From contig CAINLJ010000158.1 in the NCBI GenBank assembly GCA_903850335.1, forward strand, positions 1 through 46,683: a DNA stretch of 46,683 nt, read 5' to 3'. The notes beneath the pieces were generated by a model. The model searched no databases. It was not told the origin of the DNA and saw only the letters and a list, made by a program, of their open reading frames with translations. This DNA is from an uncultured Bacteroidia bacterium. Its GTDB lineage: Bacteria > Bacteroidota > Bacteroidia > Bacteroidales > Prolixibacteraceae. Made by a program: the position numbers and the translations under genes. This document shows, piece by piece, positions 1 to 46,683 of the stretch; the stretch's first letter is position 1; each line of letters starts with the position of its first letter.

Positions 1-1221
1 ACTCGATTCATATCCTTCTCCATGCAGATATTGGTCACTCGTCAGGATATAGCTGATCCATTCGTTCGCCAGTCCGCCTATTGCCACATGCTTTACCGGA
101 CCTTTCCGAAGATCATTCTTCACCTTTAGTCCGAGCACGGCGGTCATTTCACCTGGAATTCCGGCAATCACAAGATCCCCAATACGTAACGCCCCCATTC
201 CTACTTCCCTGGGTCCCAGAACGTCCATAACTACTTTAACAGTCTTCTCGTTTAATCCGTATTCTTCGCCTCCTGTTTTCATAAAAGAGGGATGTGCTTT
301 ATGTTCAGGTAAGGGGATAGTTTTATAGTTGAAACTAAATTCCTTTATTTCCTTTGGCTTGATTTCCCTGAAGAGGCTGAAGGCTTTTTCAGCAATGATT
401 TTCCCGTAGATTTCTATTTTTTCGTAACCTTTTTTATCGCTCTTAAGGACAGTTGACTGATCGCCCTCGGCTCCATTAAAATACATTGTGGTTACGTTCC
501 TCCCAATTAATTTCTGCAGCTCAATTTGCATATACCCGGGCCATTCAGCCGAGACCAGCATATCCTGACCACCAAGAAATGTAGGATGGGCCGTCCAGTT
601 TACCAGAACCGCCATTGGATCTCCGTTAATCTGATCGATACGTGTAACTATCAATTCCTTATCAATATCTGGATCATTACGCCGGTTACGGTTTAGTCCT
701 TCGAGTATTTGACTTCCTGTAGCAATCCTGACCGGCTTGTAATTCCTGTCGGCCTCCCTGATAAGCGATTCCAGTCTATCAAGAAGAAAAGCAAGTAGTT
801 CAGGCTGAAAAATTCCCAGATTGGGATTGTTGAGCATGTTTTTGCTGTTCAAGGCGGCCATTTCCAGGCTACCATGAGAGTGACTGGGAAGAAGCATCAT
901 GTTCCCGATATTCCAGCCCATTCCAGGTATTCGTTTGACCAGATCACCCTTCAGGTTTGATGGCAGACCTAAAAGATCAAGGGTGATTAAAAGATATTTT
1001 TTGTCGCCCATTTTAAGGGAGAGTGCTTTGGCCATGATCGGATCATGAATACCTGTTGCAGGTTTATTCATTCTTTCACCATATCCGCCAAGGGTATACT
1101 TCATCTCAAGTGGTGGAGTGATATCAATCGACGAAACAGAGGCTGTCAGTTGTGAACCTTTTGAAGAAAAACCTAAGGTTGACATTAATAAAACGCTTAT
1201 AAAACATAGTTTAATCTTCAT
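1..1221 (-). CDS. Neutral/alkaline ceramidase-like secreted protein, 3' end cut by window edge
   Basis: An open frame of 407 codons runs leftward from ATG at 1221 and leaves the window without a stop. The start is followed by a hydrophobic signal peptide of about 18 residues (MKIKLCFISVLLMSTLG). The rest reads like the N-terminal catalytic domain of neutral/non-lysosomal ceramidases: an SSIDITPP opening, a PSHSHGS stretch at about residues 125-131 where the family has its His-rich zinc-binding segment, NWTAHPT near 208, and FNGAEGDQS near 228. Family members hydrolyse the N-acyl bond of ceramide, but bacterial homologues in saccharolytic clusters are mostly untested, so the substrate is uncertain. 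It is the last visible gene of the leftward run, 82 bp after the oxidoreductase. Family call fairly sure, function less so. Confidence 0.82.
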   Translation of the reverse strand, partial: MKIKLCFISVLLMSTLGFSSKGSQLTASVSSIDITPPLEMKYTLGGYGERMNKPATGIHDPIMAKALSLKMGDKKYLLITLDLLGLPSNLKGDLVKRIPGMGWNIGNMMLLPSHSHGSLEMAALNSKNMLNNPNLGIFQPELLAFLLDRLESLIREADRNYKPVRIATGSQILEGLNRNRRNDPDIDKELIVTRIDQINGDPMAVLVNWTAHPTFLGGQDMLVSAEWPGYMQIELQKLIGRNVTTMYFNGAEGDQSTVLKSDKKGYEKIEIYGKIIAEKAFSLFREIKPKEIKEFSFNYKTIPLPEHKAHPSFMKTGGEEYGLNEKTVKVVMDVLGPREVGMGALRIGDLVIAGIPGEMTAVLGLKVKNDLRKGPVKHVAIGGLANEWISYILTSDQYLHGEGYESS

Positions 1222-1303
1222 ATATTGTGATTTAAGTAACTGTAAAAACCTTGATTTGAACATGTTGATAATAATTTGTCAGGAATGAATGATGCTTTGC
1301 AAA

Positions 1304-2665
1304 TTAGCTTTTCCAAAGCTCCTCGCCATATTCCCATCCTTTCCGGACCGGTTCCTTTATATACTGGTCCAGCTCAGGATGATTCTTAACTTTCATATTT
1401 GCAGCATCATATTCAATACGCGTATTGAATCGTTGGGCAAGTATTCCGACAGCATTTAATTCGCTTAATGGTGCTGAATATTCGAAATTTGCACCGGGTA
1501 TTGGTCCGGTACCCTTGATCGCCCTGATCCATTCTATAACGGGGCCACCTTCAACACGGGGAATCGTCTCTTTGGGCAGATTTTTGGTAAAATGATCCCA
1601 GTCTGCATCAGGAATCAATAGTTTTGGATTCGCAGGCCTTCCACCAGTCAGGAGCGAGACTTTCGAACCTACCATGATCATTCCTCTGCCAGGCATCTCC
1701 TTTAATCCCCATTCCGGGCGGTTTTCAGGTTTTTCGCCTCCGTCTGACCAGGTTAATGTGACTGGAGGCTTAGATCCGCGTGCCGCAAATTCAAACTTTA
1801 GCTTCGAACTGTCGGAAACAAATCCTTCCCCGGATGGTGTCCTTATTATTGGATCGACGGATAATGGCAGTCCAAGATCCAGAGCCCAGTTGGGCGCGTC
1901 AAGTGTATGACATCCCCAGTCGCCAAGCCCACCGTTTCCCAGTTCGTACCAGCTTCGCCAGAATCTTGGAAGATACATAGGGCTGTAAGGTCTGTTTGCC
2001 GCCGGACCGAGCCACAAATCCCAGTCTAACGTTGCCGGAACGGGTTCACCTTTTGGCGGATAACTCTCCGGCTTTGTGAAATAGCCCTTTGGATCAAATT
2101 GCGGACCTTCAAACCAGGCAAGTACCTCCTTGACTTCACCCAAAATGCCCGCCTCATACCACTCTTTCACGTAACGAATTCCCATTGTCGCATGTCCCTG
2201 TATACCCATTGTGCCAATCACATTATAGTGTTTAGCTGCCTTACGCAGTGTTCTGATCTGCCAGATATTGTGTGCAAGCGGTTTTTCGACATAGACATGT
2301 TTGCCTAACTGCATAGCTGCCATCGCTGCCGGAAAATGAACATGGTCCGGCGTTGCTACGATCACTGCATCAATTTCTCCGGCCATCTTGTCGAACATAA
2401 CCCTGAAATCCCTGAACCTTTTAGCTTTTGGGAATGTCTTAAATCCTTCAGCTGCCGCAGTGTCGTTTACGTCGCACAGGGCGACAACATTTTCATTCAT
2501 ACAATCACTCCAATGATCCTGGGCACGTCCTCCAACACCTATGAAAGCAATGTTTACTTTGCCAGATTTACAGGCCGCGAGCCCGGGAAGCAATGCGGTG
2601 CCTGTCACAACAGCTGCTGATTTTGCAATAAATGATCTGCGGGATAAATTTGTCATACTATTCAA
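1304..2665 (-). CDS. Gfo/Idh/MocA family oxidoreductase with Tat signal
   Basis: This 453-residue protein is a probable NAD(P)-dependent sugar or cyclitol dehydrogenase. The N-terminus carries a twin-arginine motif (SRRSFIAKSA, residues 8-17) followed by a lipobox-like LAAC at 29-32, so it is probably Tat-exported and perhaps lipid-anchored. The Rossmann fold begins at FIGVGGRA (41-48), and the family's EKP motif is at 127-129, where the lysine is usually catalytic. A GDWGCHTLD segment further on contributes the usual conserved His. Exported enzymes of this type are common in Bacteroidetes glycan clusters, where they carry bound cofactor. ATG at residue 4 is an alternative start. It follows the 607-residue lipoprotein gene by 60 bp in the same leftward run. 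Substrate unknown. Confidence 0.88.
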   Translation of the reverse strand: MNSMTNLSRRSFIAKSAAVVTGTALLPGLAACKSGKVNIAFIGVGGRAQDHWSDCMNENVVALCDVNDTAAAEGFKTFPKAKRFRDFRVMFDKMAGEIDAVIVATPDHVHFPAAMAAMQLGKHVYVEKPLAHNIWQIRTLRKAAKHYNVIGTMGIQGHATMGIRYVKEWYEAGILGEVKEVLAWFEGPQFDPKGYFTKPESYPPKGEPVPATLDWDLWLGPAANRPYSPMYLPRFWRSWYELGNGGLGDWGCHTLDAPNWALDLGLPLSVDPIIRTPSGEGFVSDSSKLKFEFAARGSKPPVTLTWSDGGEKPENRPEWGLKEMPGRGMIMVGSKVSLLTGGRPANPKLLIPDADWDHFTKNLPKETIPRVEGGPVIEWIRAIKGTGPIPGANFEYSAPLSELNAVGILAQRFNTRIEYDAANMKVKNHPELDQYIKEPVRKGWEYGEELWKS

Positions 2666-2725
2666 TTCTTTAGTTTTATTTATTGAAATATTATTGGTCT
2701 CTTTCGATTTGTGATTTACTTTCCT

Positions 2726-4549
2726 TCAATCTCTTCGTATCCAGATTCGCGAGCGAGGAGCCATTTCAAGCCGAATATTTTTGTCCGAAACCTCTATTGG
2801 TTTTCGGGAAAAGCCATCCACATACGAACCTTCGTCTAAAATCCTGAGATAAATTTCCGCTTTCTCCTGATTGTAATTATGCAGAAAAAATCCTCCGCCA
2901 GTCAGGTGCTGCATCGATATCCGGGACGAAGCATCCAGGACTGGTCCATCCTTTTCCGTAAAGGCCGAACGGATCGTGTTCATCCAGGGTCGCGGAAGTT
3001 CGAGTAAACCAATCTGACGTGGGCAAAGTAATACTTCACCAACCGCATCAAAATCCTGCTGCGAAAATGTGTGTGTGTCTATCACAAAAAGGTTATTTTT
3101 CTGGATCAGAAATGGCTCGCCGGCCGAGACCTCCAGGAGTACCCTGGCATCCTCGGGAACTATTTTAAAGTCCGTCGTTAACGGAAATTTAAGCTTTTGT
3201 TTAATTCCTTCATTAAGAACACTTTCGCTAATTTTAGGTGAAGGGGTTGTCACGTATTTTATACCCGCCAGGCTTGCAATCTTATCTCCTCCGTTTGCGT
3301 TAACGATGAAGCCTGCAGTCATGATTATTTTTGTCCCTTTCTCAATTGATTTTAGGATTTTAGGTAGAATTTCACGATCAGCAGCAGCCTGTGACGGAAG
3401 AAATATGACCTTGCTATTTTCAGGATATTTAGAGACAGGAACGAGTGAAATTCCAAACATACCGATGTAATCCATCAGATATAAATCACCCCCGGCATCA
3501 CTGTTTGGGGGTTTATATCCCGCGACACCCACCACAGGTCTGGTTGCAATTTCCCTGGCCAGATCAGCGAGTTTTTTGAAGTCCTGTCGAAGGAGATGAT
3601 GCCCCGGATGACCCGAAATGAAGCTGTCGAAGTTAAACATAACGAGTTCTTTTGCGCCAGCCAATACAGACTGATAAGCTTGTTCGATGAAATCAATATC
3701 CGTACAATCACCGTGATCAAACCATGCAGCACCTATTTTATTTCCGGCAAGTGTTGAGATCCATCTGTAGTTTATGAACCCCTCGTAGGGCTGGACAAAT
3801 CCATACCGCTGGGTGTATTGTCCTCTTGTTTCAGTACCTACCCAGACCCCGTCAAAAAGTGCAGGTTCAGTTGCCACGTCATAACCGAATAGATGAAACC
3901 GGTCATAGGATTGCGGATATTTGATTATAATCTTAATGGCTGGATTTTTGGCCTTTGCCGGATTTATCAATACACTCTGAGCCAGCTCAGTTAACAGTGA
4001 CCTTCTGTATTCCGGCCAGCTTCTGTTTCCCCTTGCAGCCTTTGATTCGAGGCTAGTGTCTGCCGTACAAAGAAAATCGTCAATGATAAAAGTATCAAAA
4101 ATGGGTGCTGAATCTTCCATCACCTTCCTGAGATCATCCTGTGTTTTTTGATTTTGCCAGTTAAACCAGGTAAGGGTCCCTTCCTGAGCCTTCCCGAAGC
4201 CAGGTCCCGGGACAGTAGCAATACCTCCAACTACCTCAAACCCGTTTTCCTTCAGAAAGGCAGCGCTACTTCTCAATAAATCAGGAGAAATAACGAGTCC
4301 GCTGCGGTAGGCTTCCAGATAAACTTTAGAAATCCCATTGCAGTTCAGTACAGAGACAGCCTCACGACGACCTTCCTCCGTGCGGAAAAGCTGATCAATA
4401 GTCTGGGCTACTATGTACACACTGAGTTTGAGATCTGTTTTCCGTTCCTCTGCGAGACCCTTCATATCCACAATTTTATTAGGCTGGTGGGCGCAACTTA
4501 TGAAAACAAACGATACGAACAGAATCCACACAAAGGTTAACTTCATCAT
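2726..4549 (-). CDS. Large uncharacterised lipoprotein, possible glycoside-hydrolase-like barrel
   Basis: I do not recognise a named family for this 607-residue protein. It begins with a lipoprotein signal (hydrophobic run ending FVFISC, acylated Cys at residue 19). Residues 40-330 show alternating strand and helix segments with acidic clusters (for example DTFIIDDFLCTAD near 150 and GVWVGTETRG), as in TIM-barrel glycoside hydrolases. Residues about 355-470 look like the Rossmann-type class I glutaminase-like domain found after the barrel in some beta-galactosidases (KVIFLPSQAA, KIIMTAGF). The C-terminus is probably a small beta-sandwich. It begins 10 bp after the GH141-like gene, so the two are almost certainly co-transcribed and may act on the same polysaccharide. 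Catalytic residues cannot be assigned by eye. Confidence 0.62.
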   Translation of the reverse strand: MMKLTFVWILFVSFVFISCAHQPNKIVDMKGLAEERKTDLKLSVYIVAQTIDQLFRTEEGRREAVSVLNCNGISKVYLEAYRSGLVISPDLLRSSAAFLKENGFEVVGGIATVPGPGFGKAQEGTLTWFNWQNQKTQDDLRKVMEDSAPIFDTFIIDDFLCTADTSLESKAARGNRSWPEYRRSLLTELAQSVLINPAKAKNPAIKIIIKYPQSYDRFHLFGYDVATEPALFDGVWVGTETRGQYTQRYGFVQPYEGFINYRWISTLAGNKIGAAWFDHGDCTDIDFIEQAYQSVLAGAKELVMFNFDSFISGHPGHHLLRQDFKKLADLAREIATRPVVGVAGYKPPNSDAGGDLYLMDYIGMFGISLVPVSKYPENSKVIFLPSQAAADREILPKILKSIEKGTKIIMTAGFIVNANGGDKIASLAGIKYVTTPSPKISESVLNEGIKQKLKFPLTTDFKIVPEDARVLLEVSAGEPFLIQKNNLFVIDTHTFSQQDFDAVGEVLLCPRQIGLLELPRPWMNTIRSAFTEKDGPVLDASSRISMQHLTGGGFFLHNYNQEKAEIYLRILDEGSYVDGFSRKPIEVSDKNIRLEMAPRSRIWIRRD

Positions 4550-4559
4550 ATCTTATAGC

Positions 4560-7500
4560 TTATTTGGCGAGTTCAATTTTCCAGTCTGTAAATTCAACGG
4601 TGTATTGCCTCTTATCCGGACCACCGGCAGCCAGACCAAGATCGACAGATTCGGCAATCCCGGGAATGTCTCCGGAGTGTCTTTCGATGATCCATTTTTT
4701 CCCGTCAAGGCTGATGAATCCGCCGAGACTATTGCCATGCCTGACAATCTTTAAATACAGAGGTGGCTTTGAATTCTCGGGGAGGTTCTGACTTGAAGCC
4801 TTGTGCATACATCCGTTTGCAAACTCATCATATTCAATGCCGGCACGTCCCGGTGTGCCGAAAACCAAAAAGGATCCCTTACTTCCCGGCTCAACATCGA
4901 AACTTTTTGAAATGTCATTTCGTACAAACAACCCCGATCGGAACCATTCATGAGTACGATCGCCGAATCCGCTGATCTTTACAGTAGAAACAAAATCACC
5001 CTTGATATTTTTCAGATAGGCTGCCGCATAAGAATCTTCGGCATGGTAAAAATCAGAACCACTTGCCGTAATAATGAATTTGCCGGACTTTACATCGGCT
5101 TCAATTTTGTATGGTTTTGCCTTTGCCGAGCAATATTTGTAAAGGTCCTGTTTGGTGATATCAAGAGACCTGGATTCCAGGACTGTCAGTTTTTTTTCGG
5201 AACTGTTTTCAATCCTTGCCCCGTACTCTCCTGGCTGAGGTACCAATTCAATTTGAACTTCCTTTGATTCGTCGGCTTTCAAATCAATTGAACGGCTGGC
5301 CACAATGGTCTGATTGAGAAAAAGATTTGCCGTCATTTCCTGCGGTGATAAGGTTAAATTCCGCGCGATAGCGGTAGCTTTTAGTTTCTCCCCCATTAAA
5401 ATCCTGTCGCCTGATATTTTGAAATTCTCAAAAACAACGGATGGTTTCTCTCCCTCTACGGTAACCTTCTGGTAAGCTGTTGAGCCAATAGCCAGCTGAT
5501 GTTCTCCCTTGTCATAGATTCGTATCCCGAAGGCTATTCTCCGGCTGTTGTTTTTGACAACCGGGAAAAGCTTTTTATCATAAACCTTCCCATCGACATA
5601 CAATTGTACTTCGGCTGAGCCGGTTGATCCTGAGTTGTGTACATTCGCCGTAATTTGGATTAAACTGCCAGCAGTAATCACACCATTCACTGATTTTGAA
5701 GAAGCCTCGATTTTAAGATCTTTCTCCTTAAATTCCGGATCACCTTCAATGATCGTTTCCGGGGCATTTAAAGGAGTTTCGATTTTAAAGTTGTTCCTGT
5801 AAATATTATCTTCAGCCAGGGCAGCACAAAGTTTCCATTCTCCCTGTTCAAGGTTGTAGTAAATATTTTCTTCGGAGGTCCATCCCAAAGACATGTTATC
5901 GAACCAGAAGGCGACATTGTCATTAAAGAACCCTGCCCGCACATCGTGGATCAGATTTCTCCTGACAATTGAATTGTAAGTCATTCCTGCAGTTTTGATT
6001 GCTCCTGAATCATCGGCATCCCGCTGGACATCATCGAGATGATTATACTCGACCCGGTAACCTCCGTCTATTGCCTCTTCCTGATTTGACCAGCCTCCAA
6101 CATCAATTCCATACCGGCCTCTTGTTTTAGTAATGTAATTGTGAGAGATAGTAGTCATTAAAGTATTGGAAGCCAATATACTCACTCCACCACAATCGTA
6201 AAATTCATTAAAGGAAATGGTTGTCTCCTTCACAATTTCCCTTCCGCTCCCTGGATTTGCAGTTCCGGAAACGAATACCCCGCCTTCATCAAGCGTCCTG
6301 AATCGGTTTTTCAGAATTTGTGTCTGATAACAACCCGTTTTTATTAAAATTCCAGTCCCATTACACGACCTGATTTCACAATCAACCAATTCGCATGCAT
6401 GAGCAAATTCCATGCTTATCGCAGTATTCGAGGGGGTATTGGCTTCTGCAACACCTGTTGATCCGTCTATTCCATCCCAATTATGGCTTTTCACATTTTG
6501 GCCTGTAACCACACCTTCGAATGTAAGACCATAAATTCTCAAATTTCTAACTGGTCTTCCGGGTTTTCCCCTGACCTCAACCAATTGATTGATCATTGGA
6601 ACACCAATATTCGCAAGATTTGGATTTTCCAGCCCTTTTTCGGGTATGTAGCTGATTTCTTTTAATTTCTTGTCGAAGTACCACTCTCCTGGTGAGTCAA
6701 GTAAGGCCTTAATATTCTCAACATAATACCTTGGGGGAACAATTACTACCCCCTCCTGAGGATTCTTAAAAGTAGCAATTCCTGTTTTCTCATTTATTTT
6801 TGTAAATGCATTAATTCCTGTATGCCAGCGCAATAGCATTACAACTCGATTGCCTTCCAACTCTTGCCACTCCTTAAGATCACCTTTCCTGAAATTCATT
6901 TCACCTGTGTTTGACGAAATGGTCGGCGGTGTAAAATATCCTTCGTCTGGTGTGCGGGCCAGAATTTGTTTTTTCCCGTTTGCGACAAGCATTGCTACAG
7001 AATCTGCATTAAAAGGAGCGGTCCATAGTTGTCCTTCTTTCTTCCATCCGGTAACAGGAACTTCTCCGGTAATTACAGGCTTTTCACCCGGATATGCAGC
7101 ATAAGTAACATAATGGTCTTTGAGCTTATGATATTCAAAAGCTCCTGTGGGAAGATTGGTTTCTACCCTTTCACCTCCGTCTTCAGGATCAAATATTAAC
7201 CGGTGCGTTAACTTATAATGCCCTTCACGGATATAAACGAGGATATCTTTACCCCTGCCCAGCGGGTGTGGCGAGCCGATCCACCGTTTTTCAACTGGAG
7301 GGTCTTTGGGGAAGAATACCTTTGATTTTAATTCGCGAACTGCCTTCTGTGCCCGTTGAAGCGTTAAAAATGGACCATCCGTGTAACTGGAATTCGGTTC
7401 CGTTAACGTTCCCGACCAGCTGTCATTTCCTTTAACCGATACATAAAAATCCGCCTTTGCGGAATATTCAAAAGGAGCCCATTTATCCCCCTGCAAAAGT

Positions 7501-7634
7501 TTCCCGTCGCGTGATTGAGACGTGGCATTTGACACTACAGAAATACATAATAAAGCCGTTAATAGCGAAAACGCCAAAAGGTCAGACACTCTCTTAATTG
7601 TGAGACCGAAAACACCGGCAAATAAAACCTTCAT
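4560..7634 (-). CDS. Secreted right-handed beta-helix protein, GH141-like
   Basis: This 1024-residue exported protein is the first gene of the leftward run. After a signal peptide of about 40 residues, the segment DFYVSVKGNDSWSG (62-75) followed by GPFLTLQRAQKAVREL is typical of GH141-like and related parallel beta-helix enzymes. The beta-helix core spans roughly 330-620, with repeated short strands and Asn/Gly turns (NTLMTTISHNYITKTRGRYG). Residues about 640-845 look like two CARDB-type Ig-like domains, and about 860-1024 form a jelly-roll resembling DUF1349-like domains (WFRSGLFVRND, YLKIVRHGN). Characterised GH141 enzymes include an alpha-L-fucosidase acting on rhamnogalacturonan II (B. 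thetaiotaomicron BT1002). The extra C-terminal domains suggest substrate or surface binding. Family assignment is from motif memory; fucosidase activity is inference. Confidence 0.74.
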   Translation of the reverse strand: MKVLFAGVFGLTIKRVSDLLAFSLLTALLCISVVSNATSQSRDGKLLQGDKWAPFEYSAKADFYVSVKGNDSWSGTLTEPNSSYTDGPFLTLQRAQKAVRELKSKVFFPKDPPVEKRWIGSPHPLGRGKDILVYIREGHYKLTHRLIFDPEDGGERVETNLPTGAFEYHKLKDHYVTYAAYPGEKPVITGEVPVTGWKKEGQLWTAPFNADSVAMLVANGKKQILARTPDEGYFTPPTISSNTGEMNFRKGDLKEWQELEGNRVVMLLRWHTGINAFTKINEKTGIATFKNPQEGVVIVPPRYYVENIKALLDSPGEWYFDKKLKEISYIPEKGLENPNLANIGVPMINQLVEVRGKPGRPVRNLRIYGLTFEGVVTGQNVKSHNWDGIDGSTGVAEANTPSNTAISMEFAHACELVDCEIRSCNGTGILIKTGCYQTQILKNRFRTLDEGGVFVSGTANPGSGREIVKETTISFNEFYDCGGVSILASNTLMTTISHNYITKTRGRYGIDVGGWSNQEEAIDGGYRVEYNHLDDVQRDADDSGAIKTAGMTYNSIVRRNLIHDVRAGFFNDNVAFWFDNMSLGWTSEENIYYNLEQGEWKLCAALAEDNIYRNNFKIETPLNAPETIIEGDPEFKEKDLKIEASSKSVNGVITAGSLIQITANVHNSGSTGSAEVQLYVDGKVYDKKLFPVVKNNSRRIAFGIRIYDKGEHQLAIGSTAYQKVTVEGEKPSVVFENFKISGDRILMGEKLKATAIARNLTLSPQEMTANLFLNQTIVASRSIDLKADESKEVQIELVPQPGEYGARIENSSEKKLTVLESRSLDITKQDLYKYCSAKAKPYKIEADVKSGKFIITASGSDFYHAEDSYAAAYLKNIKGDFVSTVKISGFGDRTHEWFRSGLFVRNDISKSFDVEPGSKGSFLVFGTPGRAGIEYDEFANGCMHKASSQNLPENSKPPLYLKIVRHGNSLGGFISLDGKKWIIERHSGDIPGIAESVDLGLAAGGPDKRQYTVEFTDWKIELAK

Positions 7635-7686
7635 AGCGGAGATTGTAGTTGAGATTATGATTTGAAGATCTGGAAGTTTTAAAAGT

Positions 7687-7719
7687 CAAACTTATTCAAT
7701 TTTAACAATACCATTCAAT
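7687..7719 (-). promoter_or_regulatory. Candidate Bacteroidetes-type promoter for the leftward operon
   Basis: Read on the minus strand, TAAGTTTG at 7694-7687 matches the TAnnTTTG -7 element exactly, and ATTG at 7719-7716 lies 21 bp upstream as a near match to the -33 TTTG element. Transcription would start near 7680, about 45 bp before the ATG at 7634. The 249-bp divergent gap (7635-7883) holds no other gene; a clear partner promoter for the rightward gene was not found. Confidence 0.42.
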
Positions 7720-7883
7720 GAGTTTTTGTCTTTTGTTTATAGTTTTTTAACTGATTGTATTGTTTTTTGCGAATTTATTGTCAGATTTGGCTAATTATCT
7801 ATTAAAACACGATAAAATAACTGAAGTATTCTAAGGCTTTATTCTATTATTTTGTCTCAGAACTATCACCTTCACCTTGAATT

Positions 7884-10800
7884 ATGAACAAAACAATTCT
7901 TTTACTGACTTTCTTCGTATTGTTCGGAACCATTAGTGTAGCCCAAAATTCAACAGAACCGGACAGAATTATTTCCGGTTTTAAAAATCCTCCGGCTGAT
8001 TACTGGCCTCATACCCGGTGGTGGTGGCCGGGGAATCCTGTTTCAAAGAGTGAGATAACCTATGAGTTGGAAGAGATGCGTAGTCATGGCATCCGGGGTG
8101 TTGAGCAGATTTCGATGAGTGAAGTCTACGAAAAGGGAAATATTCCTTACCTCTCCGATGAGTTTATGGAGATGCTAAGACATACTGTGAAGGAAGCCAA
8201 ACGTTTGGGGATGGAGGTTTCATTAAATTTTGGTGGCCCGGGTTGGATAATAGGCGGAGGCTGGGTGAAAGAAGAAGAGAAAAGCAAGGATATGGTCCCA
8301 ACATTCACTGACCTGAACGGAAACACAATCTATTCAGGAAGCCTGCCTGATGGCCTGACCAAAACAAAACGATCATGGGAACATTATACCCCTAGGCTAG
8401 ATGGAAACGAAACCCTTCTGGCTGTTATCGCCGGGAAATTGGATCATGATGGCAACCTTCACAAGGAGTCGTTAACAAATCTTACAAGTCTCGTAAAAGG
8501 GAATAAAATTACCTGGAATGTTCCGAATGGGGACTGGCGGTTAATGGCTTTCTGGCTGAAGAAAAACGGGTGGAGCAACGCCGTTGATCACTTTGATAAG
8601 CATGCGATGGAGAATTATTGCAACTATCTGGGCGATAAGTTCTATGACGCTTTTGGGGATGAATTTGGAAAAACAGTCGAATCACTTTTTGTCGATAGCT
8701 TCGAATTACCAAATCTCTCAAGTGGTATTAACTGGTCAACCGGGCTTCTTGAGGAGTTCAAAAAAAATAAAGGGTACGATCTTATTCCATTATTACCCGC
8801 AATCTGGTGGAATATTGGGGAACTTACACCCAAGGTCAGGTACGATGTGAACGAATTTCTTCACAAAACCGGATTAAATGTTTTCTTCAGGACATTCCTT
8901 GGATGGTGTGAGGATCACCATATTCAGGGACGGATTCAAGCCTACGGATTTAATACAGACAATATTGAGGCATCCGGAATGGCTCATATTCCGGAAATGG
9001 AGATTACAGCCGGCGAAAAAGATGCTGCCGATTGGTTTGACACACGGATCGGACCGAAACAGTACGTATCGTCCGGAGCACACCTGTATGGCCGTAAAGT
9101 GGTATCTGCCGAGGTTTATACCTTCATACACTGGGAAAGATACCGTGAAACACTCGAAGAACTAAAAATTGCCAGTGATGGATACCTTCTGGCTGGCGCC
9201 ACAAAATTCTATAACCATGGTTTTAATTTTTCACCCGAAAAAATTGTAAGTCCGACACGCTCTCTTCCTTTTGCAGCATACATTCAGCCTCAGAATGTCT
9301 GGTGGAAATTTTACCCCAAGCTGGCTGAATATATTGCAAGGTGCTCATGGTTGCTCAGACAAGGTGATTTTTCGGCAGATATCGCCCTTTACTCTCCATT
9401 GGCCAACCAATGGGCAATTAACGTGCTAAACATGCGCAAATGGACCAGGGAATTCAGTTGGGGACAGTTGGGTGACCTTCTTATTTCAAACGGATACAAT
9501 TATGACCTTATTAACGACGATGCATTACAGAATTTCGCTACAATCGAAGGTTCCAAAATTAAAATCCGTAACCTTGAATATAAGATTCTCATACTTCCTG
9601 ATGTTGAAACAATACCCTTAGAAACACTTGCATTCATTGAGAAATTTGTTGAAAAAGGTGGGATTGTCATCGCCCTGGAACGAATACCTGAGAGATCTGC
9701 CGGACTTACCAATTTTGAAGTGGCGGATCAAAAAGTGAAAGAATTGGCGAATCATCTGTTTAATATACCCAAAATTCCCGCAAATAAATCTGAAAATCCG
9801 TATGGCCTCAGCGGACCAGGTATCGTTGAAGGTGTGACTATGAATCCTTACGGGCAAGGGGGAACTTACCAGTTGAAAAATGTAATCGACCGGCAGATCT
9901 GGTGGGATAAACGCAGCAGCATGCTGGATCCATTTGTGGAGACGGTGCGCAAACATATTGCTCCCGACTTTGGGATTGACTTTGCCTTTGAAGGGTTGCG
10001 AAAAAATGACGGACTAACCTTTTTGCACAGGAAATTGGGTGATCGTGACATTTATTTTGTCTCTAATATACAGGACAAACCGAGTAATATGCCGGTGACT
10101 TTTCGGGTTAAAAACAAGATAATACGCAAATGGAATCCATTCACAGGTGAGATTACACCTGTATTTAGTTATTCCGAAGTAAAGGATGGAATAAAGGTAC
10201 CGCTAACCCTTGCACCGTATGAATCGATGTTCATTGAATTCTCTCCCGGGAACCCGGAAGCATTCCTGACTAAATCGAATTTTATGGAAATTATAAGTGC
10301 CGGCAAGAATGGATTAACCGCTTCGGCATCGCAAAATGGAAACTACAGTGCGACAGTAATCAGAGAAACCGGCGAGAAGTCTGTTTACGCTGACGTATCA
10401 GGGATCCCTGCACCTTATCTGATTGCAGGGAAATGGAATATGAAACTTCAGGGAGAAGGGTTCACGGCCATCAGCAAAATATCAGAAACGCTGATATCCT
10501 GGAGTGATGATCCTCAAACAAGAAATTTTAGTGGCACAGGACGTTATGAAATCAGCTTTAACCTCCCGCCTGAATATATTCAGAATGATCTTAAGCTATT
10601 TCTTGATCCGGGAAAGATTGGGAATATAGCTGAGGTGTGGCTAAATGACAAACCTGCCGGAAGCACGTGGATGCGAAATCAAAAGCTTGAACTATCCGGA
10701 ATTACAAAATCAGGAGAGAATAAACTGGTCATTGAAGTTACTAATACACTGATTAACAGAATATCGGCAATGAATCAGCCACCTCCGGTCCCTGAGACCC

Positions 10801-10934
10801 TGGTTCCACGATTTGGATCCAAAGCCGTAATTAATGATGTTCCAAGAGAATTTGGATTCAAACCATTACCTGCCTCCGGACTGATAGGACCTGTTCAGAT
10901 AATTCCTGTTAAAGTGTTATCAATTAAATATTAA
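7884..10934 (+). CDS. Alpha-L-rhamnosidase-type glycoside hydrolase, GH106-like
   Basis: This 1016-residue secreted enzyme has a 20-residue signal peptide ending SVAQ. The N-terminal part shows the GH106 pattern: FKNPPADYWPHTRWWWPGN (33-51), EITYELEEMRSHGIRGVE, and LNFGGPGWIIGGGWV (114-128). A GATKFYNHGFNFSPEK segment lies near 440-455. Residues about 500-640 form a Rossmann-like insert (ILILPDVETIPL), and the C-terminus from about 820 is a jelly-roll carbohydrate-binding-like module (AEVWLNDKPAGSTW). GH106 enzymes release L-rhamnose from plant pectins; B. thetaiotaomicron BT0986 acts on rhamnogalacturonan II. The length matches the family. It is divergent from the GH141-like operon and convergent, with a 9-bp gap, with the esterase gene at 10944. 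Confidence 0.88.
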   Translation: MNKTILLLTFFVLFGTISVAQNSTEPDRIISGFKNPPADYWPHTRWWWPGNPVSKSEITYELEEMRSHGIRGVEQISMSEVYEKGNIPYLSDEFMEMLRHTVKEAKRLGMEVSLNFGGPGWIIGGGWVKEEEKSKDMVPTFTDLNGNTIYSGSLPDGLTKTKRSWEHYTPRLDGNETLLAVIAGKLDHDGNLHKESLTNLTSLVKGNKITWNVPNGDWRLMAFWLKKNGWSNAVDHFDKHAMENYCNYLGDKFYDAFGDEFGKTVESLFVDSFELPNLSSGINWSTGLLEEFKKNKGYDLIPLLPAIWWNIGELTPKVRYDVNEFLHKTGLNVFFRTFLGWCEDHHIQGRIQAYGFNTDNIEASGMAHIPEMEITAGEKDAADWFDTRIGPKQYVSSGAHLYGRKVVSAEVYTFIHWERYRETLEELKIASDGYLLAGATKFYNHGFNFSPEKIVSPTRSLPFAAYIQPQNVWWKFYPKLAEYIARCSWLLRQGDFSADIALYSPLANQWAINVLNMRKWTREFSWGQLGDLLISNGYNYDLINDDALQNFATIEGSKIKIRNLEYKILILPDVETIPLETLAFIEKFVEKGGIVIALERIPERSAGLTNFEVADQKVKELANHLFNIPKIPANKSENPYGLSGPGIVEGVTMNPYGQGGTYQLKNVIDRQIWWDKRSSMLDPFVETVRKHIAPDFGIDFAFEGLRKNDGLTFLHRKLGDRDIYFVSNIQDKPSNMPVTFRVKNKIIRKWNPFTGEITPVFSYSEVKDGIKVPLTLAPYESMFIEFSPGNPEAFLTKSNFMEIISAGKNGLTASASQNGNYSATVIRETGEKSVYADVSGIPAPYLIAGKWNMKLQGEGFTAISKISETLISWSDDPQTRNFSGTGRYEISFNLPPEYIQNDLKLFLDPGKIGNIAEVWLNDKPAGSTWMRNQKLELSGITKSGENKLVIEVTNTLINRISAMNQPPPVPETLVPRFGSKAVINDVPREFGFKPLPASGLIGPVQIIPVKVLSIKY

Positions 10935-10943
10935 TAAAAAAAA

Positions 10944-11801
10944 TTATTTTACATTGGTCGAAAGAAAAGGGATTATCTTATTTAATGCGTCAGTATTCGA
11001 TGCATCCGAAAATCCATGACCCTCGTTCGGATAGGTAAATATCTTGTTTGTAACCCCTGTTGAAGTAAGTTTATCCGCAAGCATTGTTGATTGTACCGGA
11101 AGTACAATATCGTCTATTAAACCCTGCAAAATAATTGTAGGAGGACTTTGAGCCGTAACAAAATTAATCGGACTTGATTGTGTATAGATGGCAGGGTCAT
11201 CAGTGTAAGACTTTCCTATTGCAGCAGTTAATGCAAGTTGCTGATAATAACCTTGATTCCAGATTGAGACCAGATCTGTAGGTCCAAAGAAATCAATCAC
11301 AGCCTTAACATGCTTTCCTGTATCATTCTTATAACTGTGGAGTAATGCCAGATGTGCTCCGGCACTTGCACCTAATATAATCAGATCTTTTGAAACAAGG
11401 TATCCTGTAGTTTTTGACAGGTAAAAATCAATCGCAGATTTAATGTCAAGCTCCTGAGTTGGAAACAGGTTGGATACACCGTATAGTGCAAGCCGGTAGT
11501 TAACATTGATAAAAGCAAAACCAGAGTTTCGTTTTTTCATGGAGTCAACAACAAAAGTCATGTCAGCCTTATCACCATCGAGCCAGGCACCTCCGTGAAT
11601 TACTACAATCGTCTTTGTGGTGGTAACAGTTCTTCCACCCGGAAGATATATATCCATTTTTTGCAGCGCATCTGCTCCATAACTTAAATCCGTATAAGTA
11701 ACCGGTTTTACCAGATCAACCGGAGGTGTCGGGGCAACATTATCCTTTTTGCAGGAAATCACAAAAATAACCAGTGTAAAAAGCAGTATATATAGACGCA
11801 T
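10944..11801 (-). CDS. Alpha/beta hydrolase lipoprotein, carboxylesterase-like
   Basis: The protein is 285 residues when started at ATG 11801. That start is preferred because it opens a lipoprotein signal (MRLYILLFTLVIFVISC, Cys17), while the 21-residue upstream extension has no signal character. HGGAW (69-73) forms the oxyanion hole, GASAG (144-148) holds the nucleophile Ser146, an acidic residue sits in the ID-D pair at 230-231, and His262 in NEGHGF completes the triad. This is the pattern of BD-FAE-type and hormone-sensitive-lipase-like carboxylesterases, many of which deacetylate plant polysaccharides. Location near the rhamnosidase gene suggests removal of acetyl or aromatic esters from pectin. 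It lies in the opposite orientation to its flanking genes, so it is a single transcription unit. Confidence 0.85.
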   Translation of the reverse strand: MRLYILLFTLVIFVISCKKDNVAPTPPVDLVKPVTYTDLSYGADALQKMDIYLPGGRTVTTTKTIVVIHGGAWLDGDKADMTFVVDSMKKRNSGFAFINVNYRLALYGVSNLFPTQELDIKSAIDFYLSKTTGYLVSKDLIILGASAGAHLALLHSYKNDTGKHVKAVIDFFGPTDLVSIWNQGYYQQLALTAAIGKSYTDDPAIYTQSSPINFVTAQSPPTIILQGLIDDIVLPVQSTMLADKLTSTGVTNKIFTYPNEGHGFSDASNTDALNKIIPFLSTNVK

Positions 11802-12025
11802 AAAAAAATTGTTAAATCTGTATTTGTAACAATATCCAGGGCACTTTGTTTCACCTGAAAGCAATAAATTTCAATGTTCAAAACTTCCTTTGAGTCAATG
11901 AAGGCATCAATAAATAATTATCTTTGAGCACATAATATTACCTGTACAGCTCTTGATTTTCCTTCTTTTGCAGCATTTTTAAAGAAGGATTTTTAATCTG
12001 AAATGGATTGTTCAAATTGCTTAAA

Positions 12026-13543
12026 ATGAATAAATTAATTAAAACATATCTGTTTTTTACCTCATTGTTGCTTCCTGCACTTTCATTCGCTCAGGAACTT
12101 CCGTTTCAGGCTGCCGAAATTTCTGTCTCTCCTGCAATACAACATTCATTCGTCAGGGGCGGAAGGATACTTATCTATCTTTCTGCGAAGACTGGCAAAG
12201 AACCAAGGAGGAATTCGGATCTGCTTATAGGGTATACTCCATCTGACTGGGATGGTACAACTGCCTTAATCCTCGACTCCAAAGACAAAATGATTCGCCA
12301 TACTGATCTGGCAAACGGATTTGTTCCTGAACCTAAGAAATTTTACTATCAGGCTGTTTATAAGCAAAATATAGATGATGGACAGGCAAATGTACCCGGG
12401 AACATCGTCAGTGAAATTGATTCTGTTGACATAGTCGGTGGTTCTGCAAGGTTGAATGTGCGATTTAATAAGATTATTCCACCGTATGAGATTGTTCAAA
12501 ATAAATTTGTCAGGAATGTCGTTATTCAAAGTAAATGTCTTACCGAATTTTCAGGTCACCCCCGTTATCTGAAAGCCTCCATCCTGCTTCCTTCCGGCTA
12601 TTTTGATAATCCGGGATTATCTTATCCGGTATGTTACAGGGTTCCAGGTCTGAACGGAAGATATGACGGAGTAAACGGGATGATCAAAAATCCTCAGTTT
12701 TCCGAATGGTGGTTCTCGAAAGGCACTCCTCAGATAATTTATGTTTTTGTCGATTCTCAGGGTCCCTTTGGCGATTCATATCAGGTAGACTCTGAGAATA
12801 ACGGCCCTTGCGGAAAGGCCTTTACTCAGGAACTTATTCCTGAAATTGAAAAGTTGGTTCATTATGACAGCAATTCAGGTAAACGTTACCTGGCCGGAGC
12901 ATCAACAGGTGGCTGGGTTGTTCTGGGGTTGCAGATTTTTTATCCTGATTTTTTTAACGGTGCATGGGCCTACAGTCCTGATCCAGTTGATTTTGAGCAT
13001 TATGGACTTATTAATATTTACAAGGACGAGAGTGCTTTTTATAACAGGTTTGGTTATTTACAACCCGAGTCGAGAACAGTCCTTGGGGAGCCCAAAGGGT
13101 CGATGAAGGAGGCAATCGAAGACGAGAATGTTCAAAGCCGTACAAATAATTACCTTGTTTCCGGTGATCAGTTTGGTGCTTACAATGCGGTCTTTGGACC
13201 ACGGGGGAAAGATGGACTTCCTTCTTTAATGTTTGACCCGGAGACTGGTAAGATTGATCATGAAATTGCTGTTCAATGGGAAAAATACGATTTAAAGAAA
13301 GTTCTCGAGAAAAACTGGCCGACTCTTGGCCCTAAACTCCAGGGAAAGTTATGGATCTGGACTGGAGACATGGATGGTCTGTACTCGAATGTAGCCACAA
13401 GGTTTTTGAAAATGTTTCTGGATAAGACCGAAAATCCAAAATCCGATGCGAAAATTTCTTTCACCCCAATGGCGGGCCATTGTGCCGAATGGAATGATAA
13501 AACAGTCTTAATGATGGTAGCCGAAAAAGCTGCCGGGAAGTAA
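12026..13543 (+). CDS. Exported alpha/beta hydrolase, putative esterase
   Basis: Starting at ATG 12026 gives 505 residues with a clean signal peptide (cleavage after LSFAQ, about residue 23). An in-frame ATG at 12008 adds only six residues and is less likely. Residues 25-165 are a beta-rich N-terminal domain. The catalytic domain (about 166-505) resembles the esterase D/feruloyl-esterase group: strand YPVCYRVPGLNG, nucleophile in GASTGG (291-296, Ser293), a probable acid in TGDMDG near 442, and a His in MAGHCAEW near 485. Substrate cannot be read from sequence; short acyl or feruloyl esters of plant polysaccharides would fit the context. The phosphoesterase gene starts 77 bp downstream on the same strand and may be co-transcribed. 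Confidence 0.75.
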   Translation: MNKLIKTYLFFTSLLLPALSFAQELPFQAAEISVSPAIQHSFVRGGRILIYLSAKTGKEPRRNSDLLIGYTPSDWDGTTALILDSKDKMIRHTDLANGFVPEPKKFYYQAVYKQNIDDGQANVPGNIVSEIDSVDIVGGSARLNVRFNKIIPPYEIVQNKFVRNVVIQSKCLTEFSGHPRYLKASILLPSGYFDNPGLSYPVCYRVPGLNGRYDGVNGMIKNPQFSEWWFSKGTPQIIYVFVDSQGPFGDSYQVDSENNGPCGKAFTQELIPEIEKLVHYDSNSGKRYLAGASTGGWVVLGLQIFYPDFFNGAWAYSPDPVDFEHYGLINIYKDESAFYNRFGYLQPESRTVLGEPKGSMKEAIEDENVQSRTNNYLVSGDQFGAYNAVFGPRGKDGLPSLMFDPETGKIDHEIAVQWEKYDLKKVLEKNWPTLGPKLQGKLWIWTGDMDGLYSNVATRFLKMFLDKTENPKSDAKISFTPMAGHCAEWNDKTVLMMVAEKAAGK

Positions 13544-13620
13544 CCTAAATCTTTAGAGCATTCATATTAATTCAAATTCAGAAGTATAAATCCGATAACA
13601 TAAACAAAAAAGTTAAACAG

Positions 13621-16302
13621 ATGAAAAGTATAATCCTGATATTTAGTGTGATCAGTTTCTTACTGGCTGGAGTTCCAGTGTTTTCTCAGTCGAAAAAAAC
13701 TCTTAAGCAACAGAATGAATACCTCTCTTCCTATGAGAATAATACACTTAACAACAGCATATTGCCCGTGTTGATGCCCTTTAACCGCTGGATTGATCCG
13801 GCAGGCGATCAACTCTATTATGGCGACAAAACCGATGAGAACCATGCACTTGATTGTGCTATCTCACCCGACAGCAAATGGATTGCTGTAGAGGGGCGTT
13901 ATTCGGTTGTAATTATCGATCCGGTAAGTAAAAAAATTGTCAGCCGGTCGGCATTAAAGAGTCCGTTTGTTAAGGAAAACCTTATGAATACCTATTCAGG
14001 CATTTCGTGGCGTAAAACTGGCGATACTTACGAATTGTACTGGAGTGCCGTAGGAAAACCAAACAAATCATTTGTGATGCAGGCCTCATGGGATGGTAAG
14101 GAGATCAAATTATTGAAAACATTTCCTTTCGAAGCCGTTAAACCTGCCGGCTCAGCCGTGCCAAATGAGGTTTGTGTACAGGAAGAATCCGGAAAACCAG
14201 TACTTTATGTAGTACTTAACGGTAATAATACGATTGATAAACTTGATATTCAAACCGGTAAAACTATCTGGTCGGTCCCTTCAGGGGTGGCACCATTTGG
14301 GATTGTATTAGTGAGCGGGAAATTATATGTTACCAATTGGGCTGGCTCCGTTCCCGTTAACGGAGATGCAAATGTTGCCGGAGTACCATGGGGAAGTGCA
14401 AAGGTAGATCCACTAACAGGTGCAACAAGCGAAGGTACCGTTTCCGTTCTGGATCCGAAAACGGGGAAACTTTTAAAGGAAATCAGGGTGGGTTTACATC
14501 CAAACGATATCATTGGCTCACCTGATCAGAAATTTGTATTTGTATCCAATGCAAACAGTGACCAGGTCTCAGTTATTAATTCAGCAAATGATGAAGTTTC
14601 TGAACAGATTTCTGTACGGTTATCACCTGAAAAAAATAACTACTTTGGCGATTCTCCAAACGGACTGGGAATTACAAGTGATGGTAAAACACTGTTCGTT
14701 GCAAATGGAATGGATAACGCACTTGCAGTTGTAAAACTTGGGAACCGCTCATCCTCAGCAGCTGACAAAAGCAGCAAAGTACAGGGATTTATTCCTACAG
14801 GTGCTTACCCGGGAGGCGTTGCAGTTTATAATGACAATCTGCTTTTTGTAGCTAACATTGAAAGTGAAGGGTCACGTATCCCTATTACTTCTGAAACCAC
14901 TGGTCACACAAACTATAATGCTCACCGTATGATGGCTTCAGTTTCTGTTATTGCAGTTCCAGGAAAGGGTACCTTACAGAAATTTACCGAAAAAGTCGAA
15001 AAAAGTAACCAGCTCTTCCGGCTCGCACTAACGGAAAAGCTGCCACGGAAAAACGCTGACCCCGCTCCGGTTCCTCTAAGAATTGGTGAACCATCTGTAT
15101 TTAAGCATGTTATCTATATAATCAAGGAGAACCGTACATACGATCAGGTACTAGGAGATGTGACTGCAGGTAATGGCGATTCCACACTTTGCGTTTTCGG
15201 CCGGAAAATCACACCCAACATGCATAAAATTTGCAATGAATACTTTCTCATGGACAACTATCATGCATCTGGAAAGTGTTCGGCCGAGGGGCATCAGTGG
15301 ACCGATATGGGTATGGTTACCGATTATGTTGAAAAAAATGTACGGGCATGGATTCGCAGCTATCCGCACGTTCAGTATGACGCACTTGTATACGCACCCA
15401 CAGGATTTATTTGGGACAATGCCCTGAAACATGGCAAGAGCACCCGTATTTACGGAGAAGCCTGTGATGTCGAATATGATAAGAGCATGAACTGGACCTC
15501 GATATACAGCGACTTTCTTAGCGGTAAAAAGTTTGATTTTACAAATAAAACAACCATTAAACCTGTAGAAAAAATTCTTAGTCAGAATTTCCCAAGTTCC
15601 GACAATCACAACATTCCGGATATCCTGAGGGCAAAGAGTTTTATTGATGAGATGAATGCCTGTGAGAAATTAGAGGGGGATCAATGGCCCGAGCTTATGA
15701 TAATGGCATTGTCAAATGATCATACGGCAGGTACAAGACCCGGACTACCAACACCTCGCGCCCTTGTTGCGGACAATGATCTTGCAATGGGACAAATCAT
15801 TGAAGCTGTTTCCAAAAGCAGATTCTGGAAAAATACTGCAATCTTCATCACTGAGGATGATTCGCAGGATGGATGGGACCATGTCTCAGCATACCGGACT
15901 GTTGGAACCATTGTCAGTCCTTACACCAAAATCAAAAAGACTGTAACGACAAATTACAACCAGGTCTCCATGCTCCGCACAATCGAACAGATATTGGGTC
16001 TGCCTCCAATGAACATAAGCGATGCAACTGCGATGCCAATGTTCGAATGTTTCTCTGATGTAGCCGATTTTACTCCATATTCTTCACTGCCCAACCAGAT
16101 CCCATTAAATGAAATGAATAAGAGCCTTGCGGAACTGAAAGGTCAGGCACGTCATTTTGCACGTAAAAGCATGGATCCTCAGTTTGATCATATCGATGCG
16201 GGCGAAGACGACCTTTTAAACCGCATTATTTGGTTTGCAATGAAGGGAAAGACAAAATACCCTTCCAAATATGCAGGTAAAGAGGAGGGGGAAAAGGAAT
16301 AA
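13621..16302 (+). CDS. Secreted beta-propeller / phosphoesterase-family fusion protein
   Basis: This 893-residue protein has a signal peptide of about 23 residues ending VFSQ. Residues about 60-460 form a YncE-like seven-bladed propeller (blade motifs YVTNWAGS, TVSVLDPKTGKL, FVFVSNANSDQVSVIN). Residues about 495-860 match the phosphoesterase family that includes phospholipase C and acid phosphatases: HVIYIIKENRTYDQVLGD (about 496-513), DNYHASGKCSAEGHQWTDMG, and EDDSQDGWDH (about 745-754), where the Asp and His residues would bind metal. Such fusions are common in environmental Bacteroidetes and Acidobacteria, but their substrate is generally not known. It probably hydrolyses a phosphodiester or phosphomonoester outside the cytoplasm. 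Confidence 0.86.
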   Translation: MKSIILIFSVISFLLAGVPVFSQSKKTLKQQNEYLSSYENNTLNNSILPVLMPFNRWIDPAGDQLYYGDKTDENHALDCAISPDSKWIAVEGRYSVVIIDPVSKKIVSRSALKSPFVKENLMNTYSGISWRKTGDTYELYWSAVGKPNKSFVMQASWDGKEIKLLKTFPFEAVKPAGSAVPNEVCVQEESGKPVLYVVLNGNNTIDKLDIQTGKTIWSVPSGVAPFGIVLVSGKLYVTNWAGSVPVNGDANVAGVPWGSAKVDPLTGATSEGTVSVLDPKTGKLLKEIRVGLHPNDIIGSPDQKFVFVSNANSDQVSVINSANDEVSEQISVRLSPEKNNYFGDSPNGLGITSDGKTLFVANGMDNALAVVKLGNRSSSAADKSSKVQGFIPTGAYPGGVAVYNDNLLFVANIESEGSRIPITSETTGHTNYNAHRMMASVSVIAVPGKGTLQKFTEKVEKSNQLFRLALTEKLPRKNADPAPVPLRIGEPSVFKHVIYIIKENRTYDQVLGDVTAGNGDSTLCVFGRKITPNMHKICNEYFLMDNYHASGKCSAEGHQWTDMGMVTDYVEKNVRAWIRSYPHVQYDALVYAPTGFIWDNALKHGKSTRIYGEACDVEYDKSMNWTSIYSDFLSGKKFDFTNKTTIKPVEKILSQNFPSSDNHNIPDILRAKSFIDEMNACEKLEGDQWPELMIMALSNDHTAGTRPGLPTPRALVADNDLAMGQIIEAVSKSRFWKNTAIFITEDDSQDGWDHVSAYRTVGTIVSPYTKIKKTVTTNYNQVSMLRTIEQILGLPPMNISDATAMPMFECFSDVADFTPYSSLPNQIPLNEMNKSLAELKGQARHFARKSMDPQFDHIDAGEDDLLNRIIWFAMKGKTKYPSKYAGKEEGEKE

Positions 16303-16361
16303 GACAGACAAACTTAAAAATTCATCGCTTCGGAACAATCTGTCGTAAAAGCTTGTTACAT

Positions 16362-16398
16362 TAATTAATTCAGGAAGGATGTTTTCCTGAATTAATTA
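16362..16398 (+). terminator. Perfect 15-bp hairpin between phosphoesterase and membrane protein genes
   Basis: The arms TAATTAATTCAGGAA (16362-16376) and TTCCTGAATTAATTA (16384-16398) are exact reverse complements around a 7-nt loop. It lies 59 bp after the phosphoesterase stop and ends 14 bp before the ATG at 16413. It could terminate the upstream gene, although the following sequence (TTAATTCAACTTTT) is only a modest U-tract. It could instead fold in the leader of the next gene and control it. Confidence 0.6.
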
Positions 16399-16412
16399 TT
16401 AATTCAACTTTT

Positions 16413-16778
16413 ATGAAGGTATATATTGTAAGCATGTTAAATGCTTTTGTATTGATTTTATTGGGCTTATGGGGATACCTGGGCTCACAGACGCCATCAC
16501 CAACGGCTCTTATACCCGTTTTTGCGGGTATTTTATTACTATCCTTTGTGCGGGGAGTAAAAAACAGTAACAGGATCATTGCCCATTTGGCTGTTACTCT
16601 GACGTTAATTCTAATCATTGCATTAATTAAGCCTCTTACAGGTTCTATCGGCCGGGCCGATACTGGTGCAATCATTCGAGTGATCGCAATGATGATCTCG
16701 TGCACAATCAGCATGGTTTATTTCATCCGAAGTTTTATTGCAGTCAGAAAGGCCAGAACAAAACCTGCCGGGGAATGA
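16413..16778 (+). CDS. Small integral membrane protein, function unknown
   Basis: This 121-residue protein has four predicted transmembrane segments (about 7-24, 30-46, 55-75 and 85-108) with a positively charged C-terminus (VRKARTKPAGE). It resembles small four-helix membrane proteins seen widely in Bacteroidetes, but I cannot assign a function. The antisense frame over the same stretch is a shadow: it lacks a coherent membrane topology and has no start context. A strong hairpin sits directly upstream of the start. The gene stands between two exported-enzyme genes, with 90 bp to the next coding region. Confidence 0.62.
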   Translation: MKVYIVSMLNAFVLILLGLWGYLGSQTPSPTALIPVFAGILLLSFVRGVKNSNRIIAHLAVTLTLILIIALIKPLTGSIGRADTGAIIRVIAMMISCTISMVYFIRSFIAVRKARTKPAGE

Positions 16779-16817
16779 TTTGAGATGTCCGGTCTACCTG
16801 TCTAAGGCCGATTTTTG

Positions 16818-16847
16818 TAAATTTGGAAGTTATACCAAAAGGTATAA
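16818..16847 (+). promoter_or_regulatory. Candidate -7 element followed by palindromic operator-like site
   Basis: TAAATTTG at 16818-16825 matches the Bacteroidetes -7 consensus TAnnTTTG. Five bases later lies a perfect inverted repeat, TTATACC-AAAA-GGTATAA (16830-16847), which would cover the predicted transcription start. A -33 element is not convincing. The arrangement would suit repression of the GH99-like gene that starts at 16869, or a 5'-end hairpin stabilising its mRNA. Confidence 0.38.
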
Positions 16848-16868
16848 AATAACAAAATTGACAACAAC

Positions 16869-18698
16869 ATGAAATCTAAAATACTAAATATCAGGAATAT
16901 AATTTTTGATGGAATCGTTTTTGTCATTTTCATTTTTTATACAGGCAATGTTTTCTCCCAATCTGTAATCAGCGATCAATGGGCAGCAAGTGATGCCTTG
17001 GGGCGTAAATTAAGGGATTTCAAGTCTGCCGGTGATAAGAGGAAAGATAAGTTTGTGGCTTTATTTTACTGGACGTGGCATCAGGGTGATGATGATACAA
17101 CCTGTTCCGTTAAAAATATAACGGAAATTATAAGGAATTTTCCTCTGGCAATGAAGGATTATAATCACCAGGCCTGGGGTACTAAAAAACCCGGCTTCTT
17201 CTTTTGGGAGGAGCCTTTGTTTGGATATTATAAAACCACCGACCCCTGGGTGTTAAGAAAACATGCCGAAATGCTTGCCGATGCAAGGATAGATGCTGTG
17301 TTCTTCGATTGCACAAACGGAAGTATAACCTGGAAGGAATCCTGTGAAGCCCTGTTTAAGACCTGGAATCAGGCTCAAAACGATGGAGTTAATGTCCCCA
17401 GGATCGCGTTTATGCTTCCCTTTGGTCCCTCATCGGATGCCTTAACCTCTCTGCGCCAACTTTACCGCGATGTATTCAAACCCAGGCGTTATGAAAATCT
17501 TTGGTTTTACTGGAAGGGCAAACCATGTATTATGGCCTATCCTGACAATCTTACCGGGACAGCTGAGGACACTGAAATTGCCAGTTTTTTCACCTTCCGT
17601 CCGGGGCAGCCTGATTATATTAACGGACCAAAACGGAATGACCAGTGGGGCTGGCTGGAAAATTATCCGCAGCATGGATATGTTAAAGATGGAAATGGAA
17701 GGTTCGAGGAGGTTACAGCCGGAGTAGCACAAAACGCATCTCCTTCAACAAATGGACATTGCAGTGCGTTTAACCTCCCTGGTTCTTTCGGGCGGAGCTA
17801 CAGCAAAAAAAATAGCTTCGATCCGAGAGTCGATGGATACCTCTACGGATGGAATTTTCAGGAACAATGGGACCGGGCTATCGAAATTGACCCGGAACTC
17901 GTGTTCGTTACCGGCTGGAATGAATTTATCGCCGGACAGTGGTTACCCAAGGATAACTGGACTGGCAATCCCTTCTCTTTTGTTGATGAATTCGACTGGG
18001 AACACAGTCGCGATATTGAACCAAACAAGGGTTGGGGTGATAAGGGGGACGTATATTATTTGCAGTTGGTTGATAATGTCCGTAAATTCAAAGGAATGGA
18101 CCCCCCGTTAAAGGCTTCCAAACCAAAAACAATTATCATCGGTAACGTTAACGGATGGGATCATGTGGAACCGTATTATCGTCATTACAAAGGGAATACC
18201 TTGCCTCGAAATCATGCAGGACGAAATGACAGGTATTATACAAACCATAGCGGGCGTAATGATATCATTGGAGCCAAGGTTACGAACGACACTGAAAAAC
18301 TATTTTTTTATGTTGAAACCGCTGATAAGCTTTCTCCTCAAACCGACCGAAACTGGATGATGCTTTTTATTGATTCGGATTGTGATAAAACGACTGGCTG
18401 GAATGGGTATGATTTCGTCCTAAACTGCGTAAAACCTCAGGACGGAAGGTTAATTGTGGAAAAAAATATTGGTAACCATTGGGAATGGGAGACTGTTGCC
18501 AAAGCAAATTTTGCGGTTAGTGGAAATAAACTCGAACTTGAAATCAATCGCAGGAGTCTGAACCTGCAAAACAAGGCCATAGATATTGAATTCAAATGGA
18601 ATGACAATATGCAGGAGAACGGAAATATTATGGACTTCTATGTGAATGGGGACACCGCCCCGGGTGGTAGGTTTAATTTTATATACAAAGACAATTAA
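16869..18698 (+). CDS. Secreted GH99/GH71-like glycan-active protein with C-terminal beta-sandwich
   Basis: This 609-residue protein has a signal anchor or signal peptide (hydrophobic about 12-30, ending VFSQ). The N-terminal barrel-like part opens with KFVALFYWTWHQGD, followed by FFFWEEPLFGYYKTTDPWVL and DARIDAVFFDCTNG. This pattern is reminiscent of GH99 and GH71 enzymes and the DUF-type barrels annotated beside them. ITGWNEF-like residues are present as FVTGWNEFIAGQW near 350, a typical strand-8 position for this group. Residues about 430-609 resemble a CBM9-like/DOMON sandwich (LSPQTDRNWMMLFIDSDCD). GH99 members cleave alpha-mannosides internally, but sequence alone does not fix the substrate here. 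The stop lies in the AT palindrome TTAATATATATTAA (18695-18708), just before the next start codon. Confidence 0.68.
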   Translation: MKSKILNIRNIIFDGIVFVIFIFYTGNVFSQSVISDQWAASDALGRKLRDFKSAGDKRKDKFVALFYWTWHQGDDDTTCSVKNITEIIRNFPLAMKDYNHQAWGTKKPGFFFWEEPLFGYYKTTDPWVLRKHAEMLADARIDAVFFDCTNGSITWKESCEALFKTWNQAQNDGVNVPRIAFMLPFGPSSDALTSLRQLYRDVFKPRRYENLWFYWKGKPCIMAYPDNLTGTAEDTEIASFFTFRPGQPDYINGPKRNDQWGWLENYPQHGYVKDGNGRFEEVTAGVAQNASPSTNGHCSAFNLPGSFGRSYSKKNSFDPRVDGYLYGWNFQEQWDRAIEIDPELVFVTGWNEFIAGQWLPKDNWTGNPFSFVDEFDWEHSRDIEPNKGWGDKGDVYYLQLVDNVRKFKGMDPPLKASKPKTIIIGNVNGWDHVEPYYRHYKGNTLPRNHAGRNDRYYTNHSGRNDIIGAKVTNDTEKLFFYVETADKLSPQTDRNWMMLFIDSDCDKTTGWNGYDFVLNCVKPQDGRLIVEKNIGNHWEWETVAKANFAVSGNKLELEINRRSLNLQNKAIDIEFKWNDNMQENGNIMDFYVNGDTAPGGRFNFIYKDN

Positions 18699-18708
18699 TA
18701 TATATTAA

Positions 18709-18975
18709 ATGAGTAGGTTACAGAAATTGAGATATAGGTTAGGATTGCTGTTGATACTGGTTTCAATCCCGGTGTTTCTCTCTCTGTTTTCACTTCCTTT
18801 TCTTCCGGTAGAAACAAAGGTGAGAATTTTATTGGCCCCCGTATTGCTTGTAACAGGTGAATTAATGTTTTGGCTCGGCATCATCCTAATCGGGAAGGAG
18901 GTCTATGTCAGTTTTAAAGCAAAATTAAACCGCTATTTTAAAAATGACGCTAAGCCTTCAAACAAATCAGAATAA
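18709..18975 (+). CDS. Small two-helix membrane protein, transporter-suffix-like
   Basis: This 88-residue protein has two hydrophobic segments (about 8-30 and 39-62) and a basic C-terminal tail. The pattern of SLPFLPVETKVRILLAP, then GELMFWLGIILIGKEV, matches small proteins that databases call transporter-suffix domain proteins, whose role is unknown. It starts 10 bp after the GH99-like gene and is probably its operon partner. The partner context does not clarify function. Confidence 0.62.
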   Translation: MSRLQKLRYRLGLLLILVSIPVFLSLFSLPFLPVETKVRILLAPVLLVTGELMFWLGIILIGKEVYVSFKAKLNRYFKNDAKPSNKSE

Positions 18976-18980
18976 CTGTA

Positions 18981-19012
18981 ATTGCAGATCATAATATTTT
19001 AGTTTAATTTTG
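18981..19012 (+). promoter_or_regulatory. Candidate promoter of the STAS/ABC-transporter operon
   Basis: ATTG (18981-18984), a 20-bp spacer and TAATTTTG (19005-19012) closely fit the Bacteroidetes TTTG-N19-TAnnTTTG promoter. Transcription would start near 19019, leaving a leader of about 65 bases before the ATG at 19085. No clear terminator separates it from the preceding small membrane protein. Confidence 0.48.
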
Positions 19013-19084
19013 AAGTAAACGTATTCCTGATGAAGGACCGGTAATAAAAACCTTGAACAAACCGATATTCTCAAACAGTTTAGC

Positions 19085-21019
19085 ATGAAATCATTTTCAC
19101 GAGGGATCCTGGGATTATTTATTGTTTCAGCCATTTTGTTGCTTTCAGACCTGGACAATAGAAACAAGTCTAAACCAGGGCAACAAATAAACAAAGGAGG
19201 GTCACAGGCAGTTGAAGGGAAAATGTATTCAATAGGTCTCTCTTATTTTGCCCCTGAGGCCTCCCATGACGAACTTCTTGCCGGACTTTGGTCACGCCTC
19301 AAAGAACTGGGTTTTGAACGAAATAAAAACCTGAGAGTCGTTGAATCTCATTCAAATGGCGAGATCGGAAATATTTCATCCATATTACTTAATCTGGACA
19401 ACCAGCCACTTGATTTAATCTTAGTCACCTCGACTCCATGTGTCACTGCAGCACTGACCTCAGTTCGTAATCATCGTGTTGCTTTTACTTATTGTTCTGA
19501 TCCAATTGCTGCCGGTGCAGGGAAAAGTTATAAGGATCATGCAAAAGGTATTTCCGGAATTGGGTCATTCCCTCCGGTAGAGAAAACAATCCAGTTTATT
19601 CTGGAGACAATACCGGGGATTAAAAAAATCGGGACATTATATAACAATGCCGAAGCGAACTCGAGAAGTGTCGTAAGCCTGATGCGCAAAATAGCCGATA
19701 AAAAGGGCTTTGAACTTATCGAAGTTCCTGTTACAGGCTCGTCAGAAATTTTTCAGGCTACCCAGGTCATCCTGAGCAAAGGTATACAAGCCATGTATAT
19801 CTCAGGTGATAATACGGCAACCCAGGGTTTTGATGTTATTGCCGGATTGTGTGAAAGGAGCCATATTCCCGTGATTGTTAATGATAAGGAACTTGTTGGA
19901 AAGGGGGCAATTGGTTCAATCGGTCCCGGGTGGAAGGGTGTGGGTTATCATACGGGTGATCTTGTGGCATCTATGCTTAACGGAGCTTCACCCGACTCAA
20001 TACCCCTTGAGAATTATGTTAACGAGAATATTGAAGTCAATATTCCTAAAGCCCGGTCATTGGGTTTAACAATTCCTAACGAGTTTCTTACTTCAGGTAA
20101 CCAGTCTCAAATAGTCAGAAAACAAAGATTTGCGCTTGTTCATTATGTTGATAGTCCAAATTCGGAAGATTGCGAAAAGGGTATACGGAAGGCACTTGAA
20201 GACAAAAATCTGCGTGATGGGGTAGAATATTCAATGAAGGTTTACAACGCACAGGGTGATATTTCGACACTAAACAGCATTGCGGGCACACTGGTAAATG
20301 AATCCTGGGATTTGGTGTTTGCCCTGTCAACACCAACTGCTCAGCTCCTTTCAAAAAAATTAACTGATGCCCGCCTTGTCTTTTCAAATGTAGGTGATCC
20401 CCATGCCGCAGGATTGGGGAAATCGGCTGCTGAGCACCTTCCAAATGTTTGTGGGGTATCGACAATGAGCGATTTTGAAGGTCTGATCAATATGGTCAAA
20501 ACACTGCATTCCGGCATTAAACGGGTTGGAACAGTCTTTACTCCAGCCGAGATCAACTCCGTTTCATATCGGGAACATCTTGAGCAGGCAGCCCGAAAAC
20601 AGGGAATTACGCTGGTTTCTGTGCCGGCAAATAGTGCCACCGAAGTTCTGGATGCCGCGAATTCACTGGTATCGCAAAGGATTGAGGCCTTCTGTCAAAT
20701 CTCTGATAACCTTACAGGAAGTTGTACGGCAGCTATACTTAAGGCCTCCAGGGATTCCGGGATTCCATTTTACGGATTCGTTACAAAGCTTGTGCAACAG
20801 GGAGCTATCGGGGTTTGCGCCCGAGATTATTTCGAGGCGGGATATGAAGCAGGAGAGATGGCTTTTAAGGTTTTAAATGGTATAAATCCTGAAAATATTG
20901 CCTTCCAAAATGTCAAAAAAACGGATTACCTGATCAGTGAACAAAGTGCGCGATTATTTAAGGTCGATCTTACAGAAAAGGTTAAAGTTGCAATCCCAAA
21001 TCTAAAAATTATAAAATAA
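19085..21019 (+). CDS. Tandem-fused ABC transporter substrate-binding protein (TrpX/COG2984 type)
   Basis: This 644-residue protein holds two consecutive copies of the ABC_sub_bind (TrpX-like) fold, residues about 47-345 and 352-620. Each copy has its own periplasmic-binding-protein signatures: TSTPCVTAAL with CSDPIAAGAGKS in the first, and LSTPTAQLLS with VGDPHAAGLGKS in the second. The N-terminus is an uncleaved-looking anchor (GLFIVSAILLLSDLDNR) with no lipobox, so it is probably tethered to the outer face of the inner membrane. Family members usually contain one domain and feed a LivH-type permease. Two fused domains could bind two ligands or present two copies to one channel. It is the first gene of a rightward operon with gaps of 3-38 bp or an overlap. 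Ligand unknown; aromatic amino acids are the best family precedent. Confidence 0.88.
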   Translation: MKSFSRGILGLFIVSAILLLSDLDNRNKSKPGQQINKGGSQAVEGKMYSIGLSYFAPEASHDELLAGLWSRLKELGFERNKNLRVVESHSNGEIGNISSILLNLDNQPLDLILVTSTPCVTAALTSVRNHRVAFTYCSDPIAAGAGKSYKDHAKGISGIGSFPPVEKTIQFILETIPGIKKIGTLYNNAEANSRSVVSLMRKIADKKGFELIEVPVTGSSEIFQATQVILSKGIQAMYISGDNTATQGFDVIAGLCERSHIPVIVNDKELVGKGAIGSIGPGWKGVGYHTGDLVASMLNGASPDSIPLENYVNENIEVNIPKARSLGLTIPNEFLTSGNQSQIVRKQRFALVHYVDSPNSEDCEKGIRKALEDKNLRDGVEYSMKVYNAQGDISTLNSIAGTLVNESWDLVFALSTPTAQLLSKKLTDARLVFSNVGDPHAAGLGKSAAEHLPNVCGVSTMSDFEGLINMVKTLHSGIKRVGTVFTPAEINSVSYREHLEQAARKQGITLVSVPANSATEVLDAANSLVSQRIEAFCQISDNLTGSCTAAILKASRDSGIPFYGFVTKLVQQGAIGVCARDYFEAGYEAGEMAFKVLNGINPENIAFQNVKKTDYLISEQSARLFKVDLTEKVKVAIPNLKIIK

Positions 21020-21040
21020 TATAGCCAAAAAGCAATTTAA

Positions 21041-22264
21041 ATGGAAAATAAACTGGATATTCGAAAAGATCCTCCCGGGAAGGAACAACGGATTTACCTC
21101 GAAGGACGACTGGATGCCAACTGGGCTGGTCATCTGGACGATTACCTTAACTCACTTGTCCGGAAAGGTGCTCACCGACTGATACTTAATATGTCAGGGG
21201 TACAATATATGAGCTCCGCTGGTATCAGGACACTTGTAATACATTTCAAAAAAATTAAAAATATAGGTGGTCTTTTCCTCCTCGAAGATCTTTCGGAAGG
21301 TGTGGCAGAGGTACTGGAAATGGTTGGAATGACAAGCATGTTAACGGAAAGGGAAGAAGAGACCCCCGTAATTGTCAAAGACAGACCGAACATTCTCGAG
21401 CGCGGGCAGTACCGGTTCGAAAATGAGCGGCTATCAAACGAAAGAATGACGTTCAAACTTACTGGTAATCCGGCATTATCGTTAACTTCTGGTTTTACCG
21501 CGGACGATAACGAAAAGTTCCGGTTTAAATCCAACAGTTATGCTTTAGGCATTGGTGCTATAGGTGAAGGTTTTCAGGATTGCAAATCGCGCTTCGGAGA
21601 GTTTCTGGCTCTTGGTGATGCATTGGTTTATAAACCTGCTGACGGTTCGAAAGTTCCTGATTACATTGTAAAAACAGGTAAGCTTGAACCGGAAATTAAC
21701 GCCCTTTATTCATTACAGGCAGAAGGTCCCTTCTCGAACAGGATTATCTTTGATCCCATTGCTGCCAATACCTCTATAACTGTAAGTGACCTTGTTACAA
21801 GCCTCGCCGCTTCAACGGACCTGAAACAGTTTCTGTTTCTAATCATAGCTGAGAGTGACGGGCTTGTTGGAACAAGTCTGAATGCACCTCCTGTTGATGG
21901 AAATCCTTTGTTTGAGTTTCCTGCAATTCGCGAGAACATTCACTTTACAACAGAACCCGCATATCCCAGGATGCTTTCGGTTTCTCTGGGTTTTTCCTCT
22001 CTGGAACCGGACGAGATTATTCGTCCATTCCTAAGACCTGACAAGCCTGGGTCATCCTCTTTTATTCATATCCATACAGCTATCTTTCCTTATCAGTCGT
22101 TACCCAAAAATGAAAAATCAGCAAACAAACTCGTACTAAACCTCTTTGAAAACAGTCATGTATTAGATGTTTTGCATCTGATTAACGATACCCGTGAAAT
22201 CGCAGGAATAGGCGAAAGCGTGTTTAAACAAGGCGTTGCGTGGATAGGAAATCTTACTAAATGA
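21041..22264 (+). CDS. STAS domain protein with unrecognised C-terminal domain
   Basis: Residues 1-105 of this 407-residue protein are a STAS domain of the SpoIIAA type (IYLEGRLDANWAG, LNMSGVQYMSSAGIRTL). Ser59 aligns with the phosphorylated serine of SpoIIAA. Residues about 125-407 form a domain I do not recognise, with YALGIGA at 167-173, a FGEFLALGDALVYKP strand region and a DLKQFLFLIIAE helix. A diverged copy of this domain follows the STAS domain in the 743-residue protein at 25091. There is no signal peptide or membrane segment, so it is probably cytosolic. It sits between the tandem binding protein (21 bp before) and the permease (17 bp after), which strongly suggests a role tied to the transporter. 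Confidence 0.8.
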   Translation: MENKLDIRKDPPGKEQRIYLEGRLDANWAGHLDDYLNSLVRKGAHRLILNMSGVQYMSSAGIRTLVIHFKKIKNIGGLFLLEDLSEGVAEVLEMVGMTSMLTEREEETPVIVKDRPNILERGQYRFENERLSNERMTFKLTGNPALSLTSGFTADDNEKFRFKSNSYALGIGAIGEGFQDCKSRFGEFLALGDALVYKPADGSKVPDYIVKTGKLEPEINALYSLQAEGPFSNRIIFDPIAANTSITVSDLVTSLAASTDLKQFLFLIIAESDGLVGTSLNAPPVDGNPLFEFPAIRENIHFTTEPAYPRMLSVSLGFSSLEPDEIIRPFLRPDKPGSSSFIHIHTAIFPYQSLPKNEKSANKLVLNLFENSHVLDVLHLINDTREIAGIGESVFKQGVAWIGNLTK

Positions 22265-22281
22265 TAAAAACAGATAACTAA

Positions 22282-23214
22282 ATGACACTTTTAATTGGAT
22301 CAATCACAATAGGACTTGTCCTTTCGCTGTTGGCACTGGGCATTTTTATAAGTTTCCGGATTTTTGATTTTCCGGACATTACAGCCGAAGGATCATTTAC
22401 TTTCGGCGCAGCAATTACGGCCTCATTGATAGTTGCAGGTGTCAATCCTGTGACCGCAACGGCTATGGCTTTCGCCGGAGGCTTAATGGCAGGTGCCGCA
22501 ACCGGACTTATTCACACACGCTTCAAGATAAATCCTTTATTGTCAGGAATATTAGTGATGACCGCGCTGTATTCGGTTAATCTTCATGTGATGGGTAAAA
22601 GCAATGTCCCACTATTGTCTCAGCTTACATTATTTACATGGGCTGAAAACTTCTCCGTATCTGTTTCAGGAAAAGATGCGGTAACAAATATCATCGGGTG
22701 GAGCGTTCCTGTTAAAGATTTATGGATCCTCCTTTTCTGTCTGATCATGATCGTTGCATTCAGTCTGCTTTTATTATGGTTCTTTCGTACAAATATTGGC
22801 ACTGCAATGCGTGCTACTGGCGATAATGACCAGATGATCAGGGCTCTGGGTGTTAATACAAATGTTATGATCGTATTTGGTGTCGCACTATCGAATGGAT
22901 TTATTGCGCTGGCCGGTTCGATGCTTGCCCAGTTTCAGGGGTTTGCTGATGTTCAGATGGGAATCGGTATGATGGTTTGGGGTCTCGCGAGTGTGATAAT
23001 CGGAGAGGCTCTTATCAATGAGAAAAAACTGGGCTTACTGATCGCCGGTGCTGTGATTGGAGCAGTGTTGTTCCGTTTGCTCGTGGCTATCGCCCTGCGC
23101 TGGGGAATGAATCCTAACGACCTTAAGCTGATCACTGCGGCCTTTGTATTTCTGGCTTTGGTTCTGCCAGGTATTATGAACAAGACAAAGAAGATTAAAC
23201 TTATCAGTCAATGA
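22282..23214 (+). CDS. ABC transporter permease, LivH/TrpY (COG4120) type
   Basis: This 310-residue integral membrane protein has about eight or nine transmembrane segments. The conserved early motif FPDITAEGSFTFGAA (residues 30-44) and later GLIHTRFKINPLLSGILVMTALYSVN mark the permease family that partners TrpX-type binding proteins. GTAMRATGDNDQMIRALGVN (about 173-192) is the cytoplasmic loop expected to contact the ATPase. Only one permease gene is present, so the channel should be a homodimer. Its stop overlaps the ATPase start in an ATGA, indicating translational coupling. Confidence 0.9.
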   Translation: MTLLIGSITIGLVLSLLALGIFISFRIFDFPDITAEGSFTFGAAITASLIVAGVNPVTATAMAFAGGLMAGAATGLIHTRFKINPLLSGILVMTALYSVNLHVMGKSNVPLLSQLTLFTWAENFSVSVSGKDAVTNIIGWSVPVKDLWILLFCLIMIVAFSLLLLWFFRTNIGTAMRATGDNDQMIRALGVNTNVMIVFGVALSNGFIALAGSMLAQFQGFADVQMGIGMMVWGLASVIIGEALINEKKLGLLIAGAVIGAVLFRLLVAIALRWGMNPNDLKLITAAFVFLALVLPGIMNKTKKIKLISQ

Positions 23215-24032
23215 AGAAGATGCTCGAAATATCAAACCTTTGCAAGACATTTAATGCAGGCACAATTAACGAAGTGATGTCGCTGCGAAACGTATCGCTT
23301 ACAATAGAAGAAGGGAGCTTCGTTTGCGTTTTGGGAACCAATGGATCCGGAAAATCAACGTTGCTAAATGCCGTAGCAGGAACTTTTCTCACCGATTCGG
23401 GAAGTATAGTACTTAAAGGAAAGGATATTACGCGACGACCTGAATATCAGCGTGCAAGCCAGATAGGCAGAGTATTCCAGAATCCATTTAGCGGTACAGC
23501 ACCTGGTATGTCAATTGCCGAAAACCTTGCCTTGGCTGCCAGACGTGGCAGGAAACGCGGACTCGGATGGGGATTACCAGTCCAGGTGCTCAGTGAGCTT
23601 AGGAATAGGGTAAAAGTGTTAAATATGGGCCTCGAAGAACGTCTTGAAACACCCATAGGAAAGCTTTCCGGAGGCCAGCGTCAGGCTCTGACACTCCTGA
23701 TATCCAGCTGGATAAAGCCCGATCTTCTCCTTCTGGATGAACATACCGCGGCACTCGATCCTAAAACAGCATCCAAGGTAATCGAACTCACAGAAAAGAT
23801 TATCAAGAAGGATAATTTGACTACCCTGATGGTCACCCATTCCATGCAACAAGCTGTCAACCTGGGCGACAGAATTATCATGATGCATCAGGGTCAGATA
23901 AAATACGATTTCAAAGGAGAAGAAAAGAAGAGGCTCAAAGTACCTGACCTGCTTGCCTTGTTTGATGAGTTACGAAGAAAAGAGCAGATTGATAATGCAG
24001 TAGCCGAATTGCTGCTCAATGAATATGTATAA
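23211..24032 (+). CDS. ABC transporter ATPase, TrpZ (COG1101) type
   Basis: This 273-residue nucleotide-binding subunit has Walker A GTNGSGKST (42-50), Q-loop Gln90, signature LSGGQRQ (152-158), Walker B LLLLDEHTA (172-180) and an H-loop in VTHSMQQA. All catalytic elements are intact. HTAALDP replaces the usual PTSALDP after Walker B, which is normal in the COG1101 group. It would energise import through the overlapping upstream permease. The single-domain binding protein follows after only 3 bp. Confidence 0.93.
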   Translation: MKKMLEISNLCKTFNAGTINEVMSLRNVSLTIEEGSFVCVLGTNGSGKSTLLNAVAGTFLTDSGSIVLKGKDITRRPEYQRASQIGRVFQNPFSGTAPGMSIAENLALAARRGRKRGLGWGLPVQVLSELRNRVKVLNMGLEERLETPIGKLSGGQRQALTLLISSWIKPDLLLLDEHTAALDPKTASKVIELTEKIIKKDNLTTLMVTHSMQQAVNLGDRIIMMHQGQIKYDFKGEEKKRLKVPDLLALFDELRRKEQIDNAVAELLLNEYV

Positions 24033-24035
24033 AAC

Positions 24036-25052
24036 ATGAAACAAATATTAAGACCACTACTTTTCCTTATAGCTGTAAGTTCAATACTGCTGTTATCTGA
24101 TTTGCAAAACCGAAAAGGGAGTGCACACACTACCGGGAAAAAGAGGATTGCCATTTTTCGCTTTAATTCAAATCAGATTCTTGAGGTGACCGAGAATGGA
24201 GTACTCGATAAAATAAAACGCACTAAAAATTTTGCCGACGGACAGATCGAAATTAGCCGGTACTGTGCCGAGGGTGATATGGCTGTGGCAAATACAATAG
24301 CCAGTAATATAGTTGGGGAAAAATTCGACCTTGTTGTTACTATCAGCACACCTGGTCTTCAGGTTATGGCAAATGCAAATAAACACGGCGATATCCTTCA
24401 CGTATTTTGTGCTGTCACAGATCCGGTTGCCGCAGGCGTTGGGGTTACTGGTCCGGCAACTAATCAGCACCCCGCCCATCTTGTCGGAATTGGCACCTTT
24501 CAACCTGTTGAGGGGATTTTCAGAATTGCACGTATAATGAAACCTGACCTTAAAAAAGTAGGCGTGGTCTGGTGTACGAGTGAAACCTGCTCCGCGGCTT
24601 GTCTGAAAAAGGCACGTGTCATATGCAAGGAACTTGGTATCGAGCTTGTCGAGATGAGTGTCGAGACAGTTTCGCAGGTCTATGAAGCCTCACTCGCCGT
24701 TTGTTCCAAAGGGGTCGAAGCACTTTGGATTGGTGGTGACAACATCGTTGAATCAGCTATTGACATGTATATTGGAGCTGCCAATAAATCCCATATCCCT
24801 GTCTTCTCGAATAATCCAAAACACGCCTTTAAGGGTGGGATGGCCAACCTTGGGGCTAATTATTTTGAAGTAGGTCAAACAGCTGGCGACATGGTTGTAT
24901 CGTTACTCAACGGATCAAAAACAAGTACAATAGAAATAAAAAATGTTGTACCGGAGAAACTGTACATCAATGATGCAGTGAGAAAAAAAATGAAAGACAA
25001 CTGGTTATTACCTGCCTCGTTACAAGCCCGGGCCGATTCCCTGATAAAGTAA
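24036..25052 (+). CDS. ABC transporter substrate-binding protein (TrpX/COG2984 type), single domain
   Basis: This 338-residue protein has one ABC_sub_bind domain (about 37-325) with TISTPGLQVM, AVTDPVAAGVG and VGIGTFQPVE. Its N-terminal anchor, LIAVSSILLLSDLQNR, is nearly identical in its core to that of the tandem protein at 19085 (VS-x-ILLLSDL-x-NR), showing recent common origin of the leader. No lipobox is present. With the tandem protein it brings the number of binding domains for this one permease to three. The STAS-kinase gene starts 38 bp downstream. Confidence 0.88.
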   Translation: MKQILRPLLFLIAVSSILLLSDLQNRKGSAHTTGKKRIAIFRFNSNQILEVTENGVLDKIKRTKNFADGQIEISRYCAEGDMAVANTIASNIVGEKFDLVVTISTPGLQVMANANKHGDILHVFCAVTDPVAAGVGVTGPATNQHPAHLVGIGTFQPVEGIFRIARIMKPDLKKVGVVWCTSETCSAACLKKARVICKELGIELVEMSVETVSQVYEASLAVCSKGVEALWIGGDNIVESAIDMYIGAANKSHIPVFSNNPKHAFKGGMANLGANYFEVGQTAGDMVVSLLNGSKTSTIEIKNVVPEKLYINDAVRKKMKDNWLLPASLQARADSLIK

Positions 25053-25090
25053 ATCCACAATTGCTGAAACAGATTTTATAAATACGTCAG

Positions 25091-27322
25091 ATGATGATCG
25101 CGATTCAAAATGAGGAGACAATTCCGGTTATTCATGTATCCGGCAGGATCGATGCAAATACAAAATCAGAGCTGGAACTTGTCCTTCTTCCTATTGCTCA
25201 TAAAGCGAAACATTTGATTATCAATCTATCGGAGTGTGACTATTTGTCAAGTGCCGGCATCCGGACATTATTAATCACCGAAAAAATATTGAAATCCAAG
25301 GGTGGTGGATTATTTCTTTGTGGATTGTCAGCCGACGTATATCAAATTATTGAGATGGCAGGAATGCTTCAGATCTTTCATGTTTGCAGAGATATAAGGG
25401 AGGCGAATAATGAAATCGTTAAACTCAATGATCTGACTGAGGGCTCCCTAAAATGGCTTTCAGAGGGTCTTGCATTTGAATTTCTACCGGTTGATAATGA
25501 AAGAAAAGCGGCAATTTTCTGGATGGATGAAGGTATTGCCGGATATGATGAACTCAACTTTGCGGTAGGAATAGGATCTCCGGCCGATTCTCCGGTTGAA
25601 CTTGTTGAATCGCGGGGAGTCTTCGTCACAAACGGACATTGTACAGGCTTCATCCCGTCAAACAGGGAATTTACCCCCGACTTCAGAATTCCGCAAAATC
25701 CTTCCGATGCTGGAATATTCGTAAATTGTGGTTTGTCTTTTGGAACCCGACCTAACGGAATTTTACGATTGGAAGAGGAAGGTTCCCTTTCCCTGGGTAG
25801 GCTGTCAGCAGAAATATTCAAAATAAATAGTAAACCTGAAACATTGGCACAGACATTTATGATGGCTGTCACTCTTAGTCAGGATAACCAAAAGCCATTT
25901 ATATCCATTAATCTGGTTTCAGAATTGTCATTTCCAAAACCAGAAGGGAAATCTGACTTTCAGGAGATGGTAGATTTCATCCTGTCCAGGAATGCTAGCT
26001 TAAGCTTGACAGGTGCCAGATTTATGCTGGGTATTAAGCCTGAGATTGTACCAGGGATGACACTGATGCATCTTCTTAATGAGGTACTTACTATCGGGAA
26101 TATTGTCGATATTGAGACTTGCCACCCTGATGATCAGGTGGTTAATCCTATTTCCTTGGTATTTCTTTCTGATGGGTTGTCAAAGGCATCTTCATATCGT
26201 CTTAAAGTTGAGGCTGAGGAAGATTGTCTGTCAGAACCTCATAAGGTATTTCTGGCCCGCAGGTTGTACACCGATGCTTCCCGTCTTGTAATAAAACAGC
26301 TTCATGGGGGCTATTCTGCTCAGACCTTTCAGGTTACCTCCTACGATCAGGCAGGAAGAAAGCTCCGGCCTACCGTACTGAAAATCTCCGGTCGTGACTT
26401 GATATCCAGAGAGTCGGACCGATGCAAACGATATGCGAACCCTTATATCCTTAATAATAGTGCAATGGTTCTGGGAACCGGATTTTTTGGAAATACAGGA
26501 GCATTGCGGTATAACTTTGTTGGCATTGGCGGTGAGCAAACCAGGTTGAAATGGCTGACCCACTATTTCAACAGCTGGTCTAAGGAACAACTGGCACCTT
26601 TATTTGATAAGATATTTCTTCAAATACTTAATCCATGGTATGGCCAGCCGATCAGGGAAATGATCTGCCCCTTTCGTGACCATGATCCTACTTTTACCTT
26701 TTTCCCTGATCTGTGTGAAACTGCCTCAGTGGTACTCGGTATTTCGCCCGAAGAACAGTTTTTTATTGTTGAAGAGACTGGTCAGCGGCTCACAAATCCA
26801 TATTGGTTTCTTAAATATGAATTTAAGAGAAGACGGGAAATGGCCCTCGATTATTATACATCCATTTGTCATGGTGATCTGAATATGCAAAATATTCTTC
26901 TTGACGAGGATATGAATGTCTATCTGATTGATTTCTCTGAGACAAGGCCACGTTCAGTGGTTTCCGATTTTGCACGGCTCGAAGCTATATTCATGATTGA
27001 ACATTCTCCGATGGCGAATGAAACAGAATCCGAACAATATATAAGATTTATCACGCAATTTTACGACACTGTGAGTCTTGGGAAGTCCCCCCTTAATACT
27101 TTTGCAGGTAATGATATAGAAAAGGTAAGCCGAAATGTCTCTTTAACTTTTAAAATGAGGGACTACGCATTTAGAGCAGTAAATGGTCATCCGAATAACA
27201 TTCCCTATTGCATAGCACTTCTCGAGTGGATTTTGCCTATCGTATGCTACTACGGTACTTCTCATTCGCATAAACGGCTTTCTATGATTGTGGCCGGATT
27301 ATTATGCGAAAAAATTTTGTAA
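25091..27322 (+). CDS. STAS - unknown domain - APH/choline-kinase-like fusion protein
   Basis: This 743-residue, apparently cytosolic protein has three parts. Residues 1-105 are a STAS domain (LIINLSECDYLSSAGIRTL, Ser54 at the phosphosite). Residues about 115-395 are a diverged copy of the unknown domain in the 21041 protein (NFAVGIGS at 156-163). Residues about 395-743 resemble aminoglycoside phosphotransferase/choline kinases: a Gly-rich loop LHGGYSAQTFQV (404-415), VLKIS with Lys431 as a possible ATP-binding lysine, the catalytic loop HGDLNMQN (594-601), and the metal-binding IDFSET (613-618). The active site looks complete. It may phosphorylate a small molecule or a protein. Similarity to the TCAD9-type kinase-like domains described in conflict-system surveys is possible, but I cannot check it. 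ATG at codon 2 is an alternative start. Confidence 0.82.
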   Translation: MMIAIQNEETIPVIHVSGRIDANTKSELELVLLPIAHKAKHLIINLSECDYLSSAGIRTLLITEKILKSKGGGLFLCGLSADVYQIIEMAGMLQIFHVCRDIREANNEIVKLNDLTEGSLKWLSEGLAFEFLPVDNERKAAIFWMDEGIAGYDELNFAVGIGSPADSPVELVESRGVFVTNGHCTGFIPSNREFTPDFRIPQNPSDAGIFVNCGLSFGTRPNGILRLEEEGSLSLGRLSAEIFKINSKPETLAQTFMMAVTLSQDNQKPFISINLVSELSFPKPEGKSDFQEMVDFILSRNASLSLTGARFMLGIKPEIVPGMTLMHLLNEVLTIGNIVDIETCHPDDQVVNPISLVFLSDGLSKASSYRLKVEAEEDCLSEPHKVFLARRLYTDASRLVIKQLHGGYSAQTFQVTSYDQAGRKLRPTVLKISGRDLISRESDRCKRYANPYILNNSAMVLGTGFFGNTGALRYNFVGIGGEQTRLKWLTHYFNSWSKEQLAPLFDKIFLQILNPWYGQPIREMICPFRDHDPTFTFFPDLCETASVVLGISPEEQFFIVEETGQRLTNPYWFLKYEFKRRREMALDYYTSICHGDLNMQNILLDEDMNVYLIDFSETRPRSVVSDFARLEAIFMIEHSPMANETESEQYIRFITQFYDTVSLGKSPLNTFAGNDIEKVSRNVSLTFKMRDYAFRAVNGHPNNIPYCIALLEWILPIVCYYGTSHSHKRLSMIVAGLLCEKIL

Positions 27323-27385
27323 TCAAAATGTAACAAATTATTCCATTTATAAACAATATATTTCGGAAAATTTGCTGTAGCAGAT

Positions 27386-28996
27386 ATGAGCACTTTGGAG
27401 ATTATTGCTACTATGGTAGCCGGTATCGGGCTTTTCTTTAGTGGCATAAAAATATTAAGTAATTCAATGAAGAACCTGGCCAGTCACAGGTTCAGGCTTA
27501 TTATCGCTAAATGGACAAATAATCCTTTCTTAGCAGCATTTTGGGGGTTTGCTTCGGGAATGATAACGCAAAGCAGTTCAAATACTGTTTTTATCCTCGT
27601 GGGACTGGTTCGTGGCGGATTAATTGGGGTCAGGGCCGCACTTCCTGTAATAATCTGGTCAAGTGTAGGTACAACAGTTTTGATTTTCCTTGTAGCTATA
27701 AATATTAAACTCGGCATTCTCATACTCGTCGGTTTTAGTGGAATATTTTTTGGCTTTGATAAAGGAAGCCGACGTGAAAGCTTTTATGCTGCCATATTCG
27801 GAATCAGCTTACTTCTTTTCGGATTTCACGAGCTTAAATCCGGGTCAACGCCATTCGCCCAGATGGAATTTATCCGTAACATCTTTCAGTATGCAAAGGA
27901 TTCCTATATTGTAGCAATATTAATTGGAATTGCTCTCAGGTTTTTGATCCATTCATCAACGACGATTGCAGTTTTAATTATGACGATTAGTGACTCTGGA
28001 TTGATAGGACTGGATCAGGTAATATTGATGATCTTCAGTATGAGTTTCGGTGAAGCACTCTCAATCTATGTTATGTCATCAAATATTAAAGGTGTTTCTA
28101 AACAGGTAGTGATATTTAAAATTGTCGAGTCTGTATCGGCAGCAACGTTGTTGCTATGTATTTCGTTCATAGAAATGGGCTGGCATATTCCCTTGACTAA
28201 GTACGCCGTAAGTACTCTGGGTGCGACGATCATACAACAGACAGCATTCGCATTCCTGTTTTTAAAATCTGCTCCGGTTTTTGTTCTGCCTCTAATCTAT
28301 GGTCCAATTTACAAAGCTCTTGCTAAATTTAGTCCCCCAACGGTTGAGGAGGATTTGTCTGAAACTAAATATATATCGGAACAATCTCTTGCCGACGTCA
28401 GTACAGCACTGATCCTTGTTGAAAATGAGCAAAACAGGATTTTTGAGCGATTTTCAAAATATATCGATAATATCCGGACTGAGAAGGAATCAGAATCTTC
28501 CTATGATTTTTCTGTGATAAATAAGTCTAATGTGCATTTAATTAATGAGATAGACTCTTATCTGAAGAGTATAATAAATCTAAATCTTTCACCAACTAAT
28601 TCCGAAATTTATGTTTTACTTCAGAACAGGCAGACCATGCTTAAGTCAATCGATGAGACTGTTTTCAGTTTTGTTAGTACAGTATTTGAAAGTGAGCTTT
28701 CTAACGCTCTTGAGAAGCTTATTCAGAATTCGGCAGAGTCACTCCATGTAAATTTTATTACAGCTTTTGAAGCCACGAAGTCCAGAGATAAGTTTGATGT
28801 TGAAATCCTTCTGAAAATTACAGGAGATAAAGGTCCTCTCATGGAGAAAATCAGGAAAACCCATCTCTCCGAAGAATATGAACTAAATCAGGGGGATAAG
28901 GTTGTTCTTCTTTATGTAACTGACTTGTTTCAAAGGATTATATGGCTTCTTAATAACTGGGCAAAGTCGATCAGCACTGTGCAGGGAGAAAAATAA
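27386..28996 (+). CDS. Na/Pi-cotransporter-family membrane protein with PhoU-like tail
   Basis: This 536-residue protein has about eight transmembrane segments in residues 1-310, arranged as two inverted halves, each with the family's serine-rich signature: TQSSSNTVFI (61-70) and HSSTTIAVLI (189-198). Residues about 320-536 are soluble, helical and resemble the PhoU-like tail of bacterial NptA-type proteins. Transport of phosphate with sodium is the family precedent, but HSSTT in place of the usual QSS in the second half leaves the substrate open. It begins 63 bp after the STAS-kinase gene on the same strand and may belong to the same transcript. Confidence 0.85.
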   Translation: MSTLEIIATMVAGIGLFFSGIKILSNSMKNLASHRFRLIIAKWTNNPFLAAFWGFASGMITQSSSNTVFILVGLVRGGLIGVRAALPVIIWSSVGTTVLIFLVAINIKLGILILVGFSGIFFGFDKGSRRESFYAAIFGISLLLFGFHELKSGSTPFAQMEFIRNIFQYAKDSYIVAILIGIALRFLIHSSTTIAVLIMTISDSGLIGLDQVILMIFSMSFGEALSIYVMSSNIKGVSKQVVIFKIVESVSAATLLLCISFIEMGWHIPLTKYAVSTLGATIIQQTAFAFLFLKSAPVFVLPLIYGPIYKALAKFSPPTVEEDLSETKYISEQSLADVSTALILVENEQNRIFERFSKYIDNIRTEKESESSYDFSVINKSNVHLINEIDSYLKSIINLNLSPTNSEIYVLLQNRQTMLKSIDETVFSFVSTVFESELSNALEKLIQNSAESLHVNFITAFEATKSRDKFDVEILLKITGDKGPLMEKIRKTHLSEEYELNQGDKVVLLYVTDLFQRIIWLLNNWAKSISTVQGEK

Positions 28997-29203
28997 ATTA
29001 GTTATGAGTAGTGAAACGTCTTCCTACTTATGTGAAAGTGATATTCCGGATTTCTCTTTCCGGTATTTCATGTGATTTTAGCAAAAATATTCACAGGGTT
29101 ATGAATAAATTTATTTTGGTTTATTCTAAATTTTGATAACAAAAACAGGTAAAATATTGTTTATTCATCAAATATTACAGTTATAAAATTAAATTACAGT
29201 ATT

Positions 29204-29497
29204 ATGAAAGTATTACAATCTGATGAAACATTGGTGAAGATTGCTTTTTCAGGCAAACTGGATAGTGCAAGTGTCTCAACTATAGAGGTTAAATTATTCG
29301 CCCTTCTCAATGGTATAGAGTCCCCGGTCGTATTCGATTTTACTGAAGTTGGCTTTATTGGATCACTGGGAATAAGAATGGTCCTTATGGCAGCAAAGGA
29401 AGTTAAGCGCCAGGGTTATACTCTGAAAATCGAAAATGCTAACGACGATGTAGAAAACGTATTCATGTTGACAAGCCTTGGCGACTTGCTAAACTGA
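29204..29497 (+). CDS. Stand-alone STAS domain protein
   Basis: This 97-residue protein is a single STAS domain of the anti-sigma-factor-antagonist type. FDFTEVGFIGSLGIRMVLMAA (residues 44-64) carries Ser54 at the position phosphorylated in SpoIIAA. The N-terminal strands (VKIAFSGKLDSASVSTIE) are typical. It is separated by 207 bp from the Na/Pi-like gene and by 186 bp from the kinase gene, so it may have its own promoter; TAAATTTTG near 29127 is a weak candidate. Its likely partner is the RsbW-like kinase encoded next. Confidence 0.85.
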   Translation: MKVLQSDETLVKIAFSGKLDSASVSTIEVKLFALLNGIESPVVFDFTEVGFIGSLGIRMVLMAAKEVKRQGYTLKIENANDDVENVFMLTSLGDLLN

Positions 29498-29585
29498 AAT
29501 ATTCTTCCTGTATCCGAAAGATACTGTTTCCCAAGAGGAACAGGATGGTAGGTTGGATATAACTAATTGAAAATAATGCAGATAA

Positions 29586-29604
29586 TACCTCTTTTTCAGA
29601 GGTA
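29586..29604 (+). terminator. Small hairpin after the STAS gene
   Basis: TACCTC (29586-29591) and GAGGTA (29599-29604) pair perfectly around a 7-nt T-rich loop. It lies between the STAS gene and the promoter candidate of the kinase operon, so it may be a weak terminator or an operator. It has no strong U-tract. Confidence 0.3.
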
Positions 29605-29612
29605 AATCTTGT

Positions 29613-29642
29613 ATTGTTTCAATTTATTTCTTATTATATTTG
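29613..29642 (+). promoter_or_regulatory. Candidate promoter of the RsbW/STAS/phosphatase genes
   Basis: ATTG (29613-29616), an 18-bp spacer and TATATTTG (29635-29642) fit the Bacteroidetes TTTG-N19-TAnnTTTG pattern, with an exact -7 element. Transcription would start about 35 bases before the ATG at 29684. Confidence 0.5.
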
Positions 29643-29683
29643 TAATGTTAAAGAATTCATTATACCTCTTTTAGCCGAGATGC

Positions 29684-30103
29684 ATGGAAAATAAAACGCT
29701 ACTGGTTGATAATCAAATGAGTGAACTCAGAAGACTTGCTGATTTTCTGGATGACCTTGGCGAAGAATGGGAACTTAACCCCGGACTTGTATTTTCTTTA
29801 AATTTAGTACTGGAAGAGGCCCTTACAAATATAATTTTATACGGGTTTCAAGATACGGATAAGCACTCAATAGAAATGGAATTTTCCAGAACACAGATAG
29901 ATCAACTTGTCGTTTCTGTAATTGACGACGGTCACCCCTATGATCCGACACAGAAAGAAGATCCTGACCTGTCATTACCGGCGGAGGAGAGGCCCGTAGG
30001 AGGATTAGGGATATTTCTTATTAAAAAAATTATGGATAAGGTTGAATACCATAGAAATAACAATAAAAATTTTTTAATTCTAACAAAAAATATAAAGTCA
30101 TGA
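29684..30103 (+). CDS. RsbW/SpoIIAB-like anti-sigma-factor serine kinase
   Basis: This 139-residue protein is a stand-alone GHKL (HATPase_c_2) kinase. The N-box LVLEEALTNIILYGF (41-55) has Glu45 and Asn49, the G1 box is DDGHPYDP (81-88), and the G2 box is GGLGIFLI (106-113). Members of this family phosphorylate a serine on a STAS antagonist and sequester a sigma factor or other client. The stop overlaps the start of the next STAS gene (ATGA at 30100), the classic arrangement of a cognate kinase-antagonist pair. No sigma factor gene is visible nearby, so the client may be something else. Confidence 0.92.
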   Translation: MENKTLLVDNQMSELRRLADFLDDLGEEWELNPGLVFSLNLVLEEALTNIILYGFQDTDKHSIEMEFSRTQIDQLVVSVIDDGHPYDPTQKEDPDLSLPAEERPVGGLGIFLIKKIMDKVEYHRNNNKNFLILTKNIKS

Positions 30104-30429
30104 ATGTTAAAATCACAACATTGCCGGATTACACGTTATTAATTATTGAAGGACGTGTCGATACAACTAACGCGGCTGGACTGGAAAAGACAATGATGGA
30201 AGCTATCGATGGCGGATGCACAAGAATTGTCCTCGATTGTACCGGACTAAATTATATTAGCAGCTCAGGATTGAGAGTCTTTCTTGTGATACAGAAGAAA
30301 ATGATTTCAATTAAAGGGCATTTTAACTTATGTAATCTTCAACCAGGAATAAAGGAAATATTTGATATATCTGGCTTTTCTTCTATTTTTTCGCTTTTCG
30401 CTGACAAGGAAGCTGCAATAATTGGATAA
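30100..30429 (+). CDS. SpoIIAA/RsbV-like STAS anti-sigma-factor antagonist
   Basis: This 109-residue STAS protein carries VLDCTGLNYISSSGLRVFL (residues 44-62), with Ser55 aligned to the SpoIIAA phosphosite and the most canonical local sequence of the five STAS domains here. By family precedent, the overlapping RsbW-like kinase phosphorylates it and the downstream PP2C protein dephosphorylates it. Translation is coupled to the kinase through the ATGA overlap. Confidence 0.93.
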   Translation: MNVKITTLPDYTLLIIEGRVDTTNAAGLEKTMMEAIDGGCTRIVLDCTGLNYISSSGLRVFLVIQKKMISIKGHFNLCNLQPGIKEIFDISGFSSIFSLFADKEAAIIG

Positions 30430-30527
30430 ATAGTAGAATCTGGATAGCCCACGGGGGAAAAGTCAGTTTGGAGCCTGTTATTTGAACCATGTACTTAATC
30501 CCGTGCCTTTTAATTAATTTGCTTACT

Positions 30528-31712
30528 ATGGATGATAAGTTGAATGTGAAGATGAAAATCATGATCGTTGACGACGAAGTGGATCTTGAGCCAATGATCA
30601 GGCAAAAATTTCGTAAACAGATAAGAGATGGAGTTTACGATTTTGTTTTTGCTCATAATGGTCTGGAAGCTCTCGCTAAACTTATCGAACAACCTGAAAT
30701 AAGGCTAATCCTTTCAGACATTAATATGCCTGAGATGGACGGACTCACCCTGCTCTCCAAATTAAAGGAGCTAAAAAGTCCCTGGTTAAAAACGGTCATC
30801 GTCTCCGCCTATGGCGATATGGAAAATATTCGCACTGCAATGAACAGGGGAGCCTTCGACTTTCTCACCAAACCAATCAGCTTTGACGACCTGGAAATAA
30901 CAATAAATAAAACCATCGAAGAGATAACGATGATCTGGAAGAGTATGCAGGAGCACGATCAGCTGATCTCAATACAGCAGGATCTGCAAACTGCACGCGA
31001 AATCCAGCAGGCAATTCTTCCAAAAACTTTTCCTCCCTTTCCAAACCGAAACGAATTTTCGATATTCGCTTCAATGACTCCCGCAAAAGAGGTTGGGGGT
31101 GACTTCTTTGATTTCTTCCTGATCGATAAGGACAGGCTGGGATTTGTCATCGGGGATGTATCCGGTAAAGGTGTAAGCGCAGCAATTTTTATGGCAGTGA
31201 GCAGAACGCTGATCCGGGCTACCGGAATTAAAGGTATTTCGACCGAAGAATGTATGAGTTACGTAAATAAATTACTCTGCAGCGAAAGCGTTTCATGTAT
31301 GTTTGTAACCGTTTTTTATGGTATCCTGAGTACATCCACAGGTGAAATCGAATATGTCAATGCGGGTCACAATCCCCCTTATGTTCTGTCCGGCAATAGT
31401 ATAAACAGGGTCGATATGACAGGTGGAATAATACTGGGATGCATTGATGATTTTAATTATAGTTCGAAAAAGTTAAAACTGAATCCTGGTGATTCATTAT
31501 TTCTTTTCACGGACGGAGTAACAGAGGCAATTAACAGAAATGATGAGATGTATGGAGAGGAGAGTCTGATAGCTTTTCTTAAGGAATACAGCTCTCATCC
31601 GATAGAAGAGGTTGTAAAAGAGTCGAATCTTTCTGTTACAAGGTTTTCGGATGGGACACCTCAATCGGATGATATTACCCTGCTTGCGGTCCGGTATCAC
31701 GGACTGCTGTAA
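30528..31712 (+). CDS. Response regulator fused to PP2C/SpoIIE-type phosphatase (RsbU-like)
   Basis: Started at ATG 30528, the protein has 394 residues; an upstream in-frame ATG at 30489 adds a 13-residue hydrophobic stretch unlike a receiver start. Residues 8-130 form a receiver domain with acidic pair DDE (15-17), phosphoacceptor Asp64 in LSDINMPEMDG, and the TKP lysine. A linker with the helix DLQTAREIQQAILP leads to a PPM/SpoIIE phosphatase with VGGDFFDFF, GDVSGKGVSAA, LFTDGVTEA and SDDITLLAV, so the metal-binding aspartates are intact. It should dephosphorylate a STAS protein in response to a histidine kinase or other phosphodonor, but no histidine kinase gene is adjacent. Confidence 0.94.
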   Translation: MDDKLNVKMKIMIVDDEVDLEPMIRQKFRKQIRDGVYDFVFAHNGLEALAKLIEQPEIRLILSDINMPEMDGLTLLSKLKELKSPWLKTVIVSAYGDMENIRTAMNRGAFDFLTKPISFDDLEITINKTIEEITMIWKSMQEHDQLISIQQDLQTAREIQQAILPKTFPPFPNRNEFSIFASMTPAKEVGGDFFDFFLIDKDRLGFVIGDVSGKGVSAAIFMAVSRTLIRATGIKGISTEECMSYVNKLLCSESVSCMFVTVFYGILSTSTGEIEYVNAGHNPPYVLSGNSINRVDMTGGIILGCIDDFNYSSKKLKLNPGDSLFLFTDGVTEAINRNDEMYGEESLIAFLKEYSSHPIEEVVKESNLSVTRFSDGTPQSDDITLLAVRYHGLL

Positions 31713-31850
31713 AACAATCTGATAATCAGAATTTTAAATGATAAAAGAAGAAGAGGTTATTTTTTGTTCAGGGATGAAACTATTTTATTATAACTTTCTT
31801 ATCTTGTGGCACATATTCTAAATATAAAAACTGATCAAAGAATTATTATT

Positions 31851-32705
31851 ATGAAAAGACAATTTTATACAACAGGAGTTTTCCTTTTAGTAATAACGCT
31901 GATATTTTCAAGTTGTAATCAACGGCCTGCCAAGGTAAAAGAAAATCAGGTTAAAAACTCAAAAGGCCAGATTGGTACCGTAGAGGTTGAAATTTTTGAC
32001 GCGGTTAAACTAAAGGATCAATTGGTTGATATTATCAAAACAGCTCCAAAACCTACTGAACTTGTCGATTTTATCAACAAAGGGGGCTATTCCTACATGG
32101 CGGATCTTACACTTTCAACGGATAAAGCAGAGAAATACGTTACGCTTGCCGAGCAGAGTATGGCTGCCGGAATTTATAAATTTGACCTCTACTATGCAAA
32201 AACTTATAACCGGTACGATATTGTTGATCAAATCTTTGATGTACAACAAATGCTTGTTGGCAAGATTGGTTTACAGAGTGATGTCGCATCAATGAAAAAA
32301 TACGATGAGCGGATAAAACAAAATAAAGGGAATTCCGATTCATTGAATGTTATTGTCACTGCGGCGATGAATGAGCTGTCACAGAGTTATTTAACAGGAG
32401 AACATTCAGGTGTGTACGCATTGTCGTACGTTTCAGCTAATATCGAAGGCTTATATATTATTACTCAGATTGCCTCTATGGCAACAGATAATACAGAGCT
32501 TATCAAATTGATCGGTCTGCAAAAGGAAAGGGTTAAAACTAATTATCAGCTCCTTGAGATTATGTCAGCCGATCCGGCAGTGGCACCAATCTTTGATAAG
32601 ATGAAACCGATATTGAATTCTTTTAGCAGCCCCGAATTTACTGCAAAACAATTTGCCGAGGTAACGCCGCTTATTGCAGCCTTACGTAACGAAATAGGCA
32701 AATAG
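31851..32705 (+). CDS. Uncharacterised lipoprotein
   Basis: The ATG at 31851 gives 284 residues with a lipoprotein signal (VITLIFSSC, acylated Cys about residue 22). The rest is helical with no recognised motif. An upstream GTG at 31806 in the same frame would put an unlikely polar extension before the signal. Position between the phosphatase and the ABCG-like transporter suggests an envelope role in the same network, but this is context only. A strong terminator follows the stop, so it ends a transcription unit. Confidence 0.72.
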   Translation: MKRQFYTTGVFLLVITLIFSSCNQRPAKVKENQVKNSKGQIGTVEVEIFDAVKLKDQLVDIIKTAPKPTELVDFINKGGYSYMADLTLSTDKAEKYVTLAEQSMAAGIYKFDLYYAKTYNRYDIVDQIFDVQQMLVGKIGLQSDVASMKKYDERIKQNKGNSDSLNVIVTAAMNELSQSYLTGEHSGVYALSYVSANIEGLYIITQIASMATDNTELIKLIGLQKERVKTNYQLLEIMSADPAVAPIFDKMKPILNSFSSPEFTAKQFAEVTPLIAALRNEIGK

Positions 32706-32726
32706 TTTCTTGAAAGTTTACCTACG

Positions 32727-32766
32727 TTGCCTGTACCTTGAACTCAAGATACAGGCAATGGTTTTC
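32727..32766 (+). terminator. Strong Rho-independent terminator after the lipoprotein gene
   Basis: TTGCCTGTA (32727-32735) pairs perfectly with TACAGGCAA (32750-32758). The stem continues past one C-A mismatch into CTTGA/TCAAG, leaving a tiny AC loop. TGGTTTTC follows as a short T-run. It separates the signalling genes from the ABCG-like gene at 32806. Confidence 0.8.
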
Positions 32767-32805
32767 TTAATGAAGTTAATCTTATAATATGTAAGCGATT
32801 AACCC

Positions 32806-35800
32806 ATGAACGAAGTTACGCTCAACGCCCTGATCAACCTTTTTGCCATCTTCTCTGCAATTACCCGGTCAGAACGGGAATATGCCAGGACTTCGTTTTC
32901 TTCCTACCTCCAGTTACATCTGGGAATTTCCTCCTCAGAAGAATACAAAAAATTATTTGACGAACTGATAGACTTCTACGGTATCGATGAATCAGGCGAA
33001 CCAATGTTTGATATGATTCAGCAAGCCGAAACCATCTGTACGAATATCAAAGGGAGATTGCACCGCACAGAACAGGTTATGTTGTTCCTTCGGTTCCTTG
33101 AACTTGCCAGAAACGAAACCCATCAAAAAAAAGCACTTGAATTGTTTCAAACAGTCGCAAGGGTTTTCTCTATCCCTGGGGAGGAGTTTGTGAAGTATCG
33201 TTCATTTATTTATGGTTTCTCGGCCGGGGAAGATCCCCATACTGAATTTCTGATTGTTGATCAGCATTCTGATAACAAATATCCGGGACTACAACATCTG
33301 AGACGTGAGAATCTTGACGGAGAACTGGTCTTTCTTTTTCTAAAGGATATAGGCCATTATATCTTTATTTTCAGGGGAAACGAAAATCTTTACCTCGAAG
33401 GAAACCCAATCCTCCCAGGTCGTTTTTATGCTTTTAAGGAAGGTGGGATTGTTCGTGGCGCAAGGGTGTCGCCAATCTATTTCAGCGACGTCAATGCAGC
33501 ATTTTTTAATCCGGCAGAGAATACACTATTTACTCTGAATGGTCAAAATGCAGGATTCAAATTCAAAAACAGCAAAAATGGACTCTATGAGTTCAGCTTT
33601 TCCGAACAATCCGGACAGCTTGTTGCAATAATGGGAGGAAGTGGTGTCGGGAAATCAACATTGCTCAATATACTCAATGGGAATATTGTTCCCGCCAGTG
33701 GAAAGATCCTTATCAATGGTATAGATATTCATGACAATCAGAAAGATATAGAAGGACTTATCGGATTTATTCCGCAAGACGACCTTCTTTTCGAAGAGCT
33801 TACGGTCCTGGAGAATATTCAATATAATGCGCGCCTGTGCCTCGCTGGTTATTCCGAAGAAGAGATCAGCAAGTCAGTGACAAAAGTTCTTCAGGAACTG
33901 GAATTGCTTGAATTCAGTCATCTGAAGGTAGGAAGTCCTTTGAAGAAGACAATCAGCGGAGGCCAGCGTAAACGACTAAATATCGCGCTTGAATTAATCA
34001 GGGAACCTTCCATATTATACGTCGACGAACCTACCTCAGGACTCTCATCAATGGACTCTGAGAAGGTGATGTTACTGCTTAAACATCAGGCAAGAAAAGG
34101 GAAATTGGTCATTGTTAATATCCACCAGCCTTCATCAGATATCTTTAAGTTATTTGATAAATTGTGGATCATGGACAAAGGGGGCAGAATCATCTATACC
34201 GGAAATCCATTGGATGCGATTATTTATTTTAAAGACCTGACCAACCATGTAAACGCGCTTGAATGTGAATGCCTTCTTTGCGGCAACGTTAATCCCGAGC
34301 AGGTACTCGAAATTGTTGAGACTAAGAAAATAGACGAATCGGGTAATTTTATTCCTGAACGGAGATTCCCGCCCGAAGAATGGTACCGCCTTTTTAAGGA
34401 AAATATCGAAAAAGAACCGTCTTCAGAACATCTCACAAACAAAGAGATTCCCCGGACAAGTTTTCGGAAACCAGGCATCTGGAAACAGCTTCAAATCTTT
34501 TTCTCCCGTACTTTACGGATTAAAACTTCAGACAGGCAGTACCTCATTATTAATATAACTGAGGCTCCGCTCCTGGCATTGATCGTGGGATATTTCACGA
34601 AATTTTCACACGGCAGCGAATATATTTTTGCTGAGAACAAAAATCTGATTTCCTATATTTTCATGGCAATCGTCGTCGTGCTCTTTATGGGAATGAGCGT
34701 TAGCGCCGAAGAAATTATTAAGGACCGTAAGATTCTTCAGCGCGAAGCATTTCTTAATCTTAGCAGGTTTAGCTACCTGAATTCAAAAGTTGTGTTTTTC
34801 CTTTTACTGTCTGCATTTCAAACGCTGACTTTCGTTTTGGTAGGGAATTTTGTAATTGGAATTCACGGCCTTACAATGACCTACTGGCTGGTGCTTTTTT
34901 CGGTGGCTGTATTCTCTAATATTTTGGGTCTTAATATTTCAGCAGCTTTTGATTCTGTTGTTACAATATATATTCTGATTCCATTGTTGCTGATTCCTCA
35001 GATTCTGCTTTGTGGCGTTATCGTGAAATTTGATGATTTACAGGATAAGAGTGCAGACAAGGATGTAGTACCTATTGTTGGAGAACTGATGGTTTCCAGA
35101 TGGGCTTTTGAAGCCCTTGCAGTTGAACAGTTTATGGGGAATGGCTATATGGCCGACTTTTTTAAGGAAGAAAAAGAGTTAGCACAGGTTCGGTTTCTCT
35201 CCGATCTTTTGTTAACCGAATTGACAGGCAGGGTTGATTATGTTGCAGGACAGATGAACACCGGAAAACCTGCCAGTGAATTTGCCTCTAAACTTGAGAT
35301 TATAAGGAATGAAATTGTAAAACTTGACAAGATACAGATTATCCCTCCGTTAGCAGTCACAGATCAGATTACACCCGAAAAGTTCACAGGCCAGGTAGCG
35401 GAACAGACGAAGCAATATCTGAAAAAACTTCAGAACTATTATCTAAAGATGAAAGATCAGTTGCGTAAACATCAGGATGATAAGGTCTTTAATCTGAATA
35501 AGGAATTTGGTAAAAATTATATTTTTGATTTAAAGCAACAATATCATAATCATGCGATCGAAAATATGGTCATGAATTCCGGTTCCAATGAATATTTCAG
35601 GGAAACCAGGACTGGCCTGATGCAGAAAATCGCTCCTATCTATAAAGTGCCGGACTTTATATTCGGGAGATCTCATTTTCTGGCCTCCGAAAAAAGGATT
35701 TATTCCCTATCTATCAACACCCTGGCTTTTAACGTCACAATAATCTGGCTTATGACTATCCTCCTGTATGTTGCCTTGTATTTTAACTGGCTAAGGAGGA

Positions 35801-35820
35801 TCGTGAATAGATTAGGATAA
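32806..35820 (+). CDS. ABCG-like ABC transporter, ATPase-permease fusion with extra N-terminal domains
   Basis: This 1004-residue protein starts with a helical domain (about 1-140) that looks TerB-like (ALINLFAIFSAITRSEREYA). A beta-rich stretch of about 110 residues follows; it may be FHA-like, but that is uncertain. The ABC ATPase has Walker A GGSGVGKST (277-285), signature ISGGQRKR (383-390), Walker B ILYVDEPTSG (403-412) and an H-loop in NIHQPS. ABC2-type membrane helices occupy about 585-770. A long soluble coiled region (about 780-960) and a final transmembrane helix (about 965-998) complete it. The white/ABCG domain order (ATPase before permease) suggests an exporter or a remodelling machine. 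It is in its own transcription unit, convergent with the STAS gene at 35859. Confidence 0.86.
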   Translation: MNEVTLNALINLFAIFSAITRSEREYARTSFSSYLQLHLGISSSEEYKKLFDELIDFYGIDESGEPMFDMIQQAETICTNIKGRLHRTEQVMLFLRFLELARNETHQKKALELFQTVARVFSIPGEEFVKYRSFIYGFSAGEDPHTEFLIVDQHSDNKYPGLQHLRRENLDGELVFLFLKDIGHYIFIFRGNENLYLEGNPILPGRFYAFKEGGIVRGARVSPIYFSDVNAAFFNPAENTLFTLNGQNAGFKFKNSKNGLYEFSFSEQSGQLVAIMGGSGVGKSTLLNILNGNIVPASGKILINGIDIHDNQKDIEGLIGFIPQDDLLFEELTVLENIQYNARLCLAGYSEEEISKSVTKVLQELELLEFSHLKVGSPLKKTISGGQRKRLNIALELIREPSILYVDEPTSGLSSMDSEKVMLLLKHQARKGKLVIVNIHQPSSDIFKLFDKLWIMDKGGRIIYTGNPLDAIIYFKDLTNHVNALECECLLCGNVNPEQVLEIVETKKIDESGNFIPERRFPPEEWYRLFKENIEKEPSSEHLTNKEIPRTSFRKPGIWKQLQIFFSRTLRIKTSDRQYLIINITEAPLLALIVGYFTKFSHGSEYIFAENKNLISYIFMAIVVVLFMGMSVSAEEIIKDRKILQREAFLNLSRFSYLNSKVVFFLLLSAFQTLTFVLVGNFVIGIHGLTMTYWLVLFSVAVFSNILGLNISAAFDSVVTIYILIPLLLIPQILLCGVIVKFDDLQDKSADKDVVPIVGELMVSRWAFEALAVEQFMGNGYMADFFKEEKELAQVRFLSDLLLTELTGRVDYVAGQMNTGKPASEFASKLEIIRNEIVKLDKIQIIPPLAVTDQITPEKFTGQVAEQTKQYLKKLQNYYLKMKDQLRKHQDDKVFNLNKEFGKNYIFDLKQQYHNHAIENMVMNSGSNEYFRETRTGLMQKIAPIYKVPDFIFGRSHFLASEKRIYSLSINTLAFNVTIIWLMTILLYVALYFNWLRRIVNRLG

Positions 35821-35858
35821 ATTTCAGATTGTTTATAAATCTCCAGCCTTTTACTCTT

Positions 35859-36170
35859 TTACGAAATATTCAACATCTCATCCAGTCCGGAAATCTTAAA
35901 TGTCTTCTTTACAAATGGCTGGCAATTAATAATAGAAAACTTTCCCGACCCGGCCTGTTTGGCGTGAATGACGCAGATCCTGATAAATGAAGATGCTATA
36001 TATTCAACTTCTCCGATATCAAAAATAATTTTGTCTTCCGGATTTCGGTTTTTAATTAATGGCTCCGTCTGGATAATTTCATTTAATTCACCTGCGGCAA
36101 TGTAATCAATCCGTCCCTTGAAAATTACCGTTATGGCTTTTTCCGTACTATTGTATTCAAATATTACCAT
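35859..36170 (-). CDS. STAS domain protein behind acylating aldehyde dehydrogenase
   Basis: This 103-residue STAS domain has IIFDIGEVEYIASSFIRICV (about 48-67). Ser60 occupies the phosphosite, while the usual following glycine is Phe62, so it is diverged. It begins 25 bp after the stop of the aldehyde dehydrogenase gene on the same strand and is presumably co-transcribed with it. It may be a further client of the RsbW-like kinase or have a separate partner. Confidence 0.82.
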   Translation of the reverse strand: MVIFEYNSTEKAITVIFKGRIDYIAAGELNEIIQTEPLIKNRNPEDKIIFDIGEVEYIASSFIRICVIHAKQAGSGKFSIINCQPFVKKTFKISGLDEMLNIS

Positions 36171-36195
36171 GATTGAGTATTTATGAATTTAATGT

Positions 36196-37629
36196 TTAAT
36201 GGTTTTTATAATAATCTGTTATAATATCATCGGCAACCAGTGATTCGTCAAAGTATTTGCTCTGATCGAAGCTGAACCATAGATCATTAGGCTTTCGACG
36301 GCATACTCGCTGGATATTAAGGAGATTTTTTGCGGTGATATTTTCGGTTGTAATATTCTTACCGCCAGTACCACATCCTAAGGTTAGTGATGGCGGGAGC
36401 TGGTTGAACAGCATCCCAACAGCTCCCTGCGAGGTGGGTGTATTAACCAGAATACGACCTGCATTGAGTAATTCAGCATAATCCATGATCCGTTTTTCAT
36501 TATTTGAGTAGATGCACGCACTATGACCAATACCACCCAGATAGTTCAGATCAATGCAGTAATTGATAGCCGACCCATAATCTTTAGCACTATAAAAGGC
36601 CAGGATAGGAGCTAGAATTTCTCCGGATAAGGGATAATCTTTTCCTATTCCTTCAGGTCTTGCGATAAGTATTTTAGTCCCTTCAGGAACCTGAAGGTCT
36701 GCTAACTTAGCAATAGTTTGCACTGATTGACCCACTACCTGGGGACTCATACTACCAGTTTCGCTTACTATTGCAATCTTCTCAACTTTGTTCATCTCTT
36801 CGCTGGTAAGAAAGTAGCAGCTTTGACGTCTGAATTCAGCAATAACCTCCTCCTCAATCGACTTAACCATTACAATAGCTTGTTCACTTGCGCATATTGT
36901 ACCGTTATCGAATGTTTTTGATGAAATGATGTTGGTGACCGCAAAGGGGATGTCTGCACTTTCGTCGATAAACACAGGGACATTCCCGGGGCCTACACCG
37001 ATGGCAGGGTTCCCTGAACTGTATGCTGCTTTGACTAACCCGGTGCCACCTGTAGCTAAAATAAGTGCGATTTTTGAATGAGCCATCATAATTTGGGTGA
37101 ATTCACGGCTTCCCGAACTAATCATTTGAATGCAATCTTCAGGAGCACCTGCACTAAGAGCCGCTTCATAGCATATTCGTACCGCTTCGGCACAGGATTT
37201 AGAGGCACCGCGGTGCGAACTGATTATGATTGGATTCCTTGACTTTAAACAAATAAGGATCTTAAACATCACCGTCGAGGTGGGGTTAGTTACAGGAATA
37301 ACCGCAAGAATTGGTCCTAAAGGCTGGGCAATTTCAGCTATTCCGGTATGTGTATTATAGGCAATAACCCCTACAGTCTTCTCATCTTTAATGCTCTCAT
37401 AAACAAGTTGCGTAGCTAGAACATTTTTTATCACTTTATGTTCCCAAACGCCCATCCCCGTTTCCTCATGAGCCATTTTTGCAAGATTTACACGACAATT
37501 AAATCCTGCCTTAAAAACAGATTCAACTATTTTGTCGGTCTGTTCCTGATTGAACTGATGAAACTCTGCTGCCGCCAACTGAGCCTTCTCAAGGATCCCA
37601 TCGGCAATTTCCAATAGATTCTCTGACAT
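36196..37629 (-). CDS. CoA-acylating aldehyde dehydrogenase (EutE / AdhE N-domain type)
   Basis: This 477-residue protein converts an aldehyde, NAD+ and CoA to acyl-CoA. The catalytic cysteine is Cys247 in FDNGTICASEQ, at nearly the same position as Cys246 of E. coli AdhE. GTGLVKAAYSSGNPAIGVGPGNVP (about 195-218) is the characteristic segment of acylating enzymes, and the long LEAIQRV-type C-terminus is present as LNIQRVC. The length fits a stand-alone enzyme, without the iron alcohol dehydrogenase half of AdhE. No encapsulation peptide is evident at the N-terminus. It is divergent from the AlbA-like gene. It may process acetaldehyde, but its link to the ethanolamine cluster 1.5 kb away is uncertain. 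Confidence 0.9.
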   Translation of the reverse strand: MSENLLEIADGILEKAQLAAAEFHQFNQEQTDKIVESVFKAGFNCRVNLAKMAHEETGMGVWEHKVIKNVLATQLVYESIKDEKTVGVIAYNTHTGIAEIAQPLGPILAVIPVTNPTSTVMFKILICLKSRNPIIISSHRGASKSCAEAVRICYEAALSAGAPEDCIQMISSGSREFTQIMMAHSKIALILATGGTGLVKAAYSSGNPAIGVGPGNVPVFIDESADIPFAVTNIISSKTFDNGTICASEQAIVMVKSIEEEVIAEFRRQSCYFLTSEEMNKVEKIAIVSETGSMSPQVVGQSVQTIAKLADLQVPEGTKILIARPEGIGKDYPLSGEILAPILAFYSAKDYGSAINYCIDLNYLGGIGHSACIYSNNEKRIMDYAELLNAGRILVNTPTSQGAVGMLFNQLPPSLTLGCGTGGKNITTENITAKNLLNIQRVCRRKPNDLWFSFDQSKYFDESLVADDIITDYYKNH

Positions 37630-37755
37630 AACCTGATAAATTATTTGATTCGTAACAGGAAATAAAATCTCTTTACACTATTAAACAAAGGATTATTCAT
37701 AAGACATAACACCTCTGAGTCAACAATTTGAAATGAACATAAAAATAAAAAATAA

Positions 37756-37787
37756 TTTGACTAATTAATTCATAATTGCTATTTTTA
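37756..37787 (+). promoter_or_regulatory. Candidate promoter of the AlbA_2-domain gene
   Basis: TTTG (37756-37759), a 20-bp spacer and TATTTTTA (37780-37787) approximate the Bacteroidetes promoter consensus, with one mismatch in the -7 element. Transcription would start about 15 bases before the ATG at 37809. Confidence 0.38.
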
Positions 37788-37808
37788 TTCTGTACTAACA
37801 CAATACAA

Positions 37809-39026
37809 ATGAGTAATTTTAAGGAGTACTCCCATTCATTCAAACTTGATTTGGATATTGAAGCACTGGATTTAAGCCAGACCGAACAGGATTACTGCAT
37901 CTTTAACGGCCCTAAACCATTGCTCACTCCCGGCGGAAATCGATTTTCCCACCTTTCTGAGGAGTTGATAAGGCTCATTGTCACTGATATTCAGCTGCTT
38001 CAAAATTCAACCCGTAAAGAATTTTCGTCCCCTGTACTTTACTCATTTTGCAATGATATTCTTAATTCGGGTCAGGATCCATTCACAGGGAACTGGGAAA
38101 GTCAACTTGATGCAGATCCGTTTGTTATAATAAAAACCCAGGGTAAATCTTCCCTCCAGCCATTTGCTTTTGAAGATCCCTTATTTGCTTTCTCTTTTGT
38201 CACACTCAGCGGACTTATGGGGGTTATAAATGACCTTGCCTCCGAAGTAATGGGTGACATCAATGTCGAAGAGACAGTCTTACACCCGTTTCATACAATC
38301 TTGATTTTAAGTTATGAACGCCTGACTGCAGATCAGAAGTCGGCTTTTCAGTCATTGAACGGTATACACCATGCCGGAATTGTTATGCCGCTACTGCTTG
38401 TTCTTGGAAAGATCAGTGCCGTGGAGTATGTTAAAGGTTTGATATCTCTAAAAATGCAACCGGAGGAATTATTTTCACAAATTCTGGCAGACGTGGCAAG
38501 AGTGCAGGCTTACCTTGGAGTTATAACGCATAAACATCATCAGGAGAAGCGAGTATCCGATATGATTATAGCAGGTGAAGGAGATTCAATAGAGTTTAAA
38601 TCCACGCTCCGCTGGGATCTGCGTGCAGGGAAAACAAATCCGGCCATCGAAAGGTCATGTCTTAAGACTATTTCAGCATTCGTAAATTCATCCGGAGGAA
38701 CGCTGCTTATTGGTGTTCGCGATGATGGATCAATCGAAGGTATTGAAAGCGATAAGTTTGCAAATGAAGATAAATTTCTGCTCCACCTTTGGACACTAAT
38801 CCGGAATTGTCTGGGACGTGATTTTAGTCCCTATATCCGCACCCGGATTGAGAAGATTGAAGATAAAAATATCTGTGCTGTGGATTGCCTGCCTGCTAAC
38901 AGACCTGTCTTTTTGCGCCAACCCGGGTTCGACGAGGAGATGTATATCCGTCTTGGACCATCAAGCAACGCACTGGATATTAGTGAGGCATTGAAATATA
39001 TCGGGGATCATTTTGTCCGGAAATAG
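37809..39026 (+). CDS. AlbA_2 (Schlafen-type) domain protein with unknown N-terminal half
   Basis: ATG 37809 gives 405 residues; an in-frame upstream start at 37776 overlaps the predicted promoter. Residues 1-245 are soluble and unrecognised. Residues about 250-390 form an AlbA_2 domain: GEGDSIEFKSTLRWD (256-270), ISAFVNSSGGTLLIGVRDDG (288-307) and the C-terminal strand EEMYIRLGPSSNAL. These domains occur in nucleic-acid-associated and putative regulatory proteins; a DNA-binding or nucleotide-binding role is possible. The gene lies between the divergent acylating dehydrogenase gene and the ethanolamine permease, so it could regulate either, but it has no helix-turn-helix that I can see. Confidence 0.78.
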   Translation: MSNFKEYSHSFKLDLDIEALDLSQTEQDYCIFNGPKPLLTPGGNRFSHLSEELIRLIVTDIQLLQNSTRKEFSSPVLYSFCNDILNSGQDPFTGNWESQLDADPFVIIKTQGKSSLQPFAFEDPLFAFSFVTLSGLMGVINDLASEVMGDINVEETVLHPFHTILILSYERLTADQKSAFQSLNGIHHAGIVMPLLLVLGKISAVEYVKGLISLKMQPEELFSQILADVARVQAYLGVITHKHHQEKRVSDMIIAGEGDSIEFKSTLRWDLRAGKTNPAIERSCLKTISAFVNSSGGTLLIGVRDDGSIEGIESDKFANEDKFLLHLWTLIRNCLGRDFSPYIRTRIEKIEDKNICAVDCLPANRPVFLRQPGFDEEMYIRLGPSSNALDISEALKYIGDHFVRK

Positions 39027-39027
39027 T

Positions 39028-39063
39028 AAGGATAGGATGATAATAAAAAACTATCCTATCTTT
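39028..39063 (+). terminator. Probable terminator after the AlbA_2 gene
   Basis: AAGGATAGGAT (39028-39038) pairs with ATCCTATCTTT (39053-39063) with one G-U wobble around a 14-nt A-rich loop. The run TTT follows in the arm, and another T-rich stretch lies at 39080. TATCTTTG (39057-39064) inside it also matches a -7 promoter element, so the site could serve both roles. Confidence 0.45.
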
Positions 39064-39128
39064 GAACTTCTTCAATATGTTTTTTTTGACAGGATAACAG
39101 AGATTTTAGCTATAAAACAATTTTTGTA

Positions 39129-40427
39129 ATGATAAATCCCAATCTAAAGCGGACATTAACACCCATGCTAATCTGGGGCCTGGGTGTTGGATACGTTATC
39201 TCAGGCATGTACTTTGGATGGAATCTGGGACTCGAAAAAGGGGGAACACTTGGTATGGCGCTTGCGACCGGCCTCGTCATTATTCTATATTCCTGCTTTA
39301 GTTTCTCATATGCTGAACTGGCCTGTGCAATACCTAAGGCAGGAGGCGCCTATGATTATGCGGAACGCGCCTTAAAAAAAGATATAGGTTTTATTACAGG
39401 TCTCGCCCAAATTGTTGAATTTGTCTTTACCCCGCCTGCAATTGCAATCGCCATTGGCGCATATTTTCATCTTGTATTTCCTGAAATACCGGTATTGTTA
39501 TCCGCAATCATCGTTTATGTGGTATTCACAGGTTTGAATGTTTATGGTGTAAAAGCCGCGGCCAACTTTGAACTGACAGTAACCATACTGGCAGTCGGAG
39601 AATTAATACTCTTTTCCGCATTAACACTTCCACACTTTTCGGCAGCTCATTTTAGCCAGAACTCATTTCCTCACGGCTGGACTGGTGCCTTTGCCGCCAT
39701 TCCCTTTGCAATTTGGTTTTTTCTTGGAATCGAAGGGGTAGCGAACGTAGCTGAGGAAACAATCAATCCGCAAAAAGTTATATTAAAAGGCTTTGGTTGG
39801 GCTTTAATAACGCTGGTGATATTATGTGTATTGGTTTTTATTGCTTCTATTGGTATTAATGGTTGGGAGTCAATTGTGTTTTCATCAGATGGGAGCAGCT
39901 CCGATTCTCCGCTTCCAATGGCTTTGGGACATATTTTTGCCACAGATCACGTTTTTTACAGGCTTTTGATCGGTATAGGCTTGTTTGGACTAATCGCATC
40001 CTTTCATGGTCTGCTTCTTGCAAGCGGTCGGGCAACATTCGAATTTGGAAAGATAGGTAATGCGCCCCATTTTCTGGGAAGGGTTCATGAACGTTTTCAA
40101 ACCCCAGCGAACGCTTTAATATTTAATTCCATGATTGGGGTCCTGATACTTTGTACAGGAAAGACAGATCAGATAATTATCATTTCTGTCTTTGGAGCAC
40201 TTACACTTTATGCTTTTTCTATGCTTTCAGTAATCAGACTCCGAAAAACAGAACCTGCGCTTAAACGACCATTCAAAGTTCCGTTTTATCCTTATCCGCC
40301 TTTTGTAGCACTTGTATTAACTACGGTATGCATTGTTGCTTTATGTTTAAGTAACGGTTTTCTGTCGTTATATTATTTTGGTATATTGCTTTTCTTTTTT
40401 CTGCTGTTTAAACTATTTAAAAAATGA
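39129..40427 (+). CDS. eat: APC-superfamily amino acid/amine permease, ethanolamine permease type
   Basis: This 432-residue membrane protein has about 12 transmembrane helices. The opening LIWGLGVGYVISGMYFGWNLG (18-38) and FSYAELACAIPKAGGAYDYA (about 62-81) are typical of the ethanolamine permease subgroup of the APC superfamily. FFLGIEGVANVAEET (about 196-210) is also characteristic. It would import ethanolamine or a related small amine across the inner membrane. Its stop overlaps the start of the ligase gene in an ATGA, which is strong support for a shared substrate. The ethanolamine assignment is from recognised sequence pattern plus context. Confidence 0.82.
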   Translation: MINPNLKRTLTPMLIWGLGVGYVISGMYFGWNLGLEKGGTLGMALATGLVIILYSCFSFSYAELACAIPKAGGAYDYAERALKKDIGFITGLAQIVEFVFTPPAIAIAIGAYFHLVFPEIPVLLSAIIVYVVFTGLNVYGVKAAANFELTVTILAVGELILFSALTLPHFSAAHFSQNSFPHGWTGAFAAIPFAIWFFLGIEGVANVAEETINPQKVILKGFGWALITLVILCVLVFIASIGINGWESIVFSSDGSSSDSPLPMALGHIFATDHVFYRLLIGIGLFGLIASFHGLLLASGRATFEFGKIGNAPHFLGRVHERFQTPANALIFNSMIGVLILCTGKTDQIIIISVFGALTLYAFSMLSVIRLRKTEPALKRPFKVPFYPYPPFVALVLTTVCIVALCLSNGFLSLYYFGILLFFFLLFKLFKK

Positions 40428-41773
40428 ATACTGAAGAGATCATTGAATATGTAAAAAGTCATCCTTCCGGAAGGGTAAAAGTTGCTGTTTCAGATATAGA
40501 TGGTGTATTAAGGGGGAAATATATTTCGGTTGAGAAATTTTTATCCGCTGTTAAGGGTCATATTGGTTTTTGCGATGTTGTCTTTGGCTGGGATATGAAC
40601 GATCAGGCATATGATAATACGACCTATACAGGTTGGCATAGCGGTTATCCGGATGCCAGTGTTAAACTTAGCCTGAATAGTTTCCGGAAAATACCCTGGG
40701 AAAATGGACTCCCTTTCTTCCTTGGAGAATTTGTCCTTGCCTCAGGCGAACCTCTCACAATCTGCCCTCGTCAATTAATGCAGAAAGTGATCAAAGATGC
40801 CGCGGATGCAGGTTACGAGGCAAAAGGTTCTCAGGAATTTGAATGGTTTAATTTTGCTGAGACACCCCAAACCTTTGCCGAAAAAGAGGGTCGTCATCTC
40901 ACACCACTCACTCCCGGGATGTTTGGTTACTCTATTTTAAGGGGAAGCGGTCGCAATGATTATTTCTCTGCACTTTTCGATCAGCTTAAGCATTTTGATA
41001 TACCTCTCGAAGGGTTGCATACCGAAACCGGCCCCGGCGTTTATGAAGCCGCCATTGCCTATTCCGGATTCCTGAATGCCGCCGATAACGCAGTTTTATT
41101 TAAGACCGCAGTAAAAGAGATAGCCTATAAACATGGGATTCTGGCTACGTTTATGGCTAAAATCAGTGAGAACCTGCCGGGTTGCAGCGGCCATGTACAC
41201 CAGTCACTCTGGAAAGAAAATACAAATGTTTTCCACGACCCATCAGGGCAAAATCAGATGAGTGAGACAATGAAACAGTATATGGCTGGTCAGCTTTACT
41301 GTTTACCCTATATTCTGCCAATGGTAGCACCAACAATTAATTCCTACAAACGCTTGGTCGAAGGAGCATGGGCTCCAACAACAGTAACCTGGGGTGTTGA
41401 TAACCGAACCGTAGCCCTTCGAGCAATTCCAGGAGGCAGCAAATCGTGCAGGCTGGAAACGCGTGTTGTAGGCAGTGACACGAACCCATATCTTGCTCTT
41501 AGCGCCTGTTTGGCCTCAGGTCTTTATGGTATAAAGAATAAACTGGAATTGCAGGATGTAACAATGGGGAATGGCTATCGCGACGAAAGTAACGGCAGGT
41601 TTCCCAAGAGTCTTGATGATGCCAACCAGGCAATGAAACATTCATCCATTGCCAAAGAATTGTTTGGTGAAACCTTTGTGAATCACTTTACTCAGTCGCG
41701 CGACTGGGAAGTACGCCAGTTTGCAAAAGTGGTAACCGATTGGGAAACAAAACGGTATTTTGAGATTATCTGA
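40424..41773 (+). CDS. Glutamine-synthetase-family gamma-glutamyl-amine ligase (GlmA/PuuA-like)
   Basis: This 449-residue enzyme keeps the glutamine synthetase active-site pattern: metal-binding Glu in GSQEFEWFNF (about 135-144), TETGPGVYEAAI, the CSGHVHQSLW histidine loop, NRTVALRAIPG, and RLETRVVGSDTNPYLAL. Length and context match ligases that attach glutamate to amines (PuuA for putrescine, IpuC for isopropylamine, Streptomyces GlmA for ethanolamine) rather than ammonia-assimilating GlnA. Overlap with an ethanolamine-type permease makes gamma-glutamylethanolamide the best predicted product. ATP is consumed. Start is fixed by the ATGA overlap. Confidence 0.86.
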   Translation: MNTEEIIEYVKSHPSGRVKVAVSDIDGVLRGKYISVEKFLSAVKGHIGFCDVVFGWDMNDQAYDNTTYTGWHSGYPDASVKLSLNSFRKIPWENGLPFFLGEFVLASGEPLTICPRQLMQKVIKDAADAGYEAKGSQEFEWFNFAETPQTFAEKEGRHLTPLTPGMFGYSILRGSGRNDYFSALFDQLKHFDIPLEGLHTETGPGVYEAAIAYSGFLNAADNAVLFKTAVKEIAYKHGILATFMAKISENLPGCSGHVHQSLWKENTNVFHDPSGQNQMSETMKQYMAGQLYCLPYILPMVAPTINSYKRLVEGAWAPTTVTWGVDNRTVALRAIPGGSKSCRLETRVVGSDTNPYLALSACLASGLYGIKNKLELQDVTMGNGYRDESNGRFPKSLDDANQAMKHSSIAKELFGETFVNHFTQSRDWEVRQFAKVVTDWETKRYFEII

Positions 41774-41781
41774 AATCAGCG

Positions 41782-41931
41782 AATTGTATCAAAAGAAAAA
41801 AATTTAAATGCAAGGGCCGCAAAGTGAAATTGCAAATAATCGCAAAGTGTTGTATAACATCTTATTAACTCTTCGCAATATTCCATTTTCATTATTAAAT
41901 CCGGTGGTTGAAGAATTTTGATACAGCCTCG
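41782..41931 (+). mobile_element. MITE-like element with short terminal inverted repeats
   Basis: AATTGTATCAAAAG at 41782-41795 and ATTTTGATACAGCCTC at 41915-41930 are imperfect inverted repeats sharing the core TGTATCAAAA. They enclose about 120 bp of AT-rich sequence with several GCAAA motifs and no credible gene. Similar ends occur on transposons of Bacteroidetes as I recall them, so this may be a non-autonomous or decayed element. No clear target-site duplication is visible. It begins 8 bp after the ligase stop and, with the hairpin repeat downstream, fills the 377-bp gap before the deacetylase gene. Confidence 0.4.
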
Positions 41932-41961
41932 AAATGTTTTAGAATAATTGTCTAGATATTG

Positions 41962-41976
41962 CGGTGCTCTGCACCT
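41962..41976. repeat. REP-like hairpin repeat, copy 1
   Basis: CGGTGCTCTGCACCT contains a 5-bp stem (GGTGC/GCACC) around a TCT loop. The same 15 bases occur in inverse complement at 46622-46636. A CTACAAATAT motif follows at 42001-42010, and its reverse-complement core (ATATTTGTAG) follows copy 2. I recall related hairpins dispersed in Bacteroidetes genomes. Confidence 0.5.
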
Positions 41977-42150
41977 AAAGTACATCTAATCTGTTTATTA
42001 CTACAAATATTTAGCGGTTCTGCCATTTTGGGGTATTGAAAGGACAATTTTTTAATTACATGATTTAATTTGACAGTCCAAAGGGTAAATCGGTTTGATC
42101 AAATTTTTTTACCCATACTAAACATCAATAGAGCGAGGAAAATTGCAACA

Positions 42151-43080
42151 ATGAGAATATTTATATTAATTGGATTGGCCTTTTCCGGATTATTGGCATT
42201 TGGACAACAGAAGCAGGTTTGTTTCACATTTGATGATCTTCCAATTGTAAGCTATGGCATAAAAGACACAGTTTATCAAAAAAAATTAGTTGAAAAGCTT
42301 GTCAGTTCACTGAACGAAAATAAAGTCCCGGCAATAGGTTTTGTCAATGAGGGTGGATTATATGTTAATGACACTATTGATTTATTTAAGATTCGGCTGC
42401 TTAAAACCTGGGCAAATGCCGGGTTGGATTTAGGGAACCATACCTTTTCGCATCCTGATTATAATTCGACTTCTTTTAAGGAATATTCTCTTGATATTTT
42501 GAAAGGAGAAACGATTACAAAGGAGATTCTTAAAAAGCAAGGAAAACCACTCACATATTTCAGGCACCCGTTTCTTCATGCAGGTAATTCAAAGCTTAAA
42601 GCAGATTCATTAACTGAATTCCTTGTTAGCAGAGGGTATAAAGTTGCCCCTGTCACAATAGATAATGATGATTATTTGTTTGCATTAGCCTACAAGAGGT
42701 CCTCAGATAAAAAAGACACCCGTTTAAAGTTGCAAATCGGCAGGGATTATGTAGACTACATGGAGAGGAAACTAACATATTATGAGAATCAGGCAAATAG
42801 ATTATTTGGCAGACCTATTAACCAGATCCTGCTTTTACATGCAAGTTCACTAAATTCGGATTTTACCGAATCTCTAATTTCTATGTTTAAAAAGAACAAT
42901 TACACGTTTATAAATATGAATAAGGCAATCGAAGATCCGGTATTTAAAACAAATATCACAGTATATGGAAAGTGGGGAATTTCTTGGCTCGACAGATGGG
43001 CACTTTCCCAAGGCAAAAAGGGTGATTTTTTCAAAGACGAACCAACAACACCCGATTATATTGTGAATCTTGCAAAATAA
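42151..43080 (+). CDS. Secreted polysaccharide deacetylase (NodB-homology, CE4-like)
   Basis: ATG 42151 gives 309 residues with a signal peptide (cleavage near LLAFGQ, residue 19). It is chosen over an upstream in-frame start at 42070, which adds a basic extension before the signal; GAGCGAGGAA just upstream is a plausible ribosome site. NodB motifs are present: FTFDDLP (25-31, Asp28/Asp29), the metal-binding NHTFSH (96-101) and FRHPF (137-141). Family members remove acetyl groups from chitin-like, peptidoglycan or other glycans. It has no obvious place in amine catabolism, yet it lies between the ligase and the alcohol dehydrogenase genes, next to repeats. It looks like an insertion into the cluster. 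Confidence 0.86.
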   Translation: MRIFILIGLAFSGLLAFGQQKQVCFTFDDLPIVSYGIKDTVYQKKLVEKLVSSLNENKVPAIGFVNEGGLYVNDTIDLFKIRLLKTWANAGLDLGNHTFSHPDYNSTSFKEYSLDILKGETITKEILKKQGKPLTYFRHPFLHAGNSKLKADSLTEFLVSRGYKVAPVTIDNDDYLFALAYKRSSDKKDTRLKLQIGRDYVDYMERKLTYYENQANRLFGRPINQILLLHASSLNSDFTESLISMFKKNNYTFINMNKAIEDPVFKTNITVYGKWGISWLDRWALSQGKKGDFFKDEPTTPDYIVNLAK

Positions 43081-43182
43081 TAGGATTAATTTTAAGAAAT
43101 CAATTTCGTATTTGTCTTAAATTTACAAACTTTAATTTGTTTCTGTTCAATACAAGAAAAATATCAATATAACCTTTTTAAT

Positions 43183-44322
43183 ATGTCAGTTTCTCAATTC
43201 AATTTTCCAACAACAATCCGGTTTGGAGCAGGTGTTATTTCAGAATTACCAGCCTATTTATCAAAAAATCAGCTTAAAAGACCCTTGATTTCAACCGATC
43301 CTGTCATAGCAGGTCTTGGATTTTTCAGGCAGATCGTCGCCGGTTTAACCTCCAAAGGCTTTGCGGTTACTGAATTTTATGATATTCATAAAAACCCTGT
43401 AAAGAGTGATGTTTACAAGGGAACTGAAGCTTATGACAACGGGGAATGTGATTGTATAATTGGCATTGGCGGTGGCGCAGCCATAGATGTAGCACGTGCC
43501 ATATTATTGCGGATTAATCACCGTGAGGACTTGTTTAAATACGATGATCTGATCGGCGGAGATGTATTTGTCACAAATGATGTACCTCCCTTTATAACCA
43601 TACCTACTACATCAGGGACGGGGAGCGAGGTAGGCCGCTCGGCGATTATCGCAGATGACGAAACACATCAGAAGAAAATTCTTTTCTCCCCCAAATTACT
43701 TGCTAAAATAGTATTTGCAGACCCTCTGCTTACGATGGATCTGCCCCCGTTTATTACTGCCGCCACCGGTATGGATGCATTAACCCACAATATGGAAGCC
43801 TTCCTGGCAAAAAACTATCATCCACTTTGTGATGGCATCGCACTCGAAGGGATGCGTCTGATCGCTCATTCAATCGAAAATGCTGTTAAAAATCCCGATG
43901 TCGAATCCCGTTCGAACATGCTGCTTGCTTCAATGATGGGTGCCATAGCCTTCCAAAAAGGTTTAGGCGTCGTTCATTCACTTGCGCATCCATTGTCAAG
44001 CCTTCTCGATACACACCATGGTTTGGCAAATGCCGTAAATCTGCCTTACGGTATGCAATACAACATCGCAGGATTTGAGGATCGGTTTGTGCGCATGGCG
44101 CATGCTCTGGGAGTTAAAAATGAATCGGGAGAGGGTGTTGTAGAATATCTGTTCAACCTCAACGACCGCTTGGGAATCCCCAAAACTCTTGGTGGCATTG
44201 GGGTCAAACAGGAACATATTGAAACTCTTGCCGATCTTGCATTTGCTGATTTTGCACATCCCAATAATCCTAAACCGGTAAGCCGCGAAGACTTCAAAAC
44301 ACTATATCAATCTGCATTATAG
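43183..44322 (+). CDS. Iron-containing alcohol dehydrogenase
   Basis: This 379-residue enzyme has the group III alcohol dehydrogenase fold. The NAD(P) site shows GIGGGAAIDVAR (94-105) and TIPTTSGTGSEV (139-150). The metal ligands are Asp198, His202, His265 and His279, with the conserved His269 also present, matching the spacing in FucO. It would oxidise a primary alcohol to an aldehyde. In this cluster the best substrate is gamma-glutamylethanolamide, whose free hydroxyl replaces the second amine handled by the flavin oxidase PuuB in putrescine catabolism. The hydrolase gene starts 3 bp after its stop. Confidence 0.91.
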   Translation: MSVSQFNFPTTIRFGAGVISELPAYLSKNQLKRPLISTDPVIAGLGFFRQIVAGLTSKGFAVTEFYDIHKNPVKSDVYKGTEAYDNGECDCIIGIGGGAAIDVARAILLRINHREDLFKYDDLIGGDVFVTNDVPPFITIPTTSGTGSEVGRSAIIADDETHQKKILFSPKLLAKIVFADPLLTMDLPPFITAATGMDALTHNMEAFLAKNYHPLCDGIALEGMRLIAHSIENAVKNPDVESRSNMLLASMMGAIAFQKGLGVVHSLAHPLSSLLDTHHGLANAVNLPYGMQYNIAGFEDRFVRMAHALGVKNESGEGVVEYLFNLNDRLGIPKTLGGIGVKQEHIETLADLAFADFAHPNNPKPVSREDFKTLYQSAL

Positions 44323-44325
44323 CTT

Positions 44326-45036
44326 GTGAATAATACAATTAAAATAGGTGTCAGTTTCTCAGAAACAAAATATCCCAATTACCCTGCATGGATCCTTGAT
44401 AACGACCGCGGCATTGAGATTATTGAACTCTCCTGGGAAAAACAAAATCAGGACGATCTTCAAAATTGTCACGGTTTACTTCTTACCGGCGGAATCGATA
44501 TGGACCCCTCAATTTATTTTCCAGAGTTAACTGAATATCCCAATCGCCCTGAAGAATGGAACAAAATCAGGGACCGGTTCGAACTGGATTTGTTTGCAAA
44601 GGCACAATTGATGTTGATGCCTGTTCTGGGTATTTGCCGTGGATTACAGCTGATTAATATTGCATTGGGAGGAACCCTTATTCCTGATCTTGAGGAGGCA
44701 GGGAAACAAAATCACAGGAATATGGATGGCGTGGATTATGTTCATCCGGTAAGCCTTTCGAATGGGACCTTGCTTACAGAAGTTTGTAAGATCCCCAAAG
44801 CCCTGGCAAATAGCGCTCATCACCAGTCAATTGAAAAGGTTGCAGAGACATTGATTATAAACTGCTTTTCAGATGATGGTGTCCCTGAAGGAATTGAATG
44901 GAAGGATAAAAATGGACGTTGTGCGATGCTTTGTGTACAATGGCATCCTGAGAGAATCCAAAATAAAGAGTTTAATCCGCTTTCAGAAAATATCAGGGAA
45001 TGGTTTTTTGAGGAAGCTATAAAATTTAAAAAATGA
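44326..45036 (+). CDS. Class I glutaminase-like gamma-glutamyl hydrolase (PuuD/peptidase C26 type)
   Basis: This 236-residue enzyme begins at a GTG codon 3 bp after the dehydrogenase stop. The nucleophile is Cys104 in LGICRGLQL, and the catalytic pair His207/Glu209 lies in VQWHPE. LLLTGGIDMDPS (51-62) and NSAHHQS (162-168) are typical of gamma-glutamyl-GABA hydrolases. It is predicted to split gamma-glutamylglycine to glutamate and glycine, recycling the glutamate used by the ligase. Its stop overlaps the start of the aldehyde dehydrogenase gene (ATGA at 45033). Confidence 0.9.
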   Translation: MNNTIKIGVSFSETKYPNYPAWILDNDRGIEIIELSWEKQNQDDLQNCHGLLLTGGIDMDPSIYFPELTEYPNRPEEWNKIRDRFELDLFAKAQLMLMPVLGICRGLQLINIALGGTLIPDLEEAGKQNHRNMDGVDYVHPVSLSNGTLLTEVCKIPKALANSAHHQSIEKVAETLIINCFSDDGVPEGIEWKDKNGRCAMLCVQWHPERIQNKEFNPLSENIREWFFEEAIKFKK

Positions 45037-46400
45037 ATATCATAAACCCGGCAACTCACGAAATTATAACAACTGTTGTTGCAGATGATCAATTAAGTAT
45101 TGACAAAAAAATCACTGAAGCACGTTCCGGACAAAAGAATTGGTGCAAAGTGCCAATTGATGAACGTGTCGCAATCCTGCAGAAATTCGCTGCACTTCTT
45201 CAGACAAACATACAGTCATGCGCTGAGATCCTCAGCAACGAAGTAGGTAAACCATTACAGCAGGCGAAGAATGAGGTCAATGGCGCCTGTGCCCGTACCG
45301 AATGGCTGACAGCAAACGCTAAGGCTGTCCTGGCTGATGAGTGGATGGTGGAGAGTGGTGCCACACGTGAGAAAATTGTTTACGAACCATTGGGTGTCGT
45401 CTGTAACATCTCGGCCTGGAATTACCCATACCTCGTTGGCACAAATGTTTTTGTCCCGGCACTGCTTGCAGGTAATGCGGTGATTTATAAACCATCGGAA
45501 CTTGCTACATTAACCGGACTTGAAATCGAAAAATATCTCCATGAGGCAGGTGTTCCTTCTGATGTTTTTCAATGTGCAACGGGTGATAAGGAAGTTGGAG
45601 AGTTATTGCTGGATGCCGATCTTGACGGTTATTTTTTCACTGGATCGTTCAAGACCGGACAATATATCTATGAGCGAGTAAGCAAAAAGATGAAACCTTG
45701 CGGTCTGGAACTGGGAGGAAAAGATCCGCTTTATGTTACGGATGATGTGTCGGATATTACTTCTGTTGCAGCCAACACAGCTGACGGGGCATTTTACAAC
45801 AATGGACAAAGCTGTTGTTCAGTGGAGCGGATTTATGTTCACGAAAAAGTGTACGACGCCTATGTGACTGAATTTGTGAAAGAGGTAAAATCGTATAAAA
45901 TTGGAAGTCCAGCGGCCGAGGGTATCTACATAGGTGCCTTAACACGAAAGGAACAACCTGCATTTTTAACTGCTCAGGTTCAGGATGCCTTATCCAAGGG
46001 TGCGACATTACTATGTGGCGGTAAACCTTTGGATGGTCCGGGTAATTATTTTGAGCCCACTGTTTTGGTTGATGTGACTCACAATATGGAGGTTATGAAG
46101 GAGGAGTCTTTCGGCCCGATCATTGGAATCATGAAGGTTAAGGATGATGCTGAGGCTGTTTCGTTGATGAATGATACGCAATACGGATTGACGGCTGCAG
46201 TCTTCTGCAAGGATGAAGCCCGTGCCACCGGTTTGCAGGGTGAATTAAATGCAGGAACTGTCTACTGGAACTGTTGTGACAGGGTTAGCGCAGCACTTCC
46301 CTGGAGCGGTCGCAACCACAGTGGTTTTGGCAGTACTCTTTCGCGCGCAGGTCTCCGTGTTTTCACCCAACCCAAGGCATATCATTTAAGAGCCATGTGA
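45033..46400 (+). CDS. NAD(P)-dependent aldehyde dehydrogenase (PuuC-like role)
   Basis: This 455-residue enzyme is a non-acylating aldehyde dehydrogenase. The catalytic cysteine is Cys261 in NNGQSCCSVERIYV (256-269), the general base is Glu226 in LELGGKDP, and ISAWNYP (126-132) with YKPSE holds the cofactor. It would oxidise gamma-glutamyl-aminoacetaldehyde to gamma-glutamylglycine, between the alcohol dehydrogenase and the hydrolase steps. It is translationally coupled to the hydrolase gene and is the last gene in the window. Confidence 0.92.
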   Translation: MNIINPATHEIITTVVADDQLSIDKKITEARSGQKNWCKVPIDERVAILQKFAALLQTNIQSCAEILSNEVGKPLQQAKNEVNGACARTEWLTANAKAVLADEWMVESGATREKIVYEPLGVVCNISAWNYPYLVGTNVFVPALLAGNAVIYKPSELATLTGLEIEKYLHEAGVPSDVFQCATGDKEVGELLLDADLDGYFFTGSFKTGQYIYERVSKKMKPCGLELGGKDPLYVTDDVSDITSVAANTADGAFYNNGQSCCSVERIYVHEKVYDAYVTEFVKEVKSYKIGSPAAEGIYIGALTRKEQPAFLTAQVQDALSKGATLLCGGKPLDGPGNYFEPTVLVDVTHNMEVMKEESFGPIIGIMKVKDDAEAVSLMNDTQYGLTAAVFCKDEARATGLQGELNAGTVYWNCCDRVSAALPWSGRNHSGFGSTLSRAGLRVFTQPKAYHLRAM

Positions 46401-46407
46401 GCTGAGG

Positions 46408-46636
46408 TTGTATCAAAAGTCTTTTTACCGCAGTGCAATGCAGAGAAGGGGCAAAGTTGCGCACAGTATTTTGTTGTAATTTAATGCTTTGCGATCCTCG
46501 ACGGTTTTCCCGGATCAGATAAAAAAGTTGTGGACATTAATTTTCTTTAATCGATTTGATAGGTACTATTTATATGACAATTTCTTATTCTATTGGATAA
46601 AACCTGTTAATAAATGCTTAAAGGTGCAGAGCACCG
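46408..46636. repeat. Second repeat region: element-like left end plus REP-like hairpin, copy 2
   Basis: TTGTATCAAAAG at 46408-46419 repeats the 12 bases at 41784-41795 in the same orientation and the same position, just after a stop codon. AGGTGCAGAGCACCG at 46622-46636 is the inverse complement of the hairpin repeat at 41962. GCAAAG-type motifs lie between them in both places. A right-hand inverted end is not clear here, so this copy seems decayed. The remaining sequence to the window end (46401-46683) shows no gene. Confidence 0.42.
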
Positions 46637-46683
46637 TTTATATTTGTAGAAAATGCTTTAAAAAAATATTCAAATTAGGTACA

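Follow-up and report, generated by a model that had tools for sequence, protein, structure and literature searches.

A STAS fusion gene is conserved in a TrpXYZ-like ABC importer family and suggests coupling of uptake to partner-switching signalling

A gene encoding a two-domain STAS fusion protein (STAS-X) is a constant part of a family of TrpXYZ-like ABC importers, as supported by the comparison of 56 related loci and 61 genomes. The family is represented in the window, i.e. the whole stretch analysed, the 46,683-nt contig CAINLJ010000158.1 (GCA_903850335.1) of an uncultured Bacteroidia bacterium of the Prolixibacteraceae. Its region 19085-31712 contains 11 genes in the same orientation (Table 1). 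The importer, an operon-like run of ABC_sub_bind substrate-binding proteins (SBPs), a BPD_transp_2 permease and an ABC ATPase, spans positions 19085-25052, with the STAS-X gene placed between a binding protein gene and the permease gene. Located 3' of the importer are a STAS-kinase fusion, an Na/Pi-like transporter, two STAS proteins, an RsbW-like kinase and a receiver-PP2C phosphatase.

Pfam domains of genes 1-10 follow the order: two ABC_sub_bind, STAS, BPD_transp_2, ABC_tran, ABC_sub_bind, STAS with TCAD9/APH, Na_Pi_cotrans, STAS, HATPase_c_2 and STAS; gene 11, encoding the phosphatase, was scanned with NCBIfam only. The successive gaps are 21, 17, -4 (overlap), 3, 38, 63, 207, 186, -4 and 59 bp, the last one reaching the opening of the phosphatase ORF at 30489. 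The true start of this gene is probably codon 14 (30528), judging from homology, as several close homologues begin at that place (e.g. L049, L052, L062, L088). These ORF gaps and the Pfam and NCBIfam domains agree with the gene set, order and tight spacing described in the original prediction.

Table 1. Genes of the region 19085-31712 of the window
Gene product	Coordinates	Strand	Domains and remarks
Tandem substrate-binding protein	19085..21019	+	Hydrophobic segment at the N-terminus; TrpX-type ABC_sub_bind domain in two copies (PF04392 E 2.5e-93 over two stretches)
STAS-X	21041..22264	+	STAS (residues ~1-105; PF01740 E 1.2e-13) and predicted acetolactate-decarboxylase-fold domain (~113-407)
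ABC permease (BPD_transp_2, TrpY/COG4120-like)	22282..23214	+	PF02653 E 1.5e-27
ABC ATPase (TrpZ/COG1101-like)	23211..24032	+	PF00005 E 2.8e-27; catalytic motifs present
Second substrate-binding protein	24036..25052	+	Single ABC_sub_bind domain; PF04392 E 9.5e-38
STAS-kinase	25091..27322	+	STAS, X-like middle domain without HxH, TCAD9/APH-type kinase; PF01740 8.2e-17, PF19974 2.9e-38, PF01636 9e-8
Na/Pi-cotransporter-like membrane protein, accessory	27386..28996	+	PF02690 1.9e-33
STASa, stand-alone STAS protein	29204..29497	+	PF01740 1.8e-12
RsbW/SpoIIAB-like serine kinase (HATPase_c_2)	29684..30103	+	PF13581 8.4e-25; ATP-site box patterns present
STASb, SpoIIAA/RsbV-like antagonist	30100..30429	+	PF01740 1.4e-18; gene overlaps kinase gene
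Receiver + SpoIIE/RsbU-type PP2C phosphatase	30528..31712 (probable start)	+	NCBIfam: RssB-type regulators, SpoIIE; phosphatase metal-site patterns present

The related loci originate from metagenome bins of six or seven phyla. The permease gene lies directly 3' of the STAS-X gene in all 53 loci where at least 250 bp were available, and the ATPase gene is present in each of the 51 loci offering at least 1,250 bp (in L066 it lies 5 kb further on). In 50 of the 54 loci with sufficient room, an SBP gene precedes STAS-X at a distance of no more than 3.5 kb. Among 61 genomes (the window's own and 60 relatives), STAS-X and the importer permease occur in the same 12. In the congener G010 (locus L049), 43 bp replace five importer genes, including STAS-X, while the neighbours and the kinase half are kept. 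In a phylogenetic tree the STAS-X-linked permeases form one group (97/100; 89/95 together with divergent STAS-X forms), apart from other permeases. The co-occurrence and conserved gene order that the original prediction had proposed as its test were thus observed.

STAS-X (407 aa) had been described simply as a STAS protein, and the STAS domain (Pfam residues 19-101) is indeed present; it accounts for about one quarter of the length, and a second domain had been overlooked. This X domain (residues ~113-407) matched no Pfam or NCBIfam family. In the AlphaFold model of STAS-X (pLDDT 91.8) Foldseek recognized SpoIIAA/RsbV for the STAS part, with MlaB ranking below them, and acetolactate decarboxylase for X, in both cases with a probability of 1.00. 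The matches for X included the decarboxylase 5yho (prob 1.00, E 9.9e-7) and PTD012 (1xcr; prob 0.92, E 1.8e-3), and for the decarboxylase matches listed the TM score (target) was 0.49-0.65 at 9-13% identity. The model thus predicts an acetolactate-decarboxylase fold for X, in place of the degenerate PP2C phosphatase that was our first guess from the sequence. The likeness concerns the fold only, since hhalign found no sequence link between X and the decarboxylase (prob 1.6), and the PF03306 profile gave no match on STAS-X at E 0.1.

Acetolactate decarboxylase has a zinc site formed by an HxH motif and a third histidine, with a glutamate in the active site. Residues S58, S59, G61, E187, H343, H345 and H379 of STAS-X are kept in 51/51 alignment rows, and all of them except G61 were also noted in three members at 24-25% identity. 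E187, H343, H345 and H379 are candidate counterparts of the decarboxylase site, the three-histidine match being read from motif order and not from coordinates. Both families, as well as sharing the fold (also with PTD012), have an invariant Glu in a GE motif and an invariant HxH...H pattern; unlike in the decarboxylase, X is fused to STAS and the stretch from HxH to the third His is longer. The X domain is probably metal-binding. At the phospho-acceptor position of the STAS domain every aligned STAS-X member carries Ser-Ser-x-Gly.

The available part of PMC9382623 describes TrpXYZ as a three-gene tryptophan ABC importer of Streptococcus suis, 3lft being its tryptophan-bound structure. The window operon likewise combines SBPs of the same family (PF04392) with an ABC permease and ATPase, and 3lft is one of the three solved chains matched by the second SBP (with 3lkv and 6hni). 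It differs from TrpXYZ in the inserted STAS gene, the tandem SBP and the replacement of D152. Both SBPs missed the TrpX equivalog cut-off of 390 bits (single 161.7, tandem 300.3 bits). When the TrpX ligand residues T108, A127, T129, D152 and N233 (taken from PMC9382623) were compared, T108 and N233 were found in all three window SBP domains, A127 and T129 in one of three, while the D152 column reads T, S and T, so the set as a whole is not present. Thr or Ser occupies this column in 95/126 family domains, a comparison weakened by eight ordinary SBP domains, loosely aligned here, which show D three times, E three times and T twice. Tryptophan, bound as in TrpX, is therefore an unlikely ligand, with the caveat of this loose column. 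In three genomes, two or three SBP domains are fused to the permease. Simple patterns of the ATPase motifs are intact in all 47 full-length family ATPases, including the window copy.

The signalling genes are less constant. An RsbW-like gene flanks 20 of the 56 STAS-X loci, on the same strand in 19 of them, against a background of 7 PF13581 matches in the 5.5 Mb of the window's genome. It occurs beside STAS-X also outside Bacteroidota (L089, L098, L102, L107), and in the divergent L136. The gene is absent from the retrieved stretch, often a short one, in 36/56 loci; among the 23 loci whose stretch reaches 8.5 kb or more upstream and 8 kb or more downstream, it is present in 12 and absent from 11, so the kinase may be encoded elsewhere or be dispensable. 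A dCache-HAMP-PP2C phosphatase gene adjoins RsbW in L037, L042 and L047, preceded in L037 and L047 by an NMT1-type binding protein gene. The acceptor-Ser pattern of STASb-type proteins was found in 18/19 cases. The connection of transport with partner switching is well supported by a STAS gene constant in the importer and by the enrichment of RsbW, PP2C and STAS genes alongside.

The STAS-kinase (743 aa) had also been taken for a STAS protein; the STAS domain stands, and a C-terminal TCAD9/APH-type kinase domain must be added to it. The protein scores 132.6 bits with PF19974 (ternary-complex-associated domain 9; cut-off 40), and its kinase motifs HGDxxxxN and DFS are invariant (10/10). Its middle domain is X-like (hhalign prob 91). 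It differs from known TCAD9 proteins in that the kinase shares one chain with STAS and X-like domains, and none of the 11 genes encodes a vWA or MoxR domain. Its structural model, built from only 7 rows, is weak (pLDDT 68.9, kinase part poor); the best 50 of 907 Foldseek matches at E up to 10 carry titles that nearly all point to STAS proteins or to transporters bearing STAS, and neither a kinase nor, although the middle is X-like, a decarboxylase is among them. The STAS-kinase gene lies within the retrieved stretch of just 6/56 loci, and in some relatives (L035, L041, L049) an Na/Pi-like transporter gene is nearby. The STAS-kinase, Na/Pi transporter and STASa belong to a separable module, which in G010 exists without the importer; the tie to the transporter therefore does not hold for every STAS gene of the region. 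The proposal that the STAS proteins act with the transporter is thus supported for STAS-X by its conservation, and does not extend to STAS-kinase and STASa.

TCAD9 suggested a defence system, a reading we reject, as the PADLOC mads_6 match to STAS-kinase was weak (E 0.0011, 24 residues) and STAS-X gave no PADLOC match. The sole stronger PADLOC matches belong to an ABCG-like neighbour at 32806 (mads_3, E 6.7e-16). A phage or plasmid element was also rejected, since no X-domain relative was found in viral_contigs or plasmids. A riboswitch was likewise dropped, as the window gave no Rfam match at all at gathering scores. Promoter-like sites (51 versus 36.7, sd 6.2, in shuffles) and terminator-like sites (15 versus 11.7, sd 3.1) were not used as evidence.

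Two further known systems come close. MlaB of MlaFEDB resembles STAS-X in being a STAS protein devoted to an ABC transporter; a phosphomimetic change weakens MlaB-MlaF binding, and its authors, in the part of their article available to us, noted no other STAS and ABC entry in the PDB and raised MlaB phosphorylation as a possibility (PMC7367683). As described there, MlaB is a single STAS domain, in contrast to STAS-X; moreover, the window permease belongs to PF02653, and no MCE match was found among the ten Pfam-scanned proteins. Partner switching is represented by RsbU/RsbV/RsbW and SpoIIAA/AB/E, with SypA/SypE and BtrU/V/W as variants (PMC8256260, available part). The window shares with them a HATPase_c_2 kinase, STAS antagonists with an acceptor Ser and a PP2C phosphatase; it differs in that none of the 11 genes encodes a sigma factor and that the candidate client is an ABC importer subunit.

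Based on these observations, we suggest, at close to an even chance, that STAS-X is a dedicated cytoplasmic importer subunit which is switched by phosphorylation and gates uptake with feedback. STAS-X would dock on the ATPase or permease, as MlaB does on MlaF. The RsbW-like kinase would phosphorylate S58/S59, making or breaking this docking, and the PP2C phosphatase, with a receiver as its putative input in the window and a dCache sensor in some relatives, would reverse the modification. The X domain, probably with its metal, may read or chemically process the imported ligand or its product. An environmental signal would in this way gate uptake, and the state of the importer may feed back on the kinase via competition among STAS clients.

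The original prediction assumed the opposite direction, a relay from an outside ligand to STAS proteins. In a model of this kind a loaded or cycling importer would alter STAS-X, which would hold or release the RsbW-like kinase, import itself being unregulated and the output passing to STASa, STASb, STAS-kinase or an unlinked regulator. The numerous binding domains (tandem and second SBP, SBP-permease fusions) and the NMT1-type protein preceding the dCache phosphatase speak for such a receptor, as does the kinase half of G010, expected if the importer were an optional input; its persistence there also counts against the phospho-switch reading, since this half must then serve targets other than the importer. 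However, the intact ATPase motifs and the constant presence of the ATPase gene indicate that a working pump is kept, and the phosphatase is already fed by receiver and dCache sensors. We consider this reading rather unlikely, and by analogy with MlaB (PMC7367683, in its available part) control of the importer by the kinase would fit at least as well.

It is less probable still that STAS-X is primarily an enzyme or ligand-processing subunit, with STAS as a mere docking handle and the kinase and phosphatase as neighbours by general co-regulation. The fold of X, the invariance of E187 and the three histidines, which resembles an active or metal site, and the many loci without RsbW would suit it, but the SSxG motif is equally invariant, and RsbW is far commoner beside STAS-X than the genomic background. 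Mere hitch-hiking of STAS and partner-switching genes beside a transporter in this lineage, to which the variable downstream part and the rarity of STAS-kinase could point, has very little probability: the gene order is constant across phyla, the phyletic patterns are identical and the absence in G010 is joint. Chance is refuted for STAS-X, and could apply to the Na/Pi transporter gene.

Phospho-control of STAS subunits of ABC transporters is a question left open for MlaB (PMC7367683, available part). As a STAS subunit, its acceptor serines and a candidate kinase and phosphatase are encoded in one cluster, this question becomes directly testable. Under the phospho-switch reading we further propose, at somewhat less than an even chance, a new class of ABC importers, in which an RsbW-type kinase would have a cytoplasmic metallo-STAS subunit among its switchable clients. 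Partner switching would thereby toggle solute uptake without any sigma factor, and uptake would report back to it, while X would sense or convert the imported molecule. If this holds, partner switching would gain an output that is not transcriptional, and a new type of STAS fusion with a metal site would be defined. An importer family with its own STAS fusion gene, often beside the switch kinase and phosphatase, suggests that uptake and signalling are coupled.

The X-domain scan of genome_contigs, with one genome per species (84,980 species), yielded 57 loci, assigned by their record titles to Bacteroidota, Verrucomicrobiota (Opitutales, Chthoniobacterales), Victivallis, Proteobacteria including Alphaproteobacteria, Deltaproteobacteria, Acidobacteria and Armatimonadetes. 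These loci span six phyla, or seven with Deltaproteobacteria counted apart. As all 57 originate, by title, from metagenome-assembled genomes, single taxonomic placements may be wrong; in the tree, however, the two Armatimonadetes permeases group together, and so do the two from Deltaproteobacteria.

Neighbours were scored over 56 loci. The original prediction called for a check that the order of STAS genes is conserved with the transporter, and this was found for STAS-X: the permease follows it in 53/53 loci whose stretch leaves 250 bp or more for it (with overlapping ORFs in L103 and L108, for lack of stops), and the ATPase is present in 51/51 loci with 1,250 bp of room, the L066 copy lying ~5 kb further on. 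A substrate-binding protein (SBP) is encoded within 3.5 kb upstream of STAS-X in 50 of the 54 loci with 300 bp of room; the exceptions (L082, L090, L093 and L104) form one clade (99/100) with the SBP downstream instead. Among the window's own genome and 60 relatives, full-length STAS-X occurs in 12/61, and these 12 are also the ones that have the permease.

All eleven genes of the cluster lie on the + strand. Their gaps are, in order, 21, 17, -4, 3 and 38 bp within the first six genes, to which the tight packing belongs and where the tight spacing with one overlap proposed earlier was confirmed, followed by 63, 207, 186, -4 and 59 bp. Terminator-like sites lie near 29046 and 29586, in a set that as a whole is not clearly above chance. 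Catalytic motifs are present in the ATPase, the RsbW-like kinase and the phosphatase of the window; among family seeds they are found in 47/47 for the ATPase, 19 to 21 of 21 for the RsbW boxes and 15 to 19 of 21 for the phosphatase patterns.

Features of the window and of related loci (L-numbers)
Feature	Position	Description
Importer half	window:19085-25052	gene order: tandem TrpX-type SBP, STAS-X, permease, ATPase, single SBP
Second half	window:25091-31712	gene order: STAS-kinase, Na/Pi-like transporter, STASa, RsbW-like kinase, STASb, receiver-PP2C phosphatase
STAS-kinase middle region	window:25418-26290	X-like (hhalign prob 91), without HxH motif
299-aa protein	window:31806-32705	lipoprotein-like start, no Pfam match; relatives adjoin ABCG-like gene in L056, L057
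1004-aa ABCG-like ABC protein	window:32806-35820	N-terminal extension; relatives near cluster in L056, L057
Broken permease and ATPase	L037:7113-8862 (genome G001)	stop or frame break in each; assembly error or decay
ABC importer	L036:4072-8852	permease fused to five SBP_bac_3 stretches, and ATPase; between STAS-kinase (or Na/Pi) gene and STASa, absent from that place in window
ABC importer	L049:6278-9666	permease fused to two SBP_bac_3 stretches, and ATPase; placed as in L036
HATPase_c_2-GNAT acetyltransferase fusion	L042:15850-17352	501 aa, within cluster
Permease-kinase fusion	L096:12578-14293	directly downstream of STAS-X importer; xanthine/uracil-type permease fused to RsbW-like HATPase_c_2 domain: a transporter bearing its own partner-switching-type kinase domain
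ORFs with RsbW similarity	L072	~500 aa
HATPase_c_2 ORF	contig G000:C6 (window's genome)	509-aa frame
Divergent form	L136, L137, L138	permease with two or three fused ABC_sub_bind domains, behind 25-26% identical STAS-X; L136 also with RsbW, STAS, PAS histidine kinase and Peripla_BP_6 protein

The genome G010 (locus L049) has the same flanking genes as the window and a complete kinase half, at 50-76% protein identity; in place of the window's five importer genes, 43 bp separate its small membrane gene from that for STAS-kinase. Neither full-length STAS-X nor the permease was found in the rest of that genome, and this joint absence argues that STAS-X goes with the importer. The locus varies elsewhere as well: G010 has no counterpart of the window gene at 16869-18698, and ahead of STASa it carries an additional importer of SBP_bac_3 type. 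The genes from STAS-kinase to phosphatase make up a second module that can be separated from the importer. The original prediction, which tied the STAS proteins in general to the transporter, is thus supported for STAS-X but does not extend to every STAS gene here, as STAS-kinase, STASa and STASb persist in G010 without the importer. STAS-kinase is found in 11/61 genomes (once as a fragment), 9 of which also carry STAS-X (Fisher p 6e-7, relatedness ignored); within the genus, 6 genomes have both, 10 neither, and 1 + 1 are discordant (p 0.0025, relatedness again ignored).

By our own profile, applied to ORFs of <260 residues, 20/56 loci have an RsbW-like gene in their stretch (same strand in 19), and 20/56 have a PP2C gene. 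Of the loci with 8.5 kb or more upstream and 8 kb or more downstream, 12/23 have RsbW, against an expectation of 3% (p ~5e-13, relatedness ignored); the background in the window's genome is 7 PF13581 matches (any ORF length) in 5.5 Mb, ~2.6% per 20 kb. On the other hand, no RsbW was found in 11 of these 23 long loci, which counts against the link. RsbW neighbours outside Bacteroidota occur in L089, L098, L102 and L107. The phosphatase takes a dCache-HAMP-PP2C form in L037, L042 and L047, preceded in L037 and L047 by an NMT1-type binding protein.

In a control sample of 395 genomes from the phylum, 22 gave a match to the permease query, the window's own among them. Three of the other 21 encode a divergent STAS-X (25-26%) ahead of a permease fused to 2-3 SBP domains. 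No STAS-X was found within ±1.5 kb of the remaining 18 permeases, 16 of which are informative, since in L123 and L130 the upstream side is largely or wholly cut off by a contig end; wider flanks of 9 of the 18 again held none. The 49 STAS-X-linked permeases (48 loci and the window) form one tree group (97/100), and together with the three divergent ones they group at 89/95, the 18 ordinary permeases lying apart (midpoint rooting for drawing; among the ordinary rows, L132 sits on a very long branch). At 24-25% identity, the divergent STAS-X proteins retain S58, S59, E187, H343, H345 and H379. By this grouping and the retained residues, the STAS-X-importer coupling probably arose once.

STAS occupies the first ~105 residues of STAS-X; the rest matched nothing in Pfam or NCBIfam, nor any PDB sequence in a profile search (E up to 1). 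In the AlphaFold model (51 rows; pLDDT 91.8, pTM 0.83), the STAS part resembles SpoIIAA and RsbV by Foldseek, with MlaB, the STAS protein of MlaFEDB, ranking lower (7ch8_L, E 7.9e-4). The X part resembles acetolactate decarboxylase (5yho, E 9.9e-7, prob 1.00) and more weakly PTD012 (1xcr, E 1.8e-3); hhalign gave no sequence link between X and the decarboxylase. Identical in 51/51 rows are S58 and S59, at the phospho-acceptor position of STAS, together with G61, E187, H343, H345, H379, D383 and R385. The GE glutamate and the HxH...H set are invariant in the acetolactate decarboxylases compared (9 of 14 matches), whose histidines have a zinc role; by motif order, E187 and H343/H345/H379 would be their counterparts. 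The STAS-kinase middle region is perhaps a degenerate X copy; its weak model had no decarboxylase among the Foldseek matches listed.

The SBPs of the importer match 3lkv, 6hni and 3lft. The ligand residues of TrpX, the tryptophan-binding protein of TrpXYZ, include T108, A127, T129, D152 and N233 (PMC9382623). Among 126 family SBP domains T108 is kept in 118 and N233 in 119, whereas A127 and T129 vary, and at D152 95 domains have Thr or Ser and 13 have Asp. The eight ordinary SBP domains compared have D 3, E 3 and T 2 in that column, where the alignment is loose. Given the predominant replacement of D152, the ligand probably, though not certainly, differs from an aromatic amino acid bound in the manner of TrpX.

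In open-licence PMC full-text literature, judged by title and the start of the abstract, no paper describing the cluster was found. In the portions available, the TCAD9 name occurs once, in a figure legend (PMC10910872), and APH-type kinases of ternary systems are mentioned with the TCAD name unused (PMC7159879).

The gene linkage, the invariant acceptor and metal-site-like residues and the intact pump motifs are the established part of the system. We hypothesize that STAS-X docks on the pump and is phosphorylated, and that its X domain may read the ligand. The best precedent is MlaB on the ATPase MlaF, whose binding is weakened by a phosphomimetic change at the acceptor position of STAS; the authors of that work found no other pairing of STAS with an ABC transporter among PDB entries and did not settle whether phosphorylation exerts control (PMC7367683).
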